DNA of 35,499 nucleotides from a virus. Location of the stretch: IMG/VR virus record IMGVR_UViG_3300046811_000282, positions 1-35,499 of that record. One strand, given 5' to 3'. How positions within the stretch are numbered: position 1 is the first letter of the stretch; every line of letters starts with the position of its first letter. The notes under the pieces are model-generated. The model did no database searches. It was not told where the DNA came from and saw only the letters and a list, made by a program, of their open reading frames with translations. Of this stretch, positions 1-35,499 are shown piece by piece. The translations under genes and the position numbers were made by a program.

Positions 1-6
1 CTCACG

Positions 7-23
7 CGCAGAAAAAATCTGCG
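7..23. other. Small hairpin upstream of the terminase genes
   Basis: A perfect 6-bp inverted repeat (CGCAGA and TCTGCG) flanks a 5-A loop. No T-run follows, so it is not a convincing rho-independent terminator. It lies in the 50 bases before the small terminase gene, where a terminator, cos or pac site, or regulatory element could occur. The window begins too close to decide. Confidence 0.3.
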
Positions 24-50
24 GGCCGGCTGAGCCCTTGAAACCGCCTC

Positions 51-686
51 TTGATTGGACGGAATTCAAGTTTGGATCAGCCCGGAACCGAGCAGGCACG
101 CCCGGCGTGGGGCGGCAAGCGCTCGGGCGCCGGCCGCAAGCCCAAGGGATACGTGCGTCCCGCGACGCTGGCCGAGATCGACCTGGCGCATGCGCTGGGC
201 GAGCCGCCGCCGGACGAGATCGAGCCGGTCGCGCAGCAGCACGCCCGCCTCGCACTTGAAACCTTCGTCAAGCAGCTGACGCACGGGGCCAGCGAGGCAG
301 CGAGCGTCGCCGCGGCGAATGCGCTCCTTGACCGTGCCTACGGGAAGCCCGCAACCGATGTCGGGGGGACCGGTCTCCTGCCGTTCATGGGCCGCATCCC
401 GAGCCGCTCGATCGCCGCCGAGATCCGCGACCAGGCGCGCGGTTATGCCAACCTCGCGATCATCAGGCTGAAATACATTGCCGAACATGGCCGCGCCGAG
501 AGTGCGCGGGTCAGCGCCGCGAAATCTTTATGGGATAGGGGTCTCGGCACGGCGGCGCCGGCGAAGCTCGACGCCGACGGGCCCTCGCGTCCGCTGGGCA
601 AAAAGGAGGAGGCGGCGATCGCCGCCAATGCGCCCGCGTCCGAGAATTCGGGCTGGGGCGATGATCTGCAGCCGAGGGTGCATTGA
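51..686 (+). CDS. terS: Terminase small subunit (probable)
   Basis: Probable DNA-recognition subunit of the packaging motor, which would bind the viral packaging site and hand DNA to the large terminase. The 211-residue product has a Gly/Arg/Lys-rich N-terminal stretch (WGGKRSGAGRKPKG, about residues 20-33) often seen at the start of phage small terminases and other DNA-binding packaging proteins. A helical Ala-rich middle follows. The gene lies directly upstream of, and overlaps by 4 bases, an unmistakable large terminase, which is the main support. The start is uncertain: TTG at 51 has no clear ribosome site, while TTG at 72 follows GGACGGAA and would give 204 residues. An in-frame TGA at 39-41 rules out an earlier start. 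Sequence alone does not prove the family. Confidence 0.7.
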   Translation: MIGRNSSLDQPGTEQARPAWGGKRSGAGRKPKGYVRPATLAEIDLAHALGEPPPDEIEPVAQQHARLALETFVKQLTHGASEAASVAAANALLDRAYGKPATDVGGTGLLPFMGRIPSRSIAAEIRDQARGYANLAIIRLKYIAEHGRAESARVSAAKSLWDRGLGTAAPAKLDADGPSRPLGKKEEAAIAANAPASENSGWGDDLQPRVH

Positions 687-2386
687 CCTGGTCGACGGCT
701 TGCCCGGATTGGGAAGAGCGCCTCATGGCCGGTCGCTCGTTGGTGCCCGACCTGCCGCTTTTCGAGGACGAGGCGTCGCGGGCGGTCCGCATCTTCTCGC
801 GGCTGCGGCTGCCCGACGTGTCGGGATATCCGACGCTCGATGTGGCACTGCCGTGGCTCATCCCGGTCGTGGCGGCGCTCTTCGGCGCCTACGACGTCGA
901 GCTGCAGCGCCGGATGATCCAGGAGGTCTTTGAACTCGTCCCGAAAAAGAACGGAAAATCGAGCGGGTCGGCAGGGATCATGCTGACGGCGATGATCATG
1001 AACCGCCGCCCGGCGGCGGAAGGGGTGCTGATCGCCCCGACCAAGGAAATCGCCGACATTACCTATCGGCAGGCATCAGGAATGATCCGGCTCGACCCCG
1101 AGCTCGCCCCGAAGTTTCACACGACCCGCCATCAGCGCACGATCACCGATTGGCGGGAAGGCCTCGAAGGCGCTCAGCTTCAGATCAAGGCGGCCGATGT
1201 CGACGTCGTGACCGGCGGCAAGCAGACCTACGGCCTCATCGACGAGACCCATGTCTTCGCCACGAAATCCAATGCGTCCGAGGTCTTTGTCGAACTCCGT
1301 GGGGCCCTGGCGGCGCGACCGGACGGGTTCCTGATGCAGATCACGACCCAGTCGAAGTCACCGCCCTCCGGGGTGTTCAAATCCGAATTGATGCGAGCCC
1401 GCGCGGTCAGGGATGGCCGGATAGACCTGCCGATGCTGGCGGTCCTCTATGAACTGCCCGAGCGGATGGCGAAAGACGGCGTCTGGAAAGACCGGGTCAA
1501 CTGGGGCCTCGTCAACCCCAACCTCGGTCGCTCGGTCGACGAAGCCTTCCTCGAGCGCGAGATACGGACCGCCGAGGACGAGGGCCCGACAAAGCTCGCG
1601 TTGATCGCATCGCAGCATTTCAACGTCGAGATCGGCATCGGACTGCGGACGAACCAATGGGCCGGCGTAAAATATTGGGAACGCCGCGCGGATCCAGACC
1701 TGACGCTTGCGTCACTTCTTGACCGCTGTGAGGTCGTCGTCGTCGGGATCGACGGCGGCGGGCTCGACGATCTTTTCGGGCTGGCTGTGCTCGGCCGCGA
1801 GAAAGCGGACACCACGGTCGCCGGCGAGCAGACGAAGCGCTGGCTCCTCTGGTCGCACGCCTGGTGCCACGAAGGCGTCCTCGATGAGCGCAAATCGATT
1901 GCGCCGCGCCTTCTCGACTTCCAGAAGGCGGACGAGCTGACGATCGTCGATGACGAACTCGCGGACCTCTCGGCGATCATCGCACATATCGAGGGGATCA
2001 AGGATCGGGGTCTCCTCGCCGAAGTCGCCGTCGACCCGGCCGGGCTTGGGGAGCTGGTCGATGCCCTGGCCGCGATCGACATCACCGAAGAGAACAAGCT
2101 CCTGGTCGGCGTCGGCCAGGGATACCGGCTGATGAACGCGATCAAGACGGCCGAGCGGCGCCTTGCCAATGGCACCCTCATTCATGGGGGCTCGTCGCTG
2201 ATGGCGTGGTGCGTCGGCAACGTGAAAATTGAACCGACCGCAACCGCGATCCGCGCGACAAAGCAGAACGCGGGCGACGCGAAGATCGACCCCTGGGCCG
2301 CGGCGATGAACGCGGTCGACCGGATGTCGCTTAACCCGGCGGCAATGCGATCGGTCTACTCGGAACGCGGGATCTTGGTCATTTGA
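683..2386 (+). CDS. terL: Terminase large subunit (HK97-type)
   Basis: ATPase-nuclease that pumps DNA into the prohead and cuts concatemers. The N-terminal ATPase domain shows a Walker A-like VPKKNGKSS (residues 86-94), a Walker B YGLIDETH (183-190, Asp187-Glu188) and a coupling motif ITTQS (220-224). The C-terminal RNase H-like nuclease shows acidic GIDGGG (Asp357), DPAG (451-454) and KIDPWAAAMNAVD (534-546), as in HK97-type large terminases. At 567 residues it is full length. The chosen TTG start overlaps the small terminase stop and follows GAGGG with good spacing. ATG at 725 (residue 15) is the alternative. Its stop overlaps the next small gene. Confidence 0.95.
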   Translation: MTWSTACPDWEERLMAGRSLVPDLPLFEDEASRAVRIFSRLRLPDVSGYPTLDVALPWLIPVVAALFGAYDVELQRRMIQEVFELVPKKNGKSSGSAGIMLTAMIMNRRPAAEGVLIAPTKEIADITYRQASGMIRLDPELAPKFHTTRHQRTITDWREGLEGAQLQIKAADVDVVTGGKQTYGLIDETHVFATKSNASEVFVELRGALAARPDGFLMQITTQSKSPPSGVFKSELMRARAVRDGRIDLPMLAVLYELPERMAKDGVWKDRVNWGLVNPNLGRSVDEAFLEREIRTAEDEGPTKLALIASQHFNVEIGIGLRTNQWAGVKYWERRADPDLTLASLLDRCEVVVVGIDGGGLDDLFGLAVLGREKADTTVAGEQTKRWLLWSHAWCHEGVLDERKSIAPRLLDFQKADELTIVDDELADLSAIIAHIEGIKDRGLLAEVAVDPAGLGELVDALAAIDITEENKLLVGVGQGYRLMNAIKTAERRLANGTLIHGGSSLMAWCVGNVKIEPTATAIRATKQNAGDAKIDPWAAAMNAVDRMSLNPAAMRSVYSERGILVI

Positions 2387-2553
2387 TAGCGCGGATTGCA
2401 GAAGCCGCGCCCGGGGTCCTCATCGATCTCCTGGGGCTGGCCGGGTTTGCCGCCGTCACCTATGGCGCCTGGCAGTTCTCCGGGCCGGTTGGTTGGATCG
2501 TCGGGGGTGTCCTGGCCGTCGCGGCTGCATCGCTGCTCTCTTGGGGGCGCTGA
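2383..2553 (+). CDS. Small two-helix membrane protein between terminase and portal
   Basis: A 56-residue open frame fills the gap between terminase and portal. It starts at a TTG overlapping the terminase stop codon and ends 5 bases before the portal ATG. The product has two hydrophobic segments, about residues 11-29 (LIDLLGLAGFAAV region) and 36-54 (VGWIVGGVLAVAAA region), separated by a short polar turn. It therefore looks like a hairpin inner-membrane protein. The tight overlap on both sides suggests a translationally coupled real gene. No family is recognised. A role in packaging, superinfection exclusion or as a holin-like accessory cannot be assigned. Confidence 0.6.
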   Translation: MIARIAEAAPGVLIDLLGLAGFAAVTYGAWQFSGPVGWIVGGVLAVAAASLLSWGR

Positions 2554-2558
2554 GTTGA

Positions 2559-4025
2559 ATGGGACTCTTCGGACGTCTCACCGCGCCACTCCAGCGAGCG
2601 AGCGCCGGTGTCCCCAGCTTCGGCATGATCCCGCCGTTGGGGTCGATCCAGTCGGCTTCGGGCCTTCTGGTCAGCCAGGCGACGGCGATGACTGTCTCCT
2701 CGGTCAACCGGGCCGTGACGGTGCGCTCGAACGATGTCGCCCGGTGTGAACCGTCAATTTACGAGACGGCCGAGGACGGCACCCGCACGAAGATCGACCC
2801 CGAGGACCACGCGGTCGCAAAGCTGCTGACGCGGCCCAACCGGGTCCAGACCTGGTTCGAGTTCGCCCGCGACCTCTGGGTCGCCTACCTCCTGCGCGGC
2901 AACGCCTATGCCGCAATATTGCGCGACGGTCGGGGAAACCCGACGGAGCTGATCTGGATCAACCCCGACGCGGTGATGATCCTTGAGGCTGCCGACGGCA
3001 ACTGGTTCTACAACGTCAACCGGATCGGCCTTTTCCAGGTCGCTATGCTGCGCTCCCACCCGGTCGCGATCCCCGCCGAGGACATGCTCCATATCCGGGG
3101 CATGTCGTTCAACATGCTGGTCGGCGCCTCGACGATCGGGCTCGCCCGCGACGCGATCGGGTTGGCGATGGGCCAGTCGCAGCAGCAAAGCCGATGGGTC
3201 GGTAACGGCGCGCGGCCCTCGGTCGTCCTAGAGGCCCCCTCGCTCCTGAGCGACGAGGCGGCCATGCGCCTCAAGAGCAGCTGGGAAGAATTCTCGGCCG
3301 GGATCCAGAATGTCGGGCGTACCGCGGTGCTCGAACAGGGCATCACCGCCAAGGCATTGCAGCTGACCTCCGTAGACCTCCAGTTCATCGACCAGTGCAA
3401 CCTGACGGTGCAGGACATCGCGCGGTTCTTCGGGGTGCCGACCCGGAAGCTGATGCAGCAGGACACCTCGCGCGGCTCGACGATCATCCAGGAAGACCAG
3501 AGCTACATCAATGAGACCGTGTCGCCCGACCTTGAAATGTTCGAGCAGAAGATCGCGCAGACCTTTGGTCTCACCGAAGAGGGGCTCGGCATTGACATCG
3601 ACGAAAGCCCGCTCCTGCGCGCCGACCCGCTGACCCGATACAACATCGGCCGGATCGGCATCCTCTCGGGGATGATCAGCCCCAATGAATGGCGCCGCGG
3701 CGAACGCCTGCCGCCGGCGCCTGGCGGGGATGAAATCCGGGCACCGGTCAACCTCGCGGCCTTGGGGTCCGACATGACCGGCGAGGCGGCTGACGCGGCC
3801 GGACGACCGGCGGCGGGGCAGATGCCAAAGCCCGGGGTGCCGACCGACGGATCGGACGTCGCCCAGGAGGGGGCGCACGAGCCCGAACTCACGCGGGGAG
3901 CGACGATCAACGTAGCGGTCGATGCCCGGCGTGCCGCAACGACAAAACGCCGAGCCGTGCTGTCGCGCAACGAGGACGGCACGGTCGCCTTCGACATAAC
4001 CGAAACCGAGGAGGAGGCCGCGTGA
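2559..4025 (+). CDS. Portal protein (HK97 family)
   Basis: Forms the dodecameric ring at the unique capsid vertex through which DNA enters and leaves. The 488-residue product shows the usual portal layout. Near the N-terminus is VSSVNRAVTVRSNDVA, then the RPN...W..F...LW...LLRGNAYA block (about residues 92-120) and an ILxAxDGxWFYNV stem region. The VQDIARFFGVPTRKL and GSTIIQEDQSYINETVSPDLEMFE signatures follow (about 288-330). The last 90 residues are Pro/Gly/Ala-rich and poorly conserved, which is normal. The ATG start is preceded by a weak ribosome site, so translation probably depends on coupling to the small upstream gene. The 3' end overlaps the next gene at GTGA. Confidence 0.95.
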   Translation: MGLFGRLTAPLQRASAGVPSFGMIPPLGSIQSASGLLVSQATAMTVSSVNRAVTVRSNDVARCEPSIYETAEDGTRTKIDPEDHAVAKLLTRPNRVQTWFEFARDLWVAYLLRGNAYAAILRDGRGNPTELIWINPDAVMILEAADGNWFYNVNRIGLFQVAMLRSHPVAIPAEDMLHIRGMSFNMLVGASTIGLARDAIGLAMGQSQQQSRWVGNGARPSVVLEAPSLLSDEAAMRLKSSWEEFSAGIQNVGRTAVLEQGITAKALQLTSVDLQFIDQCNLTVQDIARFFGVPTRKLMQQDTSRGSTIIQEDQSYINETVSPDLEMFEQKIAQTFGLTEEGLGIDIDESPLLRADPLTRYNIGRIGILSGMISPNEWRRGERLPPAPGGDEIRAPVNLAALGSDMTGEAADAAGRPAAGQMPKPGVPTDGSDVAQEGAHEPELTRGATINVAVDARRAATTKRRAVLSRNEDGTVAFDITETEEEAA

Positions 4026-4405
4026 GATTTGCCCTGTCGGCTCGCGCGGAGCATGCCCTTCTCGGAGCAATCGCGGAGAGCATCCGCGACGGCACATTGC
4101 GGCTCTTCAATGGGGAGCCGCCGGGCAGCGCAAACGAGGTGACGACGCAAGAGCCTTTGGCGGCTTTGAGCTTTACGCGCGTCGCGGTCGCTGGCGGCCA
4201 GGTGTCGGCCGATATCGAACAGGAGATCGCGGCCGCGAGCGGCCAGGCCTCATGGGCGAGGGTTTCCGACCGCGAGGGCAACCCGATCTTCGATTGCGAC
4301 GTGGGTGGAGACCGGGAAGGCGCCGTGGTCACGCTCAACACGACGCAGATCAGGAAGGGCGGTCCGGTGACGATCCGCTCTTTCTCGGTGGGGTTGCGCC
4401 GTTGA
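4022..4405 (+). CDS. Probable virion structural protein, 127 residues
   Basis: Starts at GTG inside the portal stop (GTGA) behind a strong purine-rich site (GAGGAGGAGG, about 4009-4018). The N-terminal third (LLGAIAESIRDGTLRLFNGEPPGSANE) resembles small phage proteins that read as 'xxLRLYxGxxPAxxdxx' followed by a target residue pattern. The C-terminal half is beta-rich and ends with TIRSFSVGLRR. Such proteins are usually found among head or fibre genes and are thought to be structural. I do not recognise a named family with certainty. It directly precedes, and overlaps by 4 bases, the GT9 glycosyltransferase, so the two are probably co-translated. Confidence 0.65.
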   Translation: MRFALSARAEHALLGAIAESIRDGTLRLFNGEPPGSANEVTTQEPLAALSFTRVAVAGGQVSADIEQEIAAASGQASWARVSDREGNPIFDCDVGGDREGAVVTLNTTQIRKGGPVTIRSFSVGLRR

Positions 4406-5592
4406 GTTGGGCATGCATTTCAAGATATGGCGGGGTCGGCGACAACCTGATCGCGTCATCCGTGCTGGCCCCGCTTCGCACGAAATACGGGCGCGTCGAG
4501 GTCATCACCCAGTGGCCGCAGCATGTTGTCTTCGAGAACAACCCGCACATCGACAAGCTGTCGGTCCACAAGCCCGGCGATATCCCGGGCGAGACCTTGG
4601 AGGCCTGGGCCCGGTGGCATCGGGTCCGGGCGAAGGAATACGACTTCTTTGCCAACCTGTCGCACACCGTCGAGGTGTTGAAGGCGTTTCTTCCGGCACA
4701 GACGCAATTCGATTGGCCGGTCGCCTGGCGCCGCGAGTATTGCGCGGGCAGCTACATTGAGGCGGTTGCCAAAGTCTGCGGGGTCGATCCGGCCGATTGC
4801 GAACCGAGGTTTTTCCCGACTGAGGAAGAGCACGCAAAGGCCAAGGCCACTTTCGGCGAACAGATCGGCAAGCGCCCGGTCATCGGCTGGGTCCTGTCGG
4901 GTTCTCGGGTCGACAAGATTCATCCGGCGGGAACTCTTATTGTCGCGCGTCTGATCGCGGAACTTGGCGCGCAGGTCGTGATGTTCGGAGCGCCGGGGCG
5001 GGACTATGACATGGCCGTGCGCATCCAGGAGCACGTCAAGCGGCAGAACGGCACGACCAATGGCCTCCATTCGATGTGCGACAGTTTTCAGCCGGATATG
5101 ACGTTCGAGAACCAGAAGTTTCCGATTCGCCGCATCCTGACGCAACTTCGATATTGCGACCTGGTGATCAGCCCGGATACCGGACCCGCCTGGGCCGTGG
5201 CGATGGAGGACGTGCCGAAGATCATCCTGGTGAGCCACGCCAGCGCCGAAAACATCACCGGCGGCTGGCGGAACACCGTGACACTGCATGCCGACCGGCA
5301 TCGGGTCCCGTGCTGGCCCTGCCATCAGCTCCATGACACGCTCGATACCTGCACCCCGGACGAGACCAAGCAGGCCGCGGCGTGCATCTCGTCGATCTCG
5401 GTCGCGTCGATTATCGAAGAAGCGGCTAAAATACTAGCGCGGGCGGATGTCCATGCGTCTCATCATCAACGACTCGCTGCCGATCAAAGGGGCGCGACCA
5501 ATGGAAGTCAGGGAACTCAAAGACGCACTCGCGGCGTTCAACCCGTCGGGAATGGTATCGGTGGCGATTCCCTCTCTGGGGCAGCCACATGA
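4402..5592 (+). CDS. GT9-family (heptosyltransferase-like) glycosyltransferase
   Basis: GT-B-fold glycosyltransferase related to ADP-heptose:LPS heptosyltransferases, which transfer a nucleotide-activated sugar. The N-terminus has the family-type GGVGDNLIASSVLAPL (residues 10-25, similar to the 'GDxxxxxPxL' opening of GT9). The C-terminal half has IGWVLSGSR and the nucleotide-sugar-binding segment DLVISPDTGPAWAVA (Asp259-Thr260-Gly261), then a hydrophobic strand. The TTG start overlaps the previous stop (TTGA) and follows GGTGGGG. The frame runs 92 bases into the next gene, and the last 45 or so residues look like low-quality out-of-frame sequence, so the functional protein probably ends near residue 350. 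Sugar and acceptor (virion protein or host glycan) are unknown. Its place among head genes is unusual. Confidence 0.88.
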   Translation: MSWACISRYGGVGDNLIASSVLAPLRTKYGRVEVITQWPQHVVFENNPHIDKLSVHKPGDIPGETLEAWARWHRVRAKEYDFFANLSHTVEVLKAFLPAQTQFDWPVAWRREYCAGSYIEAVAKVCGVDPADCEPRFFPTEEEHAKAKATFGEQIGKRPVIGWVLSGSRVDKIHPAGTLIVARLIAELGAQVVMFGAPGRDYDMAVRIQEHVKRQNGTTNGLHSMCDSFQPDMTFENQKFPIRRILTQLRYCDLVISPDTGPAWAVAMEDVPKIILVSHASAENITGGWRNTVTLHADRHRVPCWPCHQLHDTLDTCTPDETKQAAACISSISVASIIEEAAKILARADVHASHHQRLAADQRGATNGSQGTQRRTRGVQPVGNGIGGDSLSGAAT

Positions 5593-5977
5593 GGTGCGGT
5601 CGATCCACCTCGTCGGACACCTCGACCACCCCGGCGAGGTCAAGAACGACCCGGATCATCCCGGAGCTCTCGACATCGTCTGCGATTCCTGGGATGCGCC
5701 GACACTGGGCAGGCCGGCACCGAAAATCGCCGCGCTACTGAAGATGATCGAGCCCTATCCGGACGGAATGCACGTTCGCGTCGCGGCCCCGGTGGTTCAC
5801 GACAGCATGTCGCACCGGATGCTCGATATCGTGATGATCGGCCACGCGGTCGGCACCGCGTCCGGGGTCCAGCTGGTCTGCGAAAACTGGGACAATCCCC
5901 ACCAGGTCATCAAGGAAATTCCCGAGATGGCGGCTAAGCGGCTGGCTGAGGCTGCCACGGCGCAAGAGGGAGCGTAG
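5501..5977 (+). CDS. Unknown protein with an internal duplication, 158 residues
   Basis: No family recognised. The protein contains two copies of a similar module. Residues about 15-68 contain MVSVAIP, VRSIHLVGH and LDIVCDSWDAP. Residues about 85-140 contain HVRVAAP, MLDIVMIGH and VQLVCENWDNP. Each copy has two beta strands, an aromatic 'C-D/E-x-W-D-x-P' end and a helical tail, suggesting a tandem domain duplication. The ATG at 5501 is preferred because AAAGGGG stands 8-9 bases upstream. An upstream in-frame ATG at 5447 would add 18 residues but has a poor site. It overlaps the 3' end of the glycosyltransferase and is followed 3 bases later by a fibre-type protein, so it may be a virion or assembly protein. 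Confidence 0.7.
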   Translation: MEVRELKDALAAFNPSGMVSVAIPSLGQPHEVRSIHLVGHLDHPGEVKNDPDHPGALDIVCDSWDAPTLGRPAPKIAALLKMIEPYPDGMHVRVAAPVVHDSMSHRMLDIVMIGHAVGTASGVQLVCENWDNPHQVIKEIPEMAAKRLAEAATAQEGA

Positions 5978-5980
5978 GCC

Positions 5981-6382
5981 ATGGCAAATATGGGCACTTA
6001 CGCCGAGAACTTCCTTCTTGCCTATTTGCTCCTCGGCGCGACGGCAACGCGCCCGGCCGCCTGGGGCATCGGGCTCTCGCTTGGTTCGCCGACATCCGTT
6101 TCCGGCAGCGAGATCGCGTCGGGCACGGGCATCGTGCGATCGAGCGGGCAATTCGTGTCGGTCAACGCCAATACCTTCAGCAACAGCGTCGCCAATACCT
6201 ATGGCCCGGTCAATGCCGCCGGTAGCTATAGCGGGATTGTGATCATGGATTCGCTGCCCGCCAGCTACACGGCAGATCAAGGTCATTTGTTGATGGGCGG
6301 ATTACTCGCTACAGCACGAACGGTCGGATCCGGAGATTCACTTGTGCTCGCTGTGGGTGGTCTCACCGTCTCGTTGTCGTAA
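5981..6382 (+). CDS. Phage fibre/decoration-type protein, copy A
   Basis: 133-residue beta-rich protein of a type common in phage tail-fibre and head-decoration loci. The pattern is 'LL.G.TAxxxPAxWxxGLSLGSP...GSEIASGtGiVRssgqf...N.fsNSvAnt.GP....GsySGIvIMDs......GhLLMGGLLat.RTVgSGDSLvlavGgLtVsLs'. The matching N-terminal ENFLLAYLLLGATATRPAAW and the C-terminal DSLVLAVGGLTVSLS are clear. It is paralogous to the 124-residue protein at 7197-7571, with the FkbM methyltransferase gene between them. It probably forms part of a capsid- or tail-attached appendage. The Ser/Thr-rich surface would be a plausible target for the nearby sugar enzymes, but that is inference. Confidence 0.75.
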   Translation: MANMGTYAENFLLAYLLLGATATRPAAWGIGLSLGSPTSVSGSEIASGTGIVRSSGQFVSVNANTFSNSVANTYGPVNAAGSYSGIVIMDSLPASYTADQGHLLMGGLLATARTVGSGDSLVLAVGGLTVSLS

Positions 6383-6385
6383 GCG

Positions 6386-7192
6386 ATGTCCGTCAAGGTC
6401 GCCAACTGCCGCCATGGGTCACAAGTCTATCTCGATTCGGATATCTATTTCGGTCCGCTGATCGAGCGGTGCGGCGAGTACAACGAGGGAGAAGTCGATC
6501 TTTTCCGCCATCTGATCGGCGAGGGCAGCGTGGTGATCGATGCGGGCGCGAATATCGGCTGCCATACGGTACCGCTCGGGAAGATCGTCGGGCCAACGGG
6601 CATGGTGTTGGCCTTCGAGCCGCAGCGGCCGATTTATTACGCGCTTTGCGGAACACTGGCGCTCAACGAGCTTTGGCACGTCACCGCCTATCCCGTGGCC
6701 CTCGGCTCTGAGCGGGGAACAACGAAAGTGGCCGCCATCAACTATTCGAAGCCGGCCAATTATGGCGGGGCTTCGATCGGCAACGAACTGCACGGGCATG
6801 ATGTCCCCGTCGTCCGGCTGGATGATTTCGAGCTGCCGTCGCTCCGATTTATCAAAGCCGACGTCGAGGGTCACGAAACGGAATTGCTAATGGGCGCTCG
6901 AGAGACGATCCGCCGGCATCGGCCGATCCTCTACGTAGAGAACGATCGGATCGAGAACTCCGACCGGCTGATAGACACGATGCTCGGTCTTGAATACCGA
7001 CTTTATCTGCACGCGCCGCCGCTGTTCAGTCCGAACAACTTCAGGGGATGCGACAAGAACCTGTTCCCCAATGTCGTGTCGGTTATGCTTCTGGGTATTC
7101 CAGCCGAAGCATCAACTTCTTTCTCGATCCACGGCATGCGGCCGATCGCCCGGCCGGAAGACATGGTGAAATTCGGCCATCTCGTGATTTAG
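6386..7192 (+). CDS. FkbM-family SAM-dependent methyltransferase
   Basis: Class I S-adenosylmethionine methyltransferase of the FkbM type, a family that mostly O-methylates sugars or related hydroxyls. The SAM-binding motif I is VVIDAGANIGCHT (residues 49-61). The acidic end of strand 2 is AFEPQ (Glu78). The FkbM signature RLDDFELPSLRFIKADVEGHE spans 144-164 with Asp159, Glu161 and His163, followed by LLMGARETIRRHRPILYVE. All elements of an active enzyme are present and the 268-residue length is normal. It starts 4 bases after fibre-type copy A and ends 4 bases before copy B. Together with the GT9 and the two-domain glycosyltransferase it suggests making or methylating a glycan, perhaps on the virion. 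Confidence 0.92.
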   Translation: MSVKVANCRHGSQVYLDSDIYFGPLIERCGEYNEGEVDLFRHLIGEGSVVIDAGANIGCHTVPLGKIVGPTGMVLAFEPQRPIYYALCGTLALNELWHVTAYPVALGSERGTTKVAAINYSKPANYGGASIGNELHGHDVPVVRLDDFELPSLRFIKADVEGHETELLMGARETIRRHRPILYVENDRIENSDRLIDTMLGLEYRLYLHAPPLFSPNNFRGCDKNLFPNVVSVMLLGIPAEASTSFSIHGMRPIARPEDMVKFGHLVI

Positions 7193-7196
7193 GCCG

Positions 7197-7571
7197 ATGT
7201 CCGCGGGTTCCTTCGCCCAGAACCTCCTCCTCCAATATGGGCTCATCGGCGCTACGGCGACGAGGGTGACAGCCTGGAGCGTCGGGCTCTCCCTGGGATC
7301 GCCCCAGGAAGGGACACTGAGCGAGATCGCGGCCGGTTCCGGGTATGTGAGGCAGCCGATCGGGTTTGCTTCGAGCGTCGCCAACACGTTCACGAATTCG
7401 GCCGCGGTCAGTTTTGCGGCGTTCAGCTCCAATGCGACCGTCTCCGGGATCTTCGTCGTAAACAACGCCGGGAGCCTTTTGCTTTACGGCACGCTGTCCC
7501 CGGCGACGGCAATAGCGCGCGGCAGCATCGGGGTCATCGCTTCGGGGGCACTCAAGGTGGCATTGAACTGA
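7197..7571 (+). CDS. Phage fibre/decoration-type protein, copy B
   Basis: 124-residue paralogue of the protein at 5981-6382. Both open with a FAQNLLLQYGLIGATATRVTAW-like stretch, continue with GLSLGSP, a Ser-Glu-Ile-Ala-x-Gly-Ser-Gly-Tyr-x-Arg segment and an Asn/Ser-rich strand, and finish with a 'LLLYGTLSPATAIARGSIG...GALKVALN' tail. The family is common in phage fibre and structural loci. Its ATG lies 4 bases after the methyltransferase stop (TAG), and the next gene begins 1 base after its own stop, so it is part of one operon. The repeated order of enzyme followed by fibre-type protein suggests that this block was built by duplication. Confidence 0.75.
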   Translation: MSAGSFAQNLLLQYGLIGATATRVTAWSVGLSLGSPQEGTLSEIAAGSGYVRQPIGFASSVANTFTNSAAVSFAAFSSNATVSGIFVVNNAGSLLLYGTLSPATAIARGSIGVIASGALKVALN

Positions 7572-7572
7572 G

Positions 7573-9564
7573 ATGGCAGCAGCAAATTTCGTCGCGACGC
7601 TGACGGTCGTCGGGGGCGAGACCTCGAAAACGACTACTGTCGAAGCAGCGCGCGCTGTCCTGGCGCCCGCTGGCGCGATGGCGGCGCCACTGCTGCTCAT
7701 CGATGTTCAGAGCCGGGCACAATTTGCCGGCGCGGGGGCCATGACCTCCACGCCTTTAGCCATCGAGATGATCGTCGATGCTCTACAAACGAACAAGATC
7801 GACAACAACTCGATGCAGGGTGCGGTCGCCGGGTCTCCGGGGACAATGCCGACGCATTGGTCGGTTAATAATAGTCCAGGACTGACGCAGACAATATCGT
7901 TGAGCACGGTCAACGGTGTCGACGTAATTTCGCTCCGATTCAACGGGACGCCTACTTCTACCGGGGCGGTCCAACCGATCTTCATGTTGCCGGCGGGCGC
8001 TCTTGCGAGTTTTGGGCAAGACTGGGATCTTTCAGCCTATCTAGCTATAATTGCGGGTAGCACGACAAACGTTACTTCTGTTAGGCTGAGTTACAACGAA
8101 CAACCTCTTGGCGGCGGGTTTCTGGCCTTCCACAATGGACCCGATCTAACCTCAATTTTGACCTCGACGCTGACGCGATATTCCTATAGTGCGACTAATA
8201 CCCAGGGCGCTACTGGAAGTGTCCGTCCAGTTTTTACTTTCAGTGTGACGATCGGCCAGCCGGTAGACATCACGTTTTCTATCGGGTGGCCGCAATTAGA
8301 GCTTGGCACGGCCGCGACTGCCGCCATCCGCACCACGGGTGCCGCCTCGGATGGTATGGCGCCTATGTTCCTGATGACGGCCGGCGTTCTACCGGAACAG
8401 TTCTTAGGCACCACCCTTGCTGGTGGCGGGGCCATCACAGCGGACGTCATCCCCGAGCAGTTCATTTCGGTCAGTCTCGCGGGTGCGGGATCAATAGCGG
8501 CCGGCCTGCGGGCGACCGAGCCGGTCCTCGGCGCCTTTGCGGGCGCGGGGGCCATCACAGCGGACGTCATCCCCGAGCAGTTCATTTCGGTCAGTCTCGC
8601 GGGTGCGGGATCGATAGCGGCCGGCCTGCGGGCGGCCGACGCAGTCACGGTCACCTTCGCCGCGGCCGGGTCTCTCGGCGGCGGAACGTTGACGAGAGAA
8701 CAGGTCCTCGGCGCCTTTGTCGGCGCGGGTGCCATTACCGCCCCGGATATTCTGCCGCAGCAGTTTGTCACCAACGTCCTGGCTGGTGTGGGGTCGATGG
8801 CCGCCGCGCCCGAATCCGTGGATGTCGTCGTAAGCGCGTTGAACAGCGCGGGCTCGATCGCCGCCGCGGCAGGATCCGTGGGCGCCGCCATAAGCCTTTT
8901 GAGCGGTGCAGGCGCACTTGCCGCCGATTTCCTGCCGCAGCAATTCGCAAGCGCGGTCCTTGCTGGTTCGGGGTTGCTCTCGGCGAACTTAGCAGAGAAG
9001 GAACTCACGGCCGCGGCGTTCGTAGGTTTGGCGGCCTTGAGCGCCGATTTTGCCGAAAAGGATCTGGTAGCAGCGGCACTTGTGGGATCCGCGACGCTCG
9101 GCACCGATTTTGCGGCGGCTGGAACGGGGCGGGCCGTCGCAGCCGCAATGGCCGGCGCGGGTGCTCTTCGGGCGGATTTAGGCGTCATTTCGGCCGCGGC
9201 AGCCGGGGAACCCTCGATCCTCGGCGGTCATTCAGCCCGCAGGCGGCGCCGCGCCGTACGGGGCAACCTGGCCCTCTACCTGATGGCGTTCGGCGCGGAA
9301 GCCTCGGGCGAGGTCGAGGAGCCGAGAGAGGGCCGCGCGGCGGCTCTCTTCGGGTTCGCGGCTCGGGCGCGCGGAGCAGTCGGCGCAGCTGGGGCGCTCG
9401 AATGCCCGCTGCCGGAATTCAGTGTCGCGGTGCGCGGGGAAATCGCGCCCTGCGGCGAGATGCGAAGTTTCCTGGGTGTCGAAGCCCGGGCGGTCGGCAG
9501 GTTCGACCATTTCAGCGACGACGAAATTTCCGCGCTCTGGCCATGGCTGCTGCTGGCCGCTTAG
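7573..9564 (+). CDS. Large spike-like virion protein with CBM-type domain and 20-residue repeats
   Basis: 663-residue probable capsid spike or fibre. Residues 92-258 look like the carbohydrate-binding-type domain found in phage head-spike and fibre proteins. They begin with PTHWSV, end with IGWPQLELGTAATAAIRTTGAA (a hallmark QLE.G..AT...TTGA end) and are beta-rich in between. From about residue 271 to 536 there are a dozen or more 20-residue repeats of the form P-x-Q-F-x-x-x-x-L-A-G-A-G-S-I-A-A-x-x, likely stacking as paired short beta strands. The C-terminal 120 residues contain an Arg-rich patch (ARRRRRAVRG) and an acidic end. DNA for the binding domain has low GC (43% in 8041-8100) against 73% in 9241-9300. 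The gene lies 1 base after copy B and 8 bases before the protease. Confidence 0.75.
   Translation: MAAANFVATLTVVGGETSKTTTVEAARAVLAPAGAMAAPLLLIDVQSRAQFAGAGAMTSTPLAIEMIVDALQTNKIDNNSMQGAVAGSPGTMPTHWSVNNSPGLTQTISLSTVNGVDVISLRFNGTPTSTGAVQPIFMLPAGALASFGQDWDLSAYLAIIAGSTTNVTSVRLSYNEQPLGGGFLAFHNGPDLTSILTSTLTRYSYSATNTQGATGSVRPVFTFSVTIGQPVDITFSIGWPQLELGTAATAAIRTTGAASDGMAPMFLMTAGVLPEQFLGTTLAGGGAITADVIPEQFISVSLAGAGSIAAGLRATEPVLGAFAGAGAITADVIPEQFISVSLAGAGSIAAGLRAADAVTVTFAAAGSLGGGTLTREQVLGAFVGAGAITAPDILPQQFVTNVLAGVGSMAAAPESVDVVVSALNSAGSIAAAAGSVGAAISLLSGAGALAADFLPQQFASAVLAGSGLLSANLAEKELTAAAFVGLAALSADFAEKDLVAAALVGSATLGTDFAAAGTGRAVAAAMAGAGALRADLGVISAAAAGEPSILGGHSARRRRRAVRGNLALYLMAFGAEASGEVEEPREGRAAALFGFAARARGAVGAAGALECPLPEFSVAVRGEIAPCGEMRSFLGVEARAVGRFDHFSDDEISALWPWLLLAA
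8428..8634 (+). repeat. Near-identical 87-bp direct repeat inside the spike gene
   Basis: Positions 8428-8514 and 8548-8634 are identical at 86 of 87 bases (difference at 8493/8613) and exactly 120 bases apart, that is two 20-codon repeat units. A weaker copy of the following segment occurs 180 bases apart (8521-8549 and 8701-8729). The near identity means a recent duplication, and the copies can recombine to gain or lose repeats in frame. Confidence 0.9.
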
Positions 9565-9572
9565 GGGGACGC

Positions 9573-11060
9573 ATGATCCGCACGATCTTCCCGGCGCAGG
9601 TTACCAGCCTCGGCGACGACGAGGTAGAGGTCGTCCTTTCGACCGGCCTCAAGGCGCGCGACGGTCACGTCCTCGTGCCCGAGGGCTGCGACCTCTCCGG
9701 CTACCGAAGCAACCCGATCGTCCTCTGGCAGCACTCGCCCGAAACCCCGGTCGGTCGCGCCTCGGAGATCCAGGTCAGCAACGACAAAATCATCGCGCGC
9801 ATCACCTTTGCGCCCCTGGGGGTGTCGCCCAAGGCCGACGAGGTGCGCGGATTGGTCAAGGCGAACGTGATCTCGGCCGTCTCGGTGGGTTTCGACCCGG
9901 TCGACGGCGAACCGCTCGACCCGAAGCGCCCCAGAGGCGGGCAGCGCTTCACCCGCTGGGAATTGCTGGAATGCAGTTTCGTCAGCGTCCCAGCCGACCC
10001 TGGCGCGATCGTCACGGCACGTGCGAACGGAGAAATCGACATGGCGGACTGGAAAGTCGGCGCGGCGCGCAACCTCCCGGTCGAGGACAGCGACGCCTGG
10101 GACGGCCCGGCGGCCGAGAAGTCGATCTTCGACCATGCCGGCGGCGACGAGTTCGACCCGGTGAAGGCTCGTGCGGGGTTCCTCGTCTACGACGCCGACG
10201 CGCCAAAGCTGCGCGGCTCCTACAAGCTGCCGATCGCGCACGTGGTTGACGGCGAACTGAAGGTGCCGAAGGGCGCCCTGCGCGCCGCGGCCTCGCGCCT
10301 CCCGCAGGCCGACATCGGCGACGCGAAGGACGAGGCGGAGAAGGTCCTCAAGGCCTACGAGAAAAAGGCCGGGATCGGTGATGATGCCGAGCGTGCCGTA
10401 AAACCGCGCCGGGCGCGCCGCGCGCCGCCGCCGGTGATCAGGCTGCGCGGCATGTCGGATCTTGGCCGGTTCGCCTATCTGCTCGATTGCCTCGCCGACC
10501 TCAAATGCTCAGCCGAGATCGAGGCGGCGCTTGAAGGCGACGAATCGCAGGTTCCGGCAATGATCGCCGCCGCGCTGCAGAGCGCCGGCACTGCGATGCT
10601 GGCGATGGCCGCCGAGGAGATCGCCGAGCTGATCGGCGGCGAAGAGGCCGACGACGACAGCGGCGAAGGCCTGGGCGACGACGACATGATGATGATCGTG
10701 GCCTCGACGACCCCGGCGCAGAAGCGGTTCCGCGTCGGGGCCGCTCGTGCAAGGGCGCTCCTCACCCGCAAGGGCAAGACCCTCTCGGCGGAGACCGCAC
10801 GCTGCCTGCGCTCGGCCCTCGACATGCACGACACGGCCATGGACCAGCATCGCTCGGCGATGCGGGCGCACCGCGCGGGGGCGCAATATATCCGCGACCT
10901 CATCGATCCCGAAGACGACACGGGAGACGAGAACGGCCAGGGCGCCGAAGGCGACAATTCGACAATCCAGAAGCCCAATGGCGTCGCCGAGGACGAAGGT
11001 TCGCGCAGCCTCGATTACCGCAAGCGCCAACTCGATGCGCTCCTCCTGGCAGGGGCGTAG
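9573..11060 (+). CDS. Prohead protease with long C-terminal scaffold-like extension
   Basis: 495 residues. Residues 1-150 match the caudoviral prohead protease (HK97 gp4-like, peptidase U35/S78). LWQHS (His54) and AVSVGF (Ser104) carry the likely catalytic His and Ser, and WELLECSFVSVPADPGA closes the domain. Residues about 160-265 form a domain often attached to such proteases (KARAGFLVYDADAPKLRGSYKLPIAHVVDG and an Ala-rich helix). The remaining 230 residues are acidic, helical and low-complexity (EEADDDSGEGLGDDD), as expected of a scaffold. The ATG has a strong site, AGGGGGA, 4-9 bases upstream. It is followed by the Dps and major capsid genes, so it probably supplies both protease and scaffold. 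An in-frame internal start at 10041 is noted separately. Confidence 0.9.
   Translation: MIRTIFPAQVTSLGDDEVEVVLSTGLKARDGHVLVPEGCDLSGYRSNPIVLWQHSPETPVGRASEIQVSNDKIIARITFAPLGVSPKADEVRGLVKANVISAVSVGFDPVDGEPLDPKRPRGGQRFTRWELLECSFVSVPADPGAIVTARANGEIDMADWKVGAARNLPVEDSDAWDGPAAEKSIFDHAGGDEFDPVKARAGFLVYDADAPKLRGSYKLPIAHVVDGELKVPKGALRAAASRLPQADIGDAKDEAEKVLKAYEKKAGIGDDAERAVKPRRARRAPPPVIRLRGMSDLGRFAYLLDCLADLKCSAEIEAALEGDESQVPAMIAAALQSAGTAMLAMAAEEIAELIGGEEADDDSGEGLGDDDMMMIVASTTPAQKRFRVGAARARALLTRKGKTLSAETARCLRSALDMHDTAMDQHRSAMRAHRAGAQYIRDLIDPEDDTGDENGQGAEGDNSTIQKPNGVAEDEGSRSLDYRKRQLDALLLAGA
10041..11060 (+). CDS. Possible internal in-frame start giving a scaffold-only product
   Basis: Within the protease gene, ATG at 10041 (residue 157, directly after the catalytic domain) is preceded by GGAGA with 7-8 bases spacing. 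It would produce a 339-residue protein lacking the protease domain, in the way lambda C makes Nu3. The site is real in the sequence; its use is a guess. Confidence 0.35.
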   Translation: MADWKVGAARNLPVEDSDAWDGPAAEKSIFDHAGGDEFDPVKARAGFLVYDADAPKLRGSYKLPIAHVVDGELKVPKGALRAAASRLPQADIGDAKDEAEKVLKAYEKKAGIGDDAERAVKPRRARRAPPPVIRLRGMSDLGRFAYLLDCLADLKCSAEIEAALEGDESQVPAMIAAALQSAGTAMLAMAAEEIAELIGGEEADDDSGEGLGDDDMMMIVASTTPAQKRFRVGAARARALLTRKGKTLSAETARCLRSALDMHDTAMDQHRSAMRAHRAGAQYIRDLIDPEDDTGDENGQGAEGDNSTIQKPNGVAEDEGSRSLDYRKRQLDALLLAGA

Positions 11061-11065
11061 TTTCA

Positions 11066-11581
11066 ATGGCGAGCCCAGCAGCCGCGCAACTCCGCCTGGC
11101 CTTGGCGGATACCTGGGCCTTCTACTTCAAGTCGCATAGCTTCCACTGGAACGTCCAAGGGCTGCTGTTCCGCCAGTTGCATGAGTTTTTCGGCGACCTC
11201 TATTCAGATGCCAACGGCGCGGTCGATGACCTCGCCGAGCATCTTCGGGCCATCGGCGAATTGGCGCCGTCATCGCTGGTCGAGATCGATCAGCTTTCGC
11301 GCATCACGTTTGCGCCCTCGCCACCCGACGCGATGCGGATGGTCGCAACGCTCAGCGCGGACAATGAGCTTGTCCTCGGCAGTCTTGGTGCCGCGCAGGC
11401 TGCCGCAGCAGCTTCCGGCGAGGATGGCCTCGCGAATTTCCTGCAAGACCGGCTCGACCGGCACAAGAAATGGGGCTGGATGCTCCGAGCCACGCTCGGA
11501 ACCGTCGAGGGTGAAGTTCTACGCGAAGCCGATTATAGACGGCGCGAGGTGGAGGCCTTAGCGCTCGCAGCGCCCATCTGA
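11066..11581 (+). CDS. Dps-family ferritin (DNA-protection protein)
   Basis: 171-residue four-helix Dps/ferritin-like protein. Family proteins form 12-mer cages that bind iron with peroxide, often bind DNA and protect it from oxidative damage. The intersubunit iron ligands are conserved: His27 (SFHWNV), His39 (RQLHE), Asp54 and Glu58 (VDDLAEH). The spacings of 12, 15 and 4 match Listeria Dps His31/His43/Asp58/Glu62. The usual Asp after the second His (4 residues on) is Gly43, with Asp44 next to it. The C-terminal helix LQDRLDRHKKWGWMLRATLG fits the family. The ATG is 5 bases after the protease stop and GGGG lies about 10 bases upstream. Its position between protease and capsid genes suggests a head-associated role, not seen in standard HK97-type clusters. 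Confidence 0.88.
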   Translation: MASPAAAQLRLALADTWAFYFKSHSFHWNVQGLLFRQLHEFFGDLYSDANGAVDDLAEHLRAIGELAPSSLVEIDQLSRITFAPSPPDAMRMVATLSADNELVLGSLGAAQAAAAASGEDGLANFLQDRLDRHKKWGWMLRATLGTVEGEVLREADYRRREVEALALAAPI

Positions 11582-11583
11582 AA

Positions 11584-11650
11584 ATCCCCACGGGGATCGC
11601 CCAAATAAGTCGCCGCTTGGGCAACGGCTTCCCGCAGCGTCGTGAGACGC
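11584..11650. promoter_or_regulatory. Three hairpins in the leader of the capsid gene
   Basis: The 97 bases between Dps and the major capsid gene contain three inverted repeats. ATCCCC/GGGGAT lies at 11584-11597. GCCCAA/TTGGGC lies at about 11600-11623. GCGTC-GTGA-GACGC at 11637-11650 has a GNRA-type tetraloop. No T-run follows any of them. Such a structured leader before the most abundant virion protein could stabilise the transcript or set translation. No promoter is recognised. Confidence 0.4.
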
Positions 11651-11678
11651 CGCCTTCCTGATCATTGGAGCCTACTTG

Positions 11679-13118
11679 ATGGAAAAGGTCAGCGACCTGA
11701 TCAAGCGGCGCGCGACCGCTTACGATGCTTTCGCGGCAATCGCCAACCTCGAAACCCTGGATGACCAGCAGAGGCGGGATTATCCGACGCTGAAGGACGC
11801 CGTCACCGACCTCGACGCGCAAATCGTCCGGGCACGGGAGGCGCAGGAGTTGTCGGCCTCCACCGCTCGCCCGGTGGCCGGGCAGGAAAACGCCTACCGC
11901 GCGCCAGCCTCGCCGGAGAAAGACCCCTACATCAGCGACGAGGCCGCCAAGGCGCGCGGCATCGGCACGAGCAAGGGTCTCGTCGTCGGCGGCATGATGA
12001 GGATGATCGGCCGGGCCGCGAGCGAGTTCACCTCGCCCTCGAAGATCGCGGAAGCGGTCTATGGTGCCAATCACCCGATCACCCGCGCGCTGATCACCGG
12101 CACAGGCCCGGCAGGCGGCTTTATCGTGCCGCCCGATTACATCGCGGAGATCATCGAGCTTCTGCGACCGCTGGCGCAGGTCCGCGCCGCCGGCCCCCGC
12201 ACGATCCCGATGCCCAGGGGGACGATGAGGCTCCCCGGCCAGGCGAGCGCGGCGACGGCGTCCTACGGGGCGGAAAACACCGCTATCGCGCAGTCGCAGC
12301 AGACGCTCCGCACGATCGTCGCGACCTACAAGAAGCTGACCGCCTTGGTGCCCGTGTCCAATGACATGATGCGGTACGCCGACCCGGCGGTTGACGCCTT
12401 CGTGCGCGACGACCTGGTGAAGGTCATCGCGCTTCGCGAGGATCTGGCATTCCTCCTCGGCGACGGTACGCAGGACACCCCGCGGGGTTATCTCAGCTTT
12501 GCCAACGGCTGGGTCGGGGCGAACGCTGGAACGATCGGTGTTTGGTCGACGACCGCCAACTCGGTCTTCGCGGTCAACGGCACCGATCCGGCGAACACGA
12601 CCGGCGGCAACTTCATTACCGCAAACCAGACCTATACGCTGGCCACCGTCGCGGCCGAACTAGGCGGGGCCGTCAACCGGCTGGATACGGCAAACGTGCC
12701 GGACACGAAGCGCGTCTGGTTCATGCACCCGCGCAGCTTCAACTACCTGAACAACGTCCAGAACAGCCTCGGCGTCTACGTCTACCGCGACGAATTGACC
12801 GACGGGACGCTGCTCGGCTACCCGTTCCGGAAGACCACGCAGATCGGCAACGGCTACTGGAACGCCAACGGCAGCAACAAGGACCTCTCGTTCATCTTCC
12901 TCGCGGAGATGGACGAATCGATGATCCTCGATTCGATGCAGCTCGAACTCGCGGTCAGCCGCGAGGGCACCTACATCGATTCGACCGGTGCCACGATCTC
13001 GGCCTTCCAGAGCGACCAGACGATCATCCGGGCAATCGCCGAGCACGACTTCCAGATGCGCCACGACCAGGCGGTCGCGGTCATCCAGGCCGTCAGGTAC
13101 GCCCCGGCGATCTCGTAG
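11679..13118 (+). CDS. Major capsid protein (HK97 fold)
   Basis: 479 residues forming the shell. The N-terminal 100 residues are a coiled-coil delta-type region (MEKVSDLIKRRATAYDAF... with an acidic heptad run) expected to be removed by the protease. The capsid domain begins near GIGTSKGLVVGGM and includes ALITGTGPAGGFIVPPDYIAEIIELL, a PRTIPMPRGTMRLP strand, a 'YKKLTALVPVSNDMMRYADP' spine segment and a C-terminal FQSDQTIIRAIAEHDFQMRH block. These are typical of HK97-fold capsid proteins. ATG at 11679 is preferred over the TTG at 11676, since GGAG stands 8 bases before it. A structured leader precedes the gene and a likely terminator follows it. Confidence 0.95.
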   Translation: MEKVSDLIKRRATAYDAFAAIANLETLDDQQRRDYPTLKDAVTDLDAQIVRAREAQELSASTARPVAGQENAYRAPASPEKDPYISDEAAKARGIGTSKGLVVGGMMRMIGRAASEFTSPSKIAEAVYGANHPITRALITGTGPAGGFIVPPDYIAEIIELLRPLAQVRAAGPRTIPMPRGTMRLPGQASAATASYGAENTAIAQSQQTLRTIVATYKKLTALVPVSNDMMRYADPAVDAFVRDDLVKVIALREDLAFLLGDGTQDTPRGYLSFANGWVGANAGTIGVWSTTANSVFAVNGTDPANTTGGNFITANQTYTLATVAAELGGAVNRLDTANVPDTKRVWFMHPRSFNYLNNVQNSLGVYVYRDELTDGTLLGYPFRKTTQIGNGYWNANGSNKDLSFIFLAEMDESMILDSMQLELAVSREGTYIDSTGATISAFQSDQTIIRAIAEHDFQMRHDQAVAVIQAVRYAPAIS

Positions 13119-13136
13119 GACGCCGCGCCCCTCCCG

Positions 13137-13173
13137 GGGCCGGCGCCGTCCGGCCCATCGTTTCCTTATTTTT
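13137..13173 (+). terminator. Rho-independent terminator-like structure after the capsid gene
   Basis: A 7-bp GC stem (GGGCCGG, 13137-13143; CCGGCCC, 13150-13156) with a 6-base loop is followed after four bases by the T-rich tract TTTCCTTATTTTT (13161-13173). It lies 19 bases after the capsid stop and before the decoration gene. It probably reduces read-through so that the capsid protein is made in excess; downstream genes continue on the same strand, so termination is likely partial. Confidence 0.55.
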
Positions 13174-13185
13174 CGGAGAACTCCG
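13174..13185 (+). promoter_or_regulatory. Palindrome that sequesters the ribosome-binding site
   Basis: CGGAG-AA-CTCCG is a perfect palindrome ending directly before the ATG at 13186. The GGAG Shine-Dalgarno is one arm. A hairpin here would hide the ribosome site. A very similar arrangement stands at 16327-16338. Confidence 0.45.
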
Positions 13186-13668
13186 ATGGACATGGTCATT
13201 CAGAAAGACATCGGCTCGGTCGTCGAAAACCGGGTCGCCTCAACCCCTCTGGTGTGGACCGCCGCAGGAACCGGCGACAACACGACCCTTACCGGCATCT
13301 CGATCGACCGGGAGGCCGTGCTTTCAGGGGGAGCGGGTTCGCCCGCGCTCTCGGCGAAGTTCACCGCGCTCTTCGGCACGACGCTGGCGAGCGGCGCGAC
13401 GCTGAACATCGCCTGGACGATCCTCGATTCGGCCGACAACAGCACCTTCGCCACCTACGCGAGCGCCGCCGGGGTCACTGTCGCGACCGGAGTTTCGGGG
13501 GGCGGTGTCGTCAACTCGCACAGCTCGATCAACGTCAACCTCTCGTCGGCAAAGCGGTACATCCGGGCCGATATCGTGCCGAACCTCTCGGCCAGCGGTA
13601 CCGACACGGCGGTAGCTATCATCGTCGCGACCCTGGCCGGGTTCGACCGGCTGCCCGCCCCGACCTGA
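13186..13668 (+). CDS. Probable capsid decoration/minor virion protein, 160 residues
   Basis: Beta-rich protein with alternating Ala/Ser/Thr/Val segments, no charged clusters and no signal peptide, directly downstream of the capsid gene. That is the usual site of head decoration proteins. It starts MDMVIQKDIGSVVENRVAS; a second ATG at 13192 would be two codons later. The middle carries AAGTGDNTTLTGISIDREAV and LNIAWTILDSADNSTFATYASAAG, and the end SAKRYIRADIVPNLSASGTDTAV. This is typical of small virion proteins of the jelly-roll or Ig sort. The family is not certain. The RBS is inside a palindrome. Confidence 0.7.
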   Translation: MDMVIQKDIGSVVENRVASTPLVWTAAGTGDNTTLTGISIDREAVLSGGAGSPALSAKFTALFGTTLASGATLNIAWTILDSADNSTFATYASAAGVTVATGVSGGGVVNSHSSINVNLSSAKRYIRADIVPNLSASGTDTAVAIIVATLAGFDRLPAPT

Positions 13669-13687
13669 TCGGAGGACCCCTGCGCCC

Positions 13688-15145
13688 GTGTTCATCCTGC
13701 CTACCATGAACCGCCCGGAGCGGCTCCAACAGGTGCTCGACGCCTGCGTCGAGACCGGTATGACCTCGCCCGGGCTGGTTCTGATCAACGGCGCGGACCA
13801 GCGCGAGAAATACGCCGGCGTGCGGTATCCCTCGAACTGGTCCTCCCGGGTGTTGCCCAAAAATCTCGGCTTCAACGGGGCTTGCCAGGAATTCTTCGAA
13901 GATGTCCAGGCATCCCCGCGACCTCCCCTCTCTTCCTGGCTTGGGTGCATGGCCGACGACGCTATCCCCTCGACGCCGGGATGGGACCGACGGCTCCTCG
14001 CCGAACTGGAGGGCCGCATCAAGATCGTCTCGGCAAACGACTGCTGGCAGAGCGATGCCGATCCGCTGCGATCCCGTCTTTCTCCGACCAGCGTCTTCGA
14101 TCTCGGGCTCCTCGAGGCGATGGGGTTCTGGTTTCTCCCCGGGCTCTGGTCCTTCTACGCCGATAATATCATCGAGGACATCGGCCGGCGCTTCGGGTGC
14201 TGGAAGATCCTGATGGATGTCAAGGCCGAGCACAGCCACGTCCTCAACGGCAAGGCGCCCAATGACGCGACCTATGCCGCCAGCTATGCCTCGAAGAGTT
14301 CGATCGAGGCCGACGGCAGGCGGCTTCAGGAATGGGCGAAGGAGGACCGCCCGCACGTCTTCGCGCGGATCGCCGAATACTTGTGCCAGTTCACCCCGGA
14401 AGCCCCGGAGGATGCCGACGCAGCCGAGGGATTGCGGCGGCTGGAGCGCGCCCGCTCGCGCTCGGTGATGATCTGCACGCCGGTTCACCGCGACACGGCT
14501 TGGCAGTACACACGATCTCTCGTTGACACGAAGACGACGCTCGATCGCCTCGGCGTGCGCAACCGGACGCTCTTTCTCGCCGGCTGCTCGAACCTCCCCA
14601 AGGCGAGAAACGAACTGGCGGCATGGTTTCTCGCGTCGGACTTCACCGACCTTCTTTATGTCGACGCCGACATGAGTTGGGAGCCTAACGGCGTCGCCCG
14701 GCTCCTCGCGTCCGACAAGGAGGTGATCGGCGCCGTCGGCCGGCGTAAGACCGAGGAGACGCAATGGTGCGCGCGACTCCTCCCGTCCTCGAACCACAAG
14801 ATCAACCAGGACGCCATGGGCGCCGTCGAAGTTCATTCGATCGGCACCGGGTTCCTGAAGGTCGCCCGCGAGGCGCTGGACCAGATCGTTGCGGCCCGGC
14901 CCGACCTCAGAATCGACCTCCCCGGCCTCCCCGAAGAGCCGCGCTCTCGGTATCACCGCTTCTTCCGGTTTGGCGAGGACGACGGCGGCGAGGATTACCA
15001 GTTTTGCGAGCTCTGGCGTTCGGTCGGCGGGAAGGTCTGGGCCGACCCGGAGATCGAGCTCGGCCACTGCGGCGAGACCGAGTTCAGGGGCAAGTTCGCC
15101 GATGCCCTCACACCGGCACCGGCGCTTCAGGAAGCGGCCGATTAA
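13688..15145 (+). CDS. Two-domain GT-A glycosyltransferase
   Basis: 485 residues with two GT-A/GT2-like domains. Domain 1 (about 1-230) opens FILPTMNRPERLQQVLDAC, has an acidic ADDA motif (Asp90-Asp91) near a hydrophobic strand and ends with VKAEHSHVLNG. Domain 2 (about 265-470) has VMICTPVHRDTAWQYTRSL, the metal-binding LLYVDADMSW (Asp326 and Asp328), IGTGFLKV, and GEDYQFCELWRSVGG (Glu435-Asp436). The two-domain form suggests a polymerising or two-step sugar transferase. GTG is the only in-frame start; GGAGG lies 12 bases upstream, a long spacing. It lies between head genes. The glycan substrate is unknown, but the same block of the genome has a GT9 and an FkbM enzyme. Confidence 0.88.
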   Translation: MFILPTMNRPERLQQVLDACVETGMTSPGLVLINGADQREKYAGVRYPSNWSSRVLPKNLGFNGACQEFFEDVQASPRPPLSSWLGCMADDAIPSTPGWDRRLLAELEGRIKIVSANDCWQSDADPLRSRLSPTSVFDLGLLEAMGFWFLPGLWSFYADNIIEDIGRRFGCWKILMDVKAEHSHVLNGKAPNDATYAASYASKSSIEADGRRLQEWAKEDRPHVFARIAEYLCQFTPEAPEDADAAEGLRRLERARSRSVMICTPVHRDTAWQYTRSLVDTKTTLDRLGVRNRTLFLAGCSNLPKARNELAAWFLASDFTDLLYVDADMSWEPNGVARLLASDKEVIGAVGRRKTEETQWCARLLPSSNHKINQDAMGAVEVHSIGTGFLKVAREALDQIVAARPDLRIDLPGLPEEPRSRYHRFFRFGEDDGGEDYQFCELWRSVGGKVWADPEIELGHCGETEFRGKFADALTPAPALQEAAD

Positions 15146-15163
15146 CCCCAGAGGCCAAAATCA

Positions 15164-15376
15164 ATGCGGCTCGTGACCTTCACCAAAGACATGGCGCCGC
15201 ACAAGGCGGGGGAAACCCGCGTCCTCCCGGACGTCGTCGCCGCGCGTCTCGTTGAAGAGGACACCGCCAGAGATTCGGGCCCGTTCCCGGCGAAGGCGAA
15301 GACGCATGAAGACGCAGAACCGGTCGAGACGCGGCCGGGGAAGCGGTACATGACCCGAGGGGTTCACGATGTTTGA
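15164..15376 (+). CDS. Small phage protein of unknown role, 70 residues
   Basis: MRLVTFTKDMAPHKAGETRVLPDVVAARL... resembles short proteins found downstream of capsid genes in many phages. These begin 'MxVxFTKDxxPYxAGExxxxPxxxAxxLVxxGxA', with a basic, Pro-rich tail (here RPGKRYMTRGVHDV). AGAGG lies about 17 bases upstream, so the RBS is weak, and it overlaps the next gene by 8 bases. Function unknown; a small head or assembly protein is plausible. Confidence 0.65.
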   Translation: MRLVTFTKDMAPHKAGETRVLPDVVAARLVEEDTARDSGPFPAKAKTHEDAEPVETRPGKRYMTRGVHDV

Positions 15377-15839
15377 GCGCCTGCGAGCATTGATCCACGC
15401 GCGCGCCACCGAAATGGCGGAGGCCGACGGCGAACCCCTTGGGACGCTCTATCTCGACGCGGCCGTGCACGAGCTTTACGCATTGCTGCCGCAGGCGAAG
15501 ACGGTTCTGAGAGAAACACACGCCGCATCACCCTCTACCGCCGGCGCCGAACACCAAAGGGCGTTGCGGGGGCTCCTGGCGGAACACCGCGGTCGACAGC
15601 CCGCGATCGAGGAGATGCTCGCGGCGCTCGACGGAATCGGCGCCCTGGAGGACCAGGATTTCGCGGCCGGCGAGAAGATCCCGATCAGGCCGGCGCTCTA
15701 CGATGCGCTGGAAGCGGAAATCGCCGAACTCGGCATGGTGGCCGGTGTGTTCGAGGTCGAGAAGCCGCGGCAGATCACCCTCGACGTAGCGGGTGCGGTC
15801 GTGACGGTGCAGGTGGCCCCGACCGCGCCTGGACCATAG
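15369..15839 (+). CDS. Unknown phage protein, 156 residues
   Basis: No family recognised. The N-terminal two thirds are helical (MFERLRALIHARATEMAEA, a Leu-rich HELYALLPQAK, QRALRGLLAEH) and the C-terminal end is a beta strand, QITLDVAGAVVTVQVAPTAPGP. That end resembles the last residues of the protein at 15932-16297 (DITADVAGATITTQDAPTAAGP), suggesting a shared C-terminal module. It starts inside the preceding gene and ends just before the hairpin at 15858-15885. Confidence 0.65.
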   Translation: MFERLRALIHARATEMAEADGEPLGTLYLDAAVHELYALLPQAKTVLRETHAASPSTAGAEHQRALRGLLAEHRGRQPAIEEMLAALDGIGALEDQDFAAGEKIPIRPALYDALEAEIAELGMVAGVFEVEKPRQITLDVAGAVVTVQVAPTAPGP

Positions 15840-15857
15840 CCGCCATTTCCCCTTTCT

Positions 15858-15885
15858 GCCCCGCATTGGATGACCCCTGCGGGGC
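15858..15885 (+). other. Hairpin between two small virion genes
   Basis: GCCCCGC (15858-15864) and GCGGGGC (15879-15885) form a 7-bp stem with a 14-base loop. No T-run follows. It stands in the 92-base gap before the gene at 15932 and may be a processing or stability element. Confidence 0.35.
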
Positions 15886-15931
15886 TTGCGGGCTGACTGA
15901 AATCCCCACACAAAACCCGGAGCAAGAAAAC

Positions 15932-16297
15932 ATGGACAAGATCGTTCTGAAGCCGACCGACGTCTACACCGTCCGCATCGGGCTCAAGGCCGCCGATGGT
16001 TCGGTCGCGGCAATCCTCGCCGGCGACGTGTTCAGCGTCGATTCCAGCCTCCCGGCGGTGGTTCCCGGCGTCATCGGCACGGACGCCAACGGCGAGCCGA
16101 CGCTTGCCGTCAACGCCCTGACCCTGCCGAGCGCAGCGACAATGGGGATGGTCCTCACGGTTCGCGACAGCGCCGGCGACGTGGCTCTGGAGATTGGCGT
16201 CGACTATCCCGTACCGGCGGCGCCCGGCGACATCACCGCCGACGTAGCGGGCGCGACCATTACCACGCAGGACGCGCCAACGGCTGCCGGCCCCTAA
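15932..16297 (+). CDS. Small beta-rich virion protein, 121 residues
   Basis: Begins MDKIVLKPTDVYTVRIGLKAADGS, then repeated short strands (GDVFSVDSS, GEPTLAVNALTL, GMVLTVRDSAGDVALEIGVDYPVP). This is an immunoglobulin-like pattern common in phage structural proteins. GGAG 9 bases before the ATG supports this start over an upstream in-frame TTG at 15866. Its last 22 residues share a pattern with the preceding gene. It is probably a minor head protein, but the family is unknown. Confidence 0.65.
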   Translation: MDKIVLKPTDVYTVRIGLKAADGSVAAILAGDVFSVDSSLPAVVPGVIGTDANGEPTLAVNALTLPSAATMGMVLTVRDSAGDVALEIGVDYPVPAAPGDITADVAGATITTQDAPTAAGP

Positions 16298-16326
16298 ACC
16301 GGCTCCGACCTGTAAACGCATTATCC

Positions 16327-16338
16327 GGGAGTTCTCCC
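16327..16338 (+). promoter_or_regulatory. Palindrome over the ribosome site of the next gene
   Basis: GGGAG-TT-CTCCC forms an inverted repeat ending one base before the ATG at 16340, with the Shine-Dalgarno GGGAG as one arm. It matches the arrangement at 13174-13185. Confidence 0.4.
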
Positions 16339-16339
16339 C

Positions 16340-16852
16340 ATGGCGCTAGATCGCACGCAGACCGTCTCGGCGACCGGCGCCATGGGATATCCGGTGCCGG
16401 TCGTCCTTTCGGATGTCATCGACGAGGCGGTCGCGGACGCGGCCCTGGCGCCGACCGGGACAACCGCGACGGCCACCGAACTCAACACCCTGCATTCCGT
16501 CACTCCCGGCACCACGGCGGCCTCGAAGGCTCTCGTCGTCGACGCGAACAAGGCGCTCGACGCGCTCAATGTGACGACATTCGGCGTCGGGGCAAACCGG
16601 CTCGTCAGTTCGGGGGCGGTGCGCGCGGCGCGGCACACGGTATCGGGTGGCGAGGCGGGGGCGCATACGCTCGACATCGTGACGGGCGCCACGACGGTTG
16701 TCGCGCAATTCGTGCAGATCCTGCGCTCGGGCGCAGTGGTCACGGCCGACGCGCATGTCAGCGTCTCCGGTGGCACCCTGACCGTCGCCGACGGCTCGAC
16801 CTATGCCGTTACCACGGGCGACGTCGTCAACTGGATGGCGGTCGGCGCCTAG
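16340..16852 (+). CDS. Virion structural protein, 170 residues
   Basis: Probable head or neck protein. A short helix (VIDEAVADAALAPTG) is followed by 'TATELNTLHSVTPGTTAASKALVVDANKALDALNVTTFGVGANR', a linker type seen in many phage head and fibre proteins. A beta-rich C-terminus follows (HTLDIVTGATTVVAQFVQILRSGAVVTADAHVSVSGGTLTVADGS). It ends 4 bases before the connector gene. The TELNTLHSVTPGT segment is a recognised fibre-like repeat in phage capsid-associated proteins. An exact structural assignment is not possible. Confidence 0.7.
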   Translation: MALDRTQTVSATGAMGYPVPVVLSDVIDEAVADAALAPTGTTATATELNTLHSVTPGTTAASKALVVDANKALDALNVTTFGVGANRLVSSGAVRAARHTVSGGEAGAHTLDIVTGATTVVAQFVQILRSGAVVTADAHVSVSGGTLTVADGSTYAVTTGDVVNWMAVGA

Positions 16853-16856
16853 AGGC

Positions 16857-17534
16857 ATGGCCCTTTCCGTCGTCACGACGATCCAGTCCCAGGCCGGGAA
16901 CAGGGACCTCACCGATCTCGCAACGGTGAAGGACGAACTCGACATCGCCGCGGACGACGAGTCGAGCGATACCTTCCTGAAGCGGGCCATCAGCGAGGCG
17001 TCGGCGATCGCCGCGAGGTTCTGCAACCGCGTCTCGCCCCGGAACACGTTCGCCGTCGAAACGGTGCAGGACATCATCTACCCGGAACGCGACGCCTATC
17101 CCTATCAGGTGCCGGGACAGCTCGACACCCTGCAGCTCTCGCACTGGCCGATCGTCGGCATCGATTCCTTGACGGTGGTCGACCCGCCCGGCACGGCGAC
17201 AGTCCTCGTCGACGGCATCGACTACAAGCTCATGGCCGAGAACGGCCAGCTGGTCCGCCTCAGCAAGACGCTTCTGTACCCGACGACCTGGGACCCGAGC
17301 ATGACGACGGTCGTCTACGAGGCGGGCTACCAGCCGATCCCGTTCGACGTCGCGCTCGCGGTCCTCAGAATGGTGACCTATCGCTTCTACCTGCGCGGCC
17401 GGGACCCGGCCGAGCGCCAGATCAACATTCCCGGCGTCGTCGAGCGTCAATACGGCCCGGCCGCGACGGGAAGCAACATCCCCCCCGACATCGCACAGCT
17501 CCTCCTGCCCTACCGCGTCCCGGTTACCGCATGA
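16857..17534 (+). CDS. Head-tail connector (gp6-like)
   Basis: 225 residues that should form the ring under the portal. The signature is DLATVKDELDIAADDESSDTFLKRAISEASAIAARFCNR (about 19-57), the helical pattern of HK97 gp6/phage connector proteins. A long C-terminal extension is of the kind seen in many alphaproteobacterial phages: a beta region with 'WPIVGIDSLTVVDPPGTATVLVDGIDY', 'YEAGYQPIPFDVALAVLRMVTYRFYLRGRDP', and a conserved VVERQYG near the end. ATG at 16857 is the first in this frame after the previous stop. It overlaps the next gene by 4 bases (ATGA). Confidence 0.85.
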   Translation: MALSVVTTIQSQAGNRDLTDLATVKDELDIAADDESSDTFLKRAISEASAIAARFCNRVSPRNTFAVETVQDIIYPERDAYPYQVPGQLDTLQLSHWPIVGIDSLTVVDPPGTATVLVDGIDYKLMAENGQLVRLSKTLLYPTTWDPSMTTVVYEAGYQPIPFDVALAVLRMVTYRFYLRGRDPAERQINIPGVVERQYGPAATGSNIPPDIAQLLLPYRVPVTA

Positions 17535-17905
17535 GCGAGGCGTCGAGGTGCATCGCCGATTTGGATCGTGAGTTGACACGCCTTGGCGACACGGTGCAAC
17601 TCCAGCGCCTCATAGCGGACCCGGATACCGGCAACCGGACGGTGTCGTTTTCGGCGGATTTTCGGGCCCGGGTCGATGCCCACCATCCGCAAGAGCTGGT
17701 TCCGATGAGCGGCGAGGCGCCGAACACCCGGGTCATCCTCTCGCCGACCGGCCTCAGGAAAGCGAACTGGCCAGGCCTTCCGCAAAAGGACGACCGGCTG
17801 GTGATCGGCGGCAAGAACAACAACATCGAGATCGTCAGCCCGCTCTCGATCGGCGATGTGATCGTGCGCATCGAACTCGAATGCCGCGGCGATTTCAATC
17901 TATAG
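17531..17905 (+). CDS. Head-tail joining/head closure protein
   Basis: 124-residue protein whose gene overlaps the connector gene at ATGA. N-terminal LDRELTRLGDTVQLQRLIADPDTGNRTVSFSADFRARVDAHHPQELVPM and the later 'VILSPTGLRK.NWPG' and 'DRLVIGGKNNNIEIV' match the 'SxLxxRGExVxLxR' pattern of head-closure/joining proteins. These are mainly beta-barrel proteins that cap the connector. Length and place are as expected. It lies 15 bases before the next gene. Confidence 0.75.
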   Translation: MSEASRCIADLDRELTRLGDTVQLQRLIADPDTGNRTVSFSADFRARVDAHHPQELVPMSGEAPNTRVILSPTGLRKANWPGLPQKDDRLVIGGKNNNIEIVSPLSIGDVIVRIELECRGDFNL

Positions 17906-17920
17906 GTCAGGGGGAGCCGC

Positions 17921-18409
17921 ATGGCGGATAAATTGGTAGTCGTCCCCGAGACCGGCATAACCAAGCGCCTCAAGGACATGGGCGACGGCACCTGGGCCGA
18001 GGTCGTGCAGCTCGCGGACAACCCGGCGATCACGATCGGGGACGTAGCCATCTCCCAGACCACTCCGGGGACGACCAACAAGGTCTGGCTGACGGACATC
18101 AACGACGGCGAATATGAAACCGTCGCCGCCTCGCAGACCGACCAGATCCTCGGCGCGACCGGCGGTGTCGGCGACTATCTCTCCGGGGTCCTCATCGTGC
18201 CTGGAACGACCGCAGCGGGCGCCGTGTCGATCAAGGACGGCAACGGCTCGGCCATCTCGATCTTCGCCGGCGGGGGCACCACCCCTCTTTCTACGCTGAT
18301 CTCCTTCTTTGTTCCGCTCGGGATCAGATCACGTAATGCGACGACACCAGGCTGGAAGATCACGACTGGCGCCAACGTGACAGCGATCGGGGTGGGGAAC
18401 TTCACCTGA
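17921..18409 (+). CDS. Virion protein of the phage fibre/structural type, 162 residues
   Basis: Starts at ATG after a strong site (CAGGGGGAGCC). The C-terminal half, SGVLIVPGTTAAGAVSIKDGNGSAISIFAGG...LISFFVPLGIRS...KITTGANVTAIGVGNFT, follows a pattern I know from many phage structural proteins (LIVPxTTxPGAVxIxDG...FFVPLGxRS...TGANVxVIAxGxFT). It is a beta-sandwich, probably an attached capsid or tail protein. The gene ends at TGATG with the LamG-type lectin gene, so the two are coupled. Confidence 0.75.
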   Translation: MADKLVVVPETGITKRLKDMGDGTWAEVVQLADNPAITIGDVAISQTTPGTTNKVWLTDINDGEYETVAASQTDQILGATGGVGDYLSGVLIVPGTTAAGAVSIKDGNGSAISIFAGGGTTPLSTLISFFVPLGIRSRNATTPGWKITTGANVTAIGVGNFT

Positions 18410-19200
18410 TGCTGCTGCCCGCGCACCGGGGGCTCGTAGCACCGGTCGCGGCGCTAAGCGCCGCGGGTGGCGGTGCTCCCTATGGCGCAAAGGCGGTGCA
18501 TTTCGATGGTAGTCAGTTTCTAAATATAAACAGTTTGACCGCGACGGACAGCGGGCTTCTCTCGGTATCATTTTGGTTTCGTCGTCATGTTATCGCGGCA
18601 TCAGCGCAACTTTGGACTGTAGACCCCGCCGGAATTTATCTTTCCACTTGTGGATTTGGGCAGGCTGCCGGCCCATCTTCCCTGTTTACGCAGAATATTG
18701 CTAACGCGGCGAACACCGACAATGCTTCGATTGATACGACGGGCGTCGCAATCTCCCTAGACATCTGGCATCACGTGCTTTTGAGTATGGATGTCAGCGG
18801 AGCGGGAATTGCAAAACTATATCTCGACCGAGTTGATGCCGGGACTGCGATCTTTAACGGTGCACCGTTTACGATAGCCTTCAATGGTTTGTCATTTATG
18901 GTCGGCGCGGATACTTTTGGGGGTGATGAATTTATCGGAGATGTTGCTGATTTATGGATAGCTCCTGGTCAATCATTACTTATCGCGGGTGATATCCCAT
19001 CTGCGACGCTCGATAAGTTCGTGACCGCTGGCATCAAACCCGTCGATCTTGGTGCGGACGGCTCGACGCCAACGGGAACAGCTCCAGCAATCTTTTTCTC
19101 CGACGACGCCTCGGCCTTCGGGCAGCCGAACCTCGGAACGGGCGGTGCTTTCACTCTAACCGGCTCTCTGACCAACGCGAGCACCAGCCCGAGCGACTAA
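18409..19200 (+). CDS. LamG/concanavalin-like lectin domain virion protein
   Basis: 263 residues. Residues about 28-195 resemble a laminin G-like, concanavalin-type jelly roll: HFDGSQFLNINSLT, LLSVSFWFRR, 'DIWHHVLLSMDVSG', 'AKLYLDRVDA' and 'LSFMVGADTF...FIGDVADLWIAPGQ'. The family pattern runs from an opening aromatic strand to the W..IA.G end. Such domains bind sugars, so the protein is a candidate virion adhesin. Its DNA is notably AT-rich compared with its neighbours (25 of 60 GC in 18481-18540), a sign of recent acquisition. Its ATG overlaps the previous stop (TGATG). The next 125 bases show no convincing feature. Confidence 0.75.
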   Translation: MLLPAHRGLVAPVAALSAAGGGAPYGAKAVHFDGSQFLNINSLTATDSGLLSVSFWFRRHVIAASAQLWTVDPAGIYLSTCGFGQAAGPSSLFTQNIANAANTDNASIDTTGVAISLDIWHHVLLSMDVSGAGIAKLYLDRVDAGTAIFNGAPFTIAFNGLSFMVGADTFGGDEFIGDVADLWIAPGQSLLIAGDIPSATLDKFVTAGIKPVDLGADGSTPTGTAPAIFFSDDASAFGQPNLGTGGAFTLTGSLTNASTSPSD

Positions 19201-19325
19201 AGCCCCCGGCAGCGTCTACCGCGCCAGGACCATCCGGCCACCTCACGCACCCTCTCCCGCATAAACGCCCTCGGCGGCGCAAACCCAAACACCCAGCAAC
19301 CCCTTTTCCACAGGGAGCAAAAACC

Positions 19326-19718
19326 ATGGCACGCACCAACATCGTCGCAAATGCCGCCGGCGTCAGTCTCTTGACGTCCTACCCGACGCTGCCGATCGGG
19401 AGCGACGCGGCCACACCCTCCTTCACCTCGACAAGCGACGTCGCGATAAGCCGTCAGACCGCTCTGATCGACGGGAAGACGATGGTCCTCGCGTACAACA
19501 GCGGCACGATCGCGCACACGATCAGCTTCACCAGCATCGTGGATTCGCTGAACCGCGCCGGCGACATCGAGACCTACTCGGTTAAGCCCGCCTCCGCCGC
19601 GGTTCCTATCGCAATCTTCGGTCCCTTCAAGTCCCCTGGCTGGGCACAGACCGGGAATGTGCTCTTTATCGACTATTCCGACAAGGAGCTGCAGGTAGCG
19701 GTCCTCACGCTGCCGTAA
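19326..19718 (+). CDS. Small virion protein, 130 residues
   Basis: Begins MARTNIVANAAGVSLLTSYPTLPIGSDAATPSFTSTSDV. GGGAG lies about 8 bases upstream. The product is beta-rich with 'ISFTSIVDSLNRAGDIETYSVKPASAAVPIAIFGPFKSPGWAQTGNVLFIDYSDKELQVAVLTLP'; the alternating Ala-hydrophobic strands and aromatic end are typical of minor head or neck proteins. It is located just before the tail terminator. No named family is recognised with confidence. Confidence 0.65.
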   Translation: MARTNIVANAAGVSLLTSYPTLPIGSDAATPSFTSTSDVAISRQTALIDGKTMVLAYNSGTIAHTISFTSIVDSLNRAGDIETYSVKPASAAVPIAIFGPFKSPGWAQTGNVLFIDYSDKELQVAVLTLP

Positions 19719-19724
19719 CTGCTG

Positions 19725-20186
19725 ATGGCCTCCGGTCGCGAGACGATCCTCGCCCGTCTCCTCCTCATCGCCCAGGGGACGTCGGGCATCAACGCGGCGG
19801 TACGCAATGCCGCCGACGCTGCGGGTCTTACCCGGCCGGCGATTATCATCCACGACGGGTCGGAGACGCGGCTCGACGGGCCCCTGAGCGAGCGTTTTTC
19901 GCGTCGGCAGAACCGGGAACTGACGCCGGAAATCTTCATCCTCGCCTACGCCTCGGAGCCGGATGTCGGGACGCTTTTGAACCAGTGCGCCGAGCGCTTT
20001 CTCTCGGCGCTGACGCAAGACACGGAACTCCTCGCGGCCATCGGCGCCGACCCGTCGGGAACGACCGCCGACGGCGAAATCCGCTACGAGAGCTGCGTGC
20101 TGGAGCCGGCCGTGGCCGAGTCGAGGGAGAGGCGGATGCTGCTGACGATCGTCTTTACCTATCCCTACAAGGTAGCCGGCACCTAA
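19725..20186 (+). CDS. Tail terminator/tail completion protein
   Basis: 153 residues. The N-terminal amphipathic helix (RETILARLLLIAQG), the IHDGSETR...PLSERFSRRQNRELTPEIFILAYA strand and the C-terminal 'DGEIRYESCVLEPAVAESRERRMLLTIVFTYPYKVAG' are features of minor-tail/tail-terminator proteins that cap the tube and join it to the head. It lies immediately upstream of the tail tube gene, the usual place. The gene starts 6 bases after the previous stop. The family assignment rests on pattern and order. Confidence 0.7.
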   Translation: MASGRETILARLLLIAQGTSGINAAVRNAADAAGLTRPAIIIHDGSETRLDGPLSERFSRRQNRELTPEIFILAYASEPDVGTLLNQCAERFLSALTQDTELLAAIGADPSGTTADGEIRYESCVLEPAVAESRERRMLLTIVFTYPYKVAGT

Positions 20187-20215
20187 GGGCCGCCCTTCAA
20201 AAAGGAGAGAATTTC

Positions 20216-20758
20216 ATGGCCACCTCACCCAGCCCCCTCAATTACCGCATCGGCCGGGGCATTGTGAAATGGAAGGGCGCGCTCGACGTCAGCTACCGGT
20301 TTCTCGGCAATGCTCCCAGCCTGACGACGACCCCGGCCGTCACGCGCCTCCCGCACTATAACGCGCAGGAGGGCATCCGCCGTCTCGACCTCAACCCGGT
20401 CGTGCAGCTCGGCATGGCGTTGAAGGTGCAGCTTGAAGAAATCACGCCGGAGAACCTGGCGCTGGCCTTCCTCGGCTCCCAGGCCGGCAGCATCGTCAAC
20501 ATCCTGGACGTCGGCAACGTCACCGGAGCGCTGCGCTTTATCGGCACCAACAGCACGGGCGACAAGGAGCAGGCCGATTTCCCGAACGTCACGATTGCGC
20601 CAGGCGGTGCGCTCGAATGGATCGGCCAGCAGTATTCAATCCTCGAAGTCGACGGCGAAGTCCTCGCGCTGACGACCGGCACCGGGATCGGCGGGCTGAT
20701 GGTCGTCGGCAGTTTTGGCCTCATCACCCACGGAATCACCGACGAGGTTGTGTACTGA
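20216..20758 (+). CDS. Major tail tube protein
   Basis: 180 residues that probably stack as the tail tube. AAGGAGAG is 6-13 bases before the ATG. The N-terminus, NYRIGRGIVKWKG...VSYRFLGNAPSLTTTP, together with 'RRLDLNPVVQLGMALKVQLEEITPENLALAFLG', the pattern 'ADFPNVTIAPGGALEWIGQQYSILEVDGEVL' and a Gly-rich end, match major tail proteins of long-tailed siphoviruses. It ends one base before the chaperone gene. Its place between the terminator and the chaperone supports the call. Confidence 0.82.
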   Translation: MATSPSPLNYRIGRGIVKWKGALDVSYRFLGNAPSLTTTPAVTRLPHYNAQEGIRRLDLNPVVQLGMALKVQLEEITPENLALAFLGSQAGSIVNILDVGNVTGALRFIGTNSTGDKEQADFPNVTIAPGGALEWIGQQYSILEVDGEVLALTTGTGIGGLMVVGSFGLITHGITDEVVY

Positions 20759-20759
20759 C

Positions 20760-21173
20760 ATGCCGTCTCTTCTCGACATCATGCCGCTATCGAAGAAGGT
20801 GCGGCTCGGCGGCGGCCAGGAGGTCGAGTTCTTCGGTCTCAGCGCCCGGGAAATCGGCGCGCTGGTAAAGCGCTTTCCCGAGGCGCAGGTGCTATTGGGT
20901 GCCGGCTCCAGCCCGGCCACGATCGTCGACATATTCCCCGAGCTGGCCGCGGCCGCAATTGCGGCATCGGCGCACGCGGAGGGCGTCGAGGAGGAGGAAG
21001 CCGCTGCCAGATGGTCCGGGGCCGACCAGTCGCTTGCCCTCGCTGCCATCGCTGAAATGTCGTTGCCGGCCAGCATAGCCGGCCCTTTCGCCGCGGTGTT
21101 TCAGGGCGCGACACCGGCCCCGGACAGCCCCGCAGCCCCGGCGACGAGCTCGCCCGAGCGATCCACCGACTGA
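20760..21173 (+). CDS. Tail assembly chaperone, short form (gpG-like)
   Basis: 137 residues (MPSLLDIMPLSKKVRLGGGQEVEFFGLSAREIGALVKRFP...). The N-terminal part is the common chaperone pattern: a 'VxFFGLSAREIGALVKRFPEA' helix, then an Ala-rich helical region and an acidic-Pro tail. It binds the tape measure while the tail tube assembles. ATG at 20760 lies one base after the tail tube stop. A slippery heptamer near its 3' end should make a second, longer product (separate entry). Confidence 0.8.
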   Translation: MPSLLDIMPLSKKVRLGGGQEVEFFGLSAREIGALVKRFPEAQVLLGAGSSPATIVDIFPELAAAAIAASAHAEGVEEEEAAARWSGADQSLALAAIAEMSLPASIAGPFAAVFQGATPAPDSPAAPATSSPERSTD

Positions 21174-21367
21174 CAGTCCTCGGTTACGCCGAAGACGCCG
21201 TATGGAGGAAAACGCCGCGCCAGATAGCGGCGCTTTTGATGATAGAGGCCCGGGAACACGCCCGCGCCCTCCGAGAAACCCTCTCGATAGCGGTCCTGGC
21301 GGCAAGCGGCGACGGCGACGCGATCAAGCGCCAGCTGCGGATATTGGAACTGTCGAGCGAGGAGTGA
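20760..21367 (+). CDS. Tail assembly chaperone, frameshifted long form (gpG-T-like)
   Basis: A -1 shift at C CCT TTC (21083-21089) would fuse the first 110 residues of the chaperone to 92 further residues from the -1 frame. That frame is open from 21056 to the TGA at 21365-21367. The extension contains IHRLTVLGYAEDAVWRKTPRQIAALLMIEAREHARAL, with a 'W..TP.....L' pattern characteristic of the T domain of siphovirus and gene-transfer-agent chaperones. It ends 4 bases before the next gene. Fusion length would be 202 residues. The G-GT pair is a hallmark of long-tailed phages. Confidence 0.8.
21083..21089 (+). promoter_or_regulatory. Programmed -1 ribosomal frameshift site
   Basis: CCCTTTC in the frame C CCT TTC is a full X XXY YYZ slippery heptamer. 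Both Pro and Phe tRNAs can re-pair with CCC TTT after slipping. After a 4-base spacer comes an inverted repeat, CGGTGT (21094-21099) with ACACCG (21111-21116), around an 11-base loop, which may stimulate the shift. The -1 frame continues 92 codons to the T-domain ending. Confidence 0.8.
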
Positions 21368-21371
21368 GGGG

Positions 21372-21851
21372 ATGGCGGCACCGATCACCTTGTCCTTCGA
21401 CTTCAACGAGACCAAGGAGATTGCCCGGTTCACCGACCTTCCGCCAAATCTGCAAAGGGCCCTCCTCGTCCGGCTGCGGCCGATCGAGGAGAAGATGCTG
21501 TCGCGGGTGAAGGCGGCCGTACCTGTCCGAACCGGGAAGCTCCTCAACGAGATCCAGGGGTTTCTCGACAGCGGCCCCGACTGGGTGCGCGCCCGGGTCC
21601 GGGTGATCATCGACAAGGGTGCCGGCAGCGGGAAAAGGGGCAATTACGACGCCGGGAAAGCCGCGGCCCTCGAATACGGCGCAACCGGCTCGGTTCAAGT
21701 GCAGGCTTTCAGGCGCCGGCGCGGAGAGGACGTAAGGTCCTACCAGCGGCGGGTAAACATTACCGCGCGGATGTTCCTGCGCGGCCCCTTTGCGGCCACG
21801 AGGCCGGAAGCGACAGAGGCGATCAAGGCGGCGATCGACGATGTGGCCTAA
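21372..21851 (+). CDS. HK97 gp10-like minor tail/head-tail protein
   Basis: 159 residues with the family pattern AVPVRTGKLLNEIQGFLDSG, 'RARVRVIIDKGAGSGKRGNYDAGKAAALEYGATGSVQVQAFRRRRGE' and an Arg-rich end (YQRRVNITARMFLRGPFAATRPEATEAIKAAIDDV). These resemble the tail-completion/HK97 gp10 type, which usually lies next to the connectors. Here it sits downstream of the chaperone, an unusual position. GAGGGG stands just before the ATG. Its stop TAA overlaps the stop of the minus-strand gene that follows. Confidence 0.75.
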   Translation: MAAPITLSFDFNETKEIARFTDLPPNLQRALLVRLRPIEEKMLSRVKAAVPVRTGKLLNEIQGFLDSGPDWVRARVRVIIDKGAGSGKRGNYDAGKAAALEYGATGSVQVQAFRRRRGEDVRSYQRRVNITARMFLRGPFAATRPEATEAIKAAIDDVA

Positions 21852-22216
21852 TGTCCCGCCTGATATCTTCGGTCTGCATCGTCTAGACAGCTTTCGTCGC
21901 TGTAGGGATGCACGCCGCGGTAAGAGAAGTTCAAGCAACCCATCAATGCGCGGTAATCCTGCTCCTGCTTCTTCCTGACTGAAGCTGCCTCCACTTCGAG
22001 CGCTTGCTTCTCGGTCAAGCCGCACTCGGGGAGGCGGTAGGTGCCTGAGCCGGCGCAATAGGCGGGTCTGACGCTTTGCTGTTGCACGCGGTTTTGCGCC
22101 CGGGGCGCGCCTGGATCGTGGAGCGCGACCGCGACGACGGTTATCAGGAGAATCGCGCCGGCCGGCGCGACCACGGCGAGAGCAGTTTTCAGTCCCTTTT
22201 TCATCGGGCCATTCAT
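21848..22216 (-). CDS. Minus-strand secreted or membrane-anchored protein (moron-like), 122 residues
   Basis: The only credible gene on the minus strand. It runs from the ATG at 22216 (MNGPMKKGLKTALAVV...) or from MKK at 22204, back to a TAG that overlaps the previous gene's stop. A strongly hydrophobic segment (ALAVVAPAGAILLITVVAVAL) acts as a signal anchor after a KK pair. The remaining 85 residues are polar with four Cys (PAYCAGSG, LPECGL, MGCLNF, DESCLDD) and a charged helix, likely folded in the periplasm. No family recognised. A weak promoter is possible in the AT-richer 22225-22260 region (TTGCGC and TTTTAA spaced by 17 on this strand), not convincing. A lone gene in the opposite orientation fits a lysogenic-conversion or exclusion gene inserted between tail genes. 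Confidence 0.65.
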   Translation of the reverse strand: MNGPMKKGLKTALAVVAPAGAILLITVVAVALHDPGAPRAQNRVQQQSVRPAYCAGSGTYRLPECGLTEKQALEVEAASVRKKQEQDYRALMGCLNFSYRGVHPYSDESCLDDADRRYQAGH

Positions 22217-22258
22217 CTGCCTCGGAGTGTTAAAAATCAATGAAGTTGATGTGCGCAA

Positions 22259-24724
22259 ATGGCTGACCAAAATCTCACAATCGGCATTCGAGCCGATGCG
22301 AGTCAGATGCGCGCCGACCTGGCGCTCGCCCAGGCCCAAGTCAGAGCGCTGGGGAGCGAGTTGCGCGCTGCGGCGACCGAAGCAAATCAGACCGGCGACA
22401 CGACAGCAATACGCGGCCTTGCCGAAGCCTATGAGCAGGCGCGGGTCAAGGTCTCGGGCCTCAGGGACGCCCTCAAGGAAACCGGCTCCGGCGGCGCGGG
22501 TGGTCTCGGCGAGGCGCTCGACGGCATCGTTGCCAGTCTCGACAAACTCGGCGGCGGGTTTGGCGCCATCGGCGGATTGCTCGGGGAGTTGACGCATGGC
22601 TTCAACGGCGTTGCGGCAGCAGCCGTTGCAGCCGCGGCGGGTTTTTTCGAGCTCGGTAAACGGGCCGCGGAATCGACGATCGAAGCCAGGAATCAGGCCG
22701 CCGTCTTTGGCTCATCGGTTGAGAAGTTCGAGGGCCTCAGGTACGCCGCCGGGCAGACCGGCATCTCGGGCGAGGTCGCAGCGACAGCGTTCGAGCGCTT
22801 TTCCCGCGGTCTCGGCCAAGCGCGTGAGGCGGCTGATGCGGCAGCGGAAAAACTCGCGGCGGCGAAGCCCCCTGTCGACCATTTCGCCGACAGCTATCGC
22901 AACCTGACGACCGCCGTTGAGCAGGCGCAACTCGCCCTCGACAAGTCGGGCACCTCGATACTGCAGGCAAATGTCGGTGTCCAGAACGCCGCGCAAAAGC
23001 TGAAAGACCTGCAAGACGCCTATCGCAATTCCAACAACAGTCAGGAGACCGACGCCCGGCTCAAACTGCAGATCCGTGATGCCGAACAGGCGCTGACGAT
23101 CGCACAACAGCGCGCCAAGGAAGCGGTCGACGCGCAAAAGATCGCGGTCGAAAAGCTGGCCGAGGCCGAGCGCGTGCGCGCGGAAGCGGCAAAAAAACAC
23201 AACCAAGAACTTCAAGATCAGATGACGAAGCAGAACGCCTCCGGCACAGCGGAGGGGGCACAGATTGGCCTCGGTGCCCGGACGCCGACATTCACCGGGT
23301 CGCCGGGATCGGACACCGACCAGGCGCTGCGAGAGTTCGCCGACCACATCAAGGCCATCCAGGACCCGGCCAAGCAGACCGCCGAGGTCATGCGGATGAT
23401 GGGGCGGGGAGCGCTGGCGATGGTACCGCTGCTGAAGCAGGGCGGCGAAGCGCTACGGGAGTTCCAGGAGGAGTTGAAGGCGCTCAACATCCTGCCGACC
23501 GACGAAGAAGAAAAGATGGCGCTCGGGTTTATGAAGGCGTTCGAGAAGCTGAAGACCGTAGTCGGAGGCTTGTCCGATGCCGTCGGCAACATTTTCGGGC
23601 AGATGTTTACCGGGGGTATGAAGGAATTCGCGCAGACCTTGGCGGATAATCAAAAGGAAATCCGGGAATTTGCGCAAACCGTTGTCGATGTCGTCGGCCC
23701 GGCATTGAGGGGCGCCGGGAACGCTTTCGCGCTTTTGGCCGAGAGCCTGCACCAGATATTCGGTCTGATCAGCGACGTCGCCAAATACTTTGGCAAGGAA
23801 TGGCCCGTTGCGTCGGTCGCGGCCGTAACGGCGGTGGGCGCGGTTGTGCTGGCAATCGGTAAACTTGTCTCCTCCCTCGGGCTGATAACAGGCACCCTGG
23901 GCACCCTCAAAACCGCTTTCCTCTGGGTCGACGCCGCCGCGGCACCTTGGATCCTGCTCGGCGCGGGGATTGCGGCCGTGGGGGCCGCTCTCCTATTGGC
24001 CTTCGGCCCGGTAAAGGAAATCTCCCAGTTCATCCATGAGAACTTCGGCGACACGCTTGGCAATGCCTTCGATGCGTTCTCCAAGAGCTTTGACGACGCG
24101 ATCCTCCACATCGGCGAGTGGATGCATGACAAATTCGACGCGCTGAAGCAGTACCTGCTCGACCTCTTCGAAAGCGCCGTCCAGAAGATCACCGATTTCT
24201 TCCAGCCGCTGATTGATGTGATTGCGGGCATCACAAAAGGAATCAATGACATTATCTCCAAGGGCGCTGCCGTAAAGGACGCGGTGACAGGCGGCAGCGC
24301 AGGCGCGGCGGCGGGCGGGTCCTCCGACAATTTCTCCGGCACCTTTGCCACTGGCGGCATCGTCAATGGGCCGAGCGGCAGGGACCGGGTCCCCATTTGG
24401 GCGACCGCCGGCGAAGCCGTCACCAGGGTCGCGGCCGTGCGGCACTACGGGGCCGACCTCTTCCACAGGCTCAACAACATGCAAATCCCGCGCTTCGAGA
24501 TGGGCGGGTTTGTCGATGCGATGAACCCCGCGCCGCAGCACTTTGCGATGGGCGGGATAGTGGCGGCGGGCGGTGGCGGATCGTCAAGGAGCGGCTTTAC
24601 GATCGTCCTCGACGGTCAATCCTTCGATGCGCACAGCGACAGCCGGACGGCCGACAGCCTGGAACGCACGGCACGGCGCCGGCAGATGACGTCGGGCGGT
24701 CGCAAGCCGAGTTCTTATACCTGA
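22259..24724 (+). CDS. Tape measure protein
   Basis: 821 residues, which at about 0.15 nm per residue would specify a tail near 120 nm. The N-terminus is an Ala-rich helical region of the common type (DASQMRADLALAQAQVRALGSELRAAA). A coiled coil runs through about residues 270-325. Hydrophobic segments at 515-545 and 562-583 may insert in the host membrane during DNA entry. The C-terminal FATGGIVNGPSGRDRVPIWATAGEAVTRVAAVRHYG... and FAMGGIVAAGGG repeats are typical of tape measures. The ATG has only a weak site upstream. It overlaps the next gene by 1 base (TGATG). Confidence 0.93.
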   Translation: MADQNLTIGIRADASQMRADLALAQAQVRALGSELRAAATEANQTGDTTAIRGLAEAYEQARVKVSGLRDALKETGSGGAGGLGEALDGIVASLDKLGGGFGAIGGLLGELTHGFNGVAAAAVAAAAGFFELGKRAAESTIEARNQAAVFGSSVEKFEGLRYAAGQTGISGEVAATAFERFSRGLGQAREAADAAAEKLAAAKPPVDHFADSYRNLTTAVEQAQLALDKSGTSILQANVGVQNAAQKLKDLQDAYRNSNNSQETDARLKLQIRDAEQALTIAQQRAKEAVDAQKIAVEKLAEAERVRAEAAKKHNQELQDQMTKQNASGTAEGAQIGLGARTPTFTGSPGSDTDQALREFADHIKAIQDPAKQTAEVMRMMGRGALAMVPLLKQGGEALREFQEELKALNILPTDEEEKMALGFMKAFEKLKTVVGGLSDAVGNIFGQMFTGGMKEFAQTLADNQKEIREFAQTVVDVVGPALRGAGNAFALLAESLHQIFGLISDVAKYFGKEWPVASVAAVTAVGAVVLAIGKLVSSLGLITGTLGTLKTAFLWVDAAAAPWILLGAGIAAVGAALLLAFGPVKEISQFIHENFGDTLGNAFDAFSKSFDDAILHIGEWMHDKFDALKQYLLDLFESAVQKITDFFQPLIDVIAGITKGINDIISKGAAVKDAVTGGSAGAAAGGSSDNFSGTFATGGIVNGPSGRDRVPIWATAGEAVTRVAAVRHYGADLFHRLNNMQIPRFEMGGFVDAMNPAPQHFAMGGIVAAGGGGSSRSGFTIVLDGQSFDAHSDSRTADSLERTARRRQMTSGGRKPSSYT

Positions 24725-25158
24725 TGGCCGATTTCGACACGCTGCTCGTCCTCACGGGGATGGGCATTCCTCCCTACTCCGCTCGCGGATTGAAGCAGCA
24801 GCTGATCCCGATTGCCGCCTCGGCGAACATGCGCCGCACCGTCAACGGCGCCTTGATCAACCTCAGCCCCTCCCAGTTCCAGAAATTCCGCACGGTCATC
24901 ACCGGCAACGACCAGAGCCCGCCCGCCAATGACGGTGTCTGGCCCGGCCGGCTGGTGACGATCGATTGCATCGAGGAGTTGGCCTACCTGACGGGCGGAA
25001 CACCGGAAAGGCCCGTCGTCGATGGCAGTTCGCGGGTTGTCGGACCCTGGACGTTCTACCGGCCGCGCCTCTCGATGATGATGACCACACCCCTCGACGC
25101 CACGATCGCGGAATGGGAAGCGGGCGTGGCATGGACCATGGAGTTCGAGGAGGTCTGA
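24724..25158 (+). CDS. Distal tail/minor tail protein, 144 residues
   Basis: Begins MADFDTLLVLTGMGIPPYSARGLKQQLIPIAASANMRRTVNGALINLSPSQFQKFRTVITGND and carries 'PWTFYRPRLSMMMTTPLDATIAEWEAGVAWTMEFEEV'. This is a pattern found downstream of tape measure genes, where small distal-tail proteins fit between tail tip and tube. It overlaps both neighbours by one base (TGATG). The RRTVNGALINLS segment is typical of this group. Confidence 0.75.
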   Translation: MADFDTLLVLTGMGIPPYSARGLKQQLIPIAASANMRRTVNGALINLSPSQFQKFRTVITGNDQSPPANDGVWPGRLVTIDCIEELAYLTGGTPERPVVDGSSRVVGPWTFYRPRLSMMMTTPLDATIAEWEAGVAWTMEFEEV

Positions 25159-25370
25159 TGCCCGAGCCTGATCGCGACGACCGCGGCAGGTTTATCCGCA
25201 ACCGGATGGGAGGGGTGCATTTCGTCCGGCGAGCACTGCGCGAGAGGGCAGCGGCCGCTATGCCGCCGCGGCAGAGGCGGAGCCAGGCCGGCCCCTATTT
25301 CCTCGTCGTGCTTTTGACCTTCTTCGTCATCTCGGCTGTCGCCGGCGGCTGGTGGTTCGGAGGCCGGTAG
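25158..25370 (+). CDS. Small membrane protein in the tail operon, 70 residues
   Basis: Begins MPEPDRDDRGRFIRNRMGGVHFVRRALRER, a charged, basic N-terminal half. A single hydrophobic span follows near residues 47-66 (YFLVVLLTFFVISAVAGGWW). GAGGAGG 5 bases upstream is one of the best ribosome sites in the window. It abuts the hub gene. No family recognised. It may be an inner-membrane helper in adsorption or exclusion, or act with the tail tip. Confidence 0.7.
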   Translation: MPEPDRDDRGRFIRNRMGGVHFVRRALRERAAAAMPPRQRRSQAGPYFLVVLLTFFVISAVAGGWWFGGR

Positions 25371-27542
25371 ATGCCGGGTCCGTACTATTTCGCCTGGTGT
25401 GACGAGGGAACCACATTCGGCGTCGGGGTGCAGGTCGAGGACGAGGCGATATTCGAGCTTGAGGTCGCCCAGATCGAGGGCGATTTCGCGATGCTTACGA
25501 TCGAGGTGGCCAACCCGCGCATCGGGCTTCTGGGGCCTGGCCGACATCAGTGGTGCTGGGCCAGCTGGTTCGATGGTGTCTCGGTCGTTGCCCTCTTCCA
25601 CGGGCGCCTTGTCGGGGTGCCGGAACGCCTGACGGACGAAGTCGTGCGGCTCCTCTTTATCGCGCGGCCGTCCGATTACCCGGCGCGCAAGGAAGCCCTC
25701 GCGGTGACGCTTCGGGTGCTGCCATGGTCGGACCCCGTCTTCCTGGTCCAGGGGGTTGGCGACCCCGACACCGTGATCGAGGCCAGATCGGCGCTTTACC
25801 ATATCGACCGCACGACGCTGGAAGTAACGGTCAGCGACGTCCTCGACGGAGAGGACGGCCTCATCGACGTATCCGAGGCCGAGCATTTCTACGACGCGGT
25901 CGAGGTCACCTTTGGCGCGACACCGCTGCGCCAGATCGTCGGAACCGCAACCCTCACCTTCACCCAGGCGGCCACGGGAGAAGTCGATCTGACGGCCCCG
26001 CTTGTCGCGGCGTTCCAGGCGGCCGGCTCGCCCTACCCCTGGCCCCTGGTGTCGAGCTATACAGGCGACGGTTTGTTGAGCAGTTGGCCAACGCCCAATA
26101 CGTCGCTCTCGGGCGGCTGGTCGATTGCGCCCGATTCGACTGCCACCCTCGCGACCGCGATGCAGGCCGAGTCCTTTGCGGTGCGCTATATCGACAAGTC
26201 CGACAACACCGATGTCCTTGGCTTCGATCGTCCGGCTCAAGAGATCGGCGGCACCAGCGGACTCAACCTGGGGTTCCAGGGGTCGCCCCACGATTTCTTC
26301 ATCAACTGGAAGAATTTCGACGTTGTCTTCACCTGCTCGCCGATCATCGCTGATTTCAAACTCAGCTATGCCGCGTCGAGGAAGCGCAGCGAGGTCGTCA
26401 GCTTCACCGTCTCGGCCGACGTCCAGTCGATCCTCACCGACCCGGCCGGCGCTGAAATCGAGACGCTGACGCTCAATTCGACCCTTGTCGACCAGCCGGT
26501 CGACGAGGGCGGCGCAATACCGATCGGCGATCCGAGGCGCAACGCCTATATCCCGACCGATCGCGGTCAGCTCAGCTTGCAGTTCCTCCTCCTCTTGGCG
26601 CGGGCGAAGCTGCGGATGCGGGCGCGGGCGGTCAAGATCAAGTTTGAGGGCACCTGGGCCAAGTTCGCCGAGACGCTGAGCTGCAGGAAGAACCTCCTCC
26701 TCCACGATCGCCGGCTTCCGGGCGGAGAGGCTTTGGGGAAGATCATCGGTTATCGCCTCGTCGCGAGCGGCACCGGCAACAATTTCTGCGAGGCGACGAT
26801 CGGGTGCAGCATCGGCCATGGGGTCGTCCTCCCCGCGGCGGACGCGGGGACGGATGTCTACGCCACCGGGTATGCCACGGGTTATACCGCGCGCACCGGG
26901 GCCAAGGTCGCGGTCCTCGCCGGGGAACTCCATTACGACGACCTGGCGGGGAGCTATGTCGTCGACGACGACGCGGTCGACCTCTTCAACATGACGCCGG
27001 AGACGGTGATCAACTCGCTGACCGTGGTTGACGGCCCCGCGGACCAGAGGGGCGAAATCCTGACGGCCGTCGAGCATCCCGGCCAGCAGGCGCCGGTCAG
27101 GGTCACCACTCAATGCACGGTGACCGACGGCGTCCACATCACCGAGATGACCAATGTCGCGGGGCTCGTCACCGGCATCCAATATGTCGCACTCGGACCC
27201 GGCATCGGCAGCCAGGGCAGCAGCGAACCAGTGCTGGGCTTCCTGCCGCCGGCGACCTTTTTTACCTTCGACGGAGCGCATGGCGGAACGCTCAGCCGCG
27301 CGATGCAGAACACCGTGACAGCACAATCGAACAAAGGCCGTTTCCTGACGATCACCAACAGCGACCCCGCCGTCTCGATCGGGCTCGTCCCAGACCCGAT
27401 CGGAACGCTGGGCAAGCATGCGACCGTCGTCAACCTCGACCTCGTGCCGGTGACCGGAGGCGACTTCCAGACGCTCTACACGGTCGCGGTCGACGAGCTC
27501 GTCCTGCCGAAGACGATCGATTTGGAGGCCATCGCCGCCTGA
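25371..27542 (+). CDS. Baseplate hub-like/tail tip protein
   Basis: 723 residues, predominantly beta, next after the distal tail genes. The N-terminus, YYFAWCDEGTTFGVGVQVEDEAIFELEVAQIEGDFAMLTIEVANPRIGLLGPGRHQWCWASW, has the 'ANPR' pattern of phage tail hub proteins. Middle parts carry SYTGDGLLSSWPTPN and 'SSMQ/AMQAESFAVRYIDKSDNTDV', and the C-terminus has 'HATVVNLDLVPVTGGDFQTLYTVAVDELVLPKTIDLE'. It begins on the base after the preceding stop. It is predicted to form the platform that holds the receptor-binding fibres. Exact family membership cannot be confirmed here. Confidence 0.7.
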   Translation: MPGPYYFAWCDEGTTFGVGVQVEDEAIFELEVAQIEGDFAMLTIEVANPRIGLLGPGRHQWCWASWFDGVSVVALFHGRLVGVPERLTDEVVRLLFIARPSDYPARKEALAVTLRVLPWSDPVFLVQGVGDPDTVIEARSALYHIDRTTLEVTVSDVLDGEDGLIDVSEAEHFYDAVEVTFGATPLRQIVGTATLTFTQAATGEVDLTAPLVAAFQAAGSPYPWPLVSSYTGDGLLSSWPTPNTSLSGGWSIAPDSTATLATAMQAESFAVRYIDKSDNTDVLGFDRPAQEIGGTSGLNLGFQGSPHDFFINWKNFDVVFTCSPIIADFKLSYAASRKRSEVVSFTVSADVQSILTDPAGAEIETLTLNSTLVDQPVDEGGAIPIGDPRRNAYIPTDRGQLSLQFLLLLARAKLRMRARAVKIKFEGTWAKFAETLSCRKNLLLHDRRLPGGEALGKIIGYRLVASGTGNNFCEATIGCSIGHGVVLPAADAGTDVYATGYATGYTARTGAKVAVLAGELHYDDLAGSYVVDDDAVDLFNMTPETVINSLTVVDGPADQRGEILTAVEHPGQQAPVRVTTQCTVTDGVHITEMTNVAGLVTGIQYVALGPGIGSQGSSEPVLGFLPPATFFTFDGAHGGTLSRAMQNTVTAQSNKGRFLTITNSDPAVSIGLVPDPIGTLGKHATVVNLDLVPVTGGDFQTLYTVAVDELVLPKTIDLEAIAA

Positions 27543-28111
27543 TGTCCGCGCTTGAAACAATCGTCCGCCCATTTGCGCCGCCACAGCCCTTCAACACGCA
27601 GCGCCTCGTTGCGACCTCGGTCAAGCAGCCGACGCAGACCGCGCACGTCAGCTGGGGGGTTGCCGGCACCTTGCCGAGCGCGATCGAATCCTCGCCCCTC
27701 GGACCGGCGGCGGGGATAGGATTCAACACAAAGAAATCCCCGCAGGACCTCACCGAAACCAGCCGCCAGACCGAGAAGGTCAAGGTCCAGCAGGACGGCA
27801 ATCCCGACAATTTCGTGGTGATCGAGCGGATCAAGAAGATCACCTTCGGGCAGACGCCGAACACACCCCCGGCCCCGACGTTTTTGACAAAGCCCGACGG
27901 CGGCGTCACGCAAACGGTGGCGGCTGCTCCCCCGGTGTCGCAGGGCGCGGGCGGCGGGGACATCCCGGTCGTAAAGCAGGGCGGTACGGTATGGGCCAAC
28001 CAGGCCGCCCTGCCGGGCGGCGGGACCGTCCCGGGCTACTTCCAGGTCGGCGACCGCATCTTCACGATGGTCAACCCACCTCCCGGGCCCAATGAAACCT
28101 TGGTGCCGTGA
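27542..28111 (+). CDS. Unknown tail-region protein, 189 residues
   Basis: Starts at ATG within TGATG. The N-terminal 60 residues are Pro/Thr/Ser-rich (MSALETIVRPFAPPQPFNTQRL...). The middle is charged (SRQTEKVKVQQDGNPDNFVVIERIKKITFG) and the rest is Gly/Pro-rich with 'VVKQGGTVWANQAALPGGGTVPGYFQVGDRIFTM'. It looks like a linker-rich tail-tip component connecting hub and fibre. No family recognised. Confidence 0.6.
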   Translation: MSALETIVRPFAPPQPFNTQRLVATSVKQPTQTAHVSWGVAGTLPSAIESSPLGPAAGIGFNTKKSPQDLTETSRQTEKVKVQQDGNPDNFVVIERIKKITFGQTPNTPPAPTFLTKPDGGVTQTVAAAPPVSQGAGGGDIPVVKQGGTVWANQAALPGGGTVPGYFQVGDRIFTMVNPPPGPNETLVP

Positions 28112-29127
28112 GCGACCCTGTCGACTCGGACGGATTGCCGATCGAGGGCCCACTCGCGCATCCCGTGCGGCTCGACCCCTTCCAGCGGATTGTCGCGGTT
28201 CACTTCGGCGGGAAATCGCCCATCGCTGTTGTCGAGATGGTGGGAATATCCGGCGCCGGCGAAACCGTGTCAGGCGGGTTCATCACAGCGGGCCCGATTC
28301 CGTTCAGCCCCTTCGACGGTCCAAATCTGCGGTGTGCTCTCGTTGATTTTGCTCCGGCGCCTGCCCCGCCCTTCGACGGTGCGCAAGATGGCGGGCCCGA
28401 TACCGTTGACCTGCCGTTGCCTCCGCCGAAAGCAGCGGTACCGCCGGCGCTTGTGGGGAAACCCTTTTATTCAGACGTCGCGATATGGACCTTCCCTGGC
28501 GCAGTGCTGGCGCCGCGGGTTTTGGCGCGCACCTCATCGCTTAGCGGCGGCTTCTCGGTGACTTACAATCCGCTGACGGATCTGGGCATTCCTCCCGACC
28601 CCACTCAACCGGATGGCTTTAACGCCGAGGCGATCCTGGCCGCCGGGATCGCTAAATTTCAAGCAACATATCACGTCTACCCAAATGCTCAGCCGTGGGG
28701 CCTTCCAATGCCCCCCAACAATCCCTGGCAATTCCAGGCCGGCGGGGTTCTTTCCCTATCGTCCTCACCGCAAACCGACGCAGTGAATACCTACCGCGCC
28801 GTGGTGAGGCAGACCGCACTATTGAATTTTGCGCATATCTCAAATCGCGCCGCTATCAGGTTCTTTCCACTGCCCGGCTGGCTTCCAATCGCATGCAGCG
28901 TATCGGTCAGAGCCTATTCCCGCGCGGTGCTCTTCTTCTCGCTGGGGTCAGACGGGAAATTGTCGGTCTTCACCGATGCGGAAAAGAAAAACGCGGGACC
29001 AGTGGATTGGGCGGTTTCGATGGTCAAGAACCTCAACGACACTTCTCTGCTTGAAGTCAATCGAGAGATTTTCAATGCCGTCAGTGATTACCTCTTCGCC
29101 TTCAACAAGGCCGGGCTTGTAGCCTGA
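28108..29127 (+). CDS. Tail fibre-like protein, 339 residues
   Basis: Begins at GTG overlapping the previous stop (GTGA). The first 100 residues are acidic and Pro-rich with aromatic positions (PFSPFDGPNLRCALVDFAPAP and PFYSDVAIW). The centre carries 'PTQPDGFNAEAILAAGIAKFQATYHVYPNAQPWGLPMPPNNPWQF', and the C-terminus is beta-rich (RAAIRFFPLPGWLPIACSVSVRAYSRAVLFFSLGS). It lies between tip and fibre genes. A structural role is likely. The family is not recognised. Confidence 0.6.
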   Translation: MSDPVDSDGLPIEGPLAHPVRLDPFQRIVAVHFGGKSPIAVVEMVGISGAGETVSGGFITAGPIPFSPFDGPNLRCALVDFAPAPAPPFDGAQDGGPDTVDLPLPPPKAAVPPALVGKPFYSDVAIWTFPGAVLAPRVLARTSSLSGGFSVTYNPLTDLGIPPDPTQPDGFNAEAILAAGIAKFQATYHVYPNAQPWGLPMPPNNPWQFQAGGVLSLSSSPQTDAVNTYRAVVRQTALLNFAHISNRAAIRFFPLPGWLPIACSVSVRAYSRAVLFFSLGSDGKLSVFTDAEKKNAGPVDWAVSMVKNLNDTSLLEVNREIFNAVSDYLFAFNKAGLVA

Positions 29128-29885
29128 TGGTAGCAATAACCTATCGCCGGGATCTCGGCACCGATCTCTCGGCCGACCAGGTTGACGACAACTTCCAGTC
29201 GGTCGTCGACGCGATCACCGCGTTGCAGAACGACCGGCCGAGCCCCAACGAAATCGTCTCGGTCACCAAGAACGGATTGGCGATCACGTTCAACCTGGCC
29301 AACGGCTCGACCCTGGGTCCGGTCGATCTGCCCGCGGTCACCTTTCATTTCTTCGACGCCTGGACGCCGTTCACCCTTTACGTCGAATTGGACACCTTCG
29401 TTGTCGACGGGGTTGGCATCTTCACGACGATGGTTCCGCATACGACGGGAGCGACCTTTGACCCGGCGCTTAGTGTGGGTGGGGTGGCGGCCTACCGGAA
29501 GCTCATGGGCTTTGCCCCGGACGGCGGCAGCTCGATCATCTACGACCTCGAATTCCAATACCAGGGCCGGCTTTCCGACGCGGTTCTCCCGCCGGTCAAT
29601 TTCATCGCGCCGCGCAAGATCCTCGTGCCCGCGGCGGGGAACCAGCACTCGGCCTATCTCGTCACCCCGGCATCGACCGCAACACAGGTGCTTCCGATCC
29701 TCCATGATGGGTCACAGTTCGGCACCGTCACCTTCGCGATCGGCGCCAACGAGGGGGCCGTGGTCATCAACGCCGACGAGACGATCCTCTTTCGCGAGCG
29801 GCTGACGATCGGGGTGCCGGGCGCAAGCGATGCGACAGCGGCGGGTATGACGGTCGCACTGGCGGCGCAGCGGCTCATTGCATGA
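29127..29885 (+). CDS. Tail fibre/adhesin protein, 252 residues
   Basis: The N-terminal segment MVAITYRRDLGTDLSADQVDDNFQSVVDAITALQ matches a common phage fibre attachment module ('YRRDLGxxLtxxEVDxNFxxL'). The body is beta-rich (FHFFDAWTPFTLYVELDTFVVDGVGIFTTMVPHTTGATFDP). The end, RKILVPAAGNQHSAYLVTPASTATQVLPILHDGSQFGTVTFAIGANEGAV..ETILFRERLTIGVPGASDATAAGM, has the strand-turn repeats of a fibre tip. Start and end overlap neighbours (TGATG and ATGA). Confidence 0.75.
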   Translation: MVAITYRRDLGTDLSADQVDDNFQSVVDAITALQNDRPSPNEIVSVTKNGLAITFNLANGSTLGPVDLPAVTFHFFDAWTPFTLYVELDTFVVDGVGIFTTMVPHTTGATFDPALSVGGVAAYRKLMGFAPDGGSSIIYDLEFQYQGRLSDAVLPPVNFIAPRKILVPAAGNQHSAYLVTPASTATQVLPILHDGSQFGTVTFAIGANEGAVVINADETILFRERLTIGVPGASDATAAGMTVALAAQRLIA

Positions 29886-30352
29886 CCGTCATTGTCTTCA
29901 TCGTCCCGGAGCCGCCGCCGGTTGTCGTCCTCAACGAGTTCCACCCGCGCACGATCGCCTGGCAATACCGGATCCCCGGGAAGCAGCTCACCCAGGATGC
30001 CGTTCTCCAGGCGACCCTCGTAATCCGACCGTCGTTCTTTGGGGCGGCGCGGCTTGTGGCGAGCGCCTTCGCGGACGTGAGCCTCCTGCAGACGCGAGTG
30101 GTGCGGACGTCGAGTTTTGGGTCGCCCACCCTTGCCGAGGCGCTCCCGGACGAGGTCCTGCGCGCGACGACCGTAGCGAGGACATCGAGCTTTGGCGCCC
30201 CCACCCTCGCCGAGCAGGTCCTTGTCCTGCTGCGCGCGACGGCCGTCAGCGGGACGCGCAGCTTCGGCTCTCCAGTGCTCAGCGAGATCATCCCGGCCGG
30301 TGACGATTTCGAGGCCATCGCATCGGGCGCGATTGCCGAAGCGCCGCTCTAG
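29882..30352 (+). CDS. Repeat-containing tail protein, 156 residues
   Basis: After an N-terminal hydrophobic-Pro stretch (MTVIVFIVPEPPPVVVLNEFHPRTIAW) there are four imperfect repeats of about 25 residues. Each has the form L-x-A-T-x-V-x-R-T-S-S-F-G-x-P-T-L-A-E, with starts near residues 42, 68, 92 and 116. Two repeats are highly similar at the DNA level (about 30103 and 30175). A fibrous role is likely. Overlaps its neighbour at ATGA. Confidence 0.7.
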   Translation: MTVIVFIVPEPPPVVVLNEFHPRTIAWQYRIPGKQLTQDAVLQATLVIRPSFFGAARLVASAFADVSLLQTRVVRTSSFGSPTLAEALPDEVLRATTVARTSSFGAPTLAEQVLVLLRATAVSGTRSFGSPVLSEIIPAGDDFEAIASGAIAEAPL

Positions 30353-30361
30353 CGAGGAAGC

Positions 30362-31318
30362 ATGGCCTTTGTCTTAGCCGAGCGCGTCCGCGAGACCACC
30401 GTCACCACCGGCACGGGCACGCTCAACCTCGCGGGCGCCACACCGGCGATGCGCACCTTTGTCGCCGGTATCGGGAACGGCAACACGACCCGGTATTGCC
30501 TCGTCTCCGGGGACGGATCGAGCTGGGAAATCGGCACCGGGACGGTCACCGCCGGCACGCCCGACACGCTCGCGCGCAGCCCCTCGATCTCGACCAACGG
30601 CAACGCGGCGATCGCCCTGACGGGTACCAGCCGCGTCTTCTGCGTGGTGCCGGCGAGCGCGAGCTTATTGCTCGACGAGGCGTTCGGCTCGACCGAGGGC
30701 CAGATCCTGCAGCGCGGCGCTTCCGGATGGCAGGTTCTGGCACCCGGCACCGCGGGGCAGGCACTGATATCCGGGGGCGCAAGCGCGCTCAACAGCTGGG
30801 GCGCCGCGGGCGCCATGTCGCTGATCTCGACGCAGACCGCGACGTCCAGTGCAACGCTGGACTGGGCGGGGCTCTCGGGGTTCACGACCTATCGCCTTGT
30901 CGGAAGGTATCTTCTTCCGGCGGCGGACCCTCCGAATCTCTGGATACGGTTCGGCACGGGCGGCGGCCCAACCTATGCGACCTCCGGGTATAACTGGGCG
31001 GAGTTCGTCACCGGTAGTTCCGGCAGCTCGGGGCGCAACAGCAACGGCACCGGAGAGACTACAGCCGGGCGGGTCGTCTTCAACGTCCACAATGCCGCGC
31101 CCGGCGTGGGCGCACTCGACATGCTGATCACCACGGACGGCACCTATGCCTCCTATAGCGGGACAGCTGGAGGTTACCTGCTGACGACCGGACAGCCGGA
31201 CTCTGCGTATTTCGCCGGTTTTGTGTCGCTCGGTGCCGCCCTGACGGGAGTGCGCCTCATGTTCAACACCGGCAACATCACCTCGGGCAACGCATCGCTT
31301 TACAGCGTCGGCTCTTAA
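30362..31318 (+). CDS. Tail fibre protein with common N-terminal domain, 318 residues
   Basis: GAGGAAG before the ATG. The N-terminal 105 residues, ADRV-like FVLAERVRETTVTTGTGTLNLAGATPAMRTFVAGIGNGNTTRYCLVSGDGSSWEIGTGTVTAGTPDTLARS, match a domain that recurs at the start of phage fibre proteins. A linker with LLDEAFGSTEGQILQRGASGWQVLAPGTAGQALISGG follows. The C-terminal half, SLISTQTATSSATLDWAGLSGFTTYRLVGRYLLPA and 'GGGPTYATSGYNWAEFV', is a second known fibre domain ending 'FAGFVSLGAALTGVRLMFNTGNITSGNASLYSVG'. It is likely the main host-receptor fibre or part of it. Confidence 0.82.
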   Translation: MAFVLAERVRETTVTTGTGTLNLAGATPAMRTFVAGIGNGNTTRYCLVSGDGSSWEIGTGTVTAGTPDTLARSPSISTNGNAAIALTGTSRVFCVVPASASLLLDEAFGSTEGQILQRGASGWQVLAPGTAGQALISGGASALNSWGAAGAMSLISTQTATSSATLDWAGLSGFTTYRLVGRYLLPAADPPNLWIRFGTGGGPTYATSGYNWAEFVTGSSGSSGRNSNGTGETTAGRVVFNVHNAAPGVGALDMLITTDGTYASYSGTAGGYLLTTGQPDSAYFAGFVSLGAALTGVRLMFNTGNITSGNASLYSVGS

Positions 31319-31333
31319 TCGAGGGAGGCTCCA

Positions 31334-31741
31334 ATTAGCAATCAGGTCTATCCCAAATACATCAAAGCCACCAAGTCAGGGAGTGCCTCGATTGACCTAT
31401 TGGCTGGCACAGTCAAGTTCGTGCTGCTCGACACGGGAGCCTATACCTATTCGGCGACTCACGAATTTCTCTCGGATATTCCAGGCGGCGCGCAAATCTC
31501 GATCACCGGTGCTCTGACCTCTAAATCGGTTGGCGACGACGGGAGCTTCAAGAGCGCCAATCCCACCTTCACTTCGGTCACCAGCGTCAGCGTTGAGGCC
31601 ATCGCCATGTTCGTCGACACCGGATCGCCATCGAGCTCGCGTCTTGTGTTTTTCCAGGACACCGGGGTCACCGGTCTGCCTGTCACGCCCGCGGGCGCGA
31701 GCTACAACCTGATCATGGATTCCGCCGGGTGGTTCATCTAG
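31334..31741 (+). CDS. Phage protein with apparent ATT start, 135 residues
   Basis: The open frame upstream of the TTG at 31400 continues with a coherent family-like N-terminus ([I]SNQVYPKYIKATKSGSASIDLLAGTVKFVLLDTGAYTYS). The only sensible start is ATT at 31334, with a strong GGGAGG (31323-31328) 5 bases upstream. The codon 31337 onwards aligns with the 'SNxIYPKYK.A..SG' start I know for this family. Most of the protein matches phage structural proteins (KFVLLDTGAYTYSATHEFLSDIPGGAQ, DTGVTGLPVTPAG). It stands last in the fibre block. If ATT is not used, the product would begin at TTG 31400 and lose 22 residues. Confidence 0.72.
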   Translation: MSNQVYPKYIKATKSGSASIDLLAGTVKFVLLDTGAYTYSATHEFLSDIPGGAQISITGALTSKSVGDDGSFKSANPTFTSVTSVSVEAIAMFVDTGSPSSSRLVFFQDTGVTGLPVTPAGASYNLIMDSAGWFI

Positions 31742-31844
31742 CCGTCGAACTTTGATACGAGGCCGCTTCGACCGCGCCTTCCCTCTTTTTTGAAAGGGTT
31801 CTGCCCTGCCCGAAGAAGCTGCCTCTGCGCGGCCAGTCCTACCG

Positions 31845-32504
31845 GTGCCCGACCCGACGCTGCTGACGACCGAGCAGCTGAGCCGCGCGATACTGAATTT
31901 GCGCGAACTGTTCGATGCGGAATTGCGGGTTATCACGACGCGGCTCGCCGACATGGACCGCGCGGCCGAGTTGATGCACGCCAACCTCATTCAGCTGCCG
32001 ACCACAAGCGATCGGCAAATCATCCATCTTCGGGAGTTGGTGACCGAGCAGTTTGCCTCGATTTCAAAACAGTTCGTCGAGCGCGACGTGCGTACCGAGC
32101 AGGCGGCGATTGCCACCAAAATCGCGGTTGATGCCGCGCTGCAGGCGCAGAAGGAGGCTGCTAACGCGCAAAACGACAGCAACACCAAGGCAGTCGAGAA
32201 ATCGGAGACCGCCACAACCAAGCAGATTGACGGGATTTCCGCCCTCTTACGCGCTACGGCGGACGCGCTCAACGACAAGATCACCGATTTGAAAGGGAGG
32301 CTCGATCGCGGCGAGGGCAGTACGCTCGGGGTCGGCGGCGCCAAGGTGGAGCGGCGCCTTGACGCCTCCCTGCTCGTCGCGATAGCGGCAGTCGGCATTG
32401 CGGCGCTGACGATCCTCGGCCCGTTGTTCCATTCGCCGGCGATCTCCCCCCAGGTGATCTACGCCCCAGCGCCGTCCGTCAACGCGACCGCGCCGCCGAG
32501 ATAG
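31845..32504 (+). CDS. Coiled-coil membrane protein, 219 residues
   Basis: GTG start. The N-terminus, DPTLLTTEQLSRAILNLRELFDAELRVITTRLADMDRA, leads into a long helix with heptads and an acidic, Ala-rich coiled coil (residues 80-145, with QFVERDVRTEQAAIATKIAVDAALQAQKEA), then a linker and one transmembrane span (LLVAIAAVGIAALTILGPLF, near 173-192) and a short Pro-rich periplasmic or cytoplasmic tail. A widespread type in alphaproteobacterial phages, function unknown. GTG lacks a ribosome site. CTG at 31806 has GAAAGGG 7 bases before it and would add 13 residues; the region 31742-31844 shows no other gene. Confidence 0.7.
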   Translation: MPDPTLLTTEQLSRAILNLRELFDAELRVITTRLADMDRAAELMHANLIQLPTTSDRQIIHLRELVTEQFASISKQFVERDVRTEQAAIATKIAVDAALQAQKEAANAQNDSNTKAVEKSETATTKQIDGISALLRATADALNDKITDLKGRLDRGEGSTLGVGGAKVERRLDASLLVAIAAVGIAALTILGPLFHSPAISPQVIYAPAPSVNATAPPR

Positions 32505-32541
32505 GAACGAGCGGTCGTCCTGGTCACCCGCAGGTAACGCC

Positions 32542-32751
32542 ATGACCGAACCTCACAAGGAACCCTGCCCCGTCTGCGCAGGCAAGGGCACCGTGCCGCA
32601 TACAAGGCACCGGATGGCGAACGGCGAAGCCGACCCCACCGATTTCAAGACCGTCGACGTATGCGAGAAATGCGGCGGGGGCGGCAAGGTGCCGGTCAAC
32701 ATGAAGGCGATCCAGGAGCGGCTCCCCGGCTTTATCGTCGATTCGCTCTGA
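32542..32751 (+). CDS. Small Cys4 zinc-ribbon protein, 69 residues
   Basis: Two CxxC knuckles of the DnaJ-type: CPVCAGKGTV (Cys9, Cys12) and CEKCGGGGKV (Cys41, Cys44), with basic and acidic residues in between. These would bind one zinc ion and may contact nucleic acid or proteins. Located between the coiled-coil protein and the endolysin. The ATG follows CAGGTAAC. Function unknown; similar zinc-ribbon proteins occur at the start of phage lysis modules. Confidence 0.7.
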   Translation: MTEPHKEPCPVCAGKGTVPHTRHRMANGEADPTDFKTVDVCEKCGGGGKVPVNMKAIQERLPGFIVDSL

Positions 32752-32775
32752 CAACCCAAAGACGGAGCAAGTTGC

Positions 32776-33432
32776 ATGGCCTCGATGAGCGTCAGCGCGG
32801 TCGGCCGCGCCTTGATCGAGCGCAACGAGGGTCTGCGCCTCGATGCCTATCCCGACCCGGCAACCGGAGGAGACCCCTGGACGATCGGCTACGGCGACAC
32901 TGGGCCCGACGTGGTCCCCGGTCTCACGATCACCAAGGAGGAAGCCGACCGCCGGTTGAGCGTCCGGCTCGACCGCGAGTTCGGCGCCGCGGTCAACGAC
33001 GTGATTGGCGACACCCCGACGACACAGGGGCAGTTCGACGCGATGACGAGCCTTGCCTACAACATCGGTGTCGGCGGCTTCAAGGGATCGAGTGTCGCCC
33101 GCGAGCATGCCGCGGGAAACTATGTTGCGGCAGCCGACGATTTTCTCAAATGGAACAAGGCCGCGGGCCGCGTGCTCCCGGGGCTAACGCGCCGGCGCGA
33201 GGAGGAACGCGCCCTCTATCTCTCGGACGTGCCGGTCACCATTCCGGCCAGTGCTGGCTCGACGGCGGGTGGAACCCCGCCCGGCAGTTCCGCCGACCCC
33301 ATCGTCAAGGGGATGGAGGACGTCCAGCGCGCCCTCGCGGCATCCGGGGACTACAGGGGCCCGATCGACGCCGACCCGGGGCCCGGGACGCGCCAGGCGA
33401 TGCGCGACTACCGCACCCGGGTTGGGGTTTGA
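32776..33432 (+). CDS. Endolysin: GH24 lysozyme with C-terminal cell-wall-binding-like domain
   Basis: 218-residue peptidoglycan hydrolase of the T4 lysozyme type, cutting between N-acetylmuramic acid and N-acetylglucosamine. Catalytic residues: Glu18 (IERNEG), Asp27 and Thr36 (WTIGYGDT). The Thr is 9 residues after the Asp, as in lysozymes with a slightly longer loop. The fold pattern continues with 'QGQFDAMTSLAYNIGVGGFKGSSV' and 'WNKAAGRVLPGLTRRREEE'. A Gly/Ser linker then leads to residues 175-218 (IVKGMEDVQRALAASGDYRGPIDADPGPGTRQAMRDYRTRVGV), a peptidoglycan-binding-type domain. There is no signal peptide, so a holin must let it out. GGAG is 10 bases upstream of the ATG. Confidence 0.9.
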   Translation: MASMSVSAVGRALIERNEGLRLDAYPDPATGGDPWTIGYGDTGPDVVPGLTITKEEADRRLSVRLDREFGAAVNDVIGDTPTTQGQFDAMTSLAYNIGVGGFKGSSVAREHAAGNYVAAADDFLKWNKAAGRVLPGLTRRREEERALYLSDVPVTIPASAGSTAGGTPPGSSADPIVKGMEDVQRALAASGDYRGPIDADPGPGTRQAMRDYRTRVGV

Positions 33433-33441
33433 CGCGATCTG

Positions 33442-34215
33442 ATGTCGGCGCTAGCCGCCCTATCCGTTCTCGCCCTCCTCCTCGCGCTCTCAGACTGCGG
33501 CGGATCGTCGAGCGCGCCGGTCACGATCCCGGACCTGACACTCTACCTCGCGCAGGGGCGTTGCCCGGACGGCTCACCGCCAATGAACTGCGTCGGAGCG
33601 ATGCAACAGCGGCCGGGCGATCCGATGCACTGGCGGCGGTCCGACGGTCAGGACCAGATCGGCGAGAGTGTGGTGGACCCGCGCGGATTTTTCGTCACGA
33701 CGTGGGCATATGGCGATGGGCCATTTGACGCGAATCGCGGCGACGGTGGCGAGGTCTACGTCATCGACGGCGATTCCGTCTACATCACGGCGACGCAGGA
33801 CGGAGGCAAGCCGGTCATCCAGCGGTTCGGCCGCCTCTGGCCGCTATTTAATAACAAGACGATCCCATGCTCCGAGGGATGGACTACCGTGGATTTCGAG
33901 ACCCGCGCATGCCGGGTGACGGTGACATATCCGGCTACCGGCTATGGGCTGACGCAGATCGTCGCGGCCAGCGTGATCGTCGATCATGGCTTAATCGACG
34001 TTGAGAGGTCTTATCTAGCCTCTGGCTGGGGCCGCCTATGCTGGGAATCGGTGAACCCGTCACCGCCTCGGGCTGGTATGGCCGATAGCTGCGGGTCCGG
34101 CGCGCCGGACATCGGCCGGGCGGTGAGCGACCGGCGCCGATCCACTGTCCTGATCGCAGAGCCAGCGCCTCATATGAGCGACTTCAGGTGGCCACCAGAT
34201 GGGTTCGTCCCATGA
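33442..34215 (+). CDS. Secreted protein of unknown function, 257 residues
   Basis: The N-terminus, MSALAALSVLALLLALSDCGGSS, is a signal peptide ending at a Cys. The -1 residue is Asp, not the Gly/Ala/Ser usual for lipoproteins, so lipid attachment is doubtful. The rest is periplasmic or secreted and beta-rich with several Cys (GRCPDG, PMNCVG, IPCSEGW, RACRV, RLCWES, DSCGSG). The local DNA is lower in GC (33840-34020) than its neighbours. Placement in the lysis region and the overlap with the next gene at ATGA suggest a lysis accessory or an exclusion protein. No family recognised. Confidence 0.6.
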   Translation: MSALAALSVLALLLALSDCGGSSSAPVTIPDLTLYLAQGRCPDGSPPMNCVGAMQQRPGDPMHWRRSDGQDQIGESVVDPRGFFVTTWAYGDGPFDANRGDGGEVYVIDGDSVYITATQDGGKPVIQRFGRLWPLFNNKTIPCSEGWTTVDFETRACRVTVTYPATGYGLTQIVAASVIVDHGLIDVERSYLASGWGRLCWESVNPSPPRAGMADSCGSGAPDIGRAVSDRRRSTVLIAEPAPHMSDFRWPPDGFVP

Positions 34216-34439
34216 AGCCCACCGCTGACCGATCTCTACCAAAGAGCGCAGCCGAGCTCAACGCCGAGCATATCGAGGCGATCATCGTCGCCGAATCCCC
34301 TCGGTGCGGCCCGCGCGTCATCGCCCGGAAGATCGTCGAGGCGTTCCCCGAACTGCGGCCGCATCAGTACACGATGGAGCGCGACGGATCGAGCCGGGCG
34401 GTCGGGGGTGGAGTGCCGTGGCGTCAGGGAAGCCCGTAG
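34212..34439 (+). CDS. Small protein of unknown function, 75 residues
   Basis: ATG overlaps the preceding stop (ATGA). A helical middle (AELNAEHIEAIIVAESPRCGPRVIARKIVEAFPEL) might fold as a small helix-turn-helix, but there is no clear family. It is followed by 105 bases without a recognised feature. Confidence 0.5.
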   Translation: MKPTADRSLPKSAAELNAEHIEAIIVAESPRCGPRVIARKIVEAFPELRPHQYTMERDGSSRAVGGGVPWRQGSP

Positions 34440-34544
34440 ACGCACGCAAGCATCGAGCCTCCCTCACCTGGCCGAGACATCCGTTCCCTCTATCCACCGG
34501 CCACCGCTGAAGCGCGGCTGAGCCAGGAAGGACCATTCGCCCCC

Positions 34545-35123
34545 ATGAGCGCGCAAAGAATCGCCCTTGTTGCCCTGATCAGCTTTGGGTCGCCGGCGGT
34601 GGCCGATACGATCATCGCCGCGCCGTCGAGCGATACGACGGTCGCCTTCGGCAACGCGCTGACGGTCGTGTTGACGGTGTGCATCCCGCCGGTCGCGGCG
34701 ATCCTCGCCGGGGCGCTATGGAAACTCGCCGCGAAATGGGGCTTCCAGGCGACGGCGCAGGACAAGGCCAACACGGAGGCCGAGCTGCAAACGGCGCTCG
34801 CCTTTGGCGTCTCCAAAGCCGGTCCGCTGATCGCGGCGAAGGGCTGGGACCATGCCGACGTTCACTCGGAGATTGTCGCCGACGCCGCGCGGTACTTTCT
34901 CGAGAGGTTTCCCGATCGCGCGACGACGATCCAGAGCGCGGCCAACACCACCGCTGATGCGCTCTCCTCGACGAAGACCGAGGCGGTTTCCGAGACGCTG
35001 GCTGCCCGATTGCCGGAGGCGGTGACAATCGCCGCAGCCTCACCGGCGACGCCGCCCGTGCCGCCGCCCGCGCCGCAAATCGTCGTCATGCCGGCACAGC
35101 CGCCGCCTGCTTCGAGGGCATAG
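34545..35123 (+). CDS. Holin-like protein with signal peptide and membrane span, 192 residues
   Basis: The N-terminus looks like a signal peptide (RIALVALISFGSPAVADTII, cleavage after Ala21) followed by a membrane span (about 37-59, LTVVLTVCIPPVAAILAGALW). Then come a helix (KAAKWGFQATAQDKANTEAELQTALAFGVSKAGPL) and a Pro-rich C-terminus (PPVPPPAPQIVV). This resembles the Holin_LLH (phage holin superfamily 6) pattern. It would control membrane access of the endolysin. The order endolysin, secreted protein, holin, small membrane protein, lipoprotein fits a lysis cassette. Confidence rests on topology and place. Confidence 0.6.
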   Translation: MSAQRIALVALISFGSPAVADTIIAAPSSDTTVAFGNALTVVLTVCIPPVAAILAGALWKLAAKWGFQATAQDKANTEAELQTALAFGVSKAGPLIAAKGWDHADVHSEIVADAARYFLERFPDRATTIQSAANTTADALSSTKTEAVSETLAARLPEAVTIAAASPATPPVPPPAPQIVVMPAQPPPASRA

Positions 35124-35134
35124 GGAGAACCGAC

Positions 35135-35380
35135 ATGGCATGTTTTGCTGGCGTAGAGGACTTCCTGATCTGGCTGGTCGTGCTTTGCGCGATCGTCGCG
35201 ATCGTGCGGGTCGTGCTTTCGTTCGTGCCGCCGTCCCCGGCCTTCCCGCGGCTGATCCCGGCGCTCATTCAGATCTTCAACATCCTGATCTGGGCGGTAG
35301 TCGTGATCGCCGTCATCATCCTCGTGTTTCAGCTGCTGATGTGCGTGCCGTGGCCGCATTTCGGGGGTGGGATGAGATGA
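35135..35380 (+). CDS. Two-span membrane protein (holin- or antiholin-like), 81 residues
   Basis: Two hydrophobic spans, about residues 9-30 (DFLIWLVVLCAIVAIVRVVLSF) and 43-68 (LIQIFNILIWAVVVIAVIILVFQLLM), with a Pro-rich hinge (FVPPSPAFPRLIP). GGGAGA lies before the ATG. The last codons overlap the lipoprotein gene (ATGA). Its composition is similar to small class II holins. It may work with the preceding gene. Confidence 0.65.
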   Translation: MACFAGVEDFLIWLVVLCAIVAIVRVVLSFVPPSPAFPRLIPALIQIFNILIWAVVVIAVIILVFQLLMCVPWPHFGGGMR

Positions 35381-35478
35381 CCTGGGGCGCCCTCTGTCTC
35401 GCCGTGCTGCTCGTCTCGGGCTGTGTTCACTGCGACCACGTCGGGCCGATAGGACCCACCGTCTGTGAAGGACATTGA
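35377..35478 (+). CDS. Tiny lipoprotein (outer-membrane spanin-like), 33 residues
   Basis: The 33-residue product MTWGALCLAVLLVSGCVHCDHV has a perfect lipobox LVSGC (Cys16). Signal peptidase II would leave a mature peptide of 18 residues with three Cys. The start overlaps the preceding gene (ATGA). Its position after two membrane proteins recalls Rz1-type outer spanin or entericidin-like lipoproteins; it is short for a spanin, and no Pro-rich stretch is present. Confidence 0.55.
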   Translation: MTWGALCLAVLLVSGCVHCDHVGPIGPTVCEGH

Positions 35479-35499
35479 GTGACACCAATCGAAATTCTG
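35479..35499 (+). CDS. Start of another gene, cut by the window end
   Basis: After the lipoprotein stop, GTG at 35479 reads M-T-P-I-E-I-L and TTG at 35475 reads M-S-D-T-N-R-N; too short to identify. Confidence 0.25.

What the first reader, a model, noticed from the sequence alone, without database searches (positions are those of the whole stretch)
4402..15145. Virion-associated glycosylation and methylation cassette interleaved with head genes
GT9 glycosyltransferase (4402-5592), FkbM methyltransferase (6386-7192) and a two-domain GT-A enzyme (13688-15145) lie among portal, protease, capsid and decoration genes, each next to a fibre- or decoration-type protein. Sugar-binding-type domains in the spike (7573) and lectin (18409) genes complete the picture. 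The simplest hypothesis is that the virion (capsid decoration or spike) carries a phage-made, possibly methylated glycan, or that these enzymes remodel host glycans during infection. The gene order is seen directly; the function is inference.
Basis: partly seen in the sequence, partly recalled or inferred. Interest (0 to 1): 0.75.

Follow-up and report, generated by a model that had tools for sequence, protein, structure and literature searches.

The report
Phage structural proteins with private glycosyltransferases
An uncultivated tailed phage carries sugar-attaching and sugar-methylating enzyme genes next to its capsid-decoration and fibre genes, and comparison with many relatives shows that these enzyme and virion-protein genes travel between phages as units, so the phage probably coats parts of its own particle with sugars that it adds itself.

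Summary
They form two independent modules.

Module 1 (4402-9564) is GT9, 5447, Gp80a, FkbM, Gp80b and a repeat fibre. It sits between portal and protease. None of 77 other loci with a related major capsid protein (MCP) has GT9, Gp80 or FkbM. L124 carries the same six genes in a backbone without detectable homologues of the window's head genes. Searching with Gp80 alone finds GT9 beside it in 13/16 non-redundant loci, and GT9 is always 5' (52:0). FkbM is fused to GT9 in 8 of 42 GT9 clusters, in both orders.

Module 2 is decoration protein 13186 plus GT-A 13688. Searching with the GT-A domain alone, 54/58 relatives of at least 40% identity lie in this head slot. GT-A presence needs 3 changes on the decoration-protein tree, against 14 on the MCP tree (at least 10 forced by supported branches), 13 portal, 15 protease, 16 head-tail adaptor and 19 next gene. 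The pair is exchanged as a unit.

Best reading: the enzymes glycosylate, and FkbM methylates glycans on, virion appendage and decoration proteins. The host-glycan alternative is weakened, not excluded; no chemistry was tested. Phage capsid glycosylation is known (Che8). The tight enzyme-acceptor pairing and the fibre cassette found no precedent in the papers searched.

The parts
4402..5592 (+). GT9-type (GT-B) glycosyltransferase, TTG start, 4-nt overlap with upstream gene; Cys4 motif C304-C307-C317-C328
   Evidence: PF01075; AF2 pLDDT 88 and PDB hits 3tov/WaaF/WaaC/TibC; D259-T260-G261 invariant in 14 relatives; Cys4 motif in 25/25
5447..5977 (+). hypothetical protein of the cassette, overlapping the GT9 3' end
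   Evidence: no family; 70% identical homologue at the same place in L124
5981..6382 (+). Gp80a, small fibre/appendage protein (PF23140)
   Evidence: PF23140 E=2e-13; PDB 8jou E=3.7e-12 with family profile A3
6386..7192 (+). FkbM-family SAM methyltransferase, between the two Gp80 paralogues
   Evidence: PF05050 2e-16, TIGR01444 6e-23; GANIG motif invariant
7197..7571 (+). Gp80b, paralogue of Gp80a
   Evidence: PF23140 E=3e-13
7573..9564 (+). Gly/Ala-repeat fibre or spike protein, end of the cassette
   Evidence: no Pfam family above cut-off; related repeat proteins follow Gp80 in several GT9 loci
13186..13668 (+). decoration-type protein (phrog_5707-like), presumed acceptor of GT-A
   Evidence: homologue directly after the MCP in relatives
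13688..15145 (+). two-domain GT-A glycosyltransferase (N: GT2-like; C: phrog_1574-like, DxD 326-328)
   Evidence: position after the decoration gene conserved; co-inherited with decoration gene
2559..4025 (+). portal (left of the cassette, with 4022-4405 between)
   Evidence: phrog_12 E=3e-92
9573..11060 (+). prohead protease S78 (right flank of the cassette)
   Evidence: PF04586
11676..13118 (+). HK97-type major capsid protein
   Evidence: phrog_10 E=6e-50

Best explanation
The phage glycosylates its own virion using two independent enzyme-acceptor modules. Module 2: the GT-A enzyme (13688) transfers sugar to the capsid decoration protein encoded just upstream (13186), probably adding a first sugar and extending it, since it has two GT-A domains. 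Module 1: GT9 (4402) transfers a sugar, possibly a heptose, to the Gp80-type fibre proteins (5981, 7197) and perhaps the repeat fibre (7573), and FkbM (6386) O-methylates that glycan. Donors come from the host pool; no sugar-nucleotide synthesis gene was recognised among the window genes examined. The likely benefit is altering adsorption, particle stability or recognition of the particle surface. Shown here: gene identity, intact catalytic motifs, conserved order, fusion, transfer of the cassette as a unit, co-inheritance with the structural gene. Inferred: acceptor identity, sugar identity, methylation of the glycan, benefit.
For: (1) GT-A presence or absence over 52 phages: 3 changes on the decoration-protein tree; 14 on the MCP tree (bootstrap 13-14, at least 10 forced by supported branches); portal 13, protease 15, head-tail adaptor 16, next gene downstream 19. 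(2) Search with the GT-A domain alone: 54/58 relatives of at least 40% identity have the decoration gene upstream; 0/22 of the more distant ones do. (3) Search with Gp80 alone: 13/16 non-redundant loci have GT9 within 2.5 kb; GT9 is 5' of Gp80 in 52/52 cases. (4) Of 42 GT9 clusters, 25 are next to Gp80, 27 next to or fused with FkbM, 14 both, 4 neither; 8 fused, in both orders. (5) L124 carries the six-gene cassette at 78/70/86/56/73/37% identity in another backbone; 0/77 MCP-relative loci carry it. (6) GT9 and Gp80 distances correlate (rho 0.45, 0/2000 permutations); FkbM correlates with neither. (7) Catalytic motifs are conserved.
Against: No chemistry. Linkage can reflect co-transfer of neighbours without enzyme-substrate contact. 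Distant GT-A homologues (26-34%) in T4-like phages lie beside the sliding clamp, not capsid genes, so the superfamily has other targets. About two thirds of FkbM loci lack both GT9 and Gp80 (54/80). GT9 folds match LPS heptosyltransferases better than the protein heptosyltransferase TibC. The Gp80 query was built from Gp80s already next to GT9.
Confidence: 0.68

Rival explanations
1. The enzymes remodel host surface glycans (LPS or capsule) during infection, for example to block superinfection or re-adsorption to debris, and sit among late genes only for expression timing.
For: The GT9 fold is closest to Veillonella GT9, WaaF and WaaC; weak TIGR02193 heptosyltransferase I match. Phage LPS-modifying genes are well known, e.g. 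epsilon15, as cited in PMC5537653.
Against: GT9 is bound to one fibre family in one order (52:0) across unrelated phages; GT-A follows the decoration-protein clade, not the phage lineage. One distant relative in 84,980 species genomes by pattern scan argues against recent capture of a host LPS gene.
Confidence: 0.15
2. Linked morons: the genes are co-transferred with neighbouring virion genes only because they are adjacent, and their substrates are unrelated to those proteins.
For: Neighbouring genes recombine together; the cassette has lower GC3 (0.69-0.80) than portal, protease and MCP (0.86-0.88), as for acquired DNA.
Against: The gene on the other side of GT-A (h15161) shows no such coupling (19 changes) and neither does the MCP, 67 nt from the decoration gene (13-14 changes). 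The three Module 1 families occur in varied spacings, fusions and backbones.
Confidence: 0.1
3. The GT-A enzyme modifies phage DNA, and placement after the decoration gene is incidental.
For: T4-like phages Cr30, DLP_6 and vB_OspM_OC keep distant homologues next to the sliding clamp.
Against: Within the at-least-40% clade the gene is essentially confined to the MCP-decoration slot. No base-hydroxylating gene was recognised in the window, although its early region is missing.
Confidence: 0.05

Closest known systems
Capsid glycosylation in mycobacteriophage Che8 and related cluster F1 phages (Freeman et al. 2023, described in PMC11256854)
   Same: Phage-encoded glycosyltransferases; glycans covalently attached to a virion protein
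   Different: There the acceptor is the major capsid protein, and in the F1 phage Maravista the glycosyltransferase genes lie near the 3' genome end; here each enzyme is next to, and co-inherited with, a decoration or fibre gene
PBCV-1 A064R and A061L (chlorovirus capsid N-glycan enzymes; PMC9614988)
   Same: Virus-encoded two GT domains plus a methyltransferase, one protein fusing GTs and methyltransferase, making an O-methylated capsid glycan
   Different: Virus of a eukaryotic alga; different GT families and domain order; acceptor is the MCP
TibC/BAHT protein heptosyltransferases (PMC4358343)
   Same: GT-B fold; four-cysteine cluster in the C-lobe (TibC C339/C342/C358/C370; here C304/C307/C317/C328); GT gene paired with an acceptor
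   Different: 13-15% identity in the structure match; shorter Cys spacing; beta-barrel and thumb not tested; acceptor here is presumed, not shown
Podophage GP4 fibre protein gp80 (PDB 8jou; Zheng et al. 2023, cited in PMC13243795)
   Same: PF23140 family; virion appendage
   Different: GP4 is a podophage with three types of tail fibre; here two paralogues lie in a siphophage-type head module beside glyco-enzymes; location in this virion unknown

Membership tests
CAZy GT9-type glycosyltransferase (Pfam PF01075) | Profile match above cut-off and GT-B fold | tested here: met
   23.5 bits against 22; Foldseek top hits GT9 3tov, WaaF, WaaC
CAZy GT9-type glycosyltransferase (Pfam PF01075) | Conserved donor-site residues | tested here: met
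   D259-T260-G261 and G10/G13/D14 invariant in 14 sequences
CAZy GT9-type glycosyltransferase (Pfam PF01075) | ADP-heptose as donor | not testable with these tools
   no assay
FkbM methyltransferase | PF05050/TIGR01444 match and SAM motif | tested here: met
   2e-16 and 6e-23; GANIG motif invariant
GP4 gp80 fibre family (PF23140) | Profile match above cut-off | tested here: met
   51.0 and 50.6 bits against 27; 8jou E=4e-12
Metal-dependent GT-A glycosyltransferase | DxD motif, ED catalytic motif, Rossmann-like GT-A fold | tested here: met
   D326, D328, E435, D436, H460 invariant in 39 sequences; fold hits LH3, K4CP, mimivirus R699, LARGE1, low TM for whole chain
BAHT/TibC protein heptosyltransferase | CxxC-C-C iron finger | tested here: inconclusive
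   Cys4 present in 25/25 members but with other spacing; metal binding untested; whether LPS heptosyltransferases share it was not tested
BAHT/TibC protein heptosyltransferase | N-terminal beta-barrel, beta-hairpin thumb and dodecamer | not tested
   only a single-chain model was made and it was not examined for these features
Virion-glycosylating phage (Che8 kind) | Glycan covalently attached to a virion protein | not testable with these tools
   needs virions and mass spectrometry
Virion-glycosylating phage (Che8 kind) | Phage-encoded glycosyltransferase | tested here: met
   three enzyme genes in the late region; GT genes linked to presumed acceptors

The most novel reading that the evidence does not exclude
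Soil phages carry private glycosyltransferase-acceptor pairs: each decoration or fibre protein type has its own dedicated enzyme and is exchanged with it as a unit (decoration+GT-A; Gp80+GT9 with or without FkbM), so capsid surface chemistry evolves by swapping modules. This would be a general way for phages to diversify the particle's sugar coat, with the methyltransferase as a freely exchanged finishing enzyme.
Probability: 0.5. Interest if true: 0.78.

Novelty: new variant of a known kind. Interest (0 to 1): 0.66.

Why it matters
As far as I know, protein glycosylation of phage particles has been shown for few phages, mainly of actinobacteria. Here a comparative test ties specific glycosyltransferases to specific virion proteins in a widespread group of uncultivated phages, naming enzyme and acceptor for direct bench tests. 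If right, it gives a simple rule (read the gene next to the decoration or fibre gene) for predicting virion glycosylation from sequence, new soluble protein glycosyltransferases and methyltransferases, and an explanation for many unexplained GT and FkbM genes in phage late operons. The slot after the decoration gene also holds radical-SAM, FkbM and other methyltransferase genes in relatives, suggesting a variable surface-chemistry locus.

Tried and rejected
Window DNA (1-20000) against 50,697 phage records: no match. GT9 and Gp80a by tblastn in the same records: none. Gp80 alignment A3 was too variable for a collection scan, so the narrower A4 was used. The first GTA_C profile was cut out of frame and gave false zeros; redone in frame. 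The idea that GT-A presence follows phage lineage was tested on five other gene trees and rejected. A sugar-binding domain in 7573: rejected at Pfam level. Tandem DNA repeats in 7573: none; the repetition is visible only in the protein. Ser/Thr content of the decoration protein with and without GT-A: no clear difference by eye; the listing only suggested that the subtypes differ, which led to the tree test. GT-A as a capsid-dedicated family everywhere: rejected, distant homologues lie in replication modules. No primary paper on GP4 gp80 or on Che8 glycosylation was held; both are cited second-hand.
Full report
What the window is. It is a 35,499-base IMG/VR virus record of 64.5% GC, without tRNA genes. 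It holds the late region of a siphovirus: terminase, portal, S78 protease, HK97 capsid protein, head-tail adaptor, major tail protein, tape measure and endolysin. No similar DNA was found for bases 1-20000 in 50,697 phage records. The best named capsid relatives are about 28-35% identical (Burkholderia, Komagataeibacter, Rhodobacter and other proteobacterial phages), so the host is unknown, probably a proteobacterium (inference).

The observation. The three enzyme genes are real and at the stated places. GT9 (4402-5592) passes the Pfam cut-off narrowly, but an alignment of 14 sequences shares its donor-site residues, and its predicted structure is confident and matches GT9 enzymes first. FkbM (6386-7192) is clear. 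The GT-A protein (13688-15145) has two domains, each resembling a different phage family. The C domain keeps DxD, ED and a histidine in all 39 sequences compared; the relative placement of the domains in the model is uncertain (pTM 0.57). The neighbours 5981 and 7197 are paralogues of fibre protein gp80 of phage GP4. The lectin-like domain in 18409 is real. A sugar-binding domain in 7573 was not found.

Two modules. Comparing 77 other loci with a related major capsid protein, none contains GT9, Gp80 or FkbM by these profiles, and in most of them the portal is followed almost directly by the protease. The stretch 4402-9564 is therefore read as an insertion. Its GC3 (0.69-0.80) is lower than that of portal, protease and capsid gene (0.86-0.88). 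Two relatives (L035, L077) carry other repeat or fibre-like genes at the same site, so the site seems to accept appendage genes. The GT-A gene belongs to the second module and its composition is close to the backbone.

Module 1: GT9, FkbM and Gp80. Searching IMG/VR with GT9 gave 24 loci, most with a Gp80 gene downstream although the surrounding head genes are unrelated. Searching with Gp80 alone gave 25 loci, 16 non-redundant, 13 of them with GT9 within 2.5 kb; the query was made from Gp80s already next to GT9, so this rate holds for that branch of the family only. GT9 is 5' of Gp80 in all 52 pairs, redundant loci included. FkbM is next to or fused with GT9 in 27 of 42 GT9 clusters. Eight clusters are single proteins with both domains, FkbM-GT9 (L011, L024, L025, L131, L154, L165, L210) and GT9-FkbM (L174 group). 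Fusion in both orders is a strong sign that the two activities act on one product (inference from the Rosetta-stone principle). L124 carries the whole six-gene cassette in a phage without detectable homologues of the window's head genes. GT9 and Gp80 distances correlate over 25 phages (rho 0.45, none of 2000 permutations as high), whereas FkbM correlates with neither over 14. GT9 and Gp80 thus look like the stable pair and FkbM a replaceable finishing enzyme. FkbM genes are also common in phages without GT9 or Gp80 (54 of 80 loci).

Module 2: decoration protein and GT-A. Of 59 capsid relatives with enough downstream sequence, all have the decoration gene and 26 a GT-A C-domain gene downstream of it (between it and the head-tail adaptor wherever the adaptor was found), typically 40-80 bases after the decoration gene; eight have the two-domain form. 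Searching with the GT-A domain alone, 54 of 58 relatives of at least 40% identity have this decoration gene upstream (of the other four, L249 begins inside the GT-A gene), while 0 of 22 more distant ones do. The critical test asked which gene's history the GT-A gene follows. Over 52 phages, presence or absence needs 3 changes on the decoration-protein tree (0 of 500 shuffles as low, mean 17.5) but 14 on the capsid tree with a careful search (bootstrap 13-14; well-supported branches alone force 10). Portal, protease, head-tail adaptor and the gene after GT-A need 13, 15, 16 and 19 (quick trees). In the window the capsid gene lies 67 nt and the GT-A gene 19 nt from the decoration gene, so closeness alone does not easily explain why only the GT-A follows it. 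Most economically, GT-A acts on the decoration protein. In relatives the same slot also contains radical SAM, FkbM and other methyltransferase genes.

Mechanism. I propose that GT-A glycosylates the decoration protein, and that GT9 glycosylates Gp80-type fibres with FkbM methylating the product. The order of steps, sugars and residues are inference. GT9 has four cysteines in a CxxC-C-C arrangement in all 25 members compared, similar to but spaced differently from the iron finger of TibC, a protein heptosyltransferase; this is a lead, not a membership claim. The donor is presumably a host nucleotide sugar.

Rivals. Host-glycan remodelling remains possible: GT9's fold is nearest to 3tov and LPS heptosyltransferases. 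It does not explain why GT9 tracks one fibre family or GT-A one decoration family. Simple hitchhiking does not explain the uncoupled gene immediately downstream. DNA modification has one point in favour, the replication-module location of distant GT-A homologues in T4-like phages; one uncultivated podovirus instead keeps a homologue shortly after its P22-type coat gene.

Comparison with the known. Phage-encoded capsid glycosylation has been reported for Che8 (as described in PMC11256854). PBCV-1 A064R fuses two glycosyltransferases and a methyltransferase for a methylated capsid glycan (PMC9614988), the nearest functional parallel to FkbM-GT9. I found no report of decoration-protein-GT-A pairs or of a Gp80-GT9-FkbM cassette in the papers searched; that library lacks most subscription journals. 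I therefore rate this a new variant of a known kind.

Limits. All evidence is comparative. Collection scans returned at most 80 loci each; ORF calls are mechanical; GP4 gp80 is known here through its Pfam name, PDB 8jou and a citing paper, and whether Gp80 sits on head, neck or tail in this phage is unknown.

Noticed in passing
11066-11581: A Dps/ferritin-like gene (PF00210 E=1e-19) lies between protease and major capsid gene. In the BLAST comparison it was found only in contigs nearly identical to the window, so it looks like a recent, rare addition; a virion-packaged Dps would be unusual.
   Followed up: partly
L034:12002-13737, L044:11016-11624, L067:3630-4493, L102:11914-12531: The slot between decoration gene and head-tail adaptor in relatives holds radical SAM, FkbM, Methyltransf_24, Methyltransf_23 and Methyltransf_11 genes: a variable modification locus.
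   Followed up: partly
5447-5592: GT9 and the next gene overlap by 146 nt; in several relatives GT9 and Gp80 overlap by about 110-130 nt instead. Unusually long overlaps, unexplained.
   Followed up: no
L035:4183-7747, L077:4508-7633: The portal-protease junction in two relatives carries other repeat or fibre-like genes, suggesting an insertion site for appendage cassettes.
   Followed up: partly
L214, L215, L217: Distant GT-A homologues sit close to the sliding clamp and clamp-loader genes in three T4-like phages of Caulobacter, Stenotrophomonas and Ochrobactrum; some of these phages also encode FkbM. Function unknown.
   Followed up: no
L112:10001-10963: The only GT9-family relative found in the GTDB genome scan is in a Thaumarchaeota MAG contig (29% identity), possibly misbinned or an archaeal virus.
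   Followed up: no
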